Shown here: positions 1 through 64,000 of the stretch, piece by piece
How the letters are laid out: every line of letters starts with the position of its first letter
How positions within the stretch are numbered: position 1 is the first letter of the stretch
Source: Martelella lutilitoris
GTDB lineage: Bacteria; Pseudomonadota; Alphaproteobacteria; Rhizobiales; Rhizobiaceae
Length of the DNA stretch: 64,000 bases
Direction: 5' to 3'
Assembly: GCF_005924265.1 (NCBI RefSeq)
Contig: NZ_VCLB01000001.1
Location: forward strand, 310,001 to 374,000
Notes under the pieces: model-generated
Told to the model about the DNA's origin: nothing
Database searches by the model: none
The model's input: only the letters and a program-made list of their open reading frames with translations
Position numbers and translations under genes: made by a program

Positions 1-1
1 C

Positions 2-328
2 GCGCTGGTCTTCGACGAGCCGACCTCGGCGCTCGACCTCGGCAACCAGGCAAAGACGCTCGATCTTCTGAACATGCTGCGCGCGCGGCGCGACAAGGCG
101 ATTCTCTTCACCACGCACGACCCGAACCACGCGCTGGCAGCCGCCGACGACGTGCTGATGATGATGCCGGGCGGACACGAGGAGAACGGCACGGTGGAGG
201 AGATGATCGTGCCCGAGGCGCTGGCGAAGCTTTACGGCGTCGACATGCGCTGGGTGGACCTGACGGGACCGGAAAGCGGCACCCGCAAGGCCGTGATACC
301 GGCTTTCGCCGGAAGGGAATTTTCATGA
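2..328 (+). CDS. ABC transporter ATP-binding protein, 3' part (FecE/siderophore type)
   Basis: This is the C-terminal end of an ABC ATPase whose start lies before the window. The frame is open from base 2. It begins at the Walker B strand (ALVFDEPTSALD), followed by a D-loop and the H-loop histidine in FTTHDPNHA. The tail resembles ATPases of the FecCDE/BtuD group, which power uptake of ferric siderophores, haem or cobalamin at the inner membrane. The stop overlaps the start of the next gene by 4 bases (ATGA), so the following proteins are probably co-transcribed with the transporter. The substrate cannot be told from this fragment. Confidence 0.85.
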   Translation, partial: ALVFDEPTSALDLGNQAKTLDLLNMLRARRDKAILFTTHDPNHALAAADDVLMMMPGGHEENGTVEEMIVPEALAKLYGVDMRWVDLTGPESGTRKAVIPAFAGREFS

Positions 329-1629
329 GCGTTCTTTATGTCAAATCGGCCTATGAGGGGCCGTCAGAGACCTTTCGTCAGGCCGAAGCCGAAGGCGTGG
401 TCACCATTGTCGACCAGTGCGACCTGCGCGCAGAACATCTGGCCAACCATGACGGACTGATCACCGGCAATCAGCTTGATCAGAACGCCATGCTCGGCCT
501 CAAGGCGGCGCTTGCCGCCTTTCTGAGCCGCGGCGGCCGCTGGCTCTTCAATGGTCACATGCTGCGTCCGCTGGTCGATGGCATGGCGCAATATCGGCCG
601 ATTGCTGCGCCGAAGCGGCCGGATTTCGATCTCTCGGCCGCCAATGCCCATCCGATCTTCGACGGTATAGATCTGGAAAAGCTCGAGACCAACAAGAACG
701 TTGCCGGGTTTTACGGACGCGGATGCAACCCGCCGCCGGAGGGCGCCGTCATCGTCAACGGGCTCGGGCCGGGCGCCGTGCCGGTCGACTGGGTCTGGGC
801 GCGGCCCGAAGGCGGACGCATCTTCAGCCATGCGGGCAACGACCTTGCCACGATGGGGCGCGAATGGAACCTGCCGGCAACGCTTGCCGCGCGCATCATC
901 GCCTGGGCCAATGGCGGCGATTGCGTTGATCCGATGACGGCGACGCAAACCGCAGACGACTACCGAAAGCGTCTGGCCGATGCGGAGGACTATCCGGGCT
1001 TCCGGTCCGCGCCCAAACGGGAAAAGCGCCTCGTCCTGCCCTCATCGGGTTGCTATTACCAGATCCGCAGCCTCGAAGGTCCACGCTATGGCGACCTGTT
1101 CGACGTGATCACGATGCCGGAAGCCCTTGGCGAGAGTTTGCGTGATGATGATACGCTGTGGGTGCCCTGCCGCACGCCCGCGCAGCGGATGATCGCGCAA
1201 CGGCCCGTCATCGACCGGCATCTTGCCGCCGGCGGCACGGTGGTCGCGCTTGGCGAAAGCCTCTCGCATCTGTGGCTGCCCAACGTCGCCTTCACCCGGA
1301 CCCCGACGAACTGGTGGTGGTGGCTGGAGCCGGGGGCCGATCTCGGCGTCACGATCGCCGAGCCCGCCCATCCGCTGATGGCGGGGATGAGCGCCCGCGA
1401 CGCGACCTGGCATCTGCACGGCTTTTTCGAACCACCGGAAGGCGCCACAGTTCTTGTGCGCGACGGCGAGGGCCGCGCGATCTTCTATATCGACGACGTG
1501 TCGACGCCCGGGCGGATGATCATCTCCTCGCTGGACCCGATGTTCCACCACGGTTCGCATTTCATGCCGGCGACGACGCGTTTCCTCGACCGGTTCATTC
1601 CCAATCTGAAGGGTTTTCTCGATGCATGA
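325..1629 (+). CDS. Uncharacterised 434-aa protein, two tandem amidotransferase/ThuA-like halves
   Basis: The protein has no signal peptide or membrane segments, so it should be cytosolic. It reads as two similar alpha/beta halves, roughly residues 1-200 and 235-430. Each half has a strand-turn like that of class I glutamine-amidotransferase or ThuA-like folds (GLITGNQLDQ and LFNGHMLRP in the first, GGTVVALGES in the second) and ends with a segment naming potentially bound residues (IFSHAGND, SLDPMFHHGSHF). I see no Cys-His-Glu amidotransferase triad. A run of four Trp lies near residue 330. It overlaps the ABC ATPase by 4 bases and the next gene by 8, so it is probably part of a metal or cofactor acquisition operon. 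The function is unknown and the fold call is tentative. Confidence 0.6.
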   Translation: MSVLYVKSAYEGPSETFRQAEAEGVVTIVDQCDLRAEHLANHDGLITGNQLDQNAMLGLKAALAAFLSRGGRWLFNGHMLRPLVDGMAQYRPIAAPKRPDFDLSAANAHPIFDGIDLEKLETNKNVAGFYGRGCNPPPEGAVIVNGLGPGAVPVDWVWARPEGGRIFSHAGNDLATMGREWNLPATLAARIIAWANGGDCVDPMTATQTADDYRKRLADAEDYPGFRSAPKREKRLVLPSSGCYYQIRSLEGPRYGDLFDVITMPEALGESLRDDDTLWVPCRTPAQRMIAQRPVIDRHLAAGGTVVALGESLSHLWLPNVAFTRTPTNWWWWLEPGADLGVTIAEPAHPLMAGMSARDATWHLHGFFEPPEGATVLVRDGEGRAIFYIDDVSTPGRMIISSLDPMFHHGSHFMPATTRFLDRFIPNLKGFLDA

Positions 1630-2134
1630 CACGATCACGGTCCGCGAAGGCGGCCGCGACCTCACCTTTTCCTTCAACGATATCATGGCCTATCATGGCG
1701 GCGGTTTTCCGGGCGGCGTGGTCCACGGGCTGAAAGCCATGCAGGCGGCCTTTCCGCTGCTTGATGATGCGCCGCTGGAGCGCCGCGAAATCTCGGTGCT
1801 CACCGCCTTCACCGGCCCGGGCGGGCGCGATGCGCTGGAAATGGTGACGCGGGCGCTGACGGAAGACCGGCTCGCCGTCTTCCGTCCTCTCGGCGGCAAG
1901 GACGTGATCACCGATCCGCCGGGACCTTATCTCTTCCGCTTTTCCTATCGCGGAAAACTGGCGGAAGCCGTCATCAAACCCGGACATGTGCTGGAGGAAT
2001 TCGTACGGCTCGGCGGCAAGAAGGACAAGTCGGCCGCGGAAACCGAACGCCACGAAGCGCTGAAGCGCGAAATGGCAGACCGCCTTTTGCCGCTGCCCGC
2101 AGGCGAAATCTATACGGCGCGGCTGATCGGCTGA
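1622..2134 (+). CDS. FmdE-like domain protein lacking the usual metal ligands
   Basis: A 170-aa soluble protein. The segment YHGGGFPGGVVHGLKAM (residues 24-40) followed by TAFTGPGGRDALEMVTRAL resembles the formylmethanofuran dehydrogenase subunit E (FmdE) domain, whose core is HGHxCPG...CgvDAiq. Here the second His and both Cys are replaced (HGGGFPG, GPGGRD), so the metal site of canonical FmdE is missing. It overlaps the upstream gene by 8 bases and ends the operon that begins with the ABC ATPase. FmdE-domain proteins often lie beside FecCD-type transporters, which fits the context. Alternatively it is only a distant relative with a different role. No other domain was seen. Confidence 0.55.
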   Translation: MHDTITVREGGRDLTFSFNDIMAYHGGGFPGGVVHGLKAMQAAFPLLDDAPLERREISVLTAFTGPGGRDALEMVTRALTEDRLAVFRPLGGKDVITDPPGPYLFRFSYRGKLAEAVIKPGHVLEEFVRLGGKKDKSAAETERHEALKREMADRLLPLPAGEIYTARLIG

Positions 2135-2189
2135 ACGCCGCATCGACGGGCTTTCCGCTGATGCCCGCGACCGGATCCGATTTTCTTCG

Positions 2190-3866
2190 TCATAAGGCCC
2201 CGTTGAGGGCCGCCGGGGCAGGCTGAACGGTGGACGGCGGCGCGGAGAACAGCCGGATCACCCTGTCCCGCATCGTGTCCATGGACAGTTCGGACGCATC
2301 GGCGCCGGGGATCATGCCGGGCGTAAAACCTTCCGCCTCAAACCGTTCGACAAGTTGCGCATCGCGGCTGATGACGTGGACGGGCACGGCGCGCGAGGCA
2401 TCCGGCCCGGTGACGAGCGGCGCGGGCTGGTGATCGCCAAGCACGATAAAGACGGCGTCCTCGCCGAAACGCGCGATATAGTCGCCGATGGTCTGCAGCG
2501 AATAATCGATGGTCTCGATATATTGACGCCGCACCCGGTCGCGGTCGGACCAGACCACCGCCGGCGGATCACCGCTTGTCGCCTGCGCATCGAAGGCGCG
2601 GCCATCGCCGACATCGGCCCAGTCGATCAGCTCGGGCACCGGCGTCCAAGGGGCGTGACTGGAGATCAGCGCGATCTCGGCCATCACCGGCCGGTCGTCT
2701 CCCGTGTGGCGCACCAGCCGGTCAAAGGCCAAAAGCGTGTACTGGTCGGGCATGGTCACCCAGTTGAACGGCTTTCCCTCATAGCCGAGATCATCCGAGG
2801 CGAAGATCGTATCATAGCCGTAGTAACTGCCTTCCGGCCAGTCCATGGTGATCGCTGGCATGATGGCGGCGGTGCGCCAGCCGGCTTCACGGAACAGCCG
2901 GTTGAGGCTCTTGCGGTCGCTCATCATCAGCCGGTCATAACGGGCCTGGTTGTCGACCCAGAGACCGGAGAGGAAGGTGCCGTGGGCAAGCCAGCTGAGG
3001 CCGCCCATGGTCGGCGACACGCTCCAGCCGCTGGCGGAGGCAAAACCGGCCTCGCTCAGTTCCGCCTCGACCGCATCGAGGCGCGGGTCGATCAGCGGCG
3101 CATAGCGCGGGTCTTCGACCGCGCTGCGGCCGTAGGATTCGATGAAAACAAGCACGATATCGCGCCCTTCGACCGCCCGGAAAAGCGTATCGGCATCCGG
3201 CAGGCTGTCGCTTGTCGCGAGCATCCCGTCGAAGCGCCGCATGTCCCGCATCGCCTTTGCCACCGCCTGGACGCGGGAGACGACATAGGCGGAGCCGCCG
3301 GTATCGGCATAGGGCCGGGTTCCGGTTGCCAGTCCCGCACCCCACAGGAATAACCCCGCGGCCAGGACGCCGGAAAAGGCGATCACCAGATTGCGCGCCG
3401 CCGTGCCGGAAAGACGCGTAAGCGCACGGGCGGAAAGGAAGAACAATGCCAGCACGGCAAGGAAGGCGATCACCGCGCCGGCAACCGCCAGTGATGCGGC
3501 GAGGGGCCCGACGGCGCCGGAAAACACGTTCCATCCATCGGCGAAGATCCGGACGTCGAGATAGGGATTGAAGCGGCGCTGGAAGGCCGACTGCACGCCG
3601 ATATCCCCGAGCCTGAGGAACAGCACGAGCCCGAGCGCGCCGGTTGAAAGGGCGGCAAGCCAGAGCGCCATGCGGCGCGGCAAGAGCACCAGCGCCAGCG
3701 CCAGGATCGGGATCTCCACCGGCAGATGCAGGAAGGCCCGGAGCGAGAAGGCATGCGGATGGTCCGGAAGATTGAGCACGAAAAGGGCGACGAGCGAGAA
3801 GGCAAGCGCCGCGCCGATGCCCCGCGCTGAAAGGTTCTGCTTGCCAGGCGGTCGCTCAGCCATCAT
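2190..3866 (-). CDS. Membrane sulfatase/LtaS-like phosphotransferase
   Basis: A 558-aa inner-membrane protein. Four or five hydrophobic segments occupy about the first 190 residues, followed by a periplasmic alkaline-phosphatase-superfamily domain. Visible motifs are VLVFIESYGRS (first metal ligand Glu), SPTMGGLSWLAHGTFLSG (region of the Ser/Thr nucleophile) and VLGDHQP (Asp-His metal site). This layout matches lipoteichoic-acid-synthase-like and phosphoethanolamine transferase-like enzymes, which move head groups onto lipids or glycans in the periplasm. The start has two adjacent ATGs (3866 or 3863). It is transcribed away from the flippase-like gene across a gap of about 50 bp. With the nearby CDP-alcohol phosphatidyltransferase it suggests lipid or envelope modification; the substrate is unknown. 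Confidence 0.75.
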   Translation of the reverse strand: MMAERPPGKQNLSARGIGAALAFSLVALFVLNLPDHPHAFSLRAFLHLPVEIPILALALVLLPRRMALWLAALSTGALGLVLFLRLGDIGVQSAFQRRFNPYLDVRIFADGWNVFSGAVGPLAASLAVAGAVIAFLAVLALFFLSARALTRLSGTAARNLVIAFSGVLAAGLFLWGAGLATGTRPYADTGGSAYVVSRVQAVAKAMRDMRRFDGMLATSDSLPDADTLFRAVEGRDIVLVFIESYGRSAVEDPRYAPLIDPRLDAVEAELSEAGFASASGWSVSPTMGGLSWLAHGTFLSGLWVDNQARYDRLMMSDRKSLNRLFREAGWRTAAIMPAITMDWPEGSYYGYDTIFASDDLGYEGKPFNWVTMPDQYTLLAFDRLVRHTGDDRPVMAEIALISSHAPWTPVPELIDWADVGDGRAFDAQATSGDPPAVVWSDRDRVRRQYIETIDYSLQTIGDYIARFGEDAVFIVLGDHQPAPLVTGPDASRAVPVHVISRDAQLVERFEAEGFTPGMIPGADASELSMDTMRDRVIRLFSAPPSTVQPAPAALNGAL

Positions 3867-3918
3867 GACTCGACCGTCCGGTCATCCGAAACCCGCGTGA
3901 ATGCAAGAGGAGCGGCTG

Positions 3919-4842
3919 TTGTCCGCATATGGCGTCCTTGCTGTGATCTTCTGTCTGGCGATCATTGCCGGACTGGTTATCGCTGTCGACCCCGCCGATG
4001 TGGCGGCGGCCTTCGAGAATGTCACTGTCGCGCCGCTGGCGGCCGCGCTGGCCATCGTGCAGTTGCAGGTCATCCTGTCGGCGCTGCGCTGGCGGTTCAC
4101 CTCCGCAAGACTCGGCCACGCCATTCCCGTCCGCCTTGCCATAGGCGAATATTACATCGCCAGTTTCGTCAACCAGGTGCTGCCGGGCGGCATGGCGGGC
4201 GATGCGGTGCGCGCCTATCGCGCCCGCACGGAAGATGGCTGGAAAAGGCCGGCGGCGGCGATCGTGCTCGAACGGCTTTCGGGGCAGTTTGCGTTCTTCC
4301 TTGTCGCCGGCGCCGGCCTGTTCGCCTGGCCGCTGCTTCTGGCGGAAAGCCTGCCGCCCGGCTTCTATCGGCTGGTTTTCATCTGCACGGGTTTTCTGGC
4401 GCTTGCCGCAGGTCTTGGCCTGGTCATTGCCCGCAGCAGGCTTTTTGCCCGGTTCGAAACGCTCAAGCCCGATCTTGCCGCCGTCTTCTGGCGGCGCGGC
4501 GCGGCCGGCATCCAGTTCGGTCTCAGCATGCTGACGGTGGTGTCCTATATCGCCGTGTTCATGATCGCGGCTGATGCCACCGGCGCGCCGCTGCCGCCTG
4601 TTGCCGCCGTCACGGTCATCCCGCTTTGCCTGATGACGATGCTGATCCCGGCGGGCGTCGGCGGCTGGGGCACGCGGGAGGCGGCCGCCGCCGCTCTCTG
4701 GCCGCTCTTCGGGCTCACCAGCGCCGAAGGACTTTCGGCGAGCCTGCTCTACGGCCTCATCTCGCTTTTCGGCGTCGCCCCGCAGGGCCTTGTCCTGCTG
4801 GCAGCCACGCTGCGACGCCGGCGCGATCATGACGGGCGGTGA
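3919..4842 (+). CDS. Lysylphosphatidylglycerol-synthase TM-region family (UPF0104) protein
   Basis: A multi-pass membrane protein of about 307 residues with roughly eight hydrophobic segments. The sequence NQVLPGGMAGDAVRAYRAR is the signature of the LPG_synthase_TM/AglD-like family, whose members include the flippase part of MprF and hopanoid-linked HpnL. The likely role is moving a lipid or lipid-linked group across the inner membrane. I chose the TTG at 3919 because AGAGGAG (3906-3912) sits 6 bases before it; an in-frame ATG at 3901 has no visible ribosome-binding site. Its 3' end overlaps the convergent CDP-alcohol phosphatidyltransferase by 16 bases. Confidence 0.75.
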   Translation: MSAYGVLAVIFCLAIIAGLVIAVDPADVAAAFENVTVAPLAAALAIVQLQVILSALRWRFTSARLGHAIPVRLAIGEYYIASFVNQVLPGGMAGDAVRAYRARTEDGWKRPAAAIVLERLSGQFAFFLVAGAGLFAWPLLLAESLPPGFYRLVFICTGFLALAAGLGLVIARSRLFARFETLKPDLAAVFWRRGAAGIQFGLSMLTVVSYIAVFMIAADATGAPLPPVAAVTVIPLCLMTMLIPAGVGGWGTREAAAAALWPLFGLTSAEGLSASLLYGLISLFGVAPQGLVLLAATLRRRRDHDGR

Positions 4843-5642
4843 CGTCGGCGTGCGAGGTGAACGATATCAACCCCGAAGGAATAGGTGATCAGGAGAAGGG
4901 CGATCGCCGCGACCGCAGTTGAGACCGGCGGCGCGATGATGGGCAGAAGCAGGACGCAAAGTGCGGCCACCTGGATCACGCAGATCACCTTGCGCCGGAA
5001 AGAGGGCGGGAGGGGCGCCTTCAGGAAGGGCAGACCGAGCTGCGCCAGCACGAAGCCATAGCGCATCGAGCCGATCGCCAGCACCCAGATGCCGGCCTTG
5101 CCGAGCAGGAAGGCCGCAACAGACAGAAGCAGGATCAGGAAGGCATCGACCTCCATGTCGAACCGCGTGCCGAGCGCCGACTGAAGGCGGGTGCGTCGGG
5201 CGAGGTGACCATCGACCCCGTCCAGCGCAAGCGCGCTCACGACGAGGATAACGAGCGCATAGAGCTCGATAGTCTCCGAGAGATTGCCGAAAAACATCGC
5301 CGCGCCGAAAAAGCTCACCATCGCCGCGCGGATGGCAGTGATGATATTGGCCGGACCGAAACGGGCATGGTCATGGCCGGGCAGCGCGTGAACCACCAGC
5401 GCGAAGATGACGAGCAGCGTGAGCGCCGACGCGACCACGGCATCAGGCCCCGTCGCAAGCCGTTCGGCCAGCACAATGAAGGCCGCGATCGAGACGAGAT
5501 AGATCGCCGAAAGCGTCGTCAGCGTGCTCTTGATGAGGCGGCGTTCCCGCGATTGTGCTCTTTCCTCGCTGCCCTCCTGAACAGGCAAGCGGAAATGGCG
5601 CAGATAGGGTCGCCCGGAAGTCGGCGGTTCAAGCGTGCTCAT
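4827..5642 (-). CDS. CDP-alcohol phosphatidyltransferase family protein
   Basis: A 271-aa membrane enzyme. The signature D-G-x2-A-R-x8-G-x3-D-x3-D is complete in LDGVDGHLARRTRLQSALG continuing with TRFDMEVDAF, about residues 145-172. Six or so hydrophobic segments surround it. Members displace CMP from a CDP-alcohol with a second alcohol to make phospholipids such as phosphatidylglycerolphosphate or phosphatidylinositol phosphate. The N-terminal 40 residues are polar and basic. It starts 6 bp after the ribA stop on the same strand, so the two are probably one transcript, an odd pairing for a lipid enzyme. The acceptor alcohol cannot be predicted. Confidence 0.85.
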   Translation of the reverse strand: MSTLEPPTSGRPYLRHFRLPVQEGSEERAQSRERRLIKSTLTTLSAIYLVSIAAFIVLAERLATGPDAVVASALTLLVIFALVVHALPGHDHARFGPANIITAIRAAMVSFFGAAMFFGNLSETIELYALVILVVSALALDGVDGHLARRTRLQSALGTRFDMEVDAFLILLLSVAAFLLGKAGIWVLAIGSMRYGFVLAQLGLPFLKAPLPPSFRRKVICVIQVAALCVLLLPIIAPPVSTAVAAIALLLITYSFGVDIVHLARRRHRPS

Positions 5643-5648
5643 CTCGTC

Positions 5649-6755
5649 CTATTCCGCCGCGATCAGGCTTTCGAGCTCCAGGGTATGGCCGGCCCTCAGC
5701 GTCTTGGTGCGAAGATAGTTGACATTGTCGGTCGTGACCGTGCCGGTAACGCGGACATGGCCCGATACATCAATGCCGTTTGCACGCAGTCCGTCAATCT
5801 TCGTCGGATTGTTGGTATGCAGCACCACGCTGGAAATGCCGAGCAGGCTGAGCATGGCGGCGGCGGCCTCGTAGCGGCGGTGATCGCTTGCAAGGCCCAG
5901 TTCGGCGTCGGCGTCGATCGTGTCGAGGCCCTGATGCTGATAACCATAGGCGCGCATCTTGGCGCCGATGCCGGTGCCGCGTCCCTCCTGGTCGAGATAG
6001 ACCAGCACGCCGCCGCCGGCGGCCTTAAGCTGTTTCAGTCCATTTCGAAGCTGGTCGCCGCAATCGCATTTGAGCGAGCCGGAAAGATCGCCGGTAATGC
6101 AGGAGGAGTGGATGCGCACCGGCACCGGCGCGCCGAGGTCCGGCTTGCCGACGATGATGGCGATCTGGTCCTTTTGCGCCAGCCCGCCGCGGAAAACGGC
6201 GAAGTCGGCGTCGCCGATCTCCTTCAGCGGCACCCGCGTGCGTACCACCTGCTGGAAATTCTGCCGGGCGCCCTCGCTTTGATCAAGCGTTGCAAAGTCG
6301 ATTTCCTGGCAGGCGGCGAACCGCCCGTCTTCCGGCGCGATTTCGCTTGTCACCATGGCCGGCAGCAGGAGCGCAAGCCGCGCCAGTTCCTGCGAGGCCG
6401 CCGCCAGAGGATCGGCGTCCGTCCAGGCGGCGGGTTTCTCGCTGGAGAGCGCATAGGCAAGCCTTGAGGCCTCGTCAAACCCAATCCCGGCAAGCGGCAC
6501 GGCGATCCCGCCATCAGCGCGAATGCCGAGCCTGTCAGCCCGTTCGCGCGTCAGGAACAGGCTGTGGCGGTTTTCGGCGGCGCGGGCGAACTGGTCGAAC
6601 AGCGCCGGCGCGACGCAATCAAGCGCGAGCGCGGCGATCCGCCTCCCGACCTCACGCATGATCACGGGGCGACCGAAACGCAGTTCGGCAACGGCCCGCT
6701 CCACCTCCGCTTCGGGGGTAAGGGTCGCAAAATCAAAACTCTTGTCTTGCCGCAT
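5649..6755 (-). CDS. ribA: GTP cyclohydrolase II with degenerate N-terminal domain
   Basis: A 368-aa cytosolic enzyme. The C-terminal half (about 165-368) is GTP cyclohydrolase II, which opens the imidazole ring of GTP to give 2,5-diamino-6-ribosylamino-pyrimidinone phosphate and formate. Zinc ligands are in HSSCITGDLSGSLKCDCG (Cys-x10-Cys-x-Cys), and the catalytic loop is LDQEGRGTGIGAKMRAYGYQ. The N-terminal 160 residues resemble the extra, apparently inactive domain found on alphaproteobacterial RibA proteins and lack clear RibB motifs. It sits beside genes for a pterin-synthase homologue and a RibD-type reductase rather than the rest of the riboflavin pathway, so it may feed a specialised pathway instead of, or as well as, riboflavin. 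Confidence 0.88.
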   Translation of the reverse strand: MRQDKSFDFATLTPEAEVERAVAELRFGRPVIMREVGRRIAALALDCVAPALFDQFARAAENRHSLFLTRERADRLGIRADGGIAVPLAGIGFDEASRLAYALSSEKPAAWTDADPLAAASQELARLALLLPAMVTSEIAPEDGRFAACQEIDFATLDQSEGARQNFQQVVRTRVPLKEIGDADFAVFRGGLAQKDQIAIIVGKPDLGAPVPVRIHSSCITGDLSGSLKCDCGDQLRNGLKQLKAAGGGVLVYLDQEGRGTGIGAKMRAYGYQHQGLDTIDADAELGLASDHRRYEAAAAMLSLLGISSVVLHTNNPTKIDGLRANGIDVSGHVRVTGTVTTDNVNYLRTKTLRAGHTLELESLIAAE

Positions 6756-6976
6756 GCTTATTTCCTCCTCGGGCGCGCTGCCTTTCGGTCGACAGACCGT
6801 CGCGGGCGTCCGGAAAATGCGTTGGTTCTCTTCCTATGAACGTTTGCTCTTCCCAAGTGGTTCAGTCTGCTGCACAAAAAACAGAAATTGAAGAGCAACT
6901 TCGCGTGATCCGGAACAAAGGCCGAGCCGTTGACGTCTTTGAACGAATGGTCATCGATTGCGGCAGGGAGAGGGCA

Positions 6977-7957
6977 TTGTCAGAAAGAGAACGGCAGCTT
7001 GAGGCACGGGCCTTGTGGTTTCCCGAAGCCGGGCGCGCTCTCTTGCGCGAGGAAAGACTGCGGCGTCCCGGCACCGACGAGGCGCTTGTCGAGACGCTGT
7101 TCACCGGGGTGAGCCGGGGCACGGAGAGCCTCGTTTTCCACGGCAGGGTGCCGGAAAGCGAGCGCGAGCGCATGCGCGGCCCCAATATGGCGGGGGATTT
7201 TCCCTTTCCGGTTAAATATGGCTATGCCGCCGTCGGAAGGATCGCCGAGGGCCCGGACGGGAGCGTCGGCCGGCTCGTCTTCTGCCTCCATCCCCATCAG
7301 GACCGGTTCGTGGCGCCCGCCGCCATGCTGTCCCCCTTGCCCGGGGACCTGCCGCCGGAACGCGCGGTTCTCGCCGCCAATATGGAGACCGCGCTGAACA
7401 TTGTCTGGGATGCCGGCATCCAGCCGGGCGATACGGTCGCCGTCTTCGGCGCGGGCACTGTCGGTGCTCTGGTCGCCTTCCTGGCGTCCTCCATTCCGGC
7501 GACCGAGACGACGCTGATCGATCCCAACGAGAACCGGGCCGCGCTCGCCGAAAAGCTCGGCCTCGCCTTCGCGAACGGCAATTACGAAGGCCCCTTTGAC
7601 GTGGCGGTCAATGCGTCTGGATCCGACAAGGCGCTTGGCGCGGCCATCGCCGCAGCCGGGCAGGAAGCGCGGATTGTCGAGGCGAGCTGGCACGGCAGCG
7701 GCGATGCCGCGATTCCGCTCGGCGGACCGTTTCACGCGCGGCGGCTTGCCATCGTCAGTTCCCAGGTCGGTTCGCTGCCGCCCTCACACCGCGCCCGCTG
7801 GACGTTTGCGCGGCGCATGGGAAAGGCGCTGCAGCTTCTTGCCGATGCCCGCCTTGACGCGCTGATTTCGGGCGACACTTCATTTGAGGAGATCGAGGCG
7901 GCCTATTCCGGCATCCTGTCGTCTCCCGATACGCTCTGCCACCGCATCCGCTACTGA
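6977..7957 (+). CDS. BchC-like medium-chain dehydrogenase/reductase
   Basis: A 326-aa NAD(P)-dependent oxidoreductase of the MDR superfamily. VSRGTESLVFHGRVPESE, FPVKYGYAAVGRI, CLHPHQDRF and NMETALNIVWDAG match the branch that includes bacteriochlorophyllide dehydrogenase BchC. The nucleotide fold is VAVFGAGTVGALVAFLA. I see no classical zinc-binding Cys cluster. The TTG at 6977 is preferred because an AGGGAGAGG sequence (6965-6973) precedes it; in-frame ATGs at 6836 and 6947 would add a tail unlike the family. It is the first gene of a four-gene operon with the PTPS-like, GT4 and methyltransferase genes and is divergent from ribA. It probably oxidises an alcohol on a sugar or pterin side chain (inference). 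Confidence 0.8.
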   Translation: MSERERQLEARALWFPEAGRALLREERLRRPGTDEALVETLFTGVSRGTESLVFHGRVPESERERMRGPNMAGDFPFPVKYGYAAVGRIAEGPDGSVGRLVFCLHPHQDRFVAPAAMLSPLPGDLPPERAVLAANMETALNIVWDAGIQPGDTVAVFGAGTVGALVAFLASSIPATETTLIDPNENRAALAEKLGLAFANGNYEGPFDVAVNASGSDKALGAAIAAAGQEARIVEASWHGSGDAAIPLGGPFHARRLAIVSSQVGSLPPSHRARWTFARRMGKALQLLADARLDALISGDTSFEEIEAAYSGILSSPDTLCHRIRY

Positions 7958-7968
7958 GGAAAAACCAT

Positions 7969-8367
7969 ATGTTTGCTGTCGAGGTTCGCGATCACATCAT
8001 GATCGCCCACTCCCTTCCCCGCCCGGTGTTCGGACCCGCCCAGGCCATACATGGCGCAACCTTTGTCACCGACGCGGCTTTCTTCACAGCCGATCTGGAC
8101 GAGGATGGCCTGGCGGTCGATATCGGCGCGGCAACCTCGGTTCTGGGTGACGTTCTGAAACCGCTCAACTACCAGAACCTTGACGCGCTGGAAGCCTTTG
8201 CCGGCAAAGTGACGACAACCGAGGTGATCGCGAAATATATTTTCGACCAGCTCGCCGAAGCGGTTGCGCAAGGCAGGCTCGGTCCGGGCAGCGACAGGAT
8301 CCGCAAGATCCGCGTCACACTGCACGAATCCCACGCCGCGCGCGGCTGGTACGAGGCCGATCTGTGA
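7969..8367 (+). CDS. 6-pyruvoyl-tetrahydropterin synthase/QueD homologue, active site eroded
   Basis: A 132-aa T-fold protein. The overall pattern is that of PTPS/QueD: His14 in AHSLP, His28 in IHGATF, Asp51, TTTEVIAKYIFDQ (82-94) and Glu120 in LHES. By-eye alignment to QueD shows the catalytic Cys is Ala24, the third zinc His is Ala30, and the Asp-His of the catalytic LDHxxLN motif is missing (NYQNLD, 67-72). Glu120, which anchors the pterin ring, is kept. So it may bind a pterin or pyrimidine without the normal chemistry, or do a different reaction. It overlaps the downstream glycosyltransferase (GTG start inside its stop) and follows the dehydrogenase by 11 bp. Confidence 0.75.
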   Translation: MFAVEVRDHIMIAHSLPRPVFGPAQAIHGATFVTDAAFFTADLDEDGLAVDIGAATSVLGDVLKPLNYQNLDALEAFAGKVTTTEVIAKYIFDQLAEAVAQGRLGPGSDRIRKIRVTLHESHAARGWYEADL

Positions 8368-9401
8368 GGCTTGTCTTCGCCTATCCCGGTAATCTTCAGC
8401 TTCGAACCGGCGGCTATGGCTATGACCGCCGGCTGATCGCGGCGCTTGAAGAGGCCGGCTGGCAGGTTGATCTCCTGCCGCTCGGCGATGGTTTTCCGGA
8501 CGCAGCTCCCGCGGCGATTGCCAGGGCGGAACAGGCGCTGTCGGCCCTTGCCGATGATACGCTGGTGATGATCGACGGCCTCGCCTTCGGCGTTCTGGAC
8601 GGCTTTGCCGCGCGGGAAGGCGAACGCCTGAACCTCGTCGCCCTGGTGCATCATCCGCTGGCGCTCGAGACCGGGCTGTCGCGCGAGCGGGCGGAAGTCT
8701 TTCGCAAGAGCGAGACCCAGGCGCTCGAACATGCCCGCCATATCATCGTCACCTCGCCCGAAACGGCGCGGGAGCTGGAACGGGGCTTTGCCGTCGCGCC
8801 CGACAGGATCACAATCGCCGTTCCGGGCACGGATCCCGCTTCGCACGCCCATGGAAGCGGCGACATCCCTCATATTCTGTCCATCGGCTCTCTGACGCCG
8901 CGCAAGGGACATGACGTTCTTGTCGCCGCGCTGGGAAAGGTCGAAGACCTTGCCTGGACGGCGACGATCGCCGGCAGCCGTGACCTCGACGGCGAGACGG
9001 CGGCTGCCATCGAACGGCAGATCGAAGCGCTTGGTCTTGGCGGACGGGTCCGCCTGACCGGCGCGGTGGACGATACGGGGCCGCTTTATGCCGGCGCCGA
9101 TCTCTTCGCCCTCGCCAGCCGCTACGAGGGCTATGGCATGGTCTTTGCCGAGGCGCTCGCCCGCGGACTGCCGGTGATTGGCTGCCGGGCGGGCGCGGTG
9201 CCGGACGTGGTTCCGGAAGAGGCAGGCTTCCTCGTGGACGTCGATAACGTCGACGCCTTTGCCGCTGCCCTGCGCGCCCTGCTTTCCGATCCGGATATCC
9301 GCCGCCGCAAGACGAAGGGCGCCCGCCGCGCGGGAAGCGCCCTTCCCCGCTGGGACGAGACCGGCCGCATTGTTTCGGACATGCTGGAGAAACTGACATG
9401 A
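8364..9401 (+). CDS. Family 4 glycosyltransferase
   Basis: A 345-aa GT-B enzyme starting with GTG that overlaps the stop of the previous gene. The C-terminal half has ILSIGSLTPRKGHDVLVAAL and the GT4 donor site SRYEGYGMVFAEALARGLPVIGCRAGAVPDVV, including the E-x7-E motif that holds the nucleotide sugar. The N-terminal half has FAYPGNLQLRTGGYGYDRRLI, an acceptor domain with a Gly-rich start. It transfers a sugar with retention of configuration. Because it is embedded in a PTPS-like/dehydrogenase/methyltransferase operon, a pterin-like or lipid acceptor is possible. Its stop overlaps the methyltransferase start (ATGA). Confidence 0.85.
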   Translation: MRLVFAYPGNLQLRTGGYGYDRRLIAALEEAGWQVDLLPLGDGFPDAAPAAIARAEQALSALADDTLVMIDGLAFGVLDGFAAREGERLNLVALVHHPLALETGLSRERAEVFRKSETQALEHARHIIVTSPETARELERGFAVAPDRITIAVPGTDPASHAHGSGDIPHILSIGSLTPRKGHDVLVAALGKVEDLAWTATIAGSRDLDGETAAAIERQIEALGLGGRVRLTGAVDDTGPLYAGADLFALASRYEGYGMVFAEALARGLPVIGCRAGAVPDVVPEEAGFLVDVDNVDAFAAALRALLSDPDIRRRKTKGARRAGSALPRWDETGRIVSDMLEKLT

Positions 9402-10189
9402 GTTTTGACGCCGACTGGCTGACCCTGCGCGAACCGGCGGACAAGGCCGCCCGGGACGAGAGGCTTGTCGAAGCATTTGCCCGCCATCTTTCGGGCGCAG
9501 CCAAGCCTCTGGTCATCGATATCGGATGCGGAACCGGCTCGACGCTTCGATGCCTCGCCCATGCGGTGCCTGCAGACAAGAACTGGCTGCTGCTCGACAA
9601 CGATCCGCTGCTGCTTAAAGAGGCGGAGCGCCGTAGCGAAGCGCATGCCGGGATCGCCCTGCGCAGGCATGACCTCAACGATCTTGTCGGCTTGCCGCTG
9701 GAAGATGCCGCAATCGTCACCGCATCGGCGCTGTTCGACCTCTGCTCGGAGGATTTCTCGGCGCGCTTTGCCGAGCGGCTCGCCGTCTGTTCGGTCGGGC
9801 TTTATGCCGCGTTGAACTATGACGGCCGGATCGACTGGTCGGAGGCGCATCCGCTGGATGAGACCGTGGTCGCGGCCTTCAACCGGCATCAGCAGACGGA
9901 CAAGGGTTTTGGCGTCGCGCTCGGGCCAAAAGCGGCGGCGCGCCTTGCGGTCCTTTTCGGCGATCATGGTTTCCGTGTTGAAACCGGAGAAAGCCCCTGG
10001 CGTCTTTCAAGCGACAGCGCGCCTCTTCAGAAGGCCTTCATTGAAGGGTTCCGTCAGCCATTGCAGGAGATCGGCGGGCTGAGGTCGAGCGATATCGACG
10101 ACTGGATCGCCTTCCGGCTCGCCGCTGCCGAGAAGCCCGGCAGTCATTGCACGGTCGGCCACACCGACCTACTGGCCCTGCCGGTCTGA
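9398..10189 (+). CDS. SAM-dependent methyltransferase, class I
   Basis: A 263-aa protein with a Rossmann-type methyltransferase core. Motif I is VIDIGCGTGSTLRCLA (about residues 39-54), the acidic residue after strand 2 is in LLLDNDPLLL, and a later strand carries DAAIVTASALFDLC. No membrane segments. It ends the plus-strand operon that starts with the BchC-like dehydrogenase and overlaps the glycosyltransferase by 4 bases. Its 3' end overlaps the convergent RibD-type reductase by 21 bases. The natural substrate is unknown; position suggests it methylates the product of the neighbouring enzymes. Confidence 0.8.
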   Translation: MSFDADWLTLREPADKAARDERLVEAFARHLSGAAKPLVIDIGCGTGSTLRCLAHAVPADKNWLLLDNDPLLLKEAERRSEAHAGIALRRHDLNDLVGLPLEDAAIVTASALFDLCSEDFSARFAERLAVCSVGLYAALNYDGRIDWSEAHPLDETVVAAFNRHQQTDKGFGVALGPKAAARLAVLFGDHGFRVETGESPWRLSSDSAPLQKAFIEGFRQPLQEIGGLRSSDIDDWIAFRLAAAEKPGSHCTVGHTDLLALPV

Positions 10190-10930
10190 AAGCGCGCAAT
10201 CGAAGAGAACGTCGCTGCCCAGATTGTAGACGGCTGCCGGCGGGCGCAATGCGTCGGCAAGCCGCGCGACCGGCGGCAGATTGATGCCGCTCGGGCCCGC
10301 GCCGATGATCAGCGGCGAAATGGCGACATGCAGCCGGTCAACCTGCCTCTCCTCGATGAACCGGGCGATCGTGCGCGCGCCGCCTTCCACGAGAACGCGA
10401 TGAAGCCCGCGCGCAGCCAGCGCATCGAGGATTGCGCCCGTCGCCAGGCCCTTGCCGGAAGATTGCAGGCGGATCGTCTCGGCGTTCGGCAGGCCTTTCC
10501 CGGGCGCGTCAGCGCTCGTCACCACGATCACCGGTGCGCCGCCGTCGTGAAACAGGCCCTCATCGCCATCGAGCGCGCCGTTGCAGTCGATGACCACGCG
10601 CACCGGCGAAGGGCCGTCGACAAGACGGACGGAAAGGCGGGGATTGTCGGCCTTCACCGTGTTCACGCCGACGATCACCGCGTCGACGAGCGCGCGGCAA
10701 CGATGTAGATGGGCAAGGCCGTCCGGACCGGAGACATCCATTGCGTCGCCCGAAGGCGTTGCGATCCGCCCGTCGAGCGACTGGCCGACCTGGGCGATGA
10801 TGAACCGGCCTCTTGCGCCGGCGATCGGCCCGTAAAGCGCCATCGCCGCCGCCTCGCCGGCGACCGTTTCTCCCTCGCGAATGGAAAGAAGCCGCTGCCA
10901 GACGGCGTCGGTCATGTCGATCGTGTTCAT
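10169..10930 (-). CDS. RibD C-terminal-type reductase (no deaminase domain)
   Basis: A 253-aa enzyme of the RibD_C/dihydrofolate-reductase-like fold. Signs are FIIAQVGQSLDGRIATPSG, the Gly-rich VDAVIVGVNTVKADNPRLSVR that marks pyrimidine reductases, and HRVLVEGGARTIARFIEE. Family members reduce the ribosyl group of 2,5-diaminopyrimidine nucleotides to ribityl using NADPH. The N-terminal cytidine-deaminase half of bifunctional RibD is absent. It would act right after GTP cyclohydrolase II, whose gene lies 3.4 kb away in the same cluster. It is separated from the cytochrome b561 gene by 3 bp on the same strand. Confidence 0.85.
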   Translation of the reverse strand: MNTIDMTDAVWQRLLSIREGETVAGEAAAMALYGPIAGARGRFIIAQVGQSLDGRIATPSGDAMDVSGPDGLAHLHRCRALVDAVIVGVNTVKADNPRLSVRLVDGPSPVRVVIDCNGALDGDEGLFHDGGAPVIVVTSADAPGKGLPNAETIRLQSSGKGLATGAILDALAARGLHRVLVEGGARTIARFIEERQVDRLHVAISPLIIGAGPSGINLPPVARLADALRPPAAVYNLGSDVLFDCALSDRQGQ

Positions 10931-10933
10931 GCC

Positions 10934-11491
10934 CTAGAGAATCCGGTAGAGGGTGAAGTCGCGCCGGATCACGTGATGCATCAGCACCGCGCCCATGTGG
11001 AGCACGAACAGGACGGCGAGGATCCAGGCGCTGGCGAGATGGATCGCCGACAGCGTCCAGGCAATGTCGGGCGCCTTGCCGATCGGGCTCCAGATCGGCA
11101 GCACGCCGAACCAGCTGAAGGGAAAGCCATGCGCGTTGGTTGCCAGAAAGCCGCTCAACGGCATGATGATCAGGAAGAGGTAGAACAGTCCGTGCACCGA
11201 TGCGGCGGCAATCCGTTCGATCCGCGGGCCGTCTTCCTCCGGCTTGCGCGTCAAAAGCCGGTTGCCGACCCTCAAGAGCATCAGCCACAGCACCAGGAAG
11301 CCGAGGCTTTCATGGATCATGTAGAAATCCAGCGAGACCTCGTTCTTGACGAACTTGATGACCATGCCGAGCGGCCATGTCGCCAGCACCAGAACGGCGA
11401 TCAGCCAGTGGAGAATGCGCGACGTCGCCGGATAGCGCTCGACCGTGACGGTTATTCGCGATGGATCGCGCAGTCTTGAATGTTCGCCCAA
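10934..11491 (-). CDS. Cytochrome b561 family protein
   Basis: A 185-aa membrane haem protein with four transmembrane helices. Helix histidines are visible in SRILHWLIAVLV, FYMIHESLGFLV, AIHLASAWIL and LHMGAVLMHHVI, as expected for the bacterial cytochrome b561 group that ligates two b haems and passes electrons from quinol, often to superoxide. I chose the TTG at 11491 because GGGAGG (11496-11501 on the complement) lies 4 bases upstream; the upstream ATG at 11533 would add a tail without membrane character. It is followed 3 bp later by the RibD-type gene. Divergent from the PaaX-like regulator. Confidence 0.8.
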   Translation of the reverse strand: MGEHSRLRDPSRITVTVERYPATSRILHWLIAVLVLATWPLGMVIKFVKNEVSLDFYMIHESLGFLVLWLMLLRVGNRLLTRKPEEDGPRIERIAAASVHGLFYLFLIIMPLSGFLATNAHGFPFSWFGVLPIWSPIGKAPDIAWTLSAIHLASAWILAVLFVLHMGAVLMHHVIRRDFTLYRIL

Positions 11492-11696
11492 ACTACCTCC
11501 CGATCCGCAGGGCGTGACCAACGCCATGCGCAAATGGATATCACCATGTTCGAAATACGCGCCAACGATAGCAGCGGATCGCGAAAGCGCAAGTTCGCGT
11601 CTGACAGCCTCACTGGCGATCGACGCGGCCTCGGCCTATAAGGGGCAAACCGCGCTGCGGCATTTTTCGCTGACGGCCTCTCACAGGCAGGGGGAC

Positions 11697-12566
11697 ATGG
11701 GGAAAGTTACAGGCCTTCGGGAAGACGACAGAGGTTTGGTCAGGGATTTCCTGGGCGCAGGCAGTCCGCGCGCCAGCGGCTTCATCGTCACGCTTTACGG
11801 CGATGTCGCCGCGCCGCGCGGCGGCATCTTGTGGATGGGCACGCTGATCGAAAGCTGCGCGGCGCAGGGCATTTCCGAAAGCCTGGTGCGCACCGCCGTT
11901 TCACGGCTCGTCGAAAACGGCCGGCTGGCGGGCGAGCGCATCGGCCGTAAGAGCTATTATCGGCTGACAAAAGCGGCCGAGGCTGAGTTTTCCCGCGCCG
12001 CCGAAATCCTCTATTCGCCGCCGCCGTCGTCGAAACGCTTTCTGCTGGCGCTCGGCGCGCGCGACCTGCCGGAGGGCTGGGCGCGGATCGGCCCGGAGGC
12101 GGCGCTTGCGCCGGAAGGCACGGCGCGCCCGCGAAACTGCGTCATACTGGCGACGGAAACGCTTGCCGGCGTCGAGAGCCTTCCCGAGCTTGCCCGAAGG
12201 CTCTGGCCGCTTGAGGCCGTCGGCGCGGCCTATCGCGATTTCATCGAGACATTTTCGCCGATCCATGCCGCGCTTTCTGCCGGCCCGCCGCCTGACGGCG
12301 CCACCGCGCTGGCGCTGAGACTGAGGCTTGTCGATCATTTCCGCGCCGCGGCCCTTGCCGATCCGCGCCTTCCGGCGCAAGCGCTGCCGGCTGACTGGCC
12401 GGCGAACGCGGCGCGCCGGCTTTTCGTCACGCTTTATCTGAGCGTGGCGGCAGAGGCCGACCGCCATATCGGCCTCGCTTTCCGCAACAGCGACGGCCTT
12501 CTGCCGGAACAGACCGCAATGACGGATTTCCGCATCGACGCCCTGCGCCGGGAAATTGCGGCCTAG
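11697..12566 (+). CDS. PaaX-like transcriptional regulator
   Basis: A 289-aa DNA-binding protein. SGFIVTLYGDVAAPRGGILWMGTLIE and SESLVRTAVSRLVENGRLAGERIGRKSYYRLT form the N-terminal winged-helix domain of the PaaX family, followed by the PaaX central and C-terminal domains. PaaX represses phenylacetyl-CoA degradation genes and is released by phenylacetyl-CoA. The ATG at 11697 has CAGGGGG just before it; a longer in-frame reading from 11445 would run through the promoter of the divergent cytochrome gene. No paa catabolic genes lie in this window, so its targets are elsewhere or local. Confidence 0.8.
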   Translation: MGKVTGLREDDRGLVRDFLGAGSPRASGFIVTLYGDVAAPRGGILWMGTLIESCAAQGISESLVRTAVSRLVENGRLAGERIGRKSYYRLTKAAEAEFSRAAEILYSPPPSSKRFLLALGARDLPEGWARIGPEAALAPEGTARPRNCVILATETLAGVESLPELARRLWPLEAVGAAYRDFIETFSPIHAALSAGPPPDGATALALRLRLVDHFRAAALADPRLPAQALPADWPANAARRLFVTLYLSVAAEADRHIGLAFRNSDGLLPEQTAMTDFRIDALRREIAA

Positions 12567-12577
12567 CGCAAACCATC

Positions 12578-13078
12578 TCAGCGCGGGCGCTTTTCCGCAT
12601 GAAGCTCGCCCGTTGCCAGCACCGGCGAGGCGTCGATTCCCTCGGCGTCCAGCATGGTCGCAACCCGCTCGAGCGAGGCGATCAGCTGGGCCTGTTCCCA
12701 GTCCTTCAATGATTCGAAAGCTTGCACATAGCGCTGCTGCAAAGCGTCCGGCGCGCTCTCGACCATGGCGCGACCGGCATCGGTAACGGTGACATTGGTC
12801 TGGCGGCGGTCGGTCTTCGACGGCACCCGCTCCACCATGCCGCGCGTGACAAGCTTGTCGACCAGCGTGGTGACGGAGGCCTGGCGGATGCCCATCTGGG
12901 TTGCCAGCGCCTTCGGCGTGACGCTGCCACGCTCCTCGACGATCTGCAGCACGCGCAATTGCGCGGGCGTCAACCGGGCCGATTGCGCCAGATCGCGTTC
13001 ATAATTTTCTGTGGCGCGGAGAATTCGCCTGAGTGCGATCAGGCTCTGATCAACGCGGTCAACGGGTGTCGTCGTCAT
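12578..13078 (-). CDS. ectR: MarR-family regulator of the ectoine operon (EctR-like)
   Basis: A 166-aa MarR protein. The winged helix reads LTPAQLRVLQIVEERGSVTPKALATQMGIRQASVTTLVDKLVTRGMVERVPSKTDRRQTNVTVTDAG, with the DRR wing typical of the family. It lies divergently 223 bp from ectA. EctR1 proteins of halotolerant methylotrophs are MarR regulators that bind the ectABC promoter and repress it at low salt. The function here is inferred from fold and position. Likely operators are listed at 13228-13241 and 13267-13279. It is convergent with the paaX-like gene. Confidence 0.8.
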   Translation of the reverse strand: MTTTPVDRVDQSLIALRRILRATENYERDLAQSARLTPAQLRVLQIVEERGSVTPKALATQMGIRQASVTTLVDKLVTRGMVERVPSKTDRRQTNVTVTDAGRAMVESAPDALQQRYVQAFESLKDWEQAQLIASLERVATMLDAEGIDASPVLATGELHAEKRPR

Positions 13079-13227
13079 GTCTCCATTATTGCACGAAGAG
13101 AAAGCCCTTCAACAGCGAAAAAAACTACATAGATAATTAGCCTCTATGAATCTTCTACACCCCTTGAGAATCATGGATTTGTGGTTGAATTGACTGTTTT
13201 CGCTCATTTTTATGGTTTTGTGACGAT

Positions 13228-13241
13228 ACCCTTTTAAGGGT
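13228..13241. promoter_or_regulatory. Palindrome ACCCTT-TT-AAGGGT, candidate EctR operator
   Basis: Perfect 6-bp arms separated by 2 bp, about 60 bp before the ectA start and between the divergent ectR and ectA genes. EctR1-type regulators bind pseudopalindromes with 2-bp separation near the ectABC promoter. A possible -35 TTGACT lies upstream at 13190-13195. The assignment as an operator is inference. Confidence 0.4.
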
Positions 13242-13266
13242 TGATGTTTTCGAAAGAGTTATTTAC

Positions 13267-13279
13267 TTAGGACGCCTAA
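13267..13279. promoter_or_regulatory. Palindrome TTAGG-acg-CCTAA just before ectA
   Basis: Perfect 5-bp arms with a 3-bp spacer, 22 bp before the preferred ectA start. It would lie in the 5' untranslated region or overlap the transcription start, a position suited to a repressor such as the adjacent MarR protein. Confidence 0.35.
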
Positions 13280-13301
13280 CTAAATGAAACGAGGTCATAC
13301 G

Positions 13302-13835
13302 ATGTCCCGGAATGTTGCCAAGCCCCGATCCAGCATGCCCCGCCTGCGCAAGCCCACTGCAGCGGACGGGGCCCAGATCTGGTCGCTCGTGAAGAGCTGC
13401 AAGCCGCTCGATGAAAATTCGATGTACTGCAATCTCATTCAGGCAGAACATTTTTCCGACACCTGCGTGGTCGCCGAACGCGATGGCGAGATCGTCGGCT
13501 GGATTTCCGGTCACCTCATTCCGGCCAGGCAGGAACTGTTCGTCTGGCAGGTCGCCGTCGGCGAGAAGGCCCGCGGCCTCGGCCTTGGCAAGAAGATGCT
13601 GTTCGAACTGATCGAGCGCGATGTCTGCGACGACGTCACCCATCTGAAGACGACGATCACCGAGGACAATGACGCCTCCTGGGGCCTGTTCAAGAGTTTT
13701 GCGCGCACGCTCGGCGGCGAGCTGACCGACGAGCCGCATTACGAGCGCGACACCCATTTCGACGGGCATCACGATACCGAGCACATGGTGACGATTACCG
13801 TGCCGGACGCCCGCGCGCTGGCGAACGCCGCCTGA
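13302..13835 (+). CDS. ectA: L-2,4-diaminobutyrate N-gamma-acetyltransferase
   Basis: A 177-aa GNAT enzyme that acetylates 2,4-diaminobutyrate, the second step of ectoine synthesis. EctA signatures include KPLDENSMYCNLIQAEHFSDT and the acetyl-CoA loop VAVGEKARGLGLGKKML, followed by LKTTITEDNDASWGLF. The ATG at 13302 is preferred: GAGG (13291-13294) is 7 bases upstream, whereas the in-frame ATG at 13284 has no site. First gene of ectABC-ask, 54 bp before ectB. Probably induced by high osmolarity through EctR. Confidence 0.95.
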   Translation: MSRNVAKPRSSMPRLRKPTAADGAQIWSLVKSCKPLDENSMYCNLIQAEHFSDTCVVAERDGEIVGWISGHLIPARQELFVWQVAVGEKARGLGLGKKMLFELIERDVCDDVTHLKTTITEDNDASWGLFKSFARTLGGELTDEPHYERDTHFDGHHDTEHMVTITVPDARALANAA

Positions 13836-13889
13836 GCCGAAAGCCCGACCCCCTTTTCCGAAAAATCGCTTCAAGCGAAAGGACGACTC

Positions 13890-15176
13890 ATGCCTATCGA
13901 CATGATCAAGAACGATGTTTTCAAGCGCCGCGAGAGCGCGGCGCGCTCCTATTGCCGCAGCATGCCGGCGACCTTCACCCGCGCCAGCGGCTCGGAGATT
14001 TTCGACAAGAACGGCAATCGCTGGATCGATTTCCTCGCCGGCTGCTCCTCGCTGAATTACGGCCACAATGATGCCGACATGAAGGAAGCGCTGATCGAGC
14101 ACATTTCCTCAGACGGCATCGCCCAGGGTCTTGACCTTCATACCGACGCCAAGAGTGATTTCCTGAAGGCGATGGAAACCCACATCCTGAAGCCGCGCGG
14201 CATGGACCACAAGGTGATGTTCACCGGCCCGACAGGCGCCAACGCCGTCGAGGCGGCGATGAAGATCGCCCGCAAGTCGACCGGCCGCACCAATATCATC
14301 GCCTTCACCAACGGCTTCCACGGCGTGACCATGGGCGCGCTGGCAGCGACGGGTAATGGCTATCATCGCGGCGGCGCTTCGATGGACACCTCCGGCGTCA
14401 CGCGCATTCCCTATGACGACTATGCCGACGGCGTCGACAGCGCCGCTCTTCTCGAGCAGATGCTTGCCGACCCGTCCAGCGGCGTCGACGAACCGGCCGC
14501 GATCATGTTCGAGACCGTGCAGGGCGAAGGCGGGCTCAATGCCGCCTCTCCCGAATGGATCCGCCGCATGGCCGAGATTGCCCGCAATCACGGCGCCCTG
14601 CTGATCATCGACGACATTCAGGCCGGCTCCGGCCGTACCGGCCATTTCTTCTCGTTCGAGGAAATGGGCGTGACGCCGGATATCATCACCATGGCGAAAT
14701 CCGTCTCCGGCTTCGGCCTGCCGATGGCGCTGGTTCTGGTCCGGCCCGAACACGATGTCTTCGGCCCGGCAGAGCACAACGGCACCTTCCGCGGCAACAC
14801 CCATGCCTTTGTCACCGCGCGCGTCGCCATCGAGAAGTTCTGGACCGACGACGCCTTCCAGAAGGAACTGGCAGACAAGAGCACGATGCTGACCGGCGCG
14901 CTGACGCGGATTGCCGCCGAAATTCCCGGCGCGACGCTGAAAGGCCGCGGCCTGATGCAGGGCGTTGATGTCGGCACCGGCGAACTGGCGGAAGAAATCT
15001 GCGCCCGCGCCTTCGATAAGGGCCTCATCATCGAAACATCCGGTAATGAGGACCAGGTGGTCAAGGTGCTCGCACCGCTGACGACGTCGGAAGAAACCTT
15101 CGCCGAGGGCTTTGACATTCTTATCGAGGCCGTCCGCGAGACGATGGCCGCCAAAACCCAGATTGCAGCGGAGTAA
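13890..15176 (+). CDS. ectB: Diaminobutyrate-2-oxoglutarate aminotransferase
   Basis: A 428-aa class III PLP aminotransferase. It converts aspartate semialdehyde and glutamate to 2,4-diaminobutyrate, the first dedicated ectoine step. Visible are the substrate region WIDFLAGCSSLNYGHND, the cofactor-binding TGPTGANAVEAAMKIARKS, the Asp of LLIIDDIQAGSGRTG and the PLP lysine in TMAKSVSGFGLP (about residue 270). The length is normal for EctB. A GGAC site precedes the start. Middle gene of the ect operon. Confidence 0.96.
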   Translation: MPIDMIKNDVFKRRESAARSYCRSMPATFTRASGSEIFDKNGNRWIDFLAGCSSLNYGHNDADMKEALIEHISSDGIAQGLDLHTDAKSDFLKAMETHILKPRGMDHKVMFTGPTGANAVEAAMKIARKSTGRTNIIAFTNGFHGVTMGALAATGNGYHRGGASMDTSGVTRIPYDDYADGVDSAALLEQMLADPSSGVDEPAAIMFETVQGEGGLNAASPEWIRRMAEIARNHGALLIIDDIQAGSGRTGHFFSFEEMGVTPDIITMAKSVSGFGLPMALVLVRPEHDVFGPAEHNGTFRGNTHAFVTARVAIEKFWTDDAFQKELADKSTMLTGALTRIAAEIPGATLKGRGLMQGVDVGTGELAEEICARAFDKGLIIETSGNEDQVVKVLAPLTTSEETFAEGFDILIEAVRETMAAKTQIAAE

Positions 15177-15182
15177 TTCGTA

Positions 15183-15581
15183 ATGATTGTACGCGACCTG
15201 AACGAAATCTTGAAAAACGACAAGGACCGCGTGGTTGCCGACGCCAAATGGCGTTCGATCCGTATGCTGCTTGCCGGCGACGGCATGGGCTTTTCCTTCC
15301 ACATCACCATTCTGGAAGCAGGCTCCGAGCACACGTTCGAATACAAGCACCATTTCGAAAGCGTATACTGCATCAGCGGCAAGGGCTCGATCACCGATAT
15401 CGCCACCGGCGAAACGCACCAGATCAAGCCCGGCGTGATGTATGCGCTGAACGAACATGACCGGCACATCCTGCGCTCCGAGGAGGAGCTGGTGATGGCC
15501 TGCTGCTTCAATCCCCCGGTCACCGGCACGGAAGTGCACCGGGAAGACGGATCCTATGCCCCGGCGGAGGAAAATGCCTGA
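15183..15581 (+). CDS. ectC: L-ectoine synthase
   Basis: A 132-aa cupin that closes N-gamma-acetyl-diaminobutyrate into ectoine with loss of water. Typical EctC elements: [10 protein letters not shown] at the start, [18 protein letters not shown], the metal-site region [19 protein letters not shown] and [21 protein letters not shown]. The length is usual for the family. It lies 6 bp after ectB and its stop overlaps the start of the aspartokinase gene. No ectD hydroxylase gene is in the window. Confidence 0.96.
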
Positions 15582-17010
15582 AACCATGGCCCATACAGTC
15601 GAAAAGATTGGCGGGACATCCATGTCCCGCATCAATGAGCTGCGCGACACGCTGATCATCGGCGATCGCAAGACGTCAGAGCTTTACGGCCGCATTTTCG
15701 TGGTCTCCGCCTTCGGCGGCATCACCAACCTGCTGCTGGAGCACAAGAAGACCGGCGAGAACGGCGTTTACGCCGCATTCGTCAACAATCAGAGCCACCA
15801 TGGCTGGCATGACGCGCTGGATCGCGTTGCCGATGCCATGAAGGAAGCGCATTTCAAGGTGCTGGACAATCCGGCCGATATCGAGCGCGCCGATGCCTTC
15901 GTGCAGGAGCGCATTCTCGGCGCGCGCAACTGCCTGATCGACCTGCAGCGCCTGTGCTCCTACGGCCATTTCCGCCTGTCGGAGCATATGAGCCAGATTC
16001 GCGAGTTGCTGTCCGGCCTCGGCGAGGCGCATTCGGCCTTTGCCACGACGCTTCTTCTGAAGCGCTCCGGCGTGAATGCCCGTTTCGTCGACCTTTCCGG
16101 CTGGCATGACGAGGGTGATCTCTCGCTTGATGACCGCATCCGCCAGGGCATTGATGACATTGATCTTGCAACCGAGATGCCGATCGTCACCGGTTACGCG
16201 CAATGTATCGAAGGGCTGATGAGCGAGTTCGACCGCGGCTATTCCGAAGTGACCTTTTCGCGCCTTGCCGCCCTTTCCGGCGCCAGCGAAGCGATCATTC
16301 ACAAGGAATTCCACCTGTCCTCCGCCGATCCGGCGCTCGTCGGCGCGGACGCCGTGCGCAAGCTCGGCCGCACCAATTACGATGTCGCTGACCAGCTTTC
16401 CAATCTCGGAATGGAAGCGATCCACCCGAAGGCGGCGAAGACGCTGCGCCGAGCCGCCGTGCCGCTGCGCGTGACCAACGCCTTCGAGCCGAAAGATCCC
16501 GGCACGCTGATTGACGACCAGCCGGCGGCCAAGCCCGGCGTCGAGATCGTCACGGGACTGGAGCTCTACGCGCTTGAACTGTTCGAGCAGGACATGGTCG
16601 GCGTAAAGGGCTATGACGCGGCGATCCTTGAGGTGCTGACGCGCCACAAGGTGCGCATCGTCTCGAAGGTCTCCAACGCCAACACGATCACCCATTACGT
16701 CGACAGCTCGCTCAAGGTGCTGCGCCGCGTGGAGAAGGATCTGTCCGAGCGCTGCCCTTCGGCGGAAGTCACGTCGAGGGCAATCGCCATGGCCTCGGTC
16801 GTCGGACGCGACCTGAACGGCCTTTCGGTCCTGACGCGCGGCCTTCAGGCCATTGCCGCCGCCGGCCACGAGGCGATCGGCGCCAGCCAGGGCCCGCGCA
16901 ATGTCGACGTCCAGTTCATCGTCGACCGCGACGCGCTGGACCCGGTGATCATTGCGCTGCACCGCGCGCTGGCCGAGCCGGAACGCCCCGCCCTTTCAAA
17001 GGCGGCGTGA
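15574..17010 (+). CDS. ask_ect: Ectoine-specific aspartate kinase
   Basis: A 478-aa aspartokinase that phosphorylates L-aspartate to supply aspartate semialdehyde for ectoine. The kinase start is [13 protein letters not shown], followed by [19 protein letters not shown] and the [12 protein letters not shown] region; two ACT-like segments end the protein ([26 protein letters not shown] and [21 protein letters not shown]). Ask_Ect enzymes are less feedback-inhibited than the housekeeping LysC and travel with ectABC. Two starts are possible: ATG 15574, overlapping the ectC stop with GGAGG only 3 bases away, or ATG 15586, which gives the commonest family N-terminus. Confidence 0.93.
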
Positions 17011-17046
17011 TTGCCGGCAGGCAAATCAACATGACGGAGAGGGGTC

Positions 17047-17082
17047 AAGGCCGGTCAGAACATGACCGGCCTTTCCTTTTGT
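17047..17082 (+). terminator. Rho-independent terminator of the ect operon
   Basis: An 11-bp perfect stem (17047-17057 with 17063-17073), loop GAACA, followed by a T-rich run to 17082. It starts 36 bp after the aspartokinase stop and would end the ectABC-ask transcript. The tail overlaps the start of the convergent gene's 3' side. Confidence 0.85.
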
Positions 17083-18171
17083 TCAGCGCGCCGCACAGAT
17101 GGTGGCGCGGCTGTTCGACCAGCACCCGCCCTTGCCCAGCTGAAAATCGTCCCCCAGCCAGCCCTGGGCATGGGTCGCGCCCGGCTCGCCGTTCCAGTGG
17201 CCCGAGGCAAAACCGTTTCCGTCCGGACTGAGCTCGGCGAAATAGTCGGGCATGTCGTTCACGCGGTCGGTGTTGATCCAGAGCCTTCCGGACCCGTCAT
17301 TGTCCATCCAGATCGGGCAATCGCCGCGCCGGTCGATATAGGTCATGCCGTCGACGATCAGCCTGCAGCTTCCCTGAATGACGGTGGGTTCCCTTGTCGG
17401 CGGCGAGGCGGGCTGGGGCGCCGTTTGCGCCCCCGTTTGACGCGTGGCGGCTTGCCGACCGCTGGCGCAATCGCGCATCATGTCGAGCGCGGCCGCGGAA
17501 CCGCTAAGCGAATATTCCGGCCCGTCCGGCTCGAAATTGAGGTTCAGCCGGCTGCCGCGCTTGACGGCCGCGATGAAATCCTGGTCGACCGTGGCCGTAA
17601 CGGCATCGGAGAACTGCTCGAAACGCGTTGGGAAGCCACGGCCGTCCACGAGGACATTGTGCACGCCTTCAGCGCCGGTGAAATCGGAGACCAGACGATA
17701 CTGCCCGTCGGAGAACTCGAACCGCATCATCCGGCCAAAGTAGTCCTGTTTCGAATTGTCGATCAGTTCGGCATAGCAGACGCCGGGGATCAATCGCTCG
17801 ACCATCCATGTCTGGCCGCCGGCCGCCACCTTCGCGGCAAACGCATCCGGGTTGTTTTGCGCCGGGCGCGGGTTTGATGGCGCGCTGCACTGCTCGGCAA
17901 GCTCGGCGATATGCCGGCCGGCGCCGGTCACCGTGTCCTTGGTGTTGCGCATGCACCATGAAAAATGCATGTCCTTGTTATCATGGACGCCCCGCCCGAA
18001 ATCGAGACAGTCCGGGTTCTTCATGATCGCCTCATGGGCGATCGCCGCCGAAAAGGCGGAGTACCAGTCACAGAAATTCTCGTCGGTCGGTTCATCCGCC
18101 GTCGCCGGGGATATCCCGGCAGCGGAAAGAACCATCAATGCGCACCCCAAAATTCGACCTACTGCTCTCAT
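17083..18171 (-). CDS. Exported protein of unknown function
   Basis: A 362-aa protein with a clear signal peptide: basic start MRAVGRILG, hydrophobic core CALMVLSAAG and cleavage near ATA-DE. The mature part has six or more cysteines in the first half (NFCDWY, NPDCLDFG, SWCMRN, AEQCSAP, GVCYAEL), suggesting disulfides in the periplasm. A Pro/Gln/Thr-rich linker near residues 255-280 separates it from a C-terminal domain with QGSCRLIVDGMTYIDRRGDCPIWMDNDGSGRLWINTD and WNGEPGATHAQGWLGDDF. I do not recognise the family. It is convergent with the ectoine operon and shares no operon partner. Confidence 0.7.
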   Translation of the reverse strand: MRAVGRILGCALMVLSAAGISPATADEPTDENFCDWYSAFSAAIAHEAIMKNPDCLDFGRGVHDNKDMHFSWCMRNTKDTVTGAGRHIAELAEQCSAPSNPRPAQNNPDAFAAKVAAGGQTWMVERLIPGVCYAELIDNSKQDYFGRMMRFEFSDGQYRLVSDFTGAEGVHNVLVDGRGFPTRFEQFSDAVTATVDQDFIAAVKRGSRLNLNFEPDGPEYSLSGSAAALDMMRDCASGRQAATRQTGAQTAPQPASPPTREPTVIQGSCRLIVDGMTYIDRRGDCPIWMDNDGSGRLWINTDRVNDMPDYFAELSPDGNGFASGHWNGEPGATHAQGWLGDDFQLGKGGCWSNSRATICAAR

Positions 18172-18296
18172 TGTTGTCGGGCCCCCTGCCCCTCTTAAAA
18201 AGCAACGGAACCAGCTTGCCAGAAAGCCACGCCTCCTGACAGCGCAAACACAAAACTGATATTTGAAAGTTTCAGGCTCGAACCCGTTGCTGGCAA

Positions 18297-19268
18297 TCAG
18301 GGATCGGCGGCCTTGGCCCCGCCGGTCTCGGCGAGCGGCCCGACAGGGATAGATATCTCGGCGATCAATCCGAAATGATTGGAGCCGAGACTGTCCTCCA
18401 TGCGGGCAAGCTTGTCGATATGCGCCGGCGGCCTGACCAGGATATGGTCGATAGGAAGACCGATCGAGGGCGCTCTGACCGGCCAGGTGCGCGGTTCATG
18501 CGCATGGGAGCGCAGGCCGGTCGACCCGATGAATGACTGGATATCCGGAGAGAGCAGCGATGAGTTGAAGTCTCCCCCGAGAATGATCGGCCCCTCGACC
18601 GTCCTGAGAAGATGCCTCGCCCGCGCCAGTTCCTCTTGCTGGAGATCATCGAAATAAGGCTTGGTCAGATGCATCGCCACAAGCGTGACCGAAGTTCCTT
18701 CGACCTCGATGCGCGAACGTATGAAGCGCCTGGACGCGAGCTCGCCGAGAGAAAAAAGGCTCACGTCCTGCAAAGGAAACTTCGAAAGGACAAGCAGGTC
18801 ATCACTGCGTTCGACACGCTCGCAACCGGCGCAATAGGGATAGGTTTCGGAAAGCGCGTCGAGATGACGCCAGATCGGGCTTGATTCCAGCGCGTAGACG
18901 ACATCGGCATCCTGCGCCTTCAGCCAGTCGGCAATGGCTGCCCCATTTCTGTTGCGGTGGAGCATGTTGAACTCGATGAGCTTCAGGGTGGCATAACGCT
19001 GACCGCCCTCACGCTCCGGCTGAACCATCCCATGGTGCAGCCAGCCGACCCAGACCGCGAGAATGACGGCACCCGCCAGCGGAAGCGCGGCCCATGGCGA
19101 GCGGACAAGCGCCCAAAAAATGAGTGAGAAGAAAATGGCCGCGACGGCAATATGCAAGCGCATGCCGCCGAGAAAGACGAATGGCCACGCCTGCGACAAG
19201 AACGGCAATACGCCCAGCGAGAGTGCAAGAACGGCGCAAATGCCGAACAGGGACCTGAGGAAGCACAA
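18297..19268 (-). CDS. Membrane-anchored endonuclease/exonuclease/phosphatase family protein
   Basis: A 323-aa protein. Three hydrophobic helices fill roughly residues 5-80, followed by an EEP domain on the periplasmic side: LKLIEFNMLHRN (first Asn), VVYALESSPIWRH (metal Glu), VAMHLTKP, ILGGDFNSSLLS (Asp-x-Asn) and DHILVRPP and LGSNHFGLIAEI (Asp and His). This arrangement is common in bacterial membrane EEP proteins that may act as phosphodiesterases; a nuclease role is not implied. It is a single gene between an exported protein and the rhamnose operon. The substrate is unknown. Confidence 0.8.
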   Translation of the reverse strand: MCFLRSLFGICAVLALSLGVLPFLSQAWPFVFLGGMRLHIAVAAIFFSLIFWALVRSPWAALPLAGAVILAVWVGWLHHGMVQPEREGGQRYATLKLIEFNMLHRNRNGAAIADWLKAQDADVVYALESSPIWRHLDALSETYPYCAGCERVERSDDLLVLSKFPLQDVSLFSLGELASRRFIRSRIEVEGTSVTLVAMHLTKPYFDDLQQEELARARHLLRTVEGPIILGGDFNSSLLSPDIQSFIGSTGLRSHAHEPRTWPVRAPSIGLPIDHILVRPPAHIDKLARMEDSLGSNHFGLIAEISIPVGPLAETGGAKAADP

Positions 19269-19422
19269 ACTGAAATCCTGAAAAGAAGAGCATAAAATAT
19301 CTTCTCACACTAGCATCCTGCCGGCGTGGCGGCAACGAGAAGGATGGCAGCTCTCCTTGCCCGAGCACAATTCTCCCTTCCCGCCAGTCCGCAATCTCGT
19401 CGAGACGCGTCCGGGATGCATC

Positions 19423-19440
19423 AAGGCAATTTTTTGCCTT
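19423..19440. repeat. Hairpin overlapping the rfbA stop
   Basis: Perfect 7-bp arms AAGGCAA and TTGCCTT with a TTTT loop. It overlaps the last bases of rfbA, the end of the rfbCBDA operon. There is no U-tract on the minus strand, so it is at best a weak terminator or an mRNA 3'-end stabiliser. Confidence 0.4.
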
Positions 19441-20335
19441 AACCGACCGGGTGGTCAGGCGTTGCCCTCAACAGGTTGGCGAGATAAGCGCCGTAATCCG
19501 TCTTTCTGAAGCGTTCCGCATGCTTTTCCAGCATTTCGTCATCGATCCAGCCCTGGCGATAGGCGATCTCTTCCGGACAGCCGGACTGCATGCCCTGCCG
19601 AACCGAAAGGGTACGGACGAAATTGCCGGCATCGAGCAGGCTCGAATGGGTCCCTGTGTCAAGCCATGCATAACCGCGGCCCATGCGCTCGACGCTCAGC
19701 GTTCCCTCGTGAAGATAGCTTTCCAGAAGCGCAACGATCTCGAGTTCGCCGCGGGGCGAAGGCTTGACGGAACGCGCGCGCGCCGGGGCCTCGCCGTCCA
19801 GGAAATAGAGCCCGGTCACCGCATAGTTCGACGGCGGCACCTCCGGCTTCTCGATGATTTCTCTCACGCTGCCGGTCTTGTCGAAGGCAACGACGCCGTA
19901 GCGTTCCGGATCGGCGACGTAGTAGCCGAAAACCGTTCCGCCCTTCTCCTTGGCATCGGCGCTTCTCAGGATATCGGGCAGACCGTGACCGAAATAGATA
20001 TTGTCGCCGAGCACCATGGCGGACGGCGCACCGGCGAGGAAATCCTCCGCCAGGATGTAGGCCTGGGCGAGGCCGTCCGGCGAAGGCTGGACGATATAGG
20101 TCAGGGAGAGCCCCCACTGGCCGCCGTCGCCCAGTAGCCGCCGGAACTGCGCCTGGTCGTCCGGCGTGGTGATGATGGCGATCTCGCGAATGCCGCTCAG
20201 CATCAAAACGGAAAGCGGATAGTAGATCATCGGCTTGTCGTAGACCGGCATGAGCTGCTTGGAAATTGCCAGCGTCAGCGGGTAAAGCCGCGTGCCGGAA
20301 CCGCCGGCGAGAATAATGCCCTTGCGTTGGGTCAT
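19439..20335 (-). CDS. rfbA: Glucose-1-phosphate thymidylyltransferase
   Basis: A 298-aa nucleotidyltransferase, first enzyme of dTDP-L-rhamnose synthesis (dTTP + glucose-1-phosphate to dTDP-glucose). The N-terminal signature KGIILAGGSGTRLYPLTLAISKQLMPVYDKPMIYYPLS is intact, followed by FLGDNIYFGHG-like AMVLGDNIYFGHGLPDIL and AWLDTGTHSSLLDAG. The length matches RmlA. Last gene of the rfbC-rfbB-rfbD-rfbA operon; its start overlaps the rfbD stop (ATGA). Confidence 0.95.
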   Translation of the reverse strand: MTQRKGIILAGGSGTRLYPLTLAISKQLMPVYDKPMIYYPLSVLMLSGIREIAIITTPDDQAQFRRLLGDGGQWGLSLTYIVQPSPDGLAQAYILAEDFLAGAPSAMVLGDNIYFGHGLPDILRSADAKEKGGTVFGYYVADPERYGVVAFDKTGSVREIIEKPEVPPSNYAVTGLYFLDGEAPARARSVKPSPRGELEIVALLESYLHEGTLSVERMGRGYAWLDTGTHSSLLDAGNFVRTLSVRQGMQSGCPEEIAYRQGWIDDEMLEKHAERFRKTDYGAYLANLLRATPDHPVG

Positions 20336-21180
20336 GGCTTTGCTCCGAGCGTTTCGAGAACGGCGTTCATGTCCATTTCCCAGTCCGGTCGCTGCAGGCC
20401 GAAGGCCGACAAGGATGCGCAGTCGAGGCGGGAGTTCAGCGGCCGGGCAGCGGGCGTGGGATAATCGGATGTCGGTATGTCATTGACGACGACATCCTTG
20501 CCGGCTGCCTTGAAGATCGCGCGGGCGAAAAAAGACCAGCTGACATTCGGCGCGCCGGAGAAATGGTAGATGCCGGATTTCCCGGGCTCGGCCATCAATT
20601 GCCCGGCGATCGTCCTGCAGGCTGCGGCAATGGCCCTTGCCGACGTCGGCCCGCCGATCTGGTCGCTGACGACATTGAGCGTGTCTCGGGTTTCGGCAAG
20701 ACGCAGCATGGTTTTCACGAAATTGCTGCCGTGGGCGGAAAACACCCAGCTTGTGCGCAGGATCGCATGGGAAGGTCCGGCCTCCGCAATGGCGCGTTCA
20801 CCGGCCAGCTTCGTCCTGCCGTAGGCACCAAGCGGCGCCGGTTCGCGGTCGGTCGAAAAAGGCGTTTCGCCCGTTCCGTCAAAAACATAATCCGTGGAGA
20901 TATGAACCAGCGGGATGCCCAGTTCCGCACAGGCGCGCGCCATCGCGCCGGGCGCTTCGCCATTAATCGCGAGCGCGACGTTCTCTTCGCTCTCCGCCTT
21001 GTCGACGGCCGTGTAGGCGGCAGCATTGATGACGGCCTCCGGCGCAAGGCGCCTCACCGCCGCCCCGCAAGCGGCAGGGTCGGCGAGGTCCGCCTCTTCA
21101 CGCGACAGGAAACGGGCGTCGGGCAGAATGTCGCGCAGTTCGCGCGCGACCTGGCCGGTACTGCCGAAAACGAGGATCAT
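20332..21180 (-). CDS. rfbD: dTDP-4-dehydrorhamnose reductase
   Basis: A 282-aa short-chain reductase that makes dTDP-L-rhamnose with NADPH, the last step of the pathway. The start is [19 protein letters not shown] with the Gly-x2-Gly-x2 nucleotide loop; [32 protein letters not shown] and the catalytic YGRTKLAGE (Tyr-x3-Lys) follow. I chose ATG 21180, which overlaps the rfbB stop; an upstream in-frame ATG at 21234 would add 18 residues inside rfbB that do not fit the family. Confidence 0.95.
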
Positions 21181-22220
21181 GCCTTCACTCCCAGTCTCGT
21201 CCCGACGCCCTTGCGGCCTTGCAGGGCGCGCCACCAGTCTTCATTGTCGAGATACCACTGCACCGTCTTCTCAAGTCCCTCCTCGACCGTCACTGAAGGC
21301 CGCCAGCCAAGCTCGTCCCGCGCGCGGCTCGGGTCGATGGCATAGCGCAGATCATGGCCGGGCCGGTCGGTCACGAAGGTGATCTGGTCCGCATAGGAAC
21401 CGTGCGCAAGCGGACGCTTGTCGTCCAGAAGCGCGCAGATCGTCCTGACCAGATCGAGATTGGTGCGCTCGTTCTCGCCGCCGATATTATAGCTGCGTCC
21501 GGGCTTTCCCTTTTCCACGACCGTGAGAAGCGCTTCGGCGTGGTCTTCGACAAACAGCCAGTCACGGATGTTCTCGCCCTTGCCGTAGACCGGGATCGGC
21601 TTGCCGGCGAGCGCGTTGATGATCACCACCGGGATCAGCTTTTCGGGAAAATGATAAGGCCCGTAATTGTTGGAACAGTTTGTGACAAGCACCGGCAGGC
21701 CATAGGTCTCGTGCCAGGCGCGCACGAGATGATCGGAGGCGGCCTTCGACGCGGAATAGGGCGAACGCGGGTCGTAGGGCGTCGTCTCGGTGAACATGCC
21801 CGTGGGGCCGAGCGAGCCGAAAACCTCGTCGGTGGAGATGTGATGGAAGCGGAAGCCCTCCGGCCTTCCCTTGCCGGTCCAGTAGCTGCGCGCCGCCTCC
21901 AGCATGTTGTACGTACCGTTGATATTGGTCTCGATGAAATCGCCCGGACCGTCGATCGAGCGATCGACATGGCTTTCGGCGGCAAGATGCATCACCGCGT
22001 CCGGCGCATGCGTTTCGAAAACCCTGTCGAGCGCCGCGCGGTCACGTATATCGGCATGCTCGAACGCGTAGAGGGGGCTGTCGGCAACGCTTGCGACATT
22101 CTCAAGGCAGGCGGCATAGGTCAGCGCGTCAAGATTGACGACATGCATGCCGCGGGAGACGGCAAGGCGCACAACCGCGGATCCGATGAAGCCGGCGCCG
22201 CCGGTTACAAGTAGTTTCAT
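21177..22220 (-). CDS. rfbB: dTDP-glucose 4,6-dehydratase
   Basis: A 347-aa NAD-dependent extended [24 protein letters not shown] is the cofactor loop, [22 protein letters not shown] is the RmlB hallmark, and [12 protein letters not shown] with [15 protein letters not shown] gives the catalytic Thr-Asp-Glu and Tyr-x3-Lys. It converts dTDP-glucose to the 4-keto-6-deoxy sugar, which rfbC and rfbD then turn into rhamnose. Second gene of the operon, 9 bp after rfbC. Confidence 0.96.
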
Positions 22221-22229
22221 GGCAAGGCC

Positions 22230-22787
22230 TCAATAAATAAACGGGCTCTGGAAATCCCTGAAGGACAGGGCATCCCGGTCCTTTGCCGAAACGGTGAATT
22301 GAACACCGGAGAGTGGCCATTCAATGCCGATATCCGGGTCATCGAAACGGACCGATCCGTCGCATTCCGGCGCGTAATAATCGGAGCATTTGTAAATGAT
22401 CTCGCTATCGGGTTCGAGCGTCATGAAGCCATGCAGGAAACCGGCAGGGATCATCAATTGCCTGCCGTTTTCGAAGGAAAGTTCGAGGCCATACCACTGG
22501 CCGAAGGTTGGCGATCCGGCGCGGACATCGACGGCGACGTCATATATGCGCCCGCGACCGCACCGGACCAGCTTGGCCTGTGCATGCGGCGGTGACTGGT
22601 AGTGAAGTCCCCGCACCGTGCCGACCGTTCGCGACAGGGAATGATTGTCCTGCACGAAGTCGATATCGACCCCGAGACCGGACATCACCTTCCTGTTCCA
22701 GCTCTCGGAAAAGAACCCGCGCTCGTCGCCGAAACGCCTTGGCGTCAGAATAGCGAGATCAGGAATATGCGTCTTCTCAATTTCCAT
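22230..22787 (-). CDS. rfbC: dTDP-4-dehydrorhamnose 3,5-epimerase
   Basis: A 185-aa cupin. TPRRFGDERGFFSESWN, DNHSLSRTVGTVRGLHYQ (catalytic His) and VDVRAGSPTFGQWYGLELS are RmlC signatures, and IPAGFLHGFMTLEPDSEIIYKCSDYYAPECDGSVRFDDPDIGIEWP completes it. ATG 22787 is chosen because MEIEKTHIPDLAIL is the normal start; an upstream in-frame ATG at 22877 adds 30 unlikely residues. It is the first gene of rfbCBDA, whose product feeds O-antigen or exopolysaccharide synthesis. Confidence 0.95.
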   Translation of the reverse strand: MEIEKTHIPDLAILTPRRFGDERGFFSESWNRKVMSGLGVDIDFVQDNHSLSRTVGTVRGLHYQSPPHAQAKLVRCGRGRIYDVAVDVRAGSPTFGQWYGLELSFENGRQLMIPAGFLHGFMTLEPDSEIIYKCSDYYAPECDGSVRFDDPDIGIEWPLSGVQFTVSAKDRDALSFRDFQSPFIY

Positions 22788-23261
22788 TTCAAAAAACACT
22801 CTAAACCGTTCGAATCTGCGACGGACAGGCTGGCTGCCAGACGGGGCGGGCAGCAGACCGCGATGGTATTGAGGCAAAACGCCGCAATGTCAAAACCGCG
22901 TTCCCCCGGAATTGCCGCCCATAGTCGGGACGGCTTACCAGCTTTACGATCCTATGTTGAGCAGAAAACGGTTGAAGAGGAACAGGATATTTGTGCAGGC
23001 AGACACAACTCAAGCCTGCCTGGCTGCCCCGCGTCTCCCGGGTGGGCGGAGGTCGCGAGTTCGATTTGAGGGGCCGCATTCGGGTATCGTTGCAGAGATT
23101 GGCCCCCGACACCGGCCGGGGGACATCGCGCCCGAAGGATCTGCAATTGCTTGTCCAAATGCCGGGAGCAACCGGCAGGGCGAAACCGGAAGGGCGGAAC
23201 AACCGCCACGACCGGCGCTCCCCCGCGCGTTCAACGGACAGCACGGAGGGCAAGGCCTTTT
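22788..23261. other. 474-bp intergenic region between rfbC and bacterioferritin
   Basis: I see no gene with normal codon usage here. It should hold the rfbCBDA promoter near 22800-22850, where A+T rises just before rfbC, and the 3' end of the bacterioferritin transcript. The remaining stretch is open in several frames but its third positions are not GC-biased like real genes nearby. Confidence 0.5.
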
Positions 23262-23753
23262 TCAGCCTTCGTCTTCCTCGTCGTTAGCGAAGGAAACCAG
23301 CTTGGAGCTGTAAGTCTTCTCGCCAAGGCGATCGATCAGGTCGAGTTGAAGCTCAAGCCAGTCCTTGTGGCCTTCCTCGTCGAGCACGATCTTCTCAAAC
23401 AGCATCCGCGTGCCGATATCGCCGAGTTCCGCGGCATGCTGCGCCGCCTCTGTATAGACGGCGATCGCCTCTTCCTCGTCGGCCTTGTCGGCCTTGAACA
23501 TCTCGGGAAGGCTTTCGGCCTTCTGCGGGGGCTTGTCGAAGGCGATCTTCGGCGAAGCCTTGAGGAAAAACAGCCGCTCGATGAACAGGTCGGAATGGCC
23601 GAGTTCCTCCGACATTTCCTCGCGCATCTTCGCCGCCATCTTCGTCAGGCCCCAGTCCTCAAGCGTATGGGCATGCAGCTGATACTGATGGGCAGCGCTC
23701 ATCTCCATGTTCACCGCACGCTGGAGATATTCGATCAATTTGGTGTTCTTCAT
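23262..23753 (-). CDS. Bacterioferritin-type ferritin
   Basis: A 163-aa four-helix ferritin-like protein. Di-iron ligands are visible at NMEMSAAHQY (Glu), EELGHSD (Glu and His, helix B), DEEEAIAVY (Glu, helix C) and DEEGHKDW (Glu and His, helix D). The order and length fit bacterioferritin, which stores iron as a 24-mer and detoxifies Fe(II). The C-terminus has an acidic tail (NDEEDEG). ATG 23753 is preferred because AGGA lies 8 bases upstream; ATG 23762 sits on that site. A haem-ligand Met could not be assigned with confidence, so it may be a haem-free relative. Confidence 0.8.
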   Translation of the reverse strand: MKNTKLIEYLQRAVNMEMSAAHQYQLHAHTLEDWGLTKMAAKMREEMSEELGHSDLFIERLFFLKASPKIAFDKPPQKAESLPEMFKADKADEEEAIAVYTEAAQHAAELGDIGTRMLFEKIVLDEEGHKDWLELQLDLIDRLGEKTYSSKLVSFANDEEDEG

Positions 23754-23899
23754 CGCTGTCATCCTTTCCCGGTTAGCGGTTCACGGCGGTCGCTCAGCTC
23801 AGAAAGGCGCGTGGCGGCCAGTGTGCGTTGAACCGATCGTAAGACACATATGGCCTTGCCGTTCGCGCCGACAAGGGGCCGGCGTCGGGCACGACGACC

Positions 23900-25045
23900 T
23901 CAGCGCTGCGGCGGGGTGTCGCGAAAGGCCTTGAGGTAGTGTCTCTCGAAATAGCGCTTCAGCCAGTGGAACACCCGGCTCTTCGGCAAGACGATATTGT
24001 GCTTCAGATTGCGGAAGACGAGCATGCCGGCATCGAGCGTATCGACGATACAGATGAGCTCCGGCTTGAAGGCGCGGCGTGGCGCGGCGCCCTTCAAGGC
24101 GCGGGCAATGTTTTCCGCAGCCGCCATGCCCTGCAGATCGGCCTGGTGGGCCTGTTTGGGCATCCATTCCGGACCGGGAAAGGAGCCCGCGTCGCCGACG
24201 ACCCAGAGGCCGTCACGACCGGAGACCCGGCACATCTCATCTGCCGCGATCATGCCGCCGGGCGAGAGCGGCAGGTCCGTGTTTTCCAGCCATGCCGGGC
24301 CGGTCAACCCCGGCATGAACAGGATCAGGTCGGCGGCAAAGGCGCCGCCTTCGGTGACGACTTCATCCTTTTCGAAGCGGACCATCTTGTGACCGAGCCG
24401 GGTCTCGATATCGCGCCGCTTCATTTCCTTCAGGAGACCGACGACGGCCTTGTCGCCAAGCCGCTGGCCCGGCCGGTCGGAGGGGTTGAAGAAGACCAGG
24501 CGGAACTTGTCGCGCCGCTTCTGTTTCCGGAGCAGGGTGTCGATGATGAACAGGAACTCGAACATCGGCCCGCCGCGCACGGCGCCCTGTTCCTTCGGGT
24601 TGGAGGCGAAACCGACGGCGATCGTGCCGCCGTCCAACGCCTCCAGTCGCCGCGCGATTTCCTCGCCGACGGCGATGCCCTCGCAGGGTACCAGCGCATG
24701 CTCGATGCCCGGCAGTTTCCTGATGAAGCGCGCGCCGGAGGCAATCACCACATGGTCGGCCCGGAAGGTGCCGTTTTCGGTGAGAACCGTGCGACCGTCT
24801 TCGGCAAGGCCGGTGACGCTACCGGACACATAGTCGATGCGATGCCTCTGAAAGAAGCCCGCAAGCGGCACTTTCAACTTCTCGCCCTGCCGCAAATGCG
24901 CCGGCAGCCAGATCGTGCTCGGAAGATAATGCAGGTCCGCGCGCGGAGAGATCATCCTGATCGTCACCGCGCTGTCGCGCTTGCGCAGTTCGCGCGCGGT
25001 GGTGAGAGCCGCGAACCCGGTTCCGATAATCGTCACATTGGTCAT
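23900..25045 (-). CDS. Sulfide:quinone oxidoreductase-like flavoprotein
   Basis: A 381-aa FAD protein of the SQR/FCSD/NDH-2 group. The FAD loop is VTIIGTGFAALTTARELRKRD, a second strand is DHVVIASGARFIRKLPG, and the FAD-ribityl Asp is in GLWVVGDAGSFPGPEWMPKQAHQAD. Cysteines lie at HALVPCEGIA (about 119), DEMCRVSG and ELICIVDTLDAG; the spacing is suggestive of, but not identical to, the SQR redox cysteines as I remember them. SQRs oxidise sulfide to polysulfide at the membrane and reduce quinone; the C-terminal HWLKRYFERHYLK could be the amphipathic membrane contact. A perfect palindrome at 25076-25089 precedes the gene. Confidence 0.7.
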   Translation of the reverse strand: MTNVTIIGTGFAALTTARELRKRDSAVTIRMISPRADLHYLPSTIWLPAHLRQGEKLKVPLAGFFQRHRIDYVSGSVTGLAEDGRTVLTENGTFRADHVVIASGARFIRKLPGIEHALVPCEGIAVGEEIARRLEALDGGTIAVGFASNPKEQGAVRGGPMFEFLFIIDTLLRKQKRRDKFRLVFFNPSDRPGQRLGDKAVVGLLKEMKRRDIETRLGHKMVRFEKDEVVTEGGAFAADLILFMPGLTGPAWLENTDLPLSPGGMIAADEMCRVSGRDGLWVVGDAGSFPGPEWMPKQAHQADLQGMAAAENIARALKGAAPRRAFKPELICIVDTLDAGMLVFRNLKHNIVLPKSRVFHWLKRYFERHYLKAFRDTPPQR

Positions 25046-25075
25046 ATCGATACGCCCATAATCTGTGTTTCTTCA

Positions 25076-25089
25076 TATATACGTATATA
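25076..25089. promoter_or_regulatory. Perfect palindrome TATATACGTATATA upstream of the SQR-like gene
   Basis: A 14-bp perfect dyad 31-44 bp before the start of the minus-strand flavoprotein gene. The AT-rich dyad resembles operators of ArsR-type sulfide or metal sensors that control sulfide-oxidising genes in rhizobia and relatives; no such regulator is adjacent. Inference only. Confidence 0.45.
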
Positions 25090-25184
25090 AACTTCAATCG
25101 CAATGGTTTTCGATTTGTACTCGACAAAGATATGCCGGGGCGGGCGGCCCATTGCGATCATCACGGGCAGGTCAAGTCTTTTAT

Positions 25185-25204
25185 TGCAAATCATTCTCAA
25201 TTAC
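25185..25204. promoter_or_regulatory. Fur-family box upstream of sitA
   Basis: TGCAAATCATTCTCAATTAC lies 50 bp before the sitA start. The complement contains TGAGAATGATT, the usual core of boxes recognised by Fur or its manganese-sensing relative Mur. The gene for a Fur-family protein lies just after sitD. Confidence 0.5.
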
Positions 25205-25253
25205 ATTAATGATGAAGGACGGCATCTGAACCGGCCCCCAACAGGAGTGCGCA

Positions 25254-26174
25254 ATGTTGCAGACAAGACGGCGATCCATTCTGACCGCCATGACGGCTTT
25301 CGTCCTCTCGGCCGTTGTCACGGCCCTGCCGGCCAGGGCCGCAGAAAACGGCAAGCTGAAGGCCGTGACCACCTTCACGGTGATCGCCGATATCGCGCAG
25401 AATGTCGCGGGAGAGGCGGCGATCGTGGAATCGATCACCAAGCCGGGTGCGGAGATCCACAATTACGCGCCGACCCCGCGGGATATCCTGCGGGCCCAGA
25501 ATGCCGACCTGATCCTCTGGAACGGGCTGAATCTGGAACTCTGGTTCGAGAAGTTCTTCCAGAACCTCAAAGACGTGCCGAGCGTGGTGGTCTCCGACGG
25601 CGTCGAGCCGATGAGCATTGCCGACGGCCCCTATCAGGGCAAGCCCAATCCGCATGCCTGGATGTCGCCGGCATCGGCCCTGATCTATGTCGACAATATT
25701 CGCGATGCCTTCGCGGAGCAGGATCCGGACAATGCCGAAACCTACAGGGCCAATGCCGAAGCCTACAAGCATGAGATCCGCGCCGCAGTCGGCCCGATCC
25801 AGGCAAAGCTCGACACCGTGCCGGAAGAAAAACGCTGGCTGGTTTCGAGCGAAGGCGCGTTCTCCTACCTCGCCCGCGATTTCGGGCTGAAGGAGCTCTA
25901 TCTCTGGCCGATCAATGCCGACCAGCAGGGCACGCCGCAGCAGGTGCGCCATGTGATCGACGTCGTGCGCGAGAATGATATCAAGGTGGTGTTCTCCGAG
26001 AGCACGATCTCGCCCGCCCCGGCCGAGCAGGTCGCCCGCGAGACCGGCGCCGAGTATGGCGGCGTGCTCTACGTGGATTCGCTGAGCGAGGTCGACGGAC
26101 CGGTGCCGACCTATATCGACTTGCTGCGGGTAACCTCGGAGCGGATCGCCGACGGATTGTCGGGCAATTCCTGA
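25254..26174 (+). CDS. sitA: Mn/Fe ABC transporter substrate-binding protein
   Basis: A 306-aa periplasmic protein of the cluster A-I metal-binding group. A signal peptide ([26 protein letters not shown]) is cleaved near residue 30. Metal ligands fit SitA/MntC: His in [12 protein letters not shown], His in [10 protein letters not shown], Glu in [16 protein letters not shown] and Asp in VLYVDSLS. There is no His-rich loop as in ZnuA, so manganese or iron rather than zinc is expected. GGAG precedes the start. First gene of sitABCD, with a Fur-type box upstream. Confidence 0.92.
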
Positions 26175-27121
26175 TGGTCAGCGCTGCAACAGATTTCAAA
26201 CCCGAAGGTCCAGCCGAAATGAATGCACGCAAGGACGGGCCAAGCGACCATCGAGCGCAGACGGCGGGGATCGCGGTTTCGCACGCGACCGTCACCTATC
26301 GCAACGGCCACACCGCCCTGCGCGATGCGACCTTTTCTATTCCCTCCGGCACGATCGCGGCCCTTGTCGGCGTCAACGGGGCCGGCAAGTCGACGATCTT
26401 CAAGGCGATCATGGGTTTCGTGCGGCTGGCCAGAGGCGATATTTCCGTCCTCGGCATGCCGGTGGATGCGGCCCTGAGGAAGAACCTCGTCGCCTATGTT
26501 CCGCAGTCGGAAGAGGTCGACTGGAACTTCCCGGTTCTGGTCGAAGACGTGGTGATGATGGGCCGCTATGGCCATATGGGGCCGCTGCGCCGCGCGAAGA
26601 CCGCCGATCGCGAGGCCGTCGACAAGGCCCTTGCCCGCGTCAACATGAGCGAATTCCGTCATCGCCAGATCGGCGAACTTTCCGGCGGGCAGAAGAAGCG
26701 CGTCTTCCTGGCGCGCGCGCTGGCGCAGGATGGCCGCGTCATCCTGCTCGATGAGCCCTTTACCGGCGTCGACGTCAAGACCGAGGACCAGATCATCAGG
26801 CTCTTGCGCGACCTGCGCGACGAAGGCCGGGTGATGCTGGTCTCCACCCACAATCTCGGCTCCGTGCCGGAGTTCTGCGACCAGACCGTGCTGGTCAAGG
26901 GCACGGTGCTCGCCTATGGCCCGACGGAGACAACCTTTACCGAAGCCAATCTGGAACAGGCCTTCGGCGGGGTGCTGCGCCACTTCATGCTGAACAATGG
27001 CGCGAGGAAGGGACAGCCCAACCCGGTCGGCATCTTCTCCGACGACGAGCGTCCGCTGATCTTTCGCGACGGCGTTGCCCAGAAGCGGGAAGAGGACGAG
27101 ACGGCGGGGAGCGGAAGCTGA
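26174..27121 (+). CDS. sitB: Mn/Fe ABC transporter ATPase
   Basis: A 315-aa ABC ATPase. Walker A is [15 protein letters not shown], the signature motif [15 protein letters not shown], Walker [13 protein letters not shown] and the H-loop [28 protein letters not shown] is typical of the SitB/MntB branch. It powers metal import through SitC/SitD. Its ATG overlaps the sitA stop by one base; an alternative ATG at 26220 would remove a 15-residue tail. The C-terminal 60 residues extend beyond a minimal ATPase, ending in an acidic tail. Confidence 0.93.
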
Positions 27122-27978
27122 TGTCCGTCATCTTTGAACCCTTCACCTATCACTACATGACCAACGCCATGTGGGTTTCCGCGCTCGTCGGCGGGGTCTG
27201 CGCCTTTCTCTCCTGTTTCCTGATGCTGAAAGGCTGGTCGCTGATCGGCGACGCGCTCTCCCACTCGATCGTCCCGGGCGTTGCCGGCGCCTTCATGCTC
27301 GGCCTGCCCTTTTCCATCGGCGCCTTCTTTTCCGGCGGGCTTGCGGCGGCGGCGATGCTGTTTCTCAATCAGCGCACCAAACTGAAGGAGGACGCGATCA
27401 TCGGCCTGATCTTTTCCTCCTTCTTCGGCCTTGGCCTGTTCATGGCCTCGGTCTCGCCGACATCGGTCAACATCCAGACCATCGTGCTCGGCAACATCCT
27501 GGCGATCACGCCGGAGGATACGCTGCAGCTTGCCATCATCGGCTTCGTCTCGCTGGCCATTCTCCTTTTCAAATGGAAGGACATGATAGTCACCTTCTTC
27601 GACGAGAACCATGCGCGTTCCATCGGCCTCAGACCGGGCCTTCTGAAGGCCGTCTTCTTCACGCTTCTGGCCGCCTCCACCGTCGCCGCCCTGCAGACTG
27701 TCGGCGCCTTTCTGGTGATCTGCATGGTGGTCACGCCCGGCGCCACGGCCTATCTCCTGACCGACCGCTTCCCCCGCCTGCTGATGCTTGCCGTCATCAT
27801 CGGCACGCTGACGAGCTTCTTCGGCGCCTATGCCAGCTATTTTCTCGACGGCGCGACCGGCGGCATCATCGTCGTCCTGCAGACGGCCCTCTTCCTGATT
27901 GCCTTCGTCTTCGCGCCCAAGCACGGGCTGCGCGCCGCCAGACGGCGCGCCGGAAGGGCGCTGGAGACAGGCCGATGA
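27121..27978 (+). CDS. sitC: Mn/Fe ABC transporter permease
   Basis: A 285-aa membrane permease of the ABC-3 family with about eight or nine helices. LKGWSLIGDALSHSIVPGVAGAFMLGLPFSIGAF is the conserved coupling region, and VCMVVTPGATAYLLTDRFPRLL-like ICMVVTPGATAYLLTDRF completes the signature. It pairs with SitD to form the pore. It starts at the last base of sitB and ends in an ATGA overlap with sitD. Confidence 0.92.
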   Translation: MSVIFEPFTYHYMTNAMWVSALVGGVCAFLSCFLMLKGWSLIGDALSHSIVPGVAGAFMLGLPFSIGAFFSGGLAAAAMLFLNQRTKLKEDAIIGLIFSSFFGLGLFMASVSPTSVNIQTIVLGNILAITPEDTLQLAIIGFVSLAILLFKWKDMIVTFFDENHARSIGLRPGLLKAVFFTLLAASTVAALQTVGAFLVICMVVTPGATAYLLTDRFPRLLMLAVIIGTLTSFFGAYASYFLDGATGGIIVVLQTALFLIAFVFAPKHGLRAARRRAGRALETGR

Positions 27979-28823
27979 CCATGGTCGAAACCCTTGCCAT
28001 GCCGTTCCAGTTCTCCTTCATGGTCCGCGCCCTGATCATTTCGACGATGGTCGCGGTGCCCATGGCGCTGCTCTCCTGCTTTCTGGTGCTGAAGGGCTGG
28101 TCGCTGATGGGCGATGCGATCTCGCACGCCGTCTTCCCCGGCGTCGTCATCGCCTACATCATCGGATTTCCCTATGCCATCGGCGCGTTCATCGCCGGCA
28201 TGGTCTGCGCGCTTTTGACCGGTTACCTCAGCGAGAACAGCCGGATCAAGCAGGATACGGTGATGGGCATCGTCTTTGCAGGCATGTTCGGGCTCGGCCT
28301 CGTCATGTATGTGAAGATCCAGTCCTCGGTCCATCTCGACCATATCCTTTTCGGCGACATGCTCGGCGTCTCCTGGGGCGATATCGCCGAGACCGCCGCG
28401 ATCTCCGCCCTCGTCGCCGCGGTCCTCGGCCTCAAATGGAAGGACTTTCTGCTGCATGCCTTCGATCCGGCGCAGGCCCGCGCCGTCGGGCTTCGGGTCA
28501 ATTTCCTTCACTACGGCCTGCTCTGCATGATCTCGCTGACGGTGGTTGCGGCGCTGAAGGCGGTCGGCATCATTCTGGCGATTTCGATGATGATCGCCCC
28601 CGGCGCGATCGCCTTTCTCCTGACGCGGAACTTCCGGACCATGCTGGTCCTGTCGATGGCCGTCGCCGTCCTGTCGTCCTTCCTCGGCATCTACCTGTCG
28701 TTTTTCATCGACAGCGCGCCGGCCCCGACAATCGTGCTTCTGCTCTCTGCCGCCTTCATCGGCGTCTTTCTCTACGTCACGCAAAAGGCGGCGCGCGCCG
28801 AAAGCAGGCGGATATCGGAGTGA
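27975..28823 (+). CDS. sitD: Mn/Fe ABC transporter permease
   Basis: A 282-aa second permease of the same ABC-3 family. LKGWSLMGDAISHAVFPGVVIAYIIGFPYAIGAF closely parallels sitC. SSVHLDHILFGDMLGVSWGDI and SMMIAPGAIAFLLTRNF follow. The ATG at 27975 overlaps the sitC stop; the same frame remains open far upstream only because sitC overlaps it. Last gene of the operon. A 106-bp gap separates it from the Fur-family regulator. Confidence 0.92.
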   Translation: MTMVETLAMPFQFSFMVRALIISTMVAVPMALLSCFLVLKGWSLMGDAISHAVFPGVVIAYIIGFPYAIGAFIAGMVCALLTGYLSENSRIKQDTVMGIVFAGMFGLGLVMYVKIQSSVHLDHILFGDMLGVSWGDIAETAAISALVAAVLGLKWKDFLLHAFDPAQARAVGLRVNFLHYGLLCMISLTVVAALKAVGIILAISMMIAPGAIAFLLTRNFRTMLVLSMAVAVLSSFLGIYLSFFIDSAPAPTIVLLLSAAFIGVFLYVTQKAARAESRRISE

Positions 28824-28929
28824 GACACAGGTTTGCAATTGAGACGCAACTGGCCTAGTTGCGAAAGCACGGCGTTCGAAGGTTGAAAGGCAGATCGCCC
28901 GTCCGCAAACCAATGAGAGAGCGTATTGC

Positions 28930-29331
28930 ATGGATATCGAAGCCCTTTGCGCCGAAAACGGCCTTCGCCTGACCAAGCCGCGCCGGGTCATTCTGCAGGT
29001 GCTTGCAGGCATGGACGATCATCCCGATGCCGCCGAACTCCACCGGCGCGTGATCGAGATCGATCCCGGCATTGCGCTGGCGACCGTCTATCGCACGCTG
29101 AGGCTGCTTGAGGAAAAGGGCATTCTCGAAAAGCACAGGTTCGGCGACGGCCCTGCCCGTTTCGAAAGCGCGGACCATCCGCACCACGATCACCTGATCA
29201 ATATCGAGACCGGCGATGTCATCGAATTCCGCTCCGACGAGATCGAGCGCCTTCAGGAAGAGATCGCCCGGCGCCACGGCTTTTCGATCGTCAGCCACCG
29301 GCTGGAAATCTATGTGAGGCCCAAGAAATAG
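28930..29331 (+). CDS. Fur-family metalloregulator next to sitABCD
   Basis: A 133-aa Fur protein. The winged helix is GLRLTKPRRVILQVLAGMDDHPDAAELHRRVIEIDPGIALATVYRTLRLLEEKGIL, and the metal sites are in RFESADHPHHDHLINIETGDVIEF and RHGFSIVSHRLEIY. It has no C-x2-C pairs, so the structural zinc site of enterobacterial Fur and of Zur is absent. In alphaproteobacteria the Fur homologue Mur senses Mn(II) and represses sit genes; the position right after sitD supports that role. It may also act as an iron or general peroxide-insensitive Fur. GAGAGAGC precedes the start. Confidence 0.85.
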   Translation: MDIEALCAENGLRLTKPRRVILQVLAGMDDHPDAAELHRRVIEIDPGIALATVYRTLRLLEEKGILEKHRFGDGPARFESADHPHHDHLINIETGDVIEFRSDEIERLQEEIARRHGFSIVSHRLEIYVRPKK

Positions 29332-29457
29332 GACTTCCACGGCGCATGGCGAAAGAAGACCATTGTCGACCGCACCGTCGAAATCATGATAGACAGCAAT
29401 CCCGATTCATGACGGCTGCGCCCTGCGCAGCGCTGTATCCAAAGCGAGGCCCAAGCC

Positions 29458-30552
29458 ATGCCCACACCCCCTTTCCGCGCCGATCATGTCGGTAGCCTTC
29501 TCCGTCCCCGCGCGATCGCGGAAGCCCGCAATGCGCATGTGCCGGCCGAAGAACTGCGGGCCATCGAAGACGCCGCGATCCCAGCGCTGATCAGGATGCA
29601 GGAGGATGTCGGTCTGAAGGTCGTCACCGACGGCGAGGCCCGCCGGGCCTTCTGGCACTTCGATTTCATGGGCATGCTGGACGGCATGGAGATGCAGACG
29701 GGCGACGAAGGGGTGCAGTTCCACGGCACCAAGATCCCGCCGGTCCGCCCGGTGATCAACGGCAAGCTCGGCTTTCCCGCCGATCACCCGATGCTGGAGC
29801 ACTTCACCTTCGTGAAGGACCACACCAAGGTCTGCCCGAAGATCTCGATCCCCGGGCCTTCCTGCGTCCATTTTCGCACCGACCCGGCCGACGTATTGCC
29901 GGCGGAATACAAGGATCCGGATGTTCTCTTCGCCGATATCGCGGCCGCCTACAAGCAGGCCGTTAATGCCTATTACGCCGCCGGCTGCCGCTACCTTCAG
30001 CTCGACGACATCTTCTTTGCCTATCTCGGCGATCCCGACCAGCGCGCTCAGCGCAAGGCCATGGGCCAGGATCCCGACTGGCTGATCGACCGCTATGCCT
30101 GGATGCTGAACGAGGCGATCAAGGACCGCCCGGCCGACATGCTGATCGGCATGCATATGTGCCGCGGCAATTTCCGCTCCACCTATGCCGCTTCCGGCGG
30201 CTATGACGCGGCGGCGGACGCGATCTTCAACAAGACCGGCGTCGACATCTATTTCATGGAATATGACACCGACCGCGCCGGCGGCCTCGAGCCGCTTAAG
30301 CTTCTGCCCAAGGGCAAGAAGCGCATCATGGCCGGCTTCATCACCACCAAGACGCCGGAACTGGAGAGCATGGACTGGATCCGCGGTCAGTTCGACAAGG
30401 CCGCCGAATATGTCGACATGGACCAGCTCGGCATCGCCCCGCAATGCGGTTTCGCCTCCACCGAACACGGCAATGCGCTGACCGAGGATGACCAGCGCCG
30501 CAAGCTCGAGCTCGTGGTCAAGGTGGCCGAGGATCTCTGGGGCGAGGCCTGA
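29458..30552 (+). CDS. MetE C-terminal-domain protein (YxjG/YxjH-like)
   Basis: A 364-aa TIM-barrel protein. FRADHVGSLLRP at the start, LQLDDIFFAYL, GMHMCRGNFRS and GIAPQCGFASTEHGN mark the cobalamin-independent methionine synthase barrel with its zinc ligands (His-x-Cys and the second Cys near residue 335). The N-terminal half of MetE that binds the polyglutamate chain is missing, so it resembles short MetE-like proteins such as B. subtilis YxjG, which can transfer methyl groups to homocysteine from alternative donors. A single gene; the left border of the island lies 309 bp after it. Confidence 0.85.
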   Translation: MPTPPFRADHVGSLLRPRAIAEARNAHVPAEELRAIEDAAIPALIRMQEDVGLKVVTDGEARRAFWHFDFMGMLDGMEMQTGDEGVQFHGTKIPPVRPVINGKLGFPADHPMLEHFTFVKDHTKVCPKISIPGPSCVHFRTDPADVLPAEYKDPDVLFADIAAAYKQAVNAYYAAGCRYLQLDDIFFAYLGDPDQRAQRKAMGQDPDWLIDRYAWMLNEAIKDRPADMLIGMHMCRGNFRSTYAASGGYDAAADAIFNKTGVDIYFMEYDTDRAGGLEPLKLLPKGKKRIMAGFITTKTPELESMDWIRGQFDKAAEYVDMDQLGIAPQCGFASTEHGNALTEDDQRRKLELVVKVAEDLWGEA

Positions 30553-30598
30553 GCCCGCCCTTTGCCGTTGGAACCAGCGACGCCATCGGAGACGCGGC

Positions 30599-30648
30599 GT
30601 GCCGGATTTGATGTGTCGGGGATTGCCGAGAGACATCAAATCCGGCAC
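30599..30648. repeat. Perfect 16-bp inverted repeat
   Basis: Arms at 30599-30614 and 30633-30648 are perfectly complementary, with an 18-base spacer. It lies 47 bp after the MetE-like gene. There is no U-tract on either side, so it may be a terminator of a rho-assisted kind, a protein-binding dyad or a mobile-repeat remnant. Confidence 0.7.
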
Positions 30649-31293
30649 ATCATCGACGATGTCGAACACCCGAAACCGCCTGCCGCCGGCGAACTGGTCG
30701 GGGGCGATTGTGTCGGACGCGGCGCATCGATCAATGTCCACGAGTTTAACCCCGACTATCCCGACCTTCGCGGATATTGCGCAAACATGACCGAGAAGAT
30801 CATGGCAAAATAGCCTGAGACAGGCGCGCTGATAAAGACAAGAAGCAGCATTGGGTTGGCTGGTGCCGCTTACGTGACTCGAACACGTGACCCCATCATT
30901 ACGAATTGTTTTTCGTAATTATTTCATACAGTTATATGCTCTACGAAATCGTTGAACCTTACTAGACAAGCCGTTGGCGCGACTCCACTTTCATGGCGTG
31001 AGAGGTAGCACGGCATGTCACCCGGTTGCCACCCCTTTCACCCCGCACCCCTACTACCGAAATACAAATCCTTATCCACCCTACTAATCGCAAACGTGTC
31101 GCCGTTTGTCGGACCTCCCCCTATCAACGGGATTAAGCAATTGGGGAGCGGAGGGGAGCGTGTGGATGGAGGGATGTCACGGCTCGACTGAATTCTGTGC
31201 AATAGCGCGACAGCAGCTTTGGATGCACTGAAGCTGCGAGTTTTCGACAGATGTTGGCGGGCCTTGGCAAGACTGCTTAAGACTGTCAAAGCT
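30649..31293. other. Chromosome-island junction region without clear genes
   Basis: 30649-30860 is chromosomal and may contain a decayed reading frame ending near 30813 (HEFNPDYPDLRGYC), too weak to call. 30861-30906 is the 3' half of tRNA-Thr. 30907-31293 is the A+T-richer first part of the island; it has scattered short frames, a GCAGCTT/AAGCTGC inverted repeat at 31213-31237 and no gene I can support. It would hold the 3' end of the ubiquitin-like operon transcript. Confidence 0.5.
30861..30906 (-). repeat. attL: displaced 3' half of tRNA-Thr(CGT)
   Basis: 46 bp identical to positions 31-76 of the intact tRNA-Thr at 50441-50516, including the encoded CCA. Identity stops exactly at the tRNA end on the left and just after the anticodon loop on the right. 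The last 9 bp (30898-30906) are shared with attR and are the crossover core. Confidence 0.9.
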
Positions 31294-31698
31294 CTAGAAA
31301 CCAATCAGGCCACGCACCCAGTTCCACAGACGAACCCACCACTTCCGTTCGCGCGCACGCTGCGCGTAGAAGGCTTCTCGCCGCTGCTCTTCGGCCGTTC
31401 GACCCGCGGCAATCTGTTCTTCGCTCCACTGTCCCGCCCAGCGTGTTTTGCCCGAAGTGATGAGATAGTGAGAACGGCATGGCAGTTGCCAGTTGCCGAC
31501 AGATGGATGAAGCGTCGGTTGACCATATTGCTCTGTCAAACGCCACTCAGTAGGGCCAAGCGGCGTTGTGACTTTCGAGCCGCATCCGCAGGCGCACAGA
31601 TGCACCGCGATATCGAACTCGTCAGCGACGTAAAGCACACCAGGTTCTAGCGTCTTGGGCACATATTGCACGCGGGCCAAACGGAATTCTTCGATCAT
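31294..31698 (-). CDS. DUF6527 family protein of a ubiquitin-like conjugation operon
   Basis: A 134-aa protein. Paired metal-binding residues are visible in LCACGCGSKVTTPLG and CRSHYLITSGKTRWAGQW, with the intervening PTLHPSVGNWQ. This layout is that of DUF6527, a family I know from operons with a Multi_ubiq-type ubiquitin-like protein and an E2/E1 protein. Its biochemical role is not established to my knowledge; a zinc-dependent maturation or deconjugation step is a reasonable guess. The C-terminus is aromatic and basic (KWWVRLWNWVRGLIGF). Its ATG overlaps the stop of the E1 gene. Last gene of the operon. Confidence 0.75.
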   Translation of the reverse strand: MIEEFRLARVQYVPKTLEPGVLYVADEFDIAVHLCACGCGSKVTTPLGPTEWRLTEQYGQPTLHPSVGNWQLPCRSHYLITSGKTRWAGQWSEEQIAAGRTAEEQRREAFYAQRARERKWWVRLWNWVRGLIGF

Positions 31699-32870
31699 TC
31701 TGGCTCGCCATGAATCTTGATGTCATTCACCTTGAACAACATGTGGTTAAAGTAGTTCTCGTCTAGGTAGAAACCCCTAATCTGTTTGTACCGTAGTACC
31801 GCCAGACAAGCGTTCAAAGCATTCAATTCGGCGATCTGCACGTTGACACGGTATTCATCGTCCTCACGGTCACCTAGCTCCGCGAGATTGCGCTCCAGCA
31901 TGGCTTCGGCATTCGCAGGCTCGTAGTAGGTTGCGCGCAAAGTGCCATTGATCGGACCCTGCTTTCGATCCAGGCCCATACCCACATCGATGAAGGGGAT
32001 GCCCAGCTTGACTAGCAGGTCGAATATTCCGCGCCGCGAACTGCCTTTATCGACGCAGACAAAGGCGAAGGTCACGTCCCTAAAGTCTTCGGCACAAGAT
32101 TCATCCACGAATTTCGGAACCAAGGAGAGTCCTTCGCGGAAGCCTTCATAGCGATTCTGATAAACCTCAGCCTTCGACTGATCGAGCTCGGCTTCGTCTA
32201 GCTTACCGGGCGACCGGAAGGCGTTGTGAACATGGTACAGGTCGCGGTCGAATCCCAGTATTCGCGCAACTGGTGTTTTGACCATGAAATCGAGCACATA
32301 CGCTCCGGTACCGCCAAGTCCGATGAGGGCCACGACTTCATTTTTGAGTTTCGCCGAGAGATCGCCGATTTCAGCCAAGGTTGTTAGGGTGTCCTTGAAT
32401 TTGAACACCGACGTTCCGACGATTGTTTCAACTGCGTTAAACGTCAGCGGGCTAGCACCGTATCGCTCCATCGCAGGTCCACAAAGAATCGTTACATAAC
32501 TTTCGATTTTAGCAAAATGGTCGGCATAACCGCCAGACTGGGGCTTGTTCGAAAACGATCGCTGGACCACTACATCGGGGCTGTCAGGCAACGGAAGCCT
32601 ATGAGGCCCACCCCCGAGATTGGCAACCGGCTTACCATCAAGTCCATGAGGATGCGAGCCCGCGAAGAAGATCTGATGGTTCTTTTGTGTGTAACGCTTG
32701 TTGTCGGGCGATTGCATCTTGCACACGATCGCGCCCCAACAAAGTTCCCCCTTGTCATTGAGATAGGGGATATCACGAACAATCAGGTGATTGCCGTCGA
32801 GCGCGATCGCATAGCCCTTCACCAGGAGCCGGTTGAGGTCTTCGTTATGACTGACCAGTGCGTGAAACAT
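31695..32870 (-). CDS. E2-like/ThiF-type E1 fusion protein
   Basis: A 391-aa protein. Residues 1-145 (HLIVRDIPYLNDKGELCWGAIVCKM, HQIFFAGSHPHGLDG) look like the DUF6791-type E2 domain; residues 165-391 are a ThiF/E1 adenylation domain with ALIGLGGTGAYVLDFMVKT (ATP loop), GFDRDLYHVHNAFRSPG (Asp-x-Asp...Asn-x2-Arg) and FAFVCVDKGSSRRGIFDLLV. The E1 would adenylate the C-terminus of the ubiquitin-like protein encoded just upstream. Only Cys candidates outside the SHPHG segment exist in the E2 part, so a classical cysteine E2 is uncertain. ATG 32870 overlaps the Ubl gene by 26 bases; an upstream ATG at 32906 lies deeper in it. Confidence 0.8.
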   Translation of the reverse strand: MFHALVSHNEDLNRLLVKGYAIALDGNHLIVRDIPYLNDKGELCWGAIVCKMQSPDNKRYTQKNHQIFFAGSHPHGLDGKPVANLGGGPHRLPLPDSPDVVVQRSFSNKPQSGGYADHFAKIESYVTILCGPAMERYGASPLTFNAVETIVGTSVFKFKDTLTTLAEIGDLSAKLKNEVVALIGLGGTGAYVLDFMVKTPVARILGFDRDLYHVHNAFRSPGKLDEAELDQSKAEVYQNRYEGFREGLSLVPKFVDESCAEDFRDVTFAFVCVDKGSSRRGIFDLLVKLGIPFIDVGMGLDRKQGPINGTLRATYYEPANAEAMLERNLAELGDREDDEYRVNVQIAELNALNACLAVLRYKQIRGFYLDENYFNHMLFKVNDIKIHGEPE

Positions 32871-33111
32871 TGAACACCATGCCATCCTTGACCTTGACAG
32901 AACCACCGGGCGATAGCGTGCCCTCCGGCTTATTGCCGTGGCCGCGTTTGTAAGTCACCGAATACGTGGTCTCGGGGTGCTGCGGATACTCAGGGTCCGC
33001 GAGCGTTACCAACTCGACGTAGGTAAGATCACCCTTGTCCACTTCGTACGGTGTACCATCGATCACGATGGTGACCGCCTTACTCTTTTCTTCCTTGTCA
33101 TCGTTTGCCAT
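32845..33111 (-). CDS. Single-domain Multi_ubiq-type ubiquitin-like protein
   Basis: An 88-aa beta-grasp protein. After a charged tail (MANDDKEEKSK), VTIVIDGTPYEVDKGDLTYVELVTLAD and TTYSVTYKRGHGN, then GGSVKVKDGMVFNVSRTGQS, follow the Multi_ubiq pattern. There is one copy of the domain rather than a tandem array. The C-terminus ends TGQS with no Gly-Gly, so either conjugation uses another residue, trimming occurs, or it works differently from ubiquitin. GGAGAAAGAAG precedes the ATG. It sits directly before the E2-E1 gene. Confidence 0.8.
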   Translation of the reverse strand: MANDDKEEKSKAVTIVIDGTPYEVDKGDLTYVELVTLADPEYPQHPETTYSVTYKRGHGNKPEGTLSPGGSVKVKDGMVFNVSRTGQS

Positions 33112-33171
33112 CTTCTTTCTCCATCTGGCGTTTAAGACGGGCGGCAGACGAAGGCCTGCCGCCGGACACTT

Positions 33172-33306
33172 CTACTTCTTGCGATTGGGGCGCTGCGTGA
33201 GAGCTGACGCGGCCGCCGTCTTGGCAGCCTTGCTCGAATTGGGGTTGCGCAGCACTTTCGATGCTGCCGAAGCAGCCTTTGCGCTCGTAACTTCCTTATT
33301 CGCCAT
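33172..33306 (-). CDS. 44-aa Ala/Lys/Ser-rich small protein
   Basis: A small gene read directly from the sequence. The product starts MANKEVTSAKAASAASKVL and ends ALTQRPNRKK; it is rich in Ala, Ser and Lys, with no Cys or aromatic residues. The ribosome-binding site is almost a full complement to the 16S tail (AAGGAGGTGATTC, then CAT before the ATG), which is the best evidence for translation. It lies between the 81-aa gene and the ubiquitin-like gene, in the same operon. I recall similar short proteins in mobile islands but no function. It could be a conjugation target, a nucleic-acid-binding peptide or a regulator. Confidence 0.75.
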   Translation of the reverse strand: MANKEVTSAKAASAASKVLRNPNSSKAAKTAAASALTQRPNRKK

Positions 33307-33355
33307 ATGAATCACCTCCTTTCCTTTTTCCTTGAGGTTGCGCCAAACATCGTCC

Positions 33356-33601
33356 CTACCGCAGGCGACGCTTCACTTCCTCGATCAGGGCGGGTGAGCC
33401 GGCGACCTCGAACGAGAGGTTATCCAGTGACCGTCCGATGACCTTGATCGTCGGTGCCGCACCTGTTTCGGGATCGCGGACGTTCCGCAGTTTATGAGTA
33501 ATCCGGTCCTGCACCTGCTTCATCATCGCTTTCTCCAACTGATTGGCGATATCGTTGGGTCGCACCGACCGCCCATTCAGCTTGAATTCCACCTTCACCA
33601 T
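33356..33601 (-). CDS. 81-aa protein of unknown function, first gene of the Ubl operon
   Basis: A small basic soluble protein beginning MVKVEFKLNGRSVRPNDIANQLEKAMM and ending with an alternating beta/helix stretch (LSFEVAGSPALIEEVKRRLR). GGAGATCGGAA precedes the ATG. The family is unknown to me. It starts the minus-strand operon (81 aa, 44 aa, Ubl, E2-E1, DUF6527) and is divergent from an XRE regulator across 164 bp, which suggests it is part of the same system. Confidence 0.65.
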   Translation of the reverse strand: MVKVEFKLNGRSVRPNDIANQLEKAMMKQVQDRITHKLRNVRDPETGAAPTIKVIGRSLDNLSFEVAGSPALIEEVKRRLR

Positions 33602-33765
33602 TTCCGATCTCCAAATGGTCGCAGTCGGTCATTTGGCCTTGACCTACCGAATCAGGAGTGATTCACTAAGTGTGCCACTGACTGGTACGAACGCTAGCGC
33701 TTTGCGTGATAGCTGTCCAGTCTGTGACACACAAATTCTACTCTAAGGCACACAAGGGGAGAAGT
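33602..33765. promoter_or_regulatory. Divergent promoter region between the Ubl operon and XRE/ImmA genes
   Basis: 164 bp, A+T-richer than the neighbours. It contains a perfect 9-bp dyad TGTGACACA (33723-33731) and inverted GTGTGCC (33670-33676) and GGCACAC (33747-33753) arms. The XRE regulator encoded at its right side probably binds here and controls both directions; this is inferred from position. Confidence 0.45.
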
Positions 33766-34083
33766 ATGAAGATCGAAGACCTTGCTGGTCTCGTGCAGAA
33801 GAAGAAGGGAAGCATGGGTGTCCGAGCTACCGCCGCCGAGATCGGAATCAGCCCTACTACGCTGTCCAGAATTGAGCGCGGTCACGTTCCCGACATGGGT
33901 ACTCTTGAGAAGGTCTGTGCGTGGCTTGAAGAAGATATGGCCAAGTTCACAGGAATCGGCGGTTTGCAGATCGCCTTTAAGAAGAAACAGGCGATATCTC
34001 CCGATACTGCAAAATCACTGGCTGCCTTAATCGAACGGGCCAGCAAGCAGTTTGTCGAGAAAATCGAAGCGGAAGGACATTAG
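33766..34083 (+). CDS. XRE-family regulator paired with ImmA-type peptidase
   Basis: A 105-aa helix-turn-helix protein. MGVRATAAEIGISPTTLSRIERGHVPDMGTLEKVCAWLEED is the Cro/CI-type domain. The C-terminal half is helical and basic (FKKKQAISPDTAKSLAALIERASKQF). ATG 33766 is chosen because AAGGGGAG lies just upstream; an earlier ATG at 33706 would run through the operator region. The next gene begins right after its stop. In pairs of this kind the peptidase cleaves or destabilises the repressor. Confidence 0.85.
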   Translation: MKIEDLAGLVQKKKGSMGVRATAAEIGISPTTLSRIERGHVPDMGTLEKVCAWLEEDMAKFTGIGGLQIAFKKKQAISPDTAKSLAALIERASKQFVEKIEAEGH

Positions 34084-34662
34084 TTGCTGCGTCGGGGGTT
34101 TAAGTCTCAATGCGAGCGTCGATCGGTGGAGATTAGGAAATCTCTCGGCCTTGCTCATGACGAGCCGCTTCATGGTGCCGATCTAGCAGAGCAGTTCGGT
34201 GCTACTGTCTGGAACGAGCGCGATGTCGCTGGACTACCCGCTACAGACCTACACCAGTTGACTGTTGTTGATGGCCTAAGCTGGTCAGCTTTTACCTTGC
34301 GAATTGGCAACCGCCACTTGATTCTGTTCAATTCGTCGCAATCTGCGCCCCGAATAAATAGCGTCATTATGCATGAACTGGCTCACATAGCTCTCGGCCA
34401 TGAACTCCATTCCGCCAGCCTTTCGGAAGATGGCCATTTGATTCCTTCGAATTACAGTCAGGATCAAGAAGATGAAGCGGATTGGCTAGGTGGCACACTC
34501 TTGTTGCCCCGGCCCGCTTTGCTACGCATCCGGCGAGACGGACTAACCGACACTGCCGCCATGAACAAATTCCTGGCCAGCGAGGAAATGCTGAAGTGGC
34601 GCTTTCGGATGACCGGCGTCGACTACCAGCTTGGGTATGGGCGCAGAAGGCGATCGGTTTAG
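34084..34662 (+). CDS. ImmA/IrrE-type metallopeptidase
   Basis: A 192-aa protein with the zinc motif VIMHELAHIALGHE (His-Glu-x2-His) and the downstream metal Glu in EDEADWLGGTLLLP. This is the COG2856 fold. ImmA of ICEBs1 cleaves its partner repressor to derepress the element, and IrrE/PprI acts likewise in Deinococcus. The gene starts with TTG immediately after the XRE stop, so translation is coupled. It probably senses stress and lifts repression of the divergent ubiquitin-like operon (inference). Confidence 0.88.
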   Translation: MLRRGFKSQCERRSVEIRKSLGLAHDEPLHGADLAEQFGATVWNERDVAGLPATDLHQLTVVDGLSWSAFTLRIGNRHLILFNSSQSAPRINSVIMHELAHIALGHELHSASLSEDGHLIPSNYSQDQEDEADWLGGTLLLPRPALLRIRRDGLTDTAAMNKFLASEEMLKWRFRMTGVDYQLGYGRRRRSV

Positions 34663-34680
34663 CGAATACGGCCCAGTCCT

Positions 34681-35613
34681 TCACGCCCCATCATAGCTGC
34701 GGTCCATCATTGGCTTGGCTTTGTCCAGTGTGGCGACGTCGGTGATGATAATTTCAAGATCGCCAGTGCCAAAATGGCCAATGTTGCGCACATCACGGGT
34801 AAAGCCGGGCTCAAGTTCGATGGTGTCCGGATCGACCTTGACGAAAACCTTGAGGTGCCTGATCTGCGGCTTGACCTCGACACATGCAAAGTTCTTCAGG
34901 CGGCGGAAAGCAACGTAGTTGTCGAGGGTCTTCAGCTCGACATCGTCGCCCAGCGCGAGCAGGTACGCCTTTGTCGCCTCGTAGAGGTCGACAAGGTCTT
35001 GGTCGGCGTCCGCGAGGTATTGCGTAACCGTTTTCTGACGAGACCGTGGTCGGGTTGCCGCAGACTCGCCTTGGGCATCGCTACTGACCGGGATTTCGCG
35101 CGCGGGCCGCTCCGATGCTGAGGTCAGCAGTTCGAATAGCAAGAGTTCGTCGCCAAAGCGGCGATAACGAACAAGTGCGATGTTCCGGTTCATCTGATTG
35201 ACCGCATGGGCATCATACTTCGTGAAGTCGCCGGCAATGCAGATCAGGCGCGGGGTGCTCCAATCGACCGCCTTTGCCTGCTCCGCACCGAAGCGCTCCA
35301 GAACAAGCCATTCGAAATCGCGGCGATGATCCATCAGCCAGTCGAGATAGAACAGGCCTTGGTTGATGACGTTCTCGTTGCTGGCCCGTTTGTACTCGAC
35401 GATTACCGGGGAGCCGTTCTCGTCGATGCCGAGCGAATCCATGCGCCCGCCATGCGTTGTTGGAAACTCGGAGGCGAGAAACCGCACACCGAGGAACGCT
35501 TCCATGTTGCGCTCAATAAGGGTCTGAAGCGACTTTTCCAATGCAACCGCGCTGCCGCGCAGTTCGGTGACCGTAGCACTCTCCGTGCGGAAAAGCTTTA
35601 TATCGCTCATCAA
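34681..35613 (-). CDS. PD-(D/E)XK-domain protein with DUF5655 tail
   Basis: A 310-aa protein. The N-terminal half has the nuclease-like core GGRMDSLGIDENGSPVIVEYKRA (Asp, then Glu-x-Lys), similar to NucS-like or type I-associated nucleases. A low-complexity linker follows at about residue 175-205. The C-terminal part (QYLADADQDLVDLYEATKAYLLALG, then YVAFRRLKNFACVEVKPQIRHLKVFVKVDP) is DUF5655. Such proteins are often encoded beside type I restriction genes, as here, where it is the last gene of the hsd operon. It lies 27 bp after the metallopeptidase gene. The role is unknown; it may bind or cut DNA. Confidence 0.75.
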   Translation of the reverse strand: MMSDIKLFRTESATVTELRGSAVALEKSLQTLIERNMEAFLGVRFLASEFPTTHGGRMDSLGIDENGSPVIVEYKRASNENVINQGLFYLDWLMDHRRDFEWLVLERFGAEQAKAVDWSTPRLICIAGDFTKYDAHAVNQMNRNIALVRYRRFGDELLLFELLTSASERPAREIPVSSDAQGESAATRPRSRQKTVTQYLADADQDLVDLYEATKAYLLALGDDVELKTLDNYVAFRRLKNFACVEVKPQIRHLKVFVKVDPDTIELEPGFTRDVRNIGHFGTGDLEIIITDVATLDKAKPMMDRSYDGA

Positions 35614-35639
35614 TCATCTTCCCCGGCTTTGGCGCGACC

Positions 35640-36356
35640 CTATACCATTATTTTCTCAAGACGAAGCTTGCGTCTTTCCCAATCGGGCAGCTTTTGTTCA
35701 AGTAACTCGAAGAAGGCCGGACCATGATTGGGTTCGCGAACATGACAAAGCTCGTGAATGATGACGTAATCTATGCAGTCGATAGGCGCTTCGATCAAAC
35801 GGGTATTGAGCAGCATGTGCGAACCATCCTGAGACATGCTGCCCCATCGTTTCGTCAGCTTGCGCACGGTCAGCCTGGGCGGGTCACCGTATTCCGGAAA
35901 CGCGCGTGAAAGCGACGTCAGACGCTCCAGCAGTCGTTGCCGCGACTGATGCTGGAACCAAGTTGTCAGAAGCTGTTCGGTTCTCTCGGCAGACCGCATC
36001 CCAGGATATTTGACCGCAATTCGGTCGCCTTCGATGGTGACGTCTGATCGCAATGATTGCTCGACCGATAACCTGTATTGCCGTCCTAGATAACGGTGTG
36101 TCTCACCCGGTAGATATCGGCGCGGGGGTGTAATGGGTCGAAATTGCTCGAACGCCCGCCTCGTCCGGAGAATCCACCGGCCACGCTGCCTGAGGCGCTG
36201 ATCGATGTCCGCCACGCTGGCAGAAGCCGGTGCTGCAACCAGTATGCCGCCATCGGGAAAAACAGTGATCGTCAGCGTTTTGCGCGAAGACCGTTTTAGC
36301 GCGTAAGGCAGGATCTGCCCGGCAAGTTCGACGTTGTGCGTGGTAACGTTTGCCAT
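35640..36356 (-). CDS. YgjP-type M48-like metallopeptidase
   Basis: A 238-aa protein with the zinc motif VIIHELCHVREPNHGPAFFELLE (His-Glu-x2-His) and a preceding KRWGSMSQDGSHMLLNTRLI that is the hallmark of the YgjP/WLM-like family. Members are soluble, and in many genomes sit next to hsdR as here (2 bp gap). The family is thought to act on DNA-protein crosslinks or on ubiquitin/SUMO-like signals in related eukaryotic forms, but the bacterial role is not settled. In this island, with a ubiquitin-like operon, its presence is suggestive only. Confidence 0.8.
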   Translation of the reverse strand: MANVTTHNVELAGQILPYALKRSSRKTLTITVFPDGGILVAAPASASVADIDQRLRQRGRWILRTRRAFEQFRPITPPRRYLPGETHRYLGRQYRLSVEQSLRSDVTIEGDRIAVKYPGMRSAERTEQLLTTWFQHQSRQRLLERLTSLSRAFPEYGDPPRLTVRKLTKRWGSMSQDGSHMLLNTRLIEAPIDCIDYVIIHELCHVREPNHGPAFFELLEQKLPDWERRKLRLEKIMV

Positions 36357-36358
36357 GG

Positions 36359-39300
36359 CTAGAATTTCAGCTGTCGGCGGCCGATCACCAGCGCCTTGTC
36401 GATCATCGCATCCATGGCGTCGGCGTCGAGACCGTACAACCCACGTGTGCTTTTGATCTCGTCATAGAGAAAGTCATCCATCGCATTGCGAATTTCGTTC
36501 AGCGTGTCCGGGTCATCCTGCCAGCCGATCTTGCGGTGCTGGCGCATGATCTTGTCAAAGGCGGCTGCGGTTTCTTCAGCGAAGCCCGACGCCTCTTCCG
36601 GTGAGGAAATACCGGCGAAGTCCTCGACAAGGTTGCGATAAATCGAGCTACCCGTTTCGTTTCCTCTCAGCCGATCGGGGACATCCTCGGCCGCATTGCG
36701 GTTGACCACGCCGTTTCGGATATCTTGCACGCGCTGAAAGTAATCCTGCTCGCTCAGGCGACCGGCACGAAACGCCTCGATCGTCTTCCGGATCATCTGC
36801 GAGAAACGCTGATAGAAGACGCGGTCGTCTTCCATTTTCTCTGTGATGGATTTCGATGTGGCGCTGGCAATCGCGTCGGCTTTGGACGCAAGGCTCCCGG
36901 TTTCCTCGAGCACCACCTGGCGAAAACCGGTTTCGTCGAAAATATTGACCGCGGCAACAATGGGCGTGATGCCATCCGTCGTGATGTGTCTGTCGAGCAA
37001 TGCCTTGATTTTTGCATCGAGCTCCTTCGACTTGGCATCGTCGAGCCGGTCGGCAAAACGCCGGGAAACGGCCCGCCGAAGGTTTTCAAACCGCTTGAGG
37101 TCGGCCTTGTAGCCGTCGATCACGCGCTGGCTGGTATCTTGCGAAAAGGACTCGGAAGAAAAGGCCAGCTGCAGCGCTTTTGCGAACTCTCGAAGTCGAT
37201 CATAGAAATCCTGCCGGCGCAGGTCGTCGGCAAGAGAGGCCTCGAAGGCTTCCTGATCGTGCCGGTTCCGGATCGATTTGAAAAGATCGAGGAGAGCCGC
37301 ATGCTTGTCGGGAAGGCTTTCCGTTTGCTTGCGGATGGCATGCAGTGCGTCGGCAACATCGGCCTCGTCATAGCCTTCGAAGGCGGAATATTGCGTCAAC
37401 GCCTTGTCCAGCTCACCCAGGATCCCGGCATAGTCGATGATATGACCGAAATCCTTCTTCTCTCCCGTATCATCTTCGTAAAGCCGGTTGACGCGGGCAA
37501 TGGCCTGCAAAAGGCCATGTTCCTTCAGCTTTCTGGTGAGATAGAGAACGCGGTTGCGCGGGGCATCGAAACCAGTGAGCAGCTTGTCGACGACAATCAG
37601 GATATCCGGTTCGCCGCCATTCTTGAAGCGTTCGATGACAAGCTCTTCATAGCGCTCGACAGAACCGTGATTGGCCTTCACCTGCTTCACGAACCGGTCG
37701 ACTTCGTCGCTCGGCTCTTCGTTGACCTGCTCATAATTGTCCCGGTCGTCGCCGGGTGAAATGACAACTTCGCTGGTGACGTCGCCGAAATTATCGAGCA
37801 GCTTCTTGAGGATCACCGCCGCGCGTCGGCTCTGGGCGACAAGCTGCCCTTTGTACGGGGTCGCCTTCCAGTTCCAGGAAAAGTCCTCGGACACGTCGGC
37901 GGCGATTTCAACCAGATAGGGTTCGGCGCCCAGAACCTCCCGTCCGCGCGAGAATTTCCTCTTGAGTTCAGTAATTTCTTGCGCAGACAGGCCCTTGGTG
38001 TGGCGCTCGAACCAGCGGTCGAGCGACTTCTCATCTACATCGGTTTCCACCAGTCGCCCCTCGTAGAGAAGCGGGACAACAGCCTCGTCCTCGACGGCCT
38101 CGTCAATCCTGTAGGCATGGATCAGGCCGCCGAAGCGGTCAAAGGTCGAGCGTTCCTTCTTCAGCAAGGGTGTGCCCGTGAAGCCGATATAGCAGGCGTT
38201 CGGGAACACCTTGCGCATCTGCCGGTGCAGGCTCTCATCGTCCTTGATGGTCTGGCTGCGGTGGCTTTCGTCAACGAGCAGAAAGACGTCCCTGCTTTGG
38301 TCGATGACCTCGCGGCTGCGCAGGCCGGATTTGAACTTGTGAATGAGGGTGGTGACGATCCCGGCTTTTTCCTCGACAAGATCAAGCAGATGCCGCCCGG
38401 TCGTGGCCTGGCGAACGTCGTGCAGTCTGGTGGCTTTGAAGGTATCGCGGATTTGCCGGTCGAGATCGCGCCGGTCGGTGACCAGAACGATACGGGGATC
38501 CTCGATCAGATTGGCAATCTCCCTGGCCAGCATCACCATCGTCAGCGATTTGCCGGAGCCCTGCGTGTGCCAGATCACGCCGCCCTTGCGGCGCGCGTGG
38601 TCGTCATAGTGCGACAGGCGCAAGAGGGCGGCCTTCACCCCGAAATATTGCTGATAGCGTGCGATCTTCTTGATACCGCCATCGAACAGGGTGTAGGCGC
38701 GGATCAGATCGATCAGGCGCGCCTTGGAAAAGAGCGCAACGAGCGTGATGTCGAGCGGCGTCGGCAGCCGGCCGTCGGCACTGTCCATCAGACCTTCATG
38801 GCGACGGCGGTGCGGCGAGAAGTCGACAAAGATGGCGCTGGCCTCTCCGGGGTCGAGCGGCGCGTTGACGATCTCGCCGATCCGCCGCTCGCTGATTTCC
38901 TTCTCGCGCCATTTCGACCAGAACTGTTTCGGCGTGCCGGGCGTCGCATAGCGCGGATCGGACGGGTTTGCGGCAAGCAGGACCTGGACCGAGGCGAACA
39001 GGCGCGGGACTTCATCCGCGCCCTGATTGCGGATCGTCTGGCTGATGCCCTGATCAGCGCCATCGGCGGATTTCTTCAGTTCGATCACGGCCACCGGAAT
39101 GCCGTTGATGAAAAGCACGATGTCGGGCCGTCGGGTTTCGGCCGAACGGGACCGTTCTACGGGGAACTCCGCCGTCATGTGGAACAGGTTGTTTTCCGGG
39201 TTCTGCCAGTCGATAAAGCCAAGCTGGCGGCTCTTGGTTTCCCCTTCGATGGTGATGGGGATGGCGGTGCCGAGCTGCATCAGATCGGTCGCCGCCTCAT

Positions 39301-39595
39301 TGGCCGCCTGCGCGCCCTTGCTGGTGTCGCCGAGCGCCGCCTGCAGCTTGCCGATCGCCTCCTGAACGGCGGCATCGGTCACCGGCCAGCGCCTGCCGCG
39401 CTGTTCGATCCGGTTGATGGCATGCAGCCGTTCGGCCAGCACATCTTCAAGCAGGGTCGAGGCCAACCGCCCGCGCCGCTCGCCCTCGCAGTCGGCGCGC
39501 GTCTTGTAGCGCCAGCCGAGATTGGCAAGCAGATGCAGGGTCTGCAGCTGCACGCTTCCAGCTTCCGAGGTCGAAAATTGCGGGCTCTCGCTCAT
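36359..39595 (-). CDS. hsdR: Type I restriction enzyme, R subunit
   Basis: A 1078-aa motor-nuclease. The N-terminal PD-(D/E)XK nuclease has RRPDIVLFINGIPVAVIELKKSADG. The helicase follows: GVIWHTQGSGKSLTMVMLAR (Walker A), LLVDESHRSQ (DEAH-like), GFTGTPLL and LLTGFDAPRNRVLYLTRKLKEHGLLQAIARVNR (motifs V-VI). The C-terminal half is helical. It translocates and cuts unmodified DNA as part of the HsdR2M2S1 complex. The start overlaps the hsdS stop (ATGA), and the metallopeptidase begins 2 bp after it. No frameshift or internal stop is seen. Confidence 0.95.
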   Translation of the reverse strand: MSESPQFSTSEAGSVQLQTLHLLANLGWRYKTRADCEGERRGRLASTLLEDVLAERLHAINRIEQRGRRWPVTDAAVQEAIGKLQAALGDTSKGAQAANEAATDLMQLGTAIPITIEGETKSRQLGFIDWQNPENNLFHMTAEFPVERSRSAETRRPDIVLFINGIPVAVIELKKSADGADQGISQTIRNQGADEVPRLFASVQVLLAANPSDPRYATPGTPKQFWSKWREKEISERRIGEIVNAPLDPGEASAIFVDFSPHRRRHEGLMDSADGRLPTPLDITLVALFSKARLIDLIRAYTLFDGGIKKIARYQQYFGVKAALLRLSHYDDHARRKGGVIWHTQGSGKSLTMVMLAREIANLIEDPRIVLVTDRRDLDRQIRDTFKATRLHDVRQATTGRHLLDLVEEKAGIVTTLIHKFKSGLRSREVIDQSRDVFLLVDESHRSQTIKDDESLHRQMRKVFPNACYIGFTGTPLLKKERSTFDRFGGLIHAYRIDEAVEDEAVVPLLYEGRLVETDVDEKSLDRWFERHTKGLSAQEITELKRKFSRGREVLGAEPYLVEIAADVSEDFSWNWKATPYKGQLVAQSRRAAVILKKLLDNFGDVTSEVVISPGDDRDNYEQVNEEPSDEVDRFVKQVKANHGSVERYEELVIERFKNGGEPDILIVVDKLLTGFDAPRNRVLYLTRKLKEHGLLQAIARVNRLYEDDTGEKKDFGHIIDYAGILGELDKALTQYSAFEGYDEADVADALHAIRKQTESLPDKHAALLDLFKSIRNRHDQEAFEASLADDLRRQDFYDRLREFAKALQLAFSSESFSQDTSQRVIDGYKADLKRFENLRRAVSRRFADRLDDAKSKELDAKIKALLDRHITTDGITPIVAAVNIFDETGFRQVVLEETGSLASKADAIASATSKSITEKMEDDRVFYQRFSQMIRKTIEAFRAGRLSEQDYFQRVQDIRNGVVNRNAAEDVPDRLRGNETGSSIYRNLVEDFAGISSPEEASGFAEETAAAFDKIMRQHRKIGWQDDPDTLNEIRNAMDDFLYDEIKSTRGLYGLDADAMDAMIDKALVIGRRQLKF

Positions 39596-40926
39596 CCTGT
39601 CGCCTCCGCGCTCTGGTCCTCCGCCTCAAGAGCGTCGTCAACATCCTGACCGCCAGGCAAAAGCCGGTCGATGCTCTCCGGTACGGGCAAGTCACCGCTT
39701 AAGAGCTTTTGCATCAGGCCGCGTTTTTGACTAGACAGTAGCTCCGCCAGAAGAGTTGATTGGTCGAGATCACGATCTATGAGTTCTAGTTCTTCTATGG
39801 ATTTTTCGGAGTCCGTGAAGAAAAACAGAAAATCTTCAAGCTGCGATGGTGCCAAGTTGCCAATAGCCGATCCCGCGAGCGCTAAGTGAAGTAGTTCGGC
39901 GTATCGCTGAGATTGAAACATCTGATCAAGCAGTCGTACTGATTGGCTATGCTTCGGCCGTACGGTTGCGCAAAAAGCCCCTGCGGCCATTTTTTCAGAT
40001 GGCGTATTCAAGCAGCGGCCAGCTTTGCCGACAAGATGCTTGCTGCCATTCGACATACATACAATGAAGTCGTCTTGCTGAGTCAGCAATCGCTGAGGCA
40101 CTATGTCTTCTATCACATAAGTTGAATCCCCTTGCAGAGTTATCCGTCGTTGCTGCACGTTGCCGGCAGTGAGAATTCTTACGCCACCTTCCGGTGACTT
40201 ATCGATAGTTGGATCATATCCAACTCCACGTATAACTTCTGCGATGTCTGAAATCTTGACCTCTTGAATATCGCCGCCGCTGGTTTGGTCGCCGGAAAGC
40301 CGAAAAATTTGGCGTGAGAGCCAGTTTTTCCGTCGCGCCCTCGTATCAACTAGCTTCTCTGCAATCGCTATCGCCTTGTCCCATTCATCGAGAATGGCGG
40401 CGATGCGGCGCTGTCCGGGGAGCGGAGGCAGGTGAAATTGCCATGTCATCCAGTGTTCGAGATTAAACACCAACTTTTCGACATGGACTCCTATGCTGGA
40501 GTGAAAACAGGTCTGCTGGAAGTAAATGGTGTTCGTCAGGTGTTTCAAGAAATCAATATTCAGCCGGTCGGTCGGCTGAAGCGTTGCATACTCGTTTGAA
40601 ACAACTGCGTTGTCCAAAGAGGAGGGAACTATTCCACAGGCACCATGCGCAATCTGGCGGCGTGAAATTAGGAAATCCCCGCTTTTCGTGAGAAACTGAG
40701 TCTTAGTCTTGATGGACCGCCCTCTGAGCCGTCCGCGCTCAACGATGCCCCCGCGATTCCGCTTCGCTGTAACGAGCTGGTAATGCTTTTCAGCGTCGAG
40801 CCGAACGGGCCGTTCAACCACCTCAAGCAAATCGCCCAAGGCGTAAGTCGTCCATCCATCAGGCTTCGGTCCAAGTCTGGGAATCCCGGCCTGAACGCTT
40901 TTCGGGAAAGCGCGGTGTTCAGACAT
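39592..40926 (-). CDS. hsdS: Type I restriction enzyme, specificity subunit
   Basis: A 444-aa protein. Two target-recognition domains are visible, each with the typical lead-in: DGWTTYALGDLLEVVERPVRL (first) and VKISDIAEVIRGVGYDPT (second), with the conserved region LPPLPGQRRIAAILDEWDKAIAIAEKL between. It sets the bipartite DNA recognition sequence for both methylation and cutting. ATG 40926 overlaps the hsdM stop (ATGTCTGA). The same frame is open upstream in hsdM but codes for a low-complexity Arg/Ser peptide, so this start is preferred. Confidence 0.92.
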   Translation of the reverse strand: MSEHRAFPKSVQAGIPRLGPKPDGWTTYALGDLLEVVERPVRLDAEKHYQLVTAKRNRGGIVERGRLRGRSIKTKTQFLTKSGDFLISRRQIAHGACGIVPSSLDNAVVSNEYATLQPTDRLNIDFLKHLTNTIYFQQTCFHSSIGVHVEKLVFNLEHWMTWQFHLPPLPGQRRIAAILDEWDKAIAIAEKLVDTRARRKNWLSRQIFRLSGDQTSGGDIQEVKISDIAEVIRGVGYDPTIDKSPEGGVRILTAGNVQQRRITLQGDSTYVIEDIVPQRLLTQQDDFIVCMSNGSKHLVGKAGRCLNTPSEKMAAGAFCATVRPKHSQSVRLLDQMFQSQRYAELLHLALAGSAIGNLAPSQLEDFLFFFTDSEKSIEELELIDRDLDQSTLLAELLSSQKRGLMQKLLSGDLPVPESIDRLLPGGQDVDDALEAEDQSAEATG

Positions 40927-42511
40927 CCAACCCAAGCTCCCGCAAATAGCCGTCCATCCGCGCACGGCTTTCGGCCAGTTGCCGCTCCAGATCGATGATT
41001 TCGCGCTGCACGGCGGCGATGTCGATTTCCTCTTCCGGCTCGAAGGTGTCGACATAGCGCGGAATGTTGAGGTTGAAACCGTTCTCCGCGATCTCCGCGC
41101 GCGGCACCGGGCGGGCATAACGCTCGACCGGCTGGCGCTTGCGATAGGCATCGACGATCGTGTCAAGATGGCTATCAAGCAGTTGGTTCTGCTTCTTGCC
41201 CGGATCATAGTCGCGCGCGGCATCGATGAACATCACGTCACCGGCAGCCTCCCGCGCGCCGCCCTTTTCACGGGCACGATCGAAGATGACGATGCAGACC
41301 GGAATACCGGTCGAGGGGAACAATTGCGCCGGCAGGCCGATGACCGCGTCGATCAGGTTTTCCTCGATCATCGATTGCCGGATGCGCCCTTCGGCGCCGC
41401 CGCGAAACAGCACCCCGTGCGGCGCAATGACGCCGATGCGGCCCGAACCCGGGCGCGCGCTCTCAACCATGTGAGAGATGAAGGCGAAGTCGGCGCGCGA
41501 GACCGGTGGAATGCCGCGGAAATAGCGATTATAGGGGTCGATGCGCGGGTCGATCTTGCCATCCGTATCCTCGTCGCGCTGGTCCTTGCCCTTCTTCTTT
41601 TCCTGGCCGCTCCATTTCTTCAGAGAAAACGGCGGATTGGCGACGACGATATCGAAACGCTTCAGCGCATCGCCTTCGAGGTGTTTGGGGCTGTTGAGCG
41701 TATCGCCCCATTCGATCTCGGCGTTGTCGAGCCCGTGCAGGAATAGATTCATGCGCGCGAGCGCGCGCGTGCCGCTGTTCACCTCCTGCCCGAAAAGCTG
41801 GAAATTGCGCATGTCCTGCTCGTTTTGAGCATTCGCCGCCACCTGCTCCGATGCGCGGACCAGAAGTGAGGCCGAGCCACAGGCAGGATCGTATATCCGA
41901 TTGCCGGGCTGGGGATCGACGAGCCGCACCAGAAGCTCGGAAATCTTGCGGGGCGTGAAGAATTCCCCGGCCTTCTTTCCGGCATCCGAGGCGAATTGCG
42001 AAATCAGATAAATGTAGGTTTCGCCGATCACATCCTCGTTGACGCGCGAAGGGCTCATGTTGAGCGCAGGCTTGTTGAAATCCTCAAGCAGGTTCTTCAG
42101 GCGGCGATTGCGGTCCTTGGTTTCACCGAGATTGTATTCGGAATTGAAATCGATGTTGCGAAACACGCCATCAAGCTTCTTCTTGTTGGCGTCCTCGAAT
42201 TTTTCCAGGGCGATATTGATGATCTCGCCGATATTGTCGGCGCTGCGCTGGAGGTGAAGATCATAAAAAGACGTGCCTTCGGGCAGGAAGAATTTTTCGC
42301 GCTCCATACGACGGCGGATGCGTTCATCATCGTCGCCGAAGCGTTTCTTGTACGCATTGAAATGATCCTGCCAGACGTCGGAGACGTATTTCAGGAACAG
42401 CATGGTCAGGATGTAGTCCTTGTACTGTGCGGCATCGACGACGCCCCGGAAGGTGTCGCAGGCCGCCCATGCGGCTGCATTGATATCGTTCTGGCTGATC
42501 TTGTCGTTCAT
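40919..42511 (-). CDS. hsdM: Type I restriction enzyme, M subunit
   Basis: A 530-aa N6-adenine methyltransferase. MNDKISQNDINAAAWAACDTFRGVVDAAQYKDYIL is the canonical HsdM start. GEFFTPRKISELLVRLVDPQP with RIYDPACGSASLLV binds SAM, and VANPPFSLKKW is the NPPF catalytic motif. It modifies host sites to protect them. GGGA lies 8 bases before ATG 42511; ATG 42517 is also possible. The S-like/DUF2188 gene precedes it by 58 bp on the same strand. Confidence 0.94.
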   Translation of the reverse strand: MNDKISQNDINAAAWAACDTFRGVVDAAQYKDYILTMLFLKYVSDVWQDHFNAYKKRFGDDDERIRRRMEREKFFLPEGTSFYDLHLQRSADNIGEIINIALEKFEDANKKKLDGVFRNIDFNSEYNLGETKDRNRRLKNLLEDFNKPALNMSPSRVNEDVIGETYIYLISQFASDAGKKAGEFFTPRKISELLVRLVDPQPGNRIYDPACGSASLLVRASEQVAANAQNEQDMRNFQLFGQEVNSGTRALARMNLFLHGLDNAEIEWGDTLNSPKHLEGDALKRFDIVVANPPFSLKKWSGQEKKKGKDQRDEDTDGKIDPRIDPYNRYFRGIPPVSRADFAFISHMVESARPGSGRIGVIAPHGVLFRGGAEGRIRQSMIEENLIDAVIGLPAQLFPSTGIPVCIVIFDRAREKGGAREAAGDVMFIDAARDYDPGKKQNQLLDSHLDTIVDAYRKRQPVERYARPVPRAEIAENGFNLNIPRYVDTFEPEEEIDIAAVQREIIDLERQLAESRARMDGYLRELGLDV

Positions 42512-42569
42512 TCTCATTTTCCCATGAATGGAGGGGCAGGCGAACCTGCCCACTCCCGGTGCTGCGGCT

Positions 42570-42818
42570 TTAGCCCTTGACGTCGCGCGGGTCGTTGCCG
42601 TGGCTGTCCGACTGAGCGATCCTGCCATCCTGATTATGGATTTTCAGTTCGCTCTGAGCGTTGCGGCTGATCTCGCGCGCGCGATCGACAGCCTGCTGCT
42701 TGGTGTCGAAATGTCCGGACGCGCGGCTTGCGCCGCCACGCTTCACATTCCAACCGCCGTCCTTTGCAGGAACGACATGGGTGGTTCCGCCCTTGCCGGG
42801 CGACTTCTTATTGCTCAT
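42570..42818 (-). CDS. DUF2188 small protein, possible independent product
   Basis: An 82-aa DUF2188 domain: THVVPAKDGGWNVKRGGASRASGHFDTKQQAVDRAREISRNAQSEL, then HNQDGRIAQSDSHGNDPRDVKG. The family is widespread, often single-domain and of unknown function. It has its own ribosome-binding site (AGAAGGAAAT, about 8 bases before ATG 42818), so it can be translated alone although the longer upstream frame is open without a stop. It lies between the S-like gene and hsdM. Confidence 0.7.
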   Translation of the reverse strand: MSNKKSPGKGGTTHVVPAKDGGWNVKRGGASRASGHFDTKQQAVDRAREISRNAQSELKIHNQDGRIAQSDSHGNDPRDVKG

Positions 42819-43478
42819 AATACGATTTCCTTCTTCAAAGGGAGGATTAGCCAGACGCTCCCGAGCAAGGTTTGTCTGGCGGTGAATTGCCCATGCTGGA
42901 TTGCCGTCCGGCATGGGCTGCCCCTCCGCCGAACGGCGGAGGATTTCGTCGGTCAGGCGATTGCGCGCCTCACCAAGTTTCTCGTTCAGATGTGTTTGAT
43001 GTCGTCGCTCATAATCGAGCGCGACCATGCGTTCCTGCACCTGAATAGAGGGTATCGGAATTTCGAGCTCGGCGAGCGCTCCAAGCCCCAGGCGCGGGAT
43101 CGTTGCAGTGCTGCGCATCATGGCCAGCGCGCTTTGTGTGGTCGGCAAGTTCAGGAAAAGCGCGAGATAGGCAGGCAGAACACGCGCGCTCGACAAGCGG
43201 ACAATCGCGATGTCAAGTATGGCAAACAAGGGAGAATCAATGGTTTCGACGGGAGCCGCCCAGTTAACCGTTCCCCTCGTATCGACGAGCACATCGCCTG
43301 ACCGCAACTGGGCTTCCGCGAAACTGCGAACGGGCGGAGCACCAAACGCAAAGTCTCCGGGGACGATATACCCACCACGCAGATGTCGCCCTTGCACGAA
43401 CGGAACGCCACCGTCGTCGGCTTTGAAGGTCGTGCCGTTGCGAATAGCAGCGATTTCGTGTAGCAGTGCTTTTGTCAT
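42570..43478 (-). CDS. Truncated HsdS-like domain fused in frame to DUF2188
   Basis: A 302-aa open frame. Residues 1-190 look like one target-recognition half of a type I S subunit (TTFKADDGGVPFVQGRHLRGG, RSGDVLVDTRGTVNWAAPVE, then IPRLGLGALAELEIPIPSIQVQERMVAL). Full S subunits have two halves; here the second is missing and the frame runs on through about 30 residues into DUF2188 without a stop. Either the fusion is real, or the S-like gene lost its end and the DUF2188 gene starts internally at 42818. It starts the hsd operon; a dyad lies just before its ATG. Confidence 0.6.
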   Translation of the reverse strand: MTKALLHEIAAIRNGTTFKADDGGVPFVQGRHLRGGYIVPGDFAFGAPPVRSFAEAQLRSGDVLVDTRGTVNWAAPVETIDSPLFAILDIAIVRLSSARVLPAYLALFLNLPTTQSALAMMRSTATIPRLGLGALAELEIPIPSIQVQERMVALDYERRHQTHLNEKLGEARNRLTDEILRRSAEGQPMPDGNPAWAIHRQTNLARERLANPPFEEGNRIMSNKKSPGKGGTTHVVPAKDGGWNVKRGGASRASGHFDTKQQAVDRAREISRNAQSELKIHNQDGRIAQSDSHGNDPRDVKG

Positions 43479-43487
43479 TTCAAAATC

Positions 43488-43504
43488 ATAGTAACAGATA
43501 CTAT
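43488..43504. promoter_or_regulatory. Inverted repeat ATAGTA-acaga-TACTAT before the hsd operon
   Basis: Perfect 6-bp arms with a 5-bp spacer, 10-26 bp before the start of the S-like gene. The region between it and the integrase is A+T-rich. This is a possible operator controlling restriction gene expression. No control protein is adjacent. Confidence 0.4.
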
Positions 43505-43707
43505 GGGAAAATCAAGAAAGTTCTTCTTGCCACGTTGGGCTAAACTGAAACAGGCGATTCCGATTTTCGTCCGCTCGCGCGTGCGCAGGCGTTGGATGGC
43601 GTTTCATCGTCTTTCCCGTCAATAGAATCGTCTTCATAACTATTTGATATTGCTTGTATTTTCAAGAGAATTGCGTTACCTTAAGTTGAGGCCAGAAGGA
43701 GGTCTCA

Positions 43708-44874
43708 ATGCCAAGTTTACGTTTCACCCGCCGTGCGATTGACGAACTTCCTCACGCCGAGAGCGGGCAGGTTTTCTATCGCGATACGCTGCTGACCGGC
43801 TTCGGTCTGCGTGTCGGCACCCAATCTAAGGGCTATTATGCCGAGGGGCAGGTGAACCGGAAGACGCGGCGCGTCACCATCGGGCGGGCGGATGTCTTCG
43901 CGCCCAAAGTCGCCCGCAAGAAGGCGCTGGCGCTGCTGGGCGAAATGGCCGAGGGGCAGGATCCCAACGCCGAGAAGAAGCGGGAAGTCGTGGCGCGGGT
44001 CACGCTGGCCGATGCGTTCGACAGTTTCTTTGCCGCGCGTCCCCATCTTTCCAGGCACACGGTCGACAACTACACCCGCTCGGCCCGGCTCTATCTGAAA
44101 TCCTGGCGCAGGAAGCCGATTAACGAAATCACCCGACAGATGGTGCTGAAGCGCCATCAGGAGCTTTCGGCGGAAGTGGGCAAGACGACCGCGAACAATG
44201 TGTTCCGGCATTTCCGGTCGGTCTATAATTTCGCCGCCGCAACGCATGACGCGCTTCCGCCCAACCCGGCACAGATATTGACGCAGGCGCGGGCATGGCA
44301 TCGTGAGCAGCGTCGGCAGACGCTCGTTTCGGCGCAGGATTTGCCGAACTGGTGGAAGGCGGTCCATGCGGAGCCGGTACATTCCCGCGACTTTCTTTTG
44401 ACGGCGCTCTTTACCGGAATGCGCCGGGGTGAGCTGATGGCGCTGCGCTGGGAGAATGTGGACCTTGTCGCGAAGACGCTGCATCTGCCCAAGACGAAGA
44501 ATGGCGATCCGCTGACCCTGCCGCTCTCCACCTTCCTGTTCGACCTCCTCTCCGAACGCCGCAAACGGTCGAATGGCTCGCCCTTCGTGTTTCCGGGGCC
44601 GGGCAAGGACGGGCATCTTATCGAGACGAAGAAGTTCCTTCAGCGCGTCAGCGCCGGTGCCGGGGTCAGCTTCACGCTTCACGACCTTCGCCGCACCTTC
44701 ATCACCATCGCGGAGAGCCTGGACGTTCCTTATTACGCGCTCAAGCGACTGCTGAACCACCGCGCCACGGGCGATGTGACGGGCGGATACATCGTCGTCA
44801 ATGCCGAGCGCTTGCGCGGGCCGGTGGAACAGGTCGCACAACGGATATTGGAGCTGGTCGATGCCGCGGACTGA
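43708..44874 (+). CDS. Tyrosine integrase of the island
   Basis: A 388-aa site-specific recombinase. The N-terminal arm-binding domain (TGFGLRVGTQSKGYYAEGQVNRKTRRVTIGRA) and the SAM-like core-binding domain (ADAFDSFFAARPHLSRHTVDNYTRSARLYLKSW) precede the catalytic domain: Arg in FTGMRRGELMALRWENVD, His-x2-Arg in LHDLRRTFITIA, the His in LLNHRATGDVTGGYIVV and the final Tyr in the same segment. GAAGGAGG precedes the ATG. It lies 6-13 kb from the two att sites, unlike the usual att-proximal location. Its stop overlaps the next gene. Confidence 0.92.
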   Translation: MPSLRFTRRAIDELPHAESGQVFYRDTLLTGFGLRVGTQSKGYYAEGQVNRKTRRVTIGRADVFAPKVARKKALALLGEMAEGQDPNAEKKREVVARVTLADAFDSFFAARPHLSRHTVDNYTRSARLYLKSWRRKPINEITRQMVLKRHQELSAEVGKTTANNVFRHFRSVYNFAAATHDALPPNPAQILTQARAWHREQRRQTLVSAQDLPNWWKAVHAEPVHSRDFLLTALFTGMRRGELMALRWENVDLVAKTLHLPKTKNGDPLTLPLSTFLFDLLSERRKRSNGSPFVFPGPGKDGHLIETKKFLQRVSAGAGVSFTLHDLRRTFITIAESLDVPYYALKRLLNHRATGDVTGGYIVVNAERLRGPVEQVAQRILELVDAAD

Positions 44875-45370
44875 CGCGATGATAGCGGGAACCGAAACGG
44901 TGCTGGAACGGGTCTTGTTGGCGATCATCGCGGCGCATCCGGCATCTGCAGAGTCGGACCAGTGCGTCGAACGCCGTCTGGGTCTGGCAATGAAGGCGCT
45001 CTTGGGTCCGTCGACTACGCGGAATGGCGCAATCGATAAAGCGCTTGCCAATATGATCCGCGAACGGCGGCGGGATATTTGCAATGCCGAAATGTCCGCC
45101 TTCCTCCCCGTTTCGAATAACGCGCCCGCCCGGTCGGTGGCCTCGCTGGCGGAAAGTGCCGCGCACGAAATCCTTGGGCTCGATTGCCCGCTCGAGGTCC
45201 GCGAGGCGAAAGACCTGCTTTGTCGCGAATATAAGCGACAGGCCGTTGAAAGCGATCCGGCAATCGAGGCACTGCGAGACGAGGCAGTCTCGCGCATTCT
45301 GTGCGAGCTTGCGGAATGGGATGCTCAATGCTTCTCGATGAAACAAAGTCGCCTTCGATCAAACCATTAG
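44861..45370 (+). CDS. 169-aa protein of unknown function beside the integrase
   Basis: A soluble, mostly helical protein starting MPRTDAMIAGTETVLERVLLAIIAAHPASAESDQ. It contains VERRLGLAMKALLGPSTTRNGAIDKALANMIRERRRDI and a Cys-Met-Cys-scattered C-terminal half. Its ATG at 44861 overlaps the integrase stop by 14 bases with GAGCTGG upstream, so it is translationally coupled to the integrase. A second ATG at 44879 is possible. I do not recognise it; a recombination directionality or cargo role is possible but unsupported. Confidence 0.6.
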   Translation: MPRTDAMIAGTETVLERVLLAIIAAHPASAESDQCVERRLGLAMKALLGPSTTRNGAIDKALANMIRERRRDICNAEMSAFLPVSNNAPARSVASLAESAAHEILGLDCPLEVREAKDLLCREYKRQAVESDPAIEALRDEAVSRILCELAEWDAQCFSMKQSRLRSNH

Positions 45371-45603
45371 ACGTAAAAGATTTGACGCGCCGCGTCCTTG
45401 GGTTGAATAAGCCCTGAGGCTATGCGATATTTATAGCGGATGAGGTGACAGCATCCAGCGGATGCATATCCGCGGCGGGTTCCGTCGGCTTTAGCCTTCG
45501 GGTGGCGCTCTTTAGGGGATTTTCCCTGCCACGTCAGATGAATGATTCCGATCGCCGAGTGTCTTAACCGGCCTTGGCAGGGCCTACCACAGGTAGGTTC
45601 GAC
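45371..45603. promoter_or_regulatory. Leader of the AlpA/VapE operon with a GCATCC-agc-GGATGC dyad
   Basis: A 233-bp gap before the AlpA gene. It contains the perfect dyad GCATCC-agc-GGATGC at 45451-45465, with related GGATG and ATCCGC sequences nearby, and an A+T-rich stretch at 45421-45440. It probably holds the promoter and operator of the replication module. Confidence 0.45.
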
Positions 45604-45876
45604 ATGAATCCCAACTCATCGTCCGTTCGCGCGAACGGTGCCGCCTCGTTGCGCACCTTTGCCTATCCCGAAAAGCTTCTCACCACGAAAGAAGTCGCCA
45701 CGCTCACCGGGCTCAGCACGTCGTTCTTTCACAAGAGAAGAATATATGGCGGGGGACCCAAGTTTCTCCGCCTGAATGCCCACAGCAAGGTCGGTGCGAT
45801 CCGCTATCGCCTTCCCGATGTCCTCGACTGGCTCGCCGCCGGCGAATGCAACACGGAGGGCAGCGATCATGTCTGA
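45604..45876 (+). CDS. AlpA-like excisionase/HTH regulator
   Basis: A 90-aa winged-helix protein of the AlpA/MerR-like excisionase group: LLTTKEVATLTGLSTSFFHKRRIYGGGPKFLRL is the DNA-binding part, followed by GAIRYRLPDVLDWLAAGE. AlpA-like proteins activate integrase or replication genes of islands and act as excisionases. AGGTAGG precedes ATG 45604. Its stop overlaps the VapE start. The same frame opens 30 bases earlier but without a site. Confidence 0.85.
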   Translation: MNPNSSSVRANGAASLRTFAYPEKLLTTKEVATLTGLSTSFFHKRRIYGGGPKFLRLNAHSKVGAIRYRLPDVLDWLAAGECNTEGSDHV

Positions 45877-48169
45877 CCATCTCCAACCCGACCCGAAACG
45901 GGCCATCGCCTTCCTTGCCTGGCTGACACAGGGCGCACCGCTGCATCTCGAGCGCATGAACAGCGTCGGTCCGGAAAGCCCGGTGCAGAAGACCTACGGT
46001 CCCCAGGAGCGGGAATCCGCAGAGAAATTCGTCGGCATCAACAATGCCGGCGATCTGCAGCGGAACATCTATTTCCTGCCGAATGGCGAGTTTCTGTCCG
46101 GCGGCCGGGGCAAGCGCAATCTTTCCGCCGCACGGTTTCTCCATGTCGATCTCGACGGCAAGGACTATCCCGGCTCGCGCGCGGAGCAGCTTGAAACCAT
46201 CCTCGCCCTGCTGACCGATCCGAAGCGAATGCCGAAGCGCTTGCCGGCACCGAGCGCGATATGCTTTTCCGGCGGCGGCTACCAGGCCTTCTGGCGCTTG
46301 AAGGAGCCGATGGATTGCGAGGCGGCGAAGGCGTTGAACCTTGCAATCCTGAAGGTCTATCAGGGCAAGGGGAACACCCAGAGCCCCGCGCAATTGATGC
46401 GGGTGCCGTTCACGGTCAACTGGCTGAACCAGAAGAAGCGCGAGGCCGGGCGCGAACCGGCGCTCGCCCTCGCGGGGGAGCCGGTCGATCTCGACAAGCC
46501 GCCCGTCGAATACATGGCGGCGGATTTCAAGCTGAAAACGGACACGGCCAAGGCGCTCGCCGCCCCTTCGAGGGCGCTCGTCACGCCGGAAGTGACCGAA
46601 ATCCAGCCTCTTCCCTTGCCGGACGATCTCTCGGAGATCATACCGCCGAGCCCGGAATGGGCTGCGGCGCTGGTCGATGGCATCGACCCGCCCGCCAAGA
46701 GTTACGATTCGCGTTCCGAGCTGGTTCTGGCCTCCATCATCTGGCTCCTGGGAAAAGATGTCGATCCGGGCCACGTGGTCTCGATCGTCACCGATCCCGG
46801 CTTGAAGATCAGCGCGCATGTGCTCGAAAACCCGAATCCGCTGCGGTACGCCCAAAGACAGGTGGCGCGGGGATTAGCCTATATCGAGGCCAGGCGCGGC
46901 GACTGGCCGAAAACGAGCCTCGAAGGCAACCCGCTGAAGGACCATCCCGACAATGTCCGCTACGCGCTGATGCGGCTCGGCGTAGACGCGCGCCGAAACC
47001 TCTTTGTCAATGCCGATGAGATCACGGGCCAGGGTCTCGACGACCGCGACCTCAACGAGATCATCGAAATCCTGAGCAGCAAGTTCCTGCGGGACCTGCA
47101 CTTCAAGGCAAGCCCGAGCGCCGTCAGGCGGGAGCTGATCGCGGTTGCCCACGACCAGGCCTATCATCCGGTCATCGACTATCTCGACGGTCTCGCCTGG
47201 GATGGCACACCGCGCATCGACACATGGCTGAGGGACTATTGCGGTGCCGAGGATAGCCAGCTCAACCGCGCCTTCGGCTCCAAGCTGCTGATTGCCGGTG
47301 TGCGACGGATCAAGCAGCCCGGCGTCAAGTTCGATACGATGCTGGTGCTCGAAGGTCCGCAAGGTGCCGGCAAGTCTGGCCTCGCGGAACGGCTTGCCGT
47401 CCGCAAGGAATGGTTTTGCGGCAATCTCGATCTGAAAAGCGACGACAAGACCAAGGCCGAGCTGCTCGCCCGCGCCTGGATTGTCGAGTGCCAGGAGCTC
47501 GACGGCATGAACCACACCACGAGCCAGAGCCTGAAGAAATTCCTCAGCACGGACACGGATAACTACCGCAAGGCCTACGGCCACGATGCGCGCGGCTATC
47601 GGCGGCACTGCATCATTATCGGCACCACCAATGAAGACGCCTATCTTCGCGACCTGACCGGCAATCGCCGTTTCTGGCCCGTGAAGGTGGGCGAAATCGA
47701 CCTGGCGAGGCTGAAGGAAGACGTGCACCAGCTCTGGGCCGAGGCGGTGGTGCGGGAACGGGCCGGCGAGGAGATCGGGCTGCCGCGCCACCTCTGGCAG
47801 GCGGCGGCGGACGTGCAGACCGTGCGGCTTGTCGAGGACACCTTCGAACCCGTGCTCGAAGATTGGTTCGGCGAGCGCACAGGCCGCGTCTCGCTGGAAA
47901 GCGTCAAGCTCCTCCTCGGCTTCGAGGGTGGCAGGATGCGGGCACCGGAGGCGCAACGCCTGCGGGCGATCATGGACAGGATCGGTTGGGATTATAACAC
48001 CTTCCGTCTGCACGATCCCGGCCAGGACGGCATCTCGCCGCGCAAGGGTTTTGCGCGCGGCACCGACGATGAGCGCAAGGCGGAATGGGTCGCTCGGCGC
48101 GGCGATGGCGGCATACCCACGCTGGAGCGGGTCAAGGCAGGCTCGTCCGACGTGGAACCGCCATTTTGA
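45869..48169 (+). CDS. Primase-like/virulence-associated protein E (VapE) replication protein
   Basis: A 766-aa protein. The N-terminal 280 residues look primase-like (RFLHVDLDGKDYPG with two Asp, SAICFSGGGYQAFWRLKEPMD, QLMRVPFTVNWLNQKKR). The C-terminal half is the VapE-type P-loop helicase domain: LEGPQGAGKSGLAERLA (Walker A), ARAWIVECQELDGM (Walker B-like), SLKKFLSTDTDNYRKAYGHDARGYRRHCIIIGTTNEDAYLRDLTGNRRFWPV (sensor and arginine region). Such proteins start replication of satellite phages and integrated plasmids. GGAGG precedes ATG 45869, which overlaps the AlpA stop. The iteron-like cluster 14-132 bp behind it may be its origin. Confidence 0.85.
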   Translation: MSDHLQPDPKRAIAFLAWLTQGAPLHLERMNSVGPESPVQKTYGPQERESAEKFVGINNAGDLQRNIYFLPNGEFLSGGRGKRNLSAARFLHVDLDGKDYPGSRAEQLETILALLTDPKRMPKRLPAPSAICFSGGGYQAFWRLKEPMDCEAAKALNLAILKVYQGKGNTQSPAQLMRVPFTVNWLNQKKREAGREPALALAGEPVDLDKPPVEYMAADFKLKTDTAKALAAPSRALVTPEVTEIQPLPLPDDLSEIIPPSPEWAAALVDGIDPPAKSYDSRSELVLASIIWLLGKDVDPGHVVSIVTDPGLKISAHVLENPNPLRYAQRQVARGLAYIEARRGDWPKTSLEGNPLKDHPDNVRYALMRLGVDARRNLFVNADEITGQGLDDRDLNEIIEILSSKFLRDLHFKASPSAVRRELIAVAHDQAYHPVIDYLDGLAWDGTPRIDTWLRDYCGAEDSQLNRAFGSKLLIAGVRRIKQPGVKFDTMLVLEGPQGAGKSGLAERLAVRKEWFCGNLDLKSDDKTKAELLARAWIVECQELDGMNHTTSQSLKKFLSTDTDNYRKAYGHDARGYRRHCIIIGTTNEDAYLRDLTGNRRFWPVKVGEIDLARLKEDVHQLWAEAVVRERAGEEIGLPRHLWQAAADVQTVRLVEDTFEPVLEDWFGERTGRVSLESVKLLLGFEGGRMRAPEAQRLRAIMDRIGWDYNTFRLHDPGQDGISPRKGFARGTDDERKAEWVARRGDGGIPTLERVKAGSSDVEPPF

Positions 48170-48512
48170 ATATACGCCAATGCCGTAACCGTAACCCGCG
48201 TAACGGTGCCGGGCGCGGTGCCGCGCGGCGGCAAGGGGGAGCGCCATACTCCCCCTCCTCCCGTTTGTCTTTTTGGGGCCAAGGTTACGGTTACAGGTTA
48301 CACCCGCTGCCGCCAGCTATGGGCAGGTTGACCGGACTGCACCGCCGCCCGCATACGGCCCTCCGAGGCCGCCAGGCGCGGCGGGCTATAACCCAGCACA
48401 AACGCGCCGAGCGCGTCTGACGGCCTCCGACGGGCCGCTGAGCGGGGTTATGGGTGGCGGCCGTGGCTTTGCAGCGCGTGATCGTCGCGGGAACGTCGTG
48501 TTTCGGGGGCAA
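48170..48512. other. Non-coding region behind vapE, candidate replication origin
   Basis: 343 bp. It begins with GTAACC units and later their inverted copies GGTTAC (detailed separately), with a hairpin at 48235-48255 between them. The remainder (48302-48512) is GC-rich and contains a CTATAACCC / GGGTTATG dyad around 48388-48452 that may end the small XRE gene's transcript. No gene with good codon usage was found here. Confidence 0.5.
48185..48301. repeat. Iteron-like GTAACC/GGTTAC inverted repeat cluster
   Basis: Left side: GTAACC at 48185-48190 and 48191-48196 and GTAACG at 48200-48205. Right side, inverted: GGTTAC at 48283-48288, 48289-48294 and 48296-48301. Between them is a perfect 7-bp hairpin GGGGGAG (48235-48241) / CTCCCCC (48249-48255). 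Multiple short direct repeats next to a primase/helicase gene are typical of satellite and plasmid origins. The function is inferred. Confidence 0.6.
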
Positions 48513-48731
48513 CTACCGGCTATTGCCATCAAGCAAGTTTGCCGTGGTGGTCTCCAGGGCCTCTGCAAATCTTGCAACAACGGTGATCGTTGGGTTCCTA
48601 ACCTGGCGCTCGATGCCCGAGACATAGGTGCGGTCGATCTCGGCCCGCGCGGCAAGTTCTTCCTGCGAGATATTCAGCCGTCTGCGGGCAGCCTTTATGT
48701 TTCGAGCGAGTATCGCGCGCACGTCTTCCAT
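48513..48731 (-). CDS. Small XRE-family regulator
   Basis: A 72-aa Cro/CI-type helix-turn-helix protein: IKAARRRLNISQEELAARAEIDRTYVSGIERQVRNPTITVVARFAEAL. It has almost no C-terminal domain, so it binds DNA as a minimal unit. It is divergent from the small membrane protein across 114 bp and may regulate it and itself. Likely an island control gene. Confidence 0.85.
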   Translation of the reverse strand: MEDVRAILARNIKAARRRLNISQEELAARAEIDRTYVSGIERQVRNPTITVVARFAEALETTTANLLDGNSR

Positions 48732-48845
48732 GGGCGCAATAAGTCACGAATGAAGACGATAAGCCCACGGACGATGAATCTCAATTTTGGCTTTCGCAGA
48801 AGGAATGTTGACTATAGGCTACATCGCAACAGGTCGAGGTCTGCG

Positions 48846-49142
48846 ATGTGGGATATGTCAATCAAGCTTCTTGCCGGGCTAATTCTGGTCTTCTGCGGTA
48901 TTCAGCTGATCATCTTCGTCGGACTGATCGCGTGGGGCATCTGGACGGACTCCATCAAACCGCGACTGATACCCTCCGAGGAGATCACGCGTGTTGCCGA
49001 CGAACTCATTGAACACTTCGCCGATCCCGCAGAGGAAGCCTTATTGCGGCAACACGACGCGTGGTATCGAAGCGACGGTGCGGAACAGACATACTGGCGG
49101 CGCGTGCGGAAGGCCGTGAAACGGCGACTGAAAGCGCGCTGA
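48846..49142 (+). CDS. 98-aa single-pass membrane protein, unknown function
   Basis: After MWDMS, a hydrophobic helix of about 25 residues (IKLLAGLILVFCGIQLIIFVG and LIAWGIW) is followed by a polar tail with SEEITRVADELIEHFADPAEEALLRQHD and a basic end. AGGTCGAGGT lies 5 bases before the ATG. Codon usage and A+T content are island-like. A small membrane protein divergent from an XRE gene might be a toxin-like or superinfection-exclusion factor, but nothing in the sequence proves it. Confidence 0.65.
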   Translation: MWDMSIKLLAGLILVFCGIQLIIFVGLIAWGIWTDSIKPRLIPSEEITRVADELIEHFADPAEEALLRQHDAWYRSDGAEQTYWRRVRKAVKRRLKAR

Positions 49143-49148
49143 AGGGCA

Positions 49149-49871
49149 TCAGTCGAACAGAGGTCCATGACCGCCACCAGCGGCTTTGCGTCGGACATCT
49201 GCCTCGCGTTCCTCGCTAACCTCGCGCCAGATGGCATATGTTTCGCTCACCATCTGATCGAGTTGCTCGAACCCATAAAGATCGATCCCCTGATCGGTCC
49301 ACATCTTCACCGGGCGCTGGTCTTCGATCGCATTGCCAAACTGAATGATGCCGAGACGTGAGGTGCCAAAGTCCGGGTCTGAGACACGAATATGCTCATG
49401 CATCATGGAAAATACGAAACGTCGGGCCTCCGCCGTCAATTGCTTTGACCGCCGAGGATCGACGAAAAGGACCAGAGGGGAACCCTCGAATGCCGTCACC
49501 ATTGGCAGCCAGTATTCAACTTTCTCGCCAACACTAAGTGCCAACGGAAAGAAGCCTTGGGTTCGACTGCGCAACGCATTGTCCTGTGCGAACAGATGCA
49601 AACCTTTGGCCACAAGTAGGTTCGCAATGCGCTCATCGTCGGAGGTCGCCTTCGATCTTATCAGGCGTTCCAGCACCGTCCATTCGATGGCGTCAGCTGC
49701 GGAGAACATATCCGGCTGAACATTGAATATGTCGGCAAACCGCATACGGACAGGCTTGTAGGTGATCGTAGGATGCCCAAGCTTGAAGTGCTCAAGGGCA
49801 CGACGCTTTTGATCGGTCGGCAGATGCGCGATCCGTGCCAAGTCTATTTCAGGTAAGCGGCGTATCTTCAT
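49149..49871 (-). CDS. Candidate toxin, SocB-like, paired with a Panacea antitoxin
   Basis: A 240-aa soluble protein starting MKIRRLPEIDLARIAHLPTDQKRRALEHF and including ITYKPVRMRFADIFNVQPDMFSAADAIEW. From memory this start resembles the Caulobacter SocB group, which blocks replication by binding DnaN; I cannot verify it. No catalytic motif is obvious. ATG 49871 has GGGAGAA upstream and lies inside the end of the Panacea gene (23-bp overlap), the arrangement of a coupled toxin-antitoxin pair with the antitoxin first. It is the alternative to a pure hypothetical. Confidence 0.6.
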   Translation of the reverse strand: MKIRRLPEIDLARIAHLPTDQKRRALEHFKLGHPTITYKPVRMRFADIFNVQPDMFSAADAIEWTVLERLIRSKATSDDERIANLLVAKGLHLFAQDNALRSRTQGFFPLALSVGEKVEYWLPMVTAFEGSPLVLFVDPRRSKQLTAEARRFVFSMMHEHIRVSDPDFGTSRLGIIQFGNAIEDQRPVKMWTDQGIDLYGFEQLDQMVSETYAIWREVSEEREADVRRKAAGGGHGPLFD

Positions 49872-50400
49872 CCGGTTCTCCCGCGACGGTGCTCTCGCCA
49901 ACCGAAATCTTATGAAATTTGAATCGGTTAACGATCACATCATCAGGGATTCGAAGCCCCAGTGCAACAGATGTTCTGCCTTTGTCCGCAATAAAGTGCC
50001 ACGGTGCACCCTTGGCGTGAGAGATATCAACAAGACGACCGGGGGAAAGCTGGCCATAGGATGACATTATTCGCGCGATATGGCGACGGACGGATAGCGC
50101 GTCCGGTACTTCGAGAGCGAAACGCTCGCCGGTCAAGACATCTTGGCTGGTGGCCCTGAAGTCGATGGGTGAACTGCCAGCCATCTTGAATGCCGAATAG
50201 GCAGCGGGATGAACCGGACCGTAACGCCAGGCTTCGAAATAACCGCTGACGAGTGGTCGCTTAGTTTCGACAAGAAAAATCGCATGGGCAAAGTAAAGGA
50301 GTTTTTGAAGCGCAAGATTGGTAACCGATATTCCCGAGCGGTCTGCCTCCTCAAGCATGAGGTTCGCTATTGCTCTTGGATCATATGGGCCATCGGTCAT
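49849..50400 (-). CDS. Panacea-domain (DUF4065) antitoxin, SocA-like
   Basis: A 183-aa protein: ALQKLLYFAHAIFLVETKRPLVSGYFEAWRYGPVHPAAYSAFKMAG is the Panacea/SocA-GepA signature. Panacea domains act as antitoxins for many toxin types; SocA acts as a proteolytic adaptor for SocB. ATG 50400 is preferred because earlier in-frame starts would read into the tRNA-Thr region. It lies 40 bp after the intact tRNA gene and starts the pair with the downstream toxin candidate. Its A+T content is higher than that of the flanking chromosome. Confidence 0.8.
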   Translation of the reverse strand: MTDGPYDPRAIANLMLEEADRSGISVTNLALQKLLYFAHAIFLVETKRPLVSGYFEAWRYGPVHPAAYSAFKMAGSSPIDFRATSQDVLTGERFALEVPDALSVRRHIARIMSSYGQLSPGRLVDISHAKGAPWHFIADKGRTSVALGLRIPDDVIVNRFKFHKISVGESTVAGEPDEDTPLT

Positions 50401-50440
50401 AGCTGCACTTTTGGCACTTCCTCTATCGATGTCTTGGAAG

Positions 50441-50516
50441 TGGTGCCGCTTACGTGACTCGAACACGTGACCCCATCATTACGAATGATGTGCTCTACCA
50501 ACTGAGCTAAAGCGGC
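50441..50516 (-). tRNA. tRNA-Thr(CGT)
   Basis: A complete 76-nt cloverleaf on the minus strand with encoded CCA: acceptor GCCGCTT pairs with AAGCGGC, D-arm AGCTCAGTTGGTAGAGC-type, anticodon stem ATCAT/ATGAT with loop TTCGTAA (anticodon CGT at 34-36), and a T-arm with GTTCGAGTC. It reads ACG threonine codons. Positions 1-39 repeat at 50614-50652 and positions 31-76 at 30861-30906. It lies inside the island, so it probably replaces the split host gene. Confidence 0.95.
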
Positions 50517-50613
50517 ATTCCAAGCGCAGGGCCGGCCTACTATGGCCCTACTATTTTATTCTGTCACCCGCCAACCCACTGGCTTCGCACGTCATTCTCG
50601 GGCGGACCCGGTA

Positions 50614-50652
50614 ATTACGAATGATGTGCTCTACCAACTGAGCTAAAGCGGC
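50614..50652 (-). repeat. attR: remnant 5' half of the host tRNA-Thr
   Basis: 39 bp identical to positions 1-39 of the intact tRNA-Thr and ending right after the anticodon loop; the sequence then departs from tRNA. The flank at 50653 is ordinary chromosome, so this is the original 5' end of the host gene. With attL it would rebuild the full tRNA. Confidence 0.9.
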
Positions 50653-50765
50653 CCGAACGCGGCGAGCGCGTTGCGATGCATGGGGCTGTTACAGGCTCTT
50701 GGCGGGTTTTTCAAGCGTCTTTGCCTGCAGCGCGGCAAAAAAAGATACAGGACATGCGGTCTTTG

Positions 50766-51362
50766 TCAGACGGGGCCACGCAGCAGGGCAAGGGTCTCGG
50801 CGCGCTGTGCGGGATCGGTCTTGAAGACGCCGCGCGAAACCAGCGTGACGGTCTTGGCGCCGTGAGCCTTGATGCCGCGCATCTCCATGCACATGTGGCG
50901 CGCCTCTGCCAACACCATCACGCCCTTCGGCCTGAGGACGGCTTCGATCGCGTCGGCGATCTGGCCGGTCAACCGCTCCTGAAGCTGCGGCCGGCGGGCA
51001 AGCGTTTCGACCACGCGGGCGAGCTTGGAAAGGCCGGTCAGCCGTCCGTCATCGGGCAGATAGGCGATATGCGCTCTTCCGAAGAAGGGCAGGAGGTGGT
51101 GCTCGCACATCGTATGGAAGGCAATGTCCCTGACGATGACGATCTCGTCATGGCCGTCTTCGGTGAACACGGTCTTCAGGTGCTCCGAGGCATCCTCATG
51201 AAGGCCGGAAAACACGTCCATGTACATTTTCGCCACCCGCGACGGCGTGTCCCTGAGGCCCTCGCGCGCCGGATCCTCGCCGAGCGCGGCCAGAATGTCG
51301 GTCACGGCCTTCATGATCGTCTCGCGACGCTGATCGTCAATATGTCTCGGAATATCGTTCAC
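50766..51362 (-). CDS. folE: GTP cyclohydrolase I
   Basis: A 198-aa enzyme converting GTP to dihydroneopterin triphosphate, the first step of folate and other pterins. The zinc and catalytic residues are visible: Cys in [22 protein letters not shown] (Cys-x2-His-His), [27 protein letters not shown], and the second Cys in [16 protein letters not shown]. The length fits FolE type IA. A single gene next to the island border. It is one candidate source of substrate for the PTPS-like cluster elsewhere in the window. Confidence 0.95.
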
Positions 51363-51395
51363 GTTTCACCTGTTGCTTGCGGCAGATGCTTTAGA

Positions 51396-51494
51396 GCATC
51401 GGGCGAGAAAGTGGAATCCGGTTTTTCGATAGCCCGATGCGCAAACGATGAGCTGGATCACCGGGCGGTTCAGATTAATCGTCCGGTGATCCAG
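51396..51494. repeat. Two adjacent palindromes (GCATCGGGC and CTGGATCACCGG dyads)
   Basis: GCATCGGGC (51396-51404) pairs with GCCCGATGC (51432-51440), and CTGGATCACCGG (51453-51464) pairs with CCGGTGATCCAG (51483-51494); both are perfect. They lie between folE and eamA. The GAAAGTGGAATCCGG core between the first arms is of the kind repeated in rhizobial intergenic regions. The second may fold into a terminator-like stem, but there is no T-run. Confidence 0.6.
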
Positions 51495-51513
51495 ACCCTG
51501 GCGGATGTCAAAC

Positions 51514-52404
51514 TCAAGGCCTGTCCTGAACGCCCGCGCCGCGTGAGGAGCCTGCCGAAATCACGCAGGCCGCCACGATCAGCGCGCCGCCGGCAAGGGT
51601 CGGCCATGTCGGGATTTCATCGAAAAAGACAAAACCGTAGAACCCCGCCCAAACAAGCGAGGAGTAATCGACCACTGCATAAAGCGAGGCCGGCATGCGG
51701 TTCAGCCCGGCGACCAGAAAGATGAAGCCGAGCGCGCCGCAAAGTCCGATCAGGGCGATCTGCCAGGACAACGCCGGATCGGGCGCCTGCCAGAGGAAAA
51801 ACGCCATCGGCGCGGAGAAGACCGCGGCGAATGCCGTCTGCATCATGCTGAGCGTAATCGGATGATCATTGGCGGACGAGCGCTTCATCGCGATCGCCGT
51901 GAAGGCATAGGCAAGCGGGGCGGCAAGACCGGCGGCAATGGCGGCAAACGAGACCGGAGGGCCGGCAAGCCCCGCGCCCCTTGCCGCGACGATGAGCCCC
52001 GAGCCCGAGACCGCAAGCACAAGCGCCAGATAGGTCGCCCGCCCGGGCCGTTCGCCGAAGACCAGGGCGCCGAGCAGGGCCATGTAGATCGGCGCCGTCA
52101 TGGCCAGCGCCAGCGCCATGACCAGCGGCATGCCGGCAATGCCGTAGAAGAACAGGCTGGCCGTGGCGGCAGCGAGAAACCCCTTCAGCGCATGGTCCTT
52201 CATGAAGCCGGGTTTTGGCCTCCGGCGCACGAAAACGGCGACGAACAGGCCAAGAAACAGCGCCGAGACCGTGTAGCGCAGGAAGGCGACCTGGAAGCTC
52301 GACATCTCCGCGCCAAGGCTTTTGGCGAGCGCGTCGACGCCCGACAGCGTCGCAACCGCCGCAACCGCAAAGCCGATGCCCGATGTGCGGGTCAGTGATG
52401 CCAT
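51514..52404 (-). CDS. EamA/DMT-family transporter
   Basis: A 296-aa membrane protein with ten predicted helices, from GIGFAVAAVATLSGVDALAKSLG to TLAGGALIVAACVIS, made of two EamA repeats. MTAPIYMALLGALVFGERPG and VVDYSSLVWAGFYGFVFFDEIP are the usual end-of-repeat motifs. These drug/metabolite transporters export small molecules such as amino acids or nucleosides; the substrate is unknown. ATG 52404 has GAGGGG upstream; the longer frame to 52602 covers a GC-rich leader that is not membrane-like. Confidence 0.85.
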   Translation of the reverse strand: MASLTRTSGIGFAVAAVATLSGVDALAKSLGAEMSSFQVAFLRYTVSALFLGLFVAVFVRRRPKPGFMKDHALKGFLAAATASLFFYGIAGMPLVMALALAMTAPIYMALLGALVFGERPGRATYLALVLAVSGSGLIVAARGAGLAGPPVSFAAIAAGLAAPLAYAFTAIAMKRSSANDHPITLSMMQTAFAAVFSAPMAFFLWQAPDPALSWQIALIGLCGALGFIFLVAGLNRMPASLYAVVDYSSLVWAGFYGFVFFDEIPTWPTLAGGALIVAACVISAGSSRGAGVQDRP

Positions 52405-52594
52405 GATTGCCCCTCGTTCCGCCTGCCCGCGCCCATTGCGGCATGGCGTCTCCACGGCTCCGCGATAGACCCGCGCCCACGGGCGGTCAAGCCGCGGAAC
52501 CGCCGGAACGGTTCGCCCCGCAAGAAACGCATCCGAGCCTTTTCCGTCCGCGGCAAATGGCTTATGGGAGAACGAAACCAAGGGAGCCGCCGCC

Positions 52595-52990
52595 ATGGCC
52601 AAGATGATCCATTCGATGATCCGCGTGCTCGATGAAGCCCGCTCGATCGATTTCTACAATCTTCTGTTCGGCCTCGAGGTGGTCGATCGCTACCCGTTCG
52701 ACGGCTTCACGCTGATCTATCTCGCCAATGCCGAGACAGGCTTCGAGCTGGAACTGACGGTCAATGCGGACCAGAGCGCGGCCTATGATCTCGGCAATGG
52801 CTACGGCCATCTTGCCGTCAGCGTCGAAGACATCGAGGCCGAGCACCGGCGGCTGACCGGTCTCGGCATTCCCGTCGGCAGGCTTGTCGCGATGGAGCGC
52901 GAGGGCGCGCCCTTTGCCCGCTTCTTCTTCGTCACCGATCCCGACGGCTACAAGATCGAGGTTCTGCAGCGCGGCGGCCGTTTTCAGTAG
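52595..52990 (+). CDS. gloA: Lactoylglutathione lyase (glyoxalase I) family
   Basis: A 131-aa VOC-fold protein. MIHSMIRVLDEARSIDFYNLLFGLEVVDRYPFDGFTLIYLA matches GloA, with metal ligands His (MIHS), Glu (FELELT), His (GYGHLAV) and Glu (GYKIEVL). It turns the methylglyoxal-glutathione hemithioacetal into lactoylglutathione. The N-terminus RSIDFYNLLFG is that of the short proteobacterial enzyme, though other VOC functions cannot be excluded. It overlaps the convergent P-loop gene by 7 bases. Confidence 0.85.
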   Translation: MAKMIHSMIRVLDEARSIDFYNLLFGLEVVDRYPFDGFTLIYLANAETGFELELTVNADQSAAYDLGNGYGHLAVSVEDIEAEHRRLTGLGIPVGRLVAMEREGAPFARFFFVTDPDGYKIEVLQRGGRFQ

Positions 52991-53517
52991 ACGCCGACCC
53001 GCTGCAGGATGAAGCGGATGCGGGTCTCGATATCGGCCTTCGGCAGCACCACCGGTCGGTAGCCGAGCTTCGGGTAGAAATCCATCAGCCGCTCATATTC
53101 GGCGATGCCGTCATCGAGCCCGTGACGACGTTCGGCGTCGGTGACGTAGATCTCCGGCCAGGGCGGGGTCATGAAAACGGTGGCGTTGTAACGGAGCTTC
53201 CGAGCGATATCCGGGACTTCGGCGGCCCCGGTCGCATGGCAAAGGCCCGCGACGGCATCGATCAGACCGCGATCGAAGAACACCGGTCCGGCGGTCTCGC
53301 ATATTGCCTGATGATCGGCGGCGGCCATTGCCACCGCCCTTCGCGCAAAGGCGGCCATGTCGACCCATGGCAGCGCCATGCCCTCGCCCGCCACTTCCTC
53401 CGCCACGATGCGCCGGCCCGGCTCGGGGACAACTGCGAAGCCTTTCGCCGCGAGCGCCTCGATCAGGCTCGACTTGCCGCCGCCCGAACAGCCGGAAATG
53501 ACGAAGAACCGGTCCAT
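52984..53517 (-). CDS. P-loop AAA_28-type ATPase/kinase-like protein
   Basis: A 177-aa protein with MDRFFVISGCSGGGKSSLIEALAAKG (Walker A) and VFFDRGLIDAVAGLCHATG. VVPEPGRRIVAEEVA is a typical switch-like region of the AAA_28 group, and FMTPPWPEIYVTDAERRHGLDDGIAEYERLMDFYPKLGY ends it. These are small nucleotide-binding proteins of unclear role, often kinase-like. A single gene, transcribed in the same direction as the MliC-like gene 6 bp upstream. Confidence 0.75.
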   Translation of the reverse strand: MDRFFVISGCSGGGKSSLIEALAAKGFAVVPEPGRRIVAEEVAGEGMALPWVDMAAFARRAVAMAAADHQAICETAGPVFFDRGLIDAVAGLCHATGAAEVPDIARKLRYNATVFMTPPWPEIYVTDAERRHGLDDGIAEYERLMDFYPKLGYRPVVLPKADIETRIRFILQRVGVY

Positions 53518-53523
53518 CTTCGT

Positions 53524-53886
53524 TCAGGATGCGGTTTCGCAGGCAATGCCCGGATCACTCTCGCCGTTCATCACATTGTAGAGCGTCGCCCCGTCGCCCT
53601 TGGTCCACCAGACCCAGGGACCGGCGGCATAGCGCGCGCCGGAAGCAGCGATCACCTGCGCGGCGACGGTCAGATGCTCCGGCCATTCCAGCCGCGCCAA
53701 CGAAATCTCGCCGCTGGTCACGTACCGCGCCTTCAGCGTGAAGTCGCCGCAATCATAAATGGCTTCGTTATCGATCGCGTCCGGTCCGCCCGGCACCTTG
53801 ATCGACAGCGCGGTCTCAGCCTGCGCCGCGCCGGCCAGGAGTCCCGCGAACATGACGGACATCAAGACTGTTCTTTTCCTCGACAT
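53524..53886 (-). CDS. MliC-like C-type lysozyme inhibitor
   Basis: A 120-aa exported protein. The signal peptide MSRKRTVLMSVMFAGLLAGAAQA is cleaved before ETAL. The mature domain has YDCGDFTLKARYVTSGE, then ASGARYAAGPWVWWTKGDGATLYN and a C-terminal Cys, matching the MliC pattern (Y-x-C, SGARY, W-x-KG). MliC proteins block host C-type lysozyme and protect the cell wall. There is no lipobox Cys, so it is a soluble periplasmic form rather than a lipoprotein. Confidence 0.7.
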   Translation of the reverse strand: MSRKRTVLMSVMFAGLLAGAAQAETALSIKVPGGPDAIDNEAIYDCGDFTLKARYVTSGEISLARLEWPEHLTVAAQVIAASGARYAAGPWVWWTKGDGATLYNVMNGESDPGIACETAS

Positions 53887-54389
53887 GAACCTTCCCTATC
53901 ATTGGCGTGTTTTGATGCGCACCACCCGGCGGAAGCGAAGTTTTGGATGGGCAGTGGCAGACTAGCGCATCGGCGCGAAAATCGGTATCGATTTTCGGAA
54001 AGCACGATGCGTAGATTCAATAGGTTAGTGCGTCCCTTGTGCGTCCGAATGGACGCACGGCGCTCTAATATGCCAGATTGATCTTGCTCAAGGCCGCGCC
54101 AAGAACTTAGCCTTAAGTCGAAGGCGTCTCGCGGCGGCACCCGGGCAGAAGCGGCTACACGTTAACCGGCGGCTTCGCCGAAGTCCACTCAGCCGACTTG
54201 CGCATGACGGGAACTGGAAGAGACCGATATGGCAGAAGAACCGGAGCAAAGCCTCGCCCTCCCAAAGGCCTCACTCTGCGCCGCGCGCCGTTCGGTCGCG
54301 GAAACGCATGCAGCCGTAACAACCTTTCTTCCGCCCTCTTCAGCCCAAACCTCCCGAGCATAACCCGATCACCCAAGGAGTATTCCACG
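53887..54389. other. 503-bp intergenic region with nested palindromes
   Basis: No gene with normal codon use. It has a nested dyad at 53966-54011, a GTGCGTCC/GGACGCAC dyad at 54039-54058 and CGGCGGCTTCGCCG near 54162. The right end, about 54200-54389, is the leader of the phosphate acetyltransferase-like gene, whose AAGGAG site is at 54375-54380. Confidence 0.6.
53966..54011. repeat. Nested REP-like palindrome
   Basis: Outer arms CGCATCG (53966-53972) and CGATGCG (54005-54011) and inner arms GAAAATCG (53977-53984) and CGATTTTC (53989-53996) are perfect, with a GTAT centre. It resembles the palindrome at 51396-51440 in layout and in the GATGC ends, and is the kind of repeat found between genes in rhizobial genomes. 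Confidence 0.65.
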
Positions 54390-55343
54390 ATGGCCGACAA
54401 ATTCGACGTCGCAGGCTTCAACAAGAATTTCATCGAACGCGCCGCGCAGAAGCCCGCAATCGCCACCGCCGTTGTGCATCCCTGCAGCCGCGACGCGCTT
54501 CTGGGCGCCGTCGAGGCCGCCCATGAAAACCTGATCGAACCGATTCTTGTTGGCCCGGAAAGCAAGATCAAGGCGATTGCCGACGAGAATGAGATCGACA
54601 TTTCCGCCTACAGGATCATCGACACGCCGCACAGCCATGCCTCCGCCGCACAGGCTGTCGCCCTCGCCAGCAAGGGCGAGGCCGAGGCGCTGATGAAGGG
54701 CAGCCTGCACACCGACGAATATATGGGCGCCGTGATCAAGAAGGATGCCGGACTGCGCACCGGCCGCCGTGTCTCCCATGTCTTCGCCATGGTCGACCCG
54801 GAATATCCCAAGCCCTTCTTCATCACCGACGCGGCGATGAACATCAAGCCGGATCTCGCCGCCAAGGTCGACATCGCCCAGAACGCCATCGACCTGATGA
54901 TCGCGATCTCCGATGTCGAGATCACGCCGAAGGTCGCCGTGCTTTCGGCCGTTGAAACCGTCAACCCCGCGATCCAGTCGACCATCGACGCCGCCTGCCT
55001 GTCGAAGATGGCCGATCGCGGACAGATCACCAATGCCATCGTCGACGGGCCGCTGGCCTTCGACAATGCGATCAGCCTGGAGGCCGCCAAGATCAAGGGC
55101 ATCTCGTCCGTCGTTTCCGGCGATGCCGATATCCTGCTGACGCCTGACCTGGAATCCGGCAACATGCTGGCCAAGCAGCTCGTGCTTCTCGGCGGCGCCA
55201 CCTCCTCGGGCATCATCCTCGGCGCCCGCATTCCGATCATCCTGACAAGCCGCGCCGATGGCGCGCAGGCCCGTATCGGCTCCTGCGCGATTGCGGCCCT
55301 CATGGCGGATGCCCGCCGCAACGGCCGGTTCCCGGCGCTCTGA
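54390..55343 (+). CDS. Phosphate acetyl/butyryltransferase family protein
   Basis: A 317-aa enzyme of the PTA_PTB family, transferring an acyl group between CoA and phosphate. GSLHTDEYMGAVIKKDAGLRTGRRVSHVFAMVDP and FITDAAMNIKPDLAAKVDIAQNAIDLM are typical, with the late VVSGDADILLTPDLESGNMLAKQLVLLGGATSSGIILGARIPIILTSRADG. The protein is short, like the C-terminal Pta domain without the regulatory half. AAGGAG lies 9 bases before ATG 54390. Its acyl substrate (acetyl or longer) is undetermined. There is no acetate kinase gene in the window. Confidence 0.85.
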   Translation: MADKFDVAGFNKNFIERAAQKPAIATAVVHPCSRDALLGAVEAAHENLIEPILVGPESKIKAIADENEIDISAYRIIDTPHSHASAAQAVALASKGEAEALMKGSLHTDEYMGAVIKKDAGLRTGRRVSHVFAMVDPEYPKPFFITDAAMNIKPDLAAKVDIAQNAIDLMIAISDVEITPKVAVLSAVETVNPAIQSTIDAACLSKMADRGQITNAIVDGPLAFDNAISLEAAKIKGISSVVSGDADILLTPDLESGNMLAKQLVLLGGATSSGIILGARIPIILTSRADGAQARIGSCAIAALMADARRNGRFPAL

Positions 55344-55481
55344 GCAGCGACGAACCGAGCCTGAGGCCGTCGCGGCGAAAGTTGCGACGGCTTTTTCATG
55401 CCCGCGTCTTGCCATGCCGTCCCAAAGGCGTATAACCGCCGCCCTTCGCAAGACATTTCCATCGATCAAAAGGACGGCGTC

Positions 55482-56774
55482 ATGACCGCGCTCGGCTTGG
55501 ACTTCGGCACGACCAATACCGTGATCGCGCTTCCCGCGGATGGCGAGGGAGAAACCCGCTCGCTGACATTCGAGAGCCTGGCGGGAACGACCGATACGAT
55601 GCGCACCTGCCTTTCCTTCATGAAGGACCGAAAGGCCGCCGTCGGCGCGCCGCTTGTCACGGAAGCGGGCGCAGCGGCGATCCGCACGCTGATCGACCAT
55701 CCCGGCGAATGCCGTTTCCTGCAGTCGATCAAGACCTATGCGGCAAGCCCGCTATTTTCGGAGACGGCCGTGCTCGGCCGTCGCCACAGCTTTGCCGACC
55801 TGATGGCGGTATTCCTGGAAAAGCTGATGGCCTATGCGGGCGATGGCTGGCCCGGCGATGTTGCCCGTGTGGTTGCCGGCCGTCCGGTGCGCTTTGCCGG
55901 CATCGGCGCCGACGAGACGCTGGCGCTGGAGCGCTACAATGACGCGCTTTCACGCTTCGGCTTCCCGGAAATCCGCTTCGTGCTGGAGCCGGTGGCGGCC
56001 GCCTGGTATTTCGCCAGCCGGCTCAGGTCGGACGGCAATGTTCTGGTGGCCGATTTCGGCGGCGGCACCACCGACTATTCGATCATCCGGTTCTCGAAAA
56101 GCGCAGGCAGGCTTTCCGCCGAACCGCTGTCGCATTCCGGCGTCGGCGTTGCCGGCGACATGTTCGACTATCGCATCATCGACAATGTGGTGAGCCCGAT
56201 GCTCGGCAAGGGCACGACTTACAGGAGCTTTGGCAAGAAACTCGACGTGCCGTCGAACTATTATGCAAGCTTCGGCCGCTGGAGCCAGCTGTCGATCTTC
56301 AAGACCACGCGCGATTTTGCCGACCTGAAAAGCCTGGTGCGGGACGCAAGCGACCCGGAGGCGTTGGAGCTCTTCATCGAGCTCATCGAAAACGACGAGG
56401 GGTATCCGCTTTATGAAGCAGTCTCGGCCACCAAGAGAGCGCTTTCGGTGCAAGACGAGGCAGAGTTCTTCTTTGCCCCGCTCGGCCGCGACAGCCGCCG
56501 CTCCGTGCGCCGCACAGATTTCGAGGGCTGGATATCGGGCGAGCTGCGGCAGATGGAAGAGGCGCTCGACGAGGCGATCACGGGGGCAGGCATCGCCGCA
56601 ACCGAGATCGACAAGGTGTTCCTGACCGGCGGCTCCTCCTTCGTGCCGGCCGTCCGCAACATCTTCGAAAATCGCTTCGACGCCTCCCGCATCGAAACCG
56701 GCGGCGAGCTTCTCTCGATCGCGCACGGTCTGGCGCTGATCGGGACTGAAGAGAGTTTTCCGCACGAAGTCTGA
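55482..56774 (+). CDS. Hsp70/YegD-like chaperone family protein
   Basis: A 430-aa protein with the actin-like ATPase fold. LGLDFGTTNTVIALP (phosphate 1), VLVADFGGGTTDYSIIRF (phosphate 2) and VFLTGGSSFVPAVRNIF (adenosine) are present. There is little after the ATPase, so the substrate-binding domain of DnaK is missing; this fits the shorter YegD-type Hsp70 relatives. ATG 55482 has AAAAGGA upstream; an ATG at 55398 would add an unlikely tail. It is a lone gene; function is not known. Confidence 0.85.
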   Translation: MTALGLDFGTTNTVIALPADGEGETRSLTFESLAGTTDTMRTCLSFMKDRKAAVGAPLVTEAGAAAIRTLIDHPGECRFLQSIKTYAASPLFSETAVLGRRHSFADLMAVFLEKLMAYAGDGWPGDVARVVAGRPVRFAGIGADETLALERYNDALSRFGFPEIRFVLEPVAAAWYFASRLRSDGNVLVADFGGGTTDYSIIRFSKSAGRLSAEPLSHSGVGVAGDMFDYRIIDNVVSPMLGKGTTYRSFGKKLDVPSNYYASFGRWSQLSIFKTTRDFADLKSLVRDASDPEALELFIELIENDEGYPLYEAVSATKRALSVQDEAEFFFAPLGRDSRRSVRRTDFEGWISGELRQMEEALDEAITGAGIAATEIDKVFLTGGSSFVPAVRNIFENRFDASRIETGGELLSIAHGLALIGTEESFPHEV

Positions 56775-57032
56775 GCGCTTCGTAAACGCGCGCCGGACAA
56801 AAACCGGCCATGGGTGCCGGGTTCAGACTGCTGAAAAAGCCTGTTGCTAAAGCAAAGAGCCTGCTTACATTCTCCGTCACCCCGGTCTTGAGCCACTGGT
56901 GTCCGGTTTAAAATCACGAGAACGTTGAAAAGCGTTGAAACCGCTCAGTATTGTATCCTACCCGGATTTCAGGACATCGCGTTTCTCATCGAGGCGTCGG
57001 TTGAAAAGGCCCCTCCCTACCCGTACCGGGTC

Positions 57033-57122
57033 ATCCTCGGGCTTGACCCGAGGATCCAGGGCCACAAACACGTTTTATAACAGTGCCTTAATCGCGGTGA
57101 TTCTCGATTCTTGGCCCTGGAT
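57033..57122. repeat. Two overlapping palindromes between the Hsp70-like gene and secB
   Basis: Two perfect dyads share the AT of GGATCC: 9-bp arms around CTTGA, and 11-bp arms 47 bp apart. The GGGCTTGACCCGAGG core is typical of interspersed rhizobial repeats. It may be a decayed mobile repeat. Confidence 0.65.
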
Positions 57123-57172
57123 GCCGGCTCTAGGCCAGCATGACGAATGAGGGTGACGAGAGCATCGTCAAC

Positions 57173-57203
57173 AAAAAAAAAAAACCCGGCGCGAAGGCCG
57201 GGT
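57173..57203 (-). terminator. Rho-independent terminator of secB
   Basis: On the minus strand, ACCCGGC and GCCGGGT pair perfectly around a 6-base loop (57184-57203), followed by a run of twelve T (the A-run at 57173-57184). It lies 27 bp after the secB stop. Confidence 0.9.
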
Positions 57204-57229
57204 CTTTCCTGAAGCTCTTGTCAGTCCGC

Positions 57230-57712
57230 TCAGTTGGCGGGCTGCTGGACCTTGGCGCGGGCCTGTTCCTCGGCCATGCGCTTCTGGAACATCTGCGCGA
57301 AGTCGATCGGGTCGACCAGAAGCGGCGGGTAGCCGCCATTGCGGGTGGCATCCGCCACGATCTGGCGGGCGAAGGGGAAGAGCAGGCGCGGGCATTCGAT
57401 GAACAGCATCGGCAGCACGTGCTCCTTGGGGAAGTTCGCCACGCGGAAGACGCCGCCATAAACCAGCTCGCACAGGAACAACGTCTTGTCTTTGGACTTG
57501 GCCTCGGCCTTCAGCGAAAGCAGAATGTCGTAATTGTCCTCGCCAAGCGGATTGGCGTTGACATTGACACTGATGTTGATGTTCGGCTGGCCTTCACGCT
57601 TCTGCAGCGAAGCCGGGGCGCCGGGATTTTCGAAGGAAAGATCCTTGATGTACTGCGTCAGAATGCTGAGCGACGGGCTCTGCTTCTTTTCAGCGCCGTT
57701 TTCCTCTGCCAT
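57230..57712 (-). CDS. secB: Protein-export chaperone SecB
   Basis: A 160-aa cytosolic tetrameric chaperone that keeps precursors unfolded for SecA. The family pattern is clear: [21 protein letters not shown] at the start, [88 protein letters not shown]. The length is typical of alphaproteobacteria. AAAGGA precedes the ATG. It ends at the terminator at 57173-57203. Confidence 0.97.
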
Positions 57713-57840
57713 TTCGCGTCCTTTCGAGTGGTCAATTTGGATTGCCAGTTAGCATTTAGGGGACGAGCGCACAACCCTTGGCGCCCCCTGAAGAGCCCGT
57801 GACGCAGGGCGCGTGACCGATCGTCCCGGCTTTTCGCCTT

Positions 57841-58395
57841 CTAGCGGTCCCTGTCGTTTTTCCTGTCGTCGTCGGAGCGCTCGTCATCGAGCCTGTCGCG
57901 TTCCGCCCATGGAGAGTTCGGGTCGGAGGCACCGGAGGAAAAGTCCTCGGCGTCGAGATCGACCACGGTCGGCCCCTTGCCGCCCGGCTTGCTGCGCGGT
58001 CCGCCCGGTCCCGGCCCGGCGCGAAAGAAGCCGGAGCCCTGCGAGACCACGACCATGTTCCGGCTGATCCGCCGCCAGACGAAATCGCGGAAGGGCGGGA
58101 TAAACAGCAGGAAACCGATGATGTCGGTGACGAAGCCGGGAATGAGCAGCAGAATGCCGGCAAGCACGATCATCGCCCCGTGCACCATCTCGCGGCCCGG
58201 ATCGCCGCCGTCGCGCACATCCGTCTGCAGGCGCTGCAGCACGGAAAAGCCCTGCACGCGCAACAGGATTGCCCCGATCACGGCGGTGAGGACGATCAGG
58301 CCCAGCGTCGGAAACAGGCCGATGGCCCGCCCGACAATGATGAACCCGGCGATTTCCACGAAGGGGAAGAGAATGATGACAATCAGAAGCGGCAA
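57841..58395 (-). CDS. fxsA: FxsA family membrane protein
   Basis: A 184-aa protein. MPLLIVIILFPFVEIAGFIIVGRAIGLFPTLGLIVLTAVIGAILLRVQGFSVLQRLQ is the FxsA core, and GAMIVLAGILLLIPGFVTDIIGFLLFIPPFRDFVWRRI completes it. Three to four helices. The acidic C-terminus (DRNDRDR) is extra. FxsA in E. coli is linked to phage exclusion sensitivity. In Rhizobiaceae it sits next to secB and the Tim44-like gene as here; it is divergent from the latter. Confidence 0.9.
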   Translation of the reverse strand: MPLLIVIILFPFVEIAGFIIVGRAIGLFPTLGLIVLTAVIGAILLRVQGFSVLQRLQTDVRDGGDPGREMVHGAMIVLAGILLLIPGFVTDIIGFLLFIPPFRDFVWRRISRNMVVVSQGSGFFRAGPGPGGPRSKPGGKGPTVVDLDAEDFSSGASDPNSPWAERDRLDDERSDDDRKNDRDR

Positions 58396-58536
58396 ATCGG
58401 TTTCCTGTTCGGTCCGTCTTCGTTTATGATCATGACGAAATGAACGCCTTTCTACGAAGTGTTACATTTGAATCATGGCCCTGTGAAGTCTATATGGGGA
58501 GTGGAAACAACAGGGAAAACGGCGGTTAACACCAAA

Positions 58537-59238
58537 ATGGGCACAAGCGATCTCGTAACACTCTTCTTCCTGATTGCTGCGGTGGTGATTTTTTTCCAGC
58601 TCCGCAATGTTCTGGGCCGCCGCACCGGCAATGAGAAGCCGCGCTACGAACAGACCCCGGTCCGCTCGCGCGCGGACGCGACCGATGCTGCCCGCCAGGA
58701 GGGCAATGTGATCACGCTGCCCGGCACTGAGAAGGAGAACAAGGCCGAGCGGCTTGCCGCCGTCGACAAGATCGCGCCGGAGGGCAGCGAGGCGAACAGG
58801 GGGTTGCGGGCCATTGTCGAGGCCGATCCGCAATTCGAGCCGACAGCCTTCATGAAGGGCGCGAACGCGGCCTATGAGATGATCGTCATGGCCTTTGCCG
58901 ACGGAGACCGTCGCACGCTGAAGGGCCTCCTGTCGAAGGAAGTCTATGAGGGCTTCAACGCCGCCATCAGCGAGCGCGAGGCAAATGGCGAATCCGTCAA
59001 GGCGAGCTTTGTCGGCATCGAGAAGGCCGAGATCACCGAGGCGGAGGTCGACAAGACCGAGGCCCGTATCACGCTCAGGATTGTCAGCCAGATGATCTCC
59101 GCCACCTATGGCAAGGACGGCGAGATCGTTGACGGTGACGCCGAGCAGATTGCCGAGATCCGGGATCTCTGGACGTTTGCGCGCGACACGCGGGCGCGCG
59201 ACCCGAACTGGAAGCTGATCGCGACCGCCTCCGAATAG
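58537..59238 (+). CDS. Tim44/TimA-like domain protein
   Basis: A 233-aa protein. One N-terminal membrane helix (MGTSDLVTLFFLIAAVVIFFQLRNVLGRR) is followed by a linker and a Tim44-like domain (FMKGANAAYEMIVMAFADGDRRTLKGLLSKEVYEGFNAAI to RDLWTFARDTRARDPNWKLIATASE). Bacterial TimA proteins resemble the mitochondrial import motor subunit, and may help secretion or protein quality at the membrane. ATG 58537 is preferred; an earlier ATG at 58459 would add a tail before the helix. It lies divergently beside fxsA. Confidence 0.85.
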   Translation: MGTSDLVTLFFLIAAVVIFFQLRNVLGRRTGNEKPRYEQTPVRSRADATDAARQEGNVITLPGTEKENKAERLAAVDKIAPEGSEANRGLRAIVEADPQFEPTAFMKGANAAYEMIVMAFADGDRRTLKGLLSKEVYEGFNAAISEREANGESVKASFVGIEKAEITEAEVDKTEARITLRIVSQMISATYGKDGEIVDGDAEQIAEIRDLWTFARDTRARDPNWKLIATASE

Positions 59239-59306
59239 GCCTTGCCAGTGTTTCGTTGGGGGCGGCGTTTCGGCGCCGCCTCTTCTTGCCGGGAGTTTCT
59301 TTCACG

Positions 59307-59900
59307 ATGAGCCGCCGGAAGCTCTCCACAGAAGAACGGGACTTGTGGATGAAGGTCGCGCGCACGGCCCGCCCGCTTCCCGGCAAGAAGCTGGAAAAGC
59401 CGGCATCCGCCCCGGAAAGTTTTCCCGACCTGATGAATGGCATTGTCGCTGACGGCAAAAAGACCGACACAGGAAAGACCAGCGTTTCGCCGCTGGCGCT
59501 GCCGAAGAAGCCGGAAGCGGAGAAGTCCCGCAGGCATCACCCGCTGGAACGGCCGGTCAAGCGCAAGCTGGCGAGCGGCCGGCTTGCAATCGACGCCAGG
59601 ATCGACCTGCACGGCCTGTTTCAGGACGAGGCGCATGCGCTGCTTCTGGCATTCCTGCACCGCGCCCATGACAGGGGACACCGGCATATTCTGGTGATCA
59701 CCGGCAAGGGCGGTTCGATCGGCAGCGACGGCGCGCTGAAGCGGGCCGTGCCGATGTGGTTTTCGCTGCCGGATTTCCGGCCGCTGATTTCGTCCTACGA
59801 GACGGCGGCCCGCCAGCATGGCGGCGAAGGCGCGCTCTACGTGCGCCTTGCCCGAAGAAGGGGACATGAGCATGACGCCGTTCGGAGAAGCCGTTCGTAA
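59307..59900 (+). CDS. Smr/MutS2-type domain protein
   Basis: A 197-aa protein with a C-terminal Smr domain: ARIDLHGLFQDEAHALLLAFLHRAHDRGHRHILVITGKGG. The DLHG and TGKG motifs are intact. The N-terminal 75 residues are basic and linker-like. Smr domains are nucleases or DNA/RNA-binding modules; in short proteins such as this the role is not clear, perhaps ribosome or recombination quality control. ATG 59307 is favoured over 59256, whose added leader is not conserved. It overlaps the XRE gene by 35 bases. Confidence 0.85.
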   Translation: MSRRKLSTEERDLWMKVARTARPLPGKKLEKPASAPESFPDLMNGIVADGKKTDTGKTSVSPLALPKKPEAEKSRRHHPLERPVKRKLASGRLAIDARIDLHGLFQDEAHALLLAFLHRAHDRGHRHILVITGKGGSIGSDGALKRAVPMWFSLPDFRPLISSYETAARQHGGEGALYVRLARRRGHEHDAVRRSRS

Positions 59901-60249
59901 GCTGAGGGCAGAGCGCGGCGTGTCGCAGAAAGAGATGGCCGAGGCCATCGGCGTTTCGGCGGCCTATCTCTCCGCGCTCGAGCATGGCCGACGCGGCAAG
60001 CCGAGTTTCGACTTTCTCCAGCGCGTGGCCGGCTATTTTCATATTATCTGGGACGATGCCGAGGCGCTGTTTGCCATCGCCGACCAGTCCGATCCGCGCG
60101 TCGTGATCGACACGGCAGGCCTTTCGGCCGCCCACACCGCCTTTGCCAACCGCCTGTCGCGCATCATCGGCCAGCTCGACGAAGAGGCGATCGGCGAACT
60201 CGACGGCCTTGTTGACCGGAAACTGGCCCCCTTATCCCTTCAAAAGTGA
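59866..60249 (+). CDS. XRE-family transcriptional regulator
   Basis: A 127-aa protein with an N-terminal HTH, FGEAVRKLRAERGVSQKEMAEAIGVSAAYLSALEHGRRGKPSFDFLQRVAGYFHIIWDDAEAL, and a C-terminal helical domain. It follows and overlaps the Smr gene, an arrangement found in Rhizobiaceae near gyrB. AGAAGGGG precedes ATG 59866; ATG 59872 is also possible. The target is unknown. Confidence 0.85.
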   Translation: MSMTPFGEAVRKLRAERGVSQKEMAEAIGVSAAYLSALEHGRRGKPSFDFLQRVAGYFHIIWDDAEALFAIADQSDPRVVIDTAGLSAAHTAFANRLSRIIGQLDEEAIGELDGLVDRKLAPLSLQK

Positions 60250-60453
60250 CGATCTTCACGAAATTTGAGGGAGATCAAAGATGAACGGCGGCAGTTTTAC
60301 TAGGGTGAAACTGCATTCGGGGCCTCGATACAGCTTCTGGCCAAGAGGTTCTCTGCATCCGGCCCTGCAAGACTTGTATGGGGCCTCGAATGCGAAGACG
60401 TTTCCCGCCGGTAAGCGCCTCCCGAACATTGCAAGCATTCCATGGAGAAGGTC

Positions 60454-60660
60454 ATGGCCCCGACGGCCGCCCAGTCCAATCGCGTCCGCAGCACTGCGGC
60501 AAACATCCCCTCGACCAACCAGATCATCCGCGACAGCTATCTCTACCTTCACTGGAACGGCATCCTGACCCATGACAGGGCCGAGCACGAGATGGCGACC
60601 TTCGCCGATGCGGCGCTGATCGAGCCCAATGAGCGCTGGACCCGCCGCAAGGCGGGCTGA
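60454..60660 (+). CDS. 68-aa small protein of unknown function
   Basis: The product MAPTAAQSNRVRSTAANIPSTNQ continues with SYLYLHWNGILTHDRAEHEMATFADAAL. It is soluble and has no known motif. GGAGAAGG lies 4 bases before ATG 60454, and third codon positions are strongly GC-rich, which supports translation. Other frames here are less biased. It is a single gene between two regulators. Confidence 0.6.
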   Translation: MAPTAAQSNRVRSTAANIPSTNQIIRDSYLYLHWNGILTHDRAEHEMATFADAALIEPNERWTRRKAG

Positions 60661-60865
60661 CTGACGTCTTTCCACTGCCTCGGTTTCGACTGACTACAGC
60701 ATTTCGCAGTCAGGTGGATTTACCTGTCGCCCGCGAAAATGCGCCAAAACAAAGAGAGAGCGGGTCTGCGTTTCCTTGATAGGCGCGACCGCTCTACCAA
60801 TTCCAGGCGGCGCCCCTGACGGGTGCCGCTTGTATTTTGCCTCGTAATGTAATAATTAAAGTTAC
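60661..60865. other. Leader of the Rrf2 gene with dyads
   Basis: 205 bp with no gene. It includes CTGACT-acagcatttcgc-AGTCAG around 60690-60713 and, at the right end, the A+T-rich dyad ATGTAA/TTACAT overlapping the Rrf2 start. Confidence 0.55.
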
Positions 60866-60867
60866 AT
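60847..60867. promoter_or_regulatory. Dyad ATGTAA-N9-TTACAT, candidate Rrf2 operator
   Basis: Perfect 6-bp arms separated by 9 A+T-rich bases, overlapping the ATG of the Rrf2 gene. Rrf2 proteins such as NsrR, CymR and IscR bind dyads of this kind near their own starts, so this is the likely autoregulatory site and also controls the downstream flavoprotein. Confidence 0.55.
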
Positions 60868-61312
60868 GAAAAGAGACAGTCGCCTTTCCTCCGTCCTCCA
60901 TGCCCTGCTCCATATGGCCGAACAGGACGACGAACCGATGACCTCCGAAGCGCTCGCGCGCTGCATGAACACCAATCCGGTGGTCGTTCGCCGCACGATG
61001 GGTCTCCTGCGCGAGGCAGGCCTCGTGACGTCTGCGCGCGGCCATGCCGGCGGCTGGCGGATTTCCGCCGACCTGGAAAAGGTTTCGCTCAGGCAATTGC
61101 ACGACGCTCTGGGCGAACCGGCGATCTTCGCCATCGGCAATCGCAGCGAAAACCCCTCCTGCCTCGTCGAGCAGGCGGTCAATGCCGCGCTCGACGATGC
61201 CTTTGCCGAGGCCGAGGCGCTGCTGCTGTCCCGCTTTTCAGACGTTTCCCTTGCCGATCTCGCGGCCGATTTCAAGCGGCGCCACGACGCCTGGCGCAGT
61301 CAAAAGGAATAG
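60866..61312 (+). CDS. Rrf2-family regulator
   Basis: A 148-aa protein. ALLHMAEQDDEPMTSEALARCMNTNPVVVRRTMGLLREAGLVTSARGHAGGWRISADLEKVSLRQLHDAL is the Rrf2 winged helix. Only two Cys are present (residues 33 and 97), not the three-Cys Fe-S cluster of IscR/NsrR, so it may sense a reactive electrophile or thiol oxidation through one Cys (NPSCLVEQ). The next gene starts 5 bp after its stop. It probably controls the thioredoxin-reductase-like partner. Confidence 0.85.
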   Translation: MKRDSRLSSVLHALLHMAEQDDEPMTSEALARCMNTNPVVVRRTMGLLREAGLVTSARGHAGGWRISADLEKVSLRQLHDALGEPAIFAIGNRSENPSCLVEQAVNAALDDAFAEAEALLLSRFSDVSLADLAADFKRRHDAWRSQKE

Positions 61313-61317
61313 ACTTC

Positions 61318-62199
61318 ATGGACTATGACGTCATCATCATCGGCGGCAGCTATGCCGGAATGGCCGCCGCCCTGCAGCTTCTGCGCGCTCGCCGGTCCGT
61401 GCTGGTGGTCGATGGCGGCAAAAGGCGCAACCGCTTCGCCAGCCACTCGCACGGCTTTCTTGGCCAGGACGGCGTCGAACCGGGCAAGATCGCCGCGGAC
61501 GCGCGCCGCCAGCTTGAAGCCTATCCGACCCTGACCTGGATCGACGCACTTGCCGAGAATGTCACGGGAAAGAAGGACGGGTTTTCGCTTACGCTTGCCG
61601 ACGGCACGGTCCATCGTGGCCGGCGGGTCCTGTTTGCAACAGGCGTTCGCGACGAATTGCCGAATATTGCGGGGCTTGAGGAACGCTGGGGAAAGCACGC
61701 CTTTCATTGCCCCTATTGCCACGGCTACGAGCTGAACGAAGGCGCGCTCGGCGTGATTGCCTCGGCCCCGACCTCCCTGCATCAGGCACAGCTAATCCCG
61801 GAATGGGGAAAGACGACATTCCTTCTGAACGGCGCGGTGACGCTCGACGCCGCGACCCGCGACGACCTCACCAGTCGCGGCGTCGCGATCGAGGAAACGC
61901 CGGTGGCCGGCATCGAGGGCAAGGCCGACATCCGCCTTGCCGACGGCCGCCTCCTGTCCTTTACCGGCCTTTTCGTGGCCTCGCGAACCGTTCCGGCCAC
62001 CTCCATTGCCGAGCGGTTCGGCTGCGCGCTGGAGGAAACCATGCTCGGCAGCCAGATCGTCACCGACGCGATGAAGGAAACCGGCATTGCCGGCGCCTTC
62101 GCCTGCGGCGATGCCGCCCGCTCGCCGCATTCGGTCTCGCTTGCCGTTGCCGACGGCGCCTGGGCCGGCGCCGCGCTTCACCGCTCTCTGGTCTTTTGA
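61318..62199 (+). CDS. Thioredoxin-reductase-like flavoprotein
   Basis: A 293-aa FAD/NAD(P)H protein. MDYDVIIIGGSYAGMAAALQLLRARRSVLVVDGG is the FAD site, and HCPYCHGYE carries the CxxC redox pair (about residues 133-136). GAFACGDAARSPHSVSLAVADGAWAG is the C-terminal FAD part. The NADPH motif between is weaker than in TrxB, as in the related TrxR-like (Rrf2-linked) enzymes. It likely reduces a small thiol or oxidised compound under control of the preceding Rrf2 gene. Confidence 0.85.
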   Translation: MDYDVIIIGGSYAGMAAALQLLRARRSVLVVDGGKRRNRFASHSHGFLGQDGVEPGKIAADARRQLEAYPTLTWIDALAENVTGKKDGFSLTLADGTVHRGRRVLFATGVRDELPNIAGLEERWGKHAFHCPYCHGYELNEGALGVIASAPTSLHQAQLIPEWGKTTFLLNGAVTLDAATRDDLTSRGVAIEETPVAGIEGKADIRLADGRLLSFTGLFVASRTVPATSIAERFGCALEETMLGSQIVTDAMKETGIAGAFACGDAARSPHSVSLAVADGAWAGAALHRSLVF

Positions 62200-62404
62200 G
62201 ACCTTCAGGCCGCACGGCAGAAATCCTGCCGGATTGACGAGTGGCGGGGCCAAAAGCCCCTGCCATTGAAACGGTCTAGGTTTATCCCCAATTTGACTGT
62301 AAAAGGGACCGCAGCGATTTGAGCGGAAACGGCTTTTCCCCTAAGCTTGGCGCTTGAAAAAGCAGTGATTCGGCGGTGTTTTGCGGGACCCGCCGCACCC
62401 CTGA

Positions 62405-64000
<1,596 letters not shown>

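Follow-up and report, generated by a model that had tools for sequence, protein, structure and literature searches.

A DUF6791-ThiF ubiquitin-like operon of the polyUbl type beside the attL of a tRNA-Thr island in Martelella lutilitoris

To our knowledge, the ubiquitin-like (Ubl) tags that become conjugated to proteins are activated at a C-terminal glycine, often following protease trimming, and are passed on via enzyme cysteines. In bacteria, Bil and the type II CBASS protein Cap2 follow a conjugation logic, and Bub operons proceed through oxyester intermediates. Bub operons encode a Multi_ubiq Ubl, an E1 with an invariant tyrosine, a DUF6527 protein and HTH/ImmA regulators, in addition to Prok-JAB (as a JAB-E1 fusion, BubCD) and Prok-E2_E (BubB). 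The solved Bub structures are those of the Citrobacter BubCD-BubB-BubA proteins (PDB codes 9ea4, 9ea5, 9ea8, 9eae and 9eav), and titles of Bub structures in the PDB name Y370F and D104A. The excerpted text of PMC13373217 reports CapH + CapP regulators adjoining Bub operons, and presents these operons as not shown to give phage protection. The polyUbl operons designated type 6e in Iyer 2006 (PMC1779556) comprise, in the excerpted text, a Ubl of the tandem-Ub (mlr6139) family, an E1-like protein with JAB or, in one form, a distinct domain X, a metal-binding protein Y, and an inactive E2/RWD-like protein that is either separate or fused to the polyUbl. Their distribution is mobile, and a solo Ubl is mentioned for one species.

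We analysed a 64,000-nucleotide window (the whole stretch of DNA under study) from M. lutilitoris. Five minus-strand genes at 31294-33601 encode p81, p44, a Ubl, a DUF6791-ThiF protein and a DUF6527 protein, with an HTH/ImmA pair divergently oriented from them. The operon adjoins the attL of a 19.6-kb tRNA-Thr island, which likely also carries other defence genes; it is by context that the operon is linked to defence. The features are as follows:

30861..30906, no strand: attL, a direct repeat of 46 bp that is identical to the 3' portion of tRNA-Thr
31294..31698, minus: DUF6527 protein, 134 aa (Pfam 1.7e-24; 69-row alignment; predicted model)
31695..32870, minus: DUF6791-ThiF protein (PRK06153), 391 aa from the ATG at 32870 (Pfam, NCBIfam, model)
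32845..32870, minus: 26 nt that code in two frames, shared by the 3' end of the Ubl gene and the 5' end of DUF6791-ThiF
32845..33111, minus: single Multi_ubiq beta-grasp Ubl, 88 aa, C-terminus TGQS (Pfam PF14452, 5.4e-17)
33172..33306, minus: p44, basic protein of 44 aa, PHROG 5079, strong Shine-Dalgarno
33356..33601, minus: p81, 81 aa; certain TIR-domain proteins have a homologous N-terminal region
33670..33732, no strand: inverted repeat within the divergent promoter region; its two arms, each of 16 nt (33670-33685; 33717-33732), are 88% complementary
33766..34083, plus: CapH-like HTH (XRE) regulator, ATG 33766 after GGGGAGAAGT; ORF listed from GTG 33706
34084..34662, plus: CapP-like ImmA/M78 peptidase with HELAH (PADLOC capP 7.4e-8)
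43708..44874, plus: tyrosine integrase of the island
50441..50516, minus: tRNA-Thr(CGT), which contains attR (50441-50486) and marks the distal end of the island

The position and strand of the five genes are those given in a sequence-only reading of this DNA, and the coupled starts it described are present, with the 26-nt overlap between Ubl and E1 and a 4-nt overlap (ATGA) between E1 and DUF6527. The DUF6791-ThiF gene is also found in the ORF list in a longer GTG form, to 32906. Related loci were retrieved via peptide patterns of the window protein (best 80 of 88 relatives), hence the set is biased to close kin (53-75% identity, best segment). Across 81 loci, Ubl and DUF6791-ThiF are always neighbours, DUF6527 comes next in 80, and the order of this three-gene core is kept in 80/81, so the operon is of a known kind. 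The 67-row alignment of the activating protein (A4) holds 65 of the 80 loci together with the window and L082; it leaves out L025 (stop in the translation), L076 and L080 (partial) and 12 others picked by eye. The L081 match has a length not divisible by three. Other alignments used 68 of the 80 loci (A2), 28 loci (A1 and A3), or the window and L082 with 31 (A5) or 24 loci (A6).

On the excerpted text of Iyer 2006, the operon is a type 6e polyUbl operon, in the form where domain X stands in for JAB. It shares the Ubl family and the mobile distribution, and its E1-like protein has ThiF and DUF6791 and no JAB; we infer that domain X is DUF6791, and protein Y is probably DUF6527. The inactive E2/RWD-like protein, separate or fused, is missing from the window operon, and the DUF6791 half may replace it. 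The operon is therefore not a novel type, as type 6e and the NCBIfam family PRK06153, which matches the activating protein, already cover such operons. Its nearest relatives are the Bub operons, as a sister group, rather than Bil, the reference system of the sequence-only reading. All four components named above for Bub other than JAB and E2_E are also present here, and the Bub operon of R. phaseoli carries DUF2188 in the same slot that the small genes fill here. Unlike Bub, the window operon has DUF6791 instead of Prok-JAB and Prok-E2_E, and its Ubl tail is T-x-x-S. In its own genome, Prok-E2_E (PF14462) gave no match, and neither of two Prok-JAB matches reached the cut-off of 25 bits (the higher scored 22.2). 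With Bil and type II CBASS Cap2 it has an E1-type domain in common (PADLOC E1-E2, 2.2e-5), but it is without the conserved E2 cysteine, the JAB and the cyclase. The suggestion of a distinct subtype thus stands against the solved Bub proteins, on account of the DUF6791 replacement and the T-x-x-S tail. It fails where the small genes were to define it, since the p44 family occurs in 6/81 loci and p81 in its own locus only, and the subtype is widespread. Such operons, bacterial relatives of the ubiquitin system, are widespread but have received little study.

In Pfam, the activating protein matches DUF6791 (9.6e-40) in its N-terminal half and ThiF (1.1e-10), the E1-type adenylation domain, in its C-terminal half. 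Its predicted model finds the solved BubCD and its complexes as top fold matches (9eae at 3.6e-13, 9eav), with MccB also among the matches, and a PDB search by sequence is led by TcdA and ThiF. The nucleotide-loop glycines, Asp208, Asp274 and Tyr340 are invariant in the 67 rows. In a comparison of 19 proteins (11 JAB-E1 and 8 DUF6791-ThiF), the Tyr340 column is the sole invariant tyrosine; mapped by alignment and count, it is residue 373 in C. koseri and 370 in Leclercia, and is the column of the tyrosine mutated in a solved Bub E1. Asp104 (C. koseri numbering) is invariant in the JAB parts. By contrast, no cysteine conserved in all relatives was found in the alignments, the 67-row one included, and the cysteine columns of the DUF6791 half reach at most 17/67 rows. 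The earlier observation that the E2 half lacks a cysteine in the SHPHG segment is correct, and the unusual, non-thioester chemistry it proposed is plausible given that no cysteine is kept across all relatives.

Of the E2-E1 fusion that was also proposed, the ThiF half is clear; the E2 nature of the other half finds no sequence support and derives from the order of elements in a predicted model (H2-8, H10-18, E20-25, E28-37, E43-53, E66-70, E104-107, H118-137). By eye this order fits UBC/RWD, and DUF6791 may on this predicted topology be E2/RWD-like. Against PDB sequences the DUF6791 half gave two chance-level matches (0.34 and 0.78). A relationship to the Prok-E2_E of Bub was rejected following hhalign against 13 E2_E-type proteins (0.4% probability, P 0.13, 29 N-terminal columns). 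A relaxed Pfam search of 33 members found DUF6791 in all 33. The other matches, UvrA_inter in 7/33 (0.012 at best) and six families that each hit a single member (led by DpaA_N at 0.00045 and CDC48_2 at 0.0037), were disregarded as unshared. MAFFT places the window SHP beneath the HSHP of JAB. DUF6791 as a degenerate JAB was nevertheless rejected, the aligned histidine occurring in only 31/81 rows and a pattern resembling the JAB ligands being nowhere invariant.

In the DUF6527 protein, the core residues in the 69-row alignment are H33, C35, C37, C39, P65, S66, C74 and H77, of which Cys35, Ser66 and His77 are present in 69/69 rows and in 12/12 of a wider set. The arrangement C35-x3-C39 with C74-x2-H77 has the last pair reversed relative to the C-x3-C ... 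H-x2-C printed by Iyer. The C-terminal helix (residues 93-132 in the model, pLDDT 93.6) is Trp-rich and basic. Searches of the PDB by sequence and by fold returned nothing credible for DUF6527. Some phages have the DUF6527 core without the helical tail.

The window Ubl was correctly described as ending in TGQS without Gly-Gly, and its affinity to beta-grasp profiles, posed beforehand as a test, is borne out by the Multi_ubiq match. The tail is T-x-x-S in 84/86 loci, with serine as the last residue in 85/86 and glycine third from the end in 79/86; the seven tails lacking that glycine include TSQS, TSES, TIQS, TDKS and TNRS. Two wobble bases of the overlapping frame are fixed in 85/86 cases in the Ubl/E1 overlap, against 26.9 and 23.5 expected, in a test that counts related loci as independent and in an overlap whose other wobble bases are constrained too. 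Codon use in this overlap indicates selection on the tail threonine and serine. Twelve Bub Ubls were compared: two end in glycine, four have a glycine 2-3 residues short of the C-terminus and six have glycine followed by the E2 part. L101, L120 and L123 carry glycine in the third-last position. In Leclercia the BubA part stops ahead of the E2 part at Gly229, the last residue of the solved BubA(155-229). Glycine close to the C-terminus, though not terminal, thus occurs in some Bub Ubls as well, and the case for an unprocessed tail is weaker for it. Among solved structures, 9cd2 (ZDHYS365 multi-ubiquitin domain protein, 222 residues) matches the window Ubl with its C-terminal beta-grasp domain (1.4e-6) and the Ubl family profile at 2e-16, and its chain ends in TDKS; the matching domain covers only residues 144-222, whereas the window Ubl is one domain.

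The XRE/ImmA switch suggested for this locus indeed resembles CapH + CapP, to judge from the PADLOC capP match and the excerpted text of PMC13373217: as in that pair, an XRE HTH gene and an M78 peptidase gene with HELAH lie upstream of the operon, here divergent from it. CapH- or CapP-like genes are upstream in 65/81 loci, a count that does not include the CapP-like gene of the own locus (L001), which ends before it. The inverted repeat at 33670..33732 is a candidate operator; a promoter/terminator scan gave one of each, not above shuffled sequence.

We consider it an even chance that the locus is a stress-induced Ubl-conjugation operon, a DUF6791 subtype of the type 6e polyUbl operons and sister to Bub, on a mobile island. 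By analogy to the published CapH + CapP family, the CapH-like repressor would keep the divergent operon silent until the CapP-like peptidase cleaves it upon DNA damage, the response to DNA damage or ssDNA being taken from that analogy. As its fold suggests, the ThiF half would activate the Ubl by adenylating its C-terminal carboxylate. The lack of a JAB and the constraint on the tail make the encoded end, Ser88, the most likely site; alternatively, the tail may be trimmed to Gly86. Since no cysteine is kept in all relatives, transfer would avoid the cysteines of DUF6791-ThiF, the likelier routes being through a hydroxyl, for example that of Tyr340 or Ser107, or by an attack straight on the adenylate. 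DUF6791 might serve as an E2/RWD-like platform and DUF6527 might pick or free targets, perhaps at the membrane via its Trp-rich basic helix, resulting in protein tagging during phage or DNA-damage stress. The subtype differs from known tags in its encoded serine end, the lack of an operon JAB and the lack of a universally kept enzyme cysteine, and its three-gene core of ~1.8 kb makes a minimal Ubl-conjugation chemistry testable.

Several other readings compete with conjugation through an encoded serine end. One is that some peptidase, perhaps of the host, cuts the tail behind Gly86 and that the Ubl is then conjugated through glycine as other Ubls are. Glycine third from the end in 79/86 tails, and in three Bub-type Ubls, speaks for this; we still rate it as rather unlikely, as seven tails lack that glycine, the final serine has a constrained codon, and neither the operon nor, above cut-off, the genome has a JAB. 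We regard ordinary thioester chemistry as improbable, whether via C272 or via DUF6527 Cys35 acting as a HECT-like E3. C272 is present in 66/67 rows and could matter in most members; however, it aligns to the cysteine of the ThiF CTDN motif and is replaced in L082 (by Ala) and in L087 (by Ser), for which reasons it was rejected as a family-wide E1 nucleophile. The invariance of DUF6527 Cys35, Ser66 and His77 fits an E3, yet the protein also shows a metal-site pattern (H33, C35, C37, C39, C74). Slightly less probable again is that the adenylated Ubl never reaches a protein, DUF6791 being a dead E2/RWD that only binds Ubl, and the system working through assembly of the Ubl or through a nucleotide-peptide product like that of MccB. 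The absence of a conserved cysteine in the DUF6791 half, the MccB fold match and the term inactive for the type 6e E2 in the excerpted Iyer 2006 are in keeping with this; the constrained extreme C-terminus of the Ubl and the invariant nucleotide-loop glycines, Asp208, Asp274 and Tyr340 speak against it. That the Ubl is a ThiS/MoaD-like sulfur carrier, which a ThiF-type enzyme thiocarboxylates in the making of some metabolite, is very improbable: the ThiF/MoeB-type fold and the TcdA and ThiF sequence matches would suit it, but C-terminal Gly-Gly is absent, none of nine proteins scanned at 31294-36356 is a sulfur or cofactor enzyme, BubCD is the top fold match, and the setting is a mobile island with CapH/CapP-like regulators.

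The two small genes noted upstream of the Ubl are real to judge by their low dN/dS (0.04-0.20 for p44 against 8 relatives, lowest with L036; 0.09 for p81 against one relative), and neither has a Pfam match below 0.1. p44 matches PHROG 5079 at 1.3e-13, and tblastn found no p44 match in phages. The slot ahead of the Ubl is occupied by DUF2188, the p44 family or a YjzC-like protein in 26/81 loci, and by none of these small families in 55/81. Since the slot recurs, its small genes may be interchangeable partners or substrates, and it offers a first handle on operon targets. The fuller proposal, that an unprocessed tag is conjugated via its C-terminal serine by a cysteine-free enzyme, with exchangeable slot-encoded proteins (the PHROG 5079 44-aa family, the 81-aa TIR-associated domain, DUF2188) as substrates or targeting factors, and with tail-less phage DUF6527 possibly as counter-defence, we hold to be unlikely as a whole, a shade more so than trimming at Gly86. 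Somewhat less unlikely than either is that p81 and p44 form an independent mobile cassette, inserted ahead of the operon without a role there. The two genes are adjacent in G604 with no Ubl operon within 13 kb, and the p44 family stands apart from Ubl genes in 9/289 genomes, judged on 3.1-kb loci. Against such a cassette, all 6 p44 and 18/19 DUF2188 matches in the 81 loci fall in the slot that precedes the Ubl gene, and p44 occupies the same slot in two plasmids.

All five minus-strand genes that the sequence-only reading had placed at 31294-33601 are present among the window ORFs, with two regulator genes divergent from them:

33601-33356, minus strand: p81, 81-aa gene, first gene (5' end) of the operon
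33306-33172, minus strand: p44, 44-aa gene, second gene
33111-32845, minus strand: Ubl gene, third gene
32870-31695, minus strand: DUF6791-ThiF gene, fourth gene
31698-31294, minus strand: DUF6527 gene, fifth gene (3' end)
33766-34083, divergent from the operon: HTH gene
34084-34662, divergent from the operon: M78 peptidase gene with a HELAH motif (PADLOC capP match, 7.4e-8)

The p81, p44 and Ubl genes are each preceded by a Shine-Dalgarno-like sequence (GGAAAGGAGGTGAT for p44), the Ubl and DUF6791-ThiF genes overlap by 26 nt, and the DUF6791-ThiF and DUF6527 genes by 4 nt. The region separating the HTH gene from the operon contains an inverted repeat (16-nt arms, 88%, 33670-33732), a candidate operator.

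The DUF6791-ThiF protein was searched against a species-genome collection and the best 80 of 88 relatives were used as loci, the record titles naming Alphaproteobacteria, Bacteroidetes, Bacillota, Actinobacteria and Planctomycetota, among others. In the 81-locus set formed by these best 80 of 88 relatives and the window's own locus (L001), the DUF6791-ThiF gene immediately follows the Ubl gene in every case, and DUF6527 comes next in 80. Up to 3.2 kb upstream, CapP-like genes were found in 60 of the 81 loci, CapH-like genes in 43 and either in 65; the profiles were built by iteration starting with the window proteins, and these counts take in remote HTH and M78 genes. L001 ends before its own CapP-like gene, which is therefore outside the CapP count. 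Among plasmids, 116 of 72,556 records encode the DUF6791-ThiF protein, and of 249 genomes drawn evenly across the phylum, five have DUF6791, all of them within the nine with DUF6527. One locus (L019) holds a second, partial DUF6791-ThiF-like ORF (2501-3193, 230 aa, 4e-32) approximately 2.8 kb upstream of the intact copy.

The window operon is a variant of an operon type in print since 2006. Passages of Iyer et al. (2006, PMC1779556) describe type 6e operons as combining a polyUbl and a metal-binding protein with an inactive E2/RWD-like protein and an E1 whose fusion partner is JAB or, in some operons, 'domain X'. The name Bub is used in PMC13373217 (EMBO J 2026), sections of which state that CapW or CapH+CapP adjoin 219 of 544 Bub operons and that phage protection by Bub is not demonstrated. 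We compared 13 Bub-type plasmid stretches, which encode Multi_ubiq, an E2 either standing alone or fused to the Ubl, and a ThiF protein; DUF6527 is annotated in ten, present but unannotated in L119, and without annotation in L121 and L123. Of four ThiF proteins tested with Pfam, three have Prok-JAB over the cut-off and the fourth scores below it; Prok-E2_E was confirmed in both E2 proteins tested. Bub and window operons have DUF6527, the ThiF domain and the family of the Ubl in common, but JAB in the former is replaced by DUF6791 in the latter, from which Prok-E2_E is also absent. In the own genome, Multi_ubiq matched once and Prok-JAB nowhere above the cut-off. The best fold matches of the predicted DUF6791-ThiF structure (pLDDT 87.2) are solved Citrobacter BubCD and its complexes, followed by PaaA, ThiF, MccB and UBA5. 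The open-licence papers matched by a term search name neither DUF6527 nor DUF6791, and no priority is claimed for the variant.

Tails were compared in 86 loci, consisting of the 81 plus the viral contig L082 and loci L085-L088. The stop codon immediately follows the four-residue tail, which reads TGQS in 75, TGES, TSQS and TSES in two each, and TGQA, SGQS, TNRS, TIQS and TDKS in one each. Because its codons overlap the start of the DUF6791-ThiF gene, the tail could owe its conservation to that gene. With the downstream-frame amino acids held fixed and wobble-base expectations based on codon usage within the same gene, 85 of 86 loci have A at the base making the Ubl Thr (26.9 expected) and 85 of 86 have T at that making the Ser (23.5 expected), related loci being counted as independent in both cases. 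The wobble bases of the two middle residues are constrained too (G and C, 80/86 each), and the most distant tails, TIQS, TDKS and TNRS, retain Thr and Ser alone. The contig L082 has a second Ubl-like match (7510-7737, minus strand, 2.2e-11), which lies beyond the operon and on the other strand.

The Ubl may be trimmed after the Gly third from the end, which is present in 79 of the 86 tails. Among 12 Bub-type Ubls, two end in Gly, four have Gly two or three residues from the end, and in six Gly is followed by the E2 part; in Leclercia this Gly is residue 229, the final residue of solved BubA(155-229). However, seven tails lack the Gly, 85 of 86 keep the terminal Ser, and no JAB is encoded in the operon. 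For these reasons activation at the encoded Ser end is moderately favoured.

The DUF6791-ThiF alignment comprises 67 rows (window, 65 of the 80 loci and L082), in which His65, Ser107, Lys121, Tyr125, Tyr340 and Tyr368 are invariant. The most conserved Cys is C272 (66/67), followed by C355 (38/67). C272 is unlikely to be catalytic, since it lines up with the CTDN-motif Cys of ThiF and is replaced by Ala in the L082 protein and by Ser in a Runella protein (L087). Residue 83, which visual alignment puts at the position of the UBC catalytic Cys, is Pro in 37 rows, Ala in 12, Arg in five and others in the remainder. The Tyr340 column is the only invariant Tyr column across 11 JAB-E1 and eight DUF6791-ThiF proteins; it corresponds to C. 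koseri residue 373 and, by manual count, Leclercia residue 370, and Y370F is present in a solved Bub construct. Bub chemistry involves oxyesters.

In DUF6527, H33, C35, C37, C39, P65, S66, C74 and H77 are invariant in 69 rows, and C35, P65, S66 and H77 persist throughout a wider 12-row set including phage and Bub forms; this pattern would fit either metal binding or catalysis. The DUF6791-type proteins have a C-terminal helix (residues 93-132 in the predicted model), absent from the two phage and four Bub forms aligned. Their last 14 residues include Trp in 67 of 69 rows, and combine a net charge of at least +3 with at least one Trp in 59. The DUF6527 model gave no credible match to PDB folds; a single viral model, A0A8E7FZU2, matched strongly (1e-11). 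DUF6527 is encoded in three of 50,697 phage records, and no phage record matched DUF6791-ThiF. Phage cores without the helix (L127:2471-2740 and L128:2495-2779) are 44-45% identical to the window protein; a counter-defence role is possible.

The values of dN/dS, slot occupancy and the occurrence of relatives establish p44, p81 and the slot families as real, exchangeable small genes, for which we infer a partnership with the Ubl system. For p44, dN/dS ranges from 0.04 (L036) to 0.20 (L031) over eight comparisons, rough values as dS exceeds 1.5 in five; p81 and its relative in genome G604 differ by dN 0.11 and dS 1.21. Counting same-strand genes that end 0.2-1.0 kb before the Ubl stop (80 of 81 loci have at least 1 kb upstream of Ubl), the slot is filled in 26 loci, by DUF2188 in 18, p44 in six, a YjzC-like protein in two and p81 in one, namely the own locus, alongside p44. 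Outside the slot, the 81 loci gave one further match of these families, a DUF2188; the R. phaseoli Bub operon likewise has DUF2188 in its slot. Relatives of p81 occur in two of 150 genomes of the order, including the own, and in seven of 72,556 plasmid records, four annotated as TIR proteins; in Methylorubrum a TIR domain follows the p81-like N-terminal stretch. This plasmid fusion (L133:2998-4239) is adjoined by two more TIR-domain genes. In G604, p81 and p44 are adjacent, with no Ubl operon within the 13 kb read. The p44 family occurs in ten of 289 genomes of the class; the 3.1-kb loci of the other nine contain no Ubl gene, a CapH-like gene lies near one of them, and a stop interrupts two of the matches.

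The operon lies on an integrative island, bounded by a perfect 46-bp direct repeat (30861-30906 and 50441-50486) that is the 3' part of tRNA-Thr and flanks 19.6 kb:

30861-50516: integrative island in tRNA-Thr(CGT), 46-bp att repeats
43708-44874: integrase, on the island
36359-43478: type I restriction-like cluster, S subunit by Pfam, R and M subunits read by eye

A YgjP peptidase and a PDC-S18 gene (PADLOC 2.2e-147) are also present. This is a mobile, defence-type setting, and its bearing on operon function is circumstantial. The sole DUF2188 match of the own genome is on the island, where a minus-strand ORF (42573-43478) has an HsdS-like N-terminal part, below the Pfam cut-off, and ends in DUF2188 (234-293); in other Ubl operons this family occupies the small-gene slot. 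Just outside the island, a second partial copy of the tRNA-Thr 5' part (50605-50652, 48 nt, 94%) is perhaps a remnant of an earlier integration.
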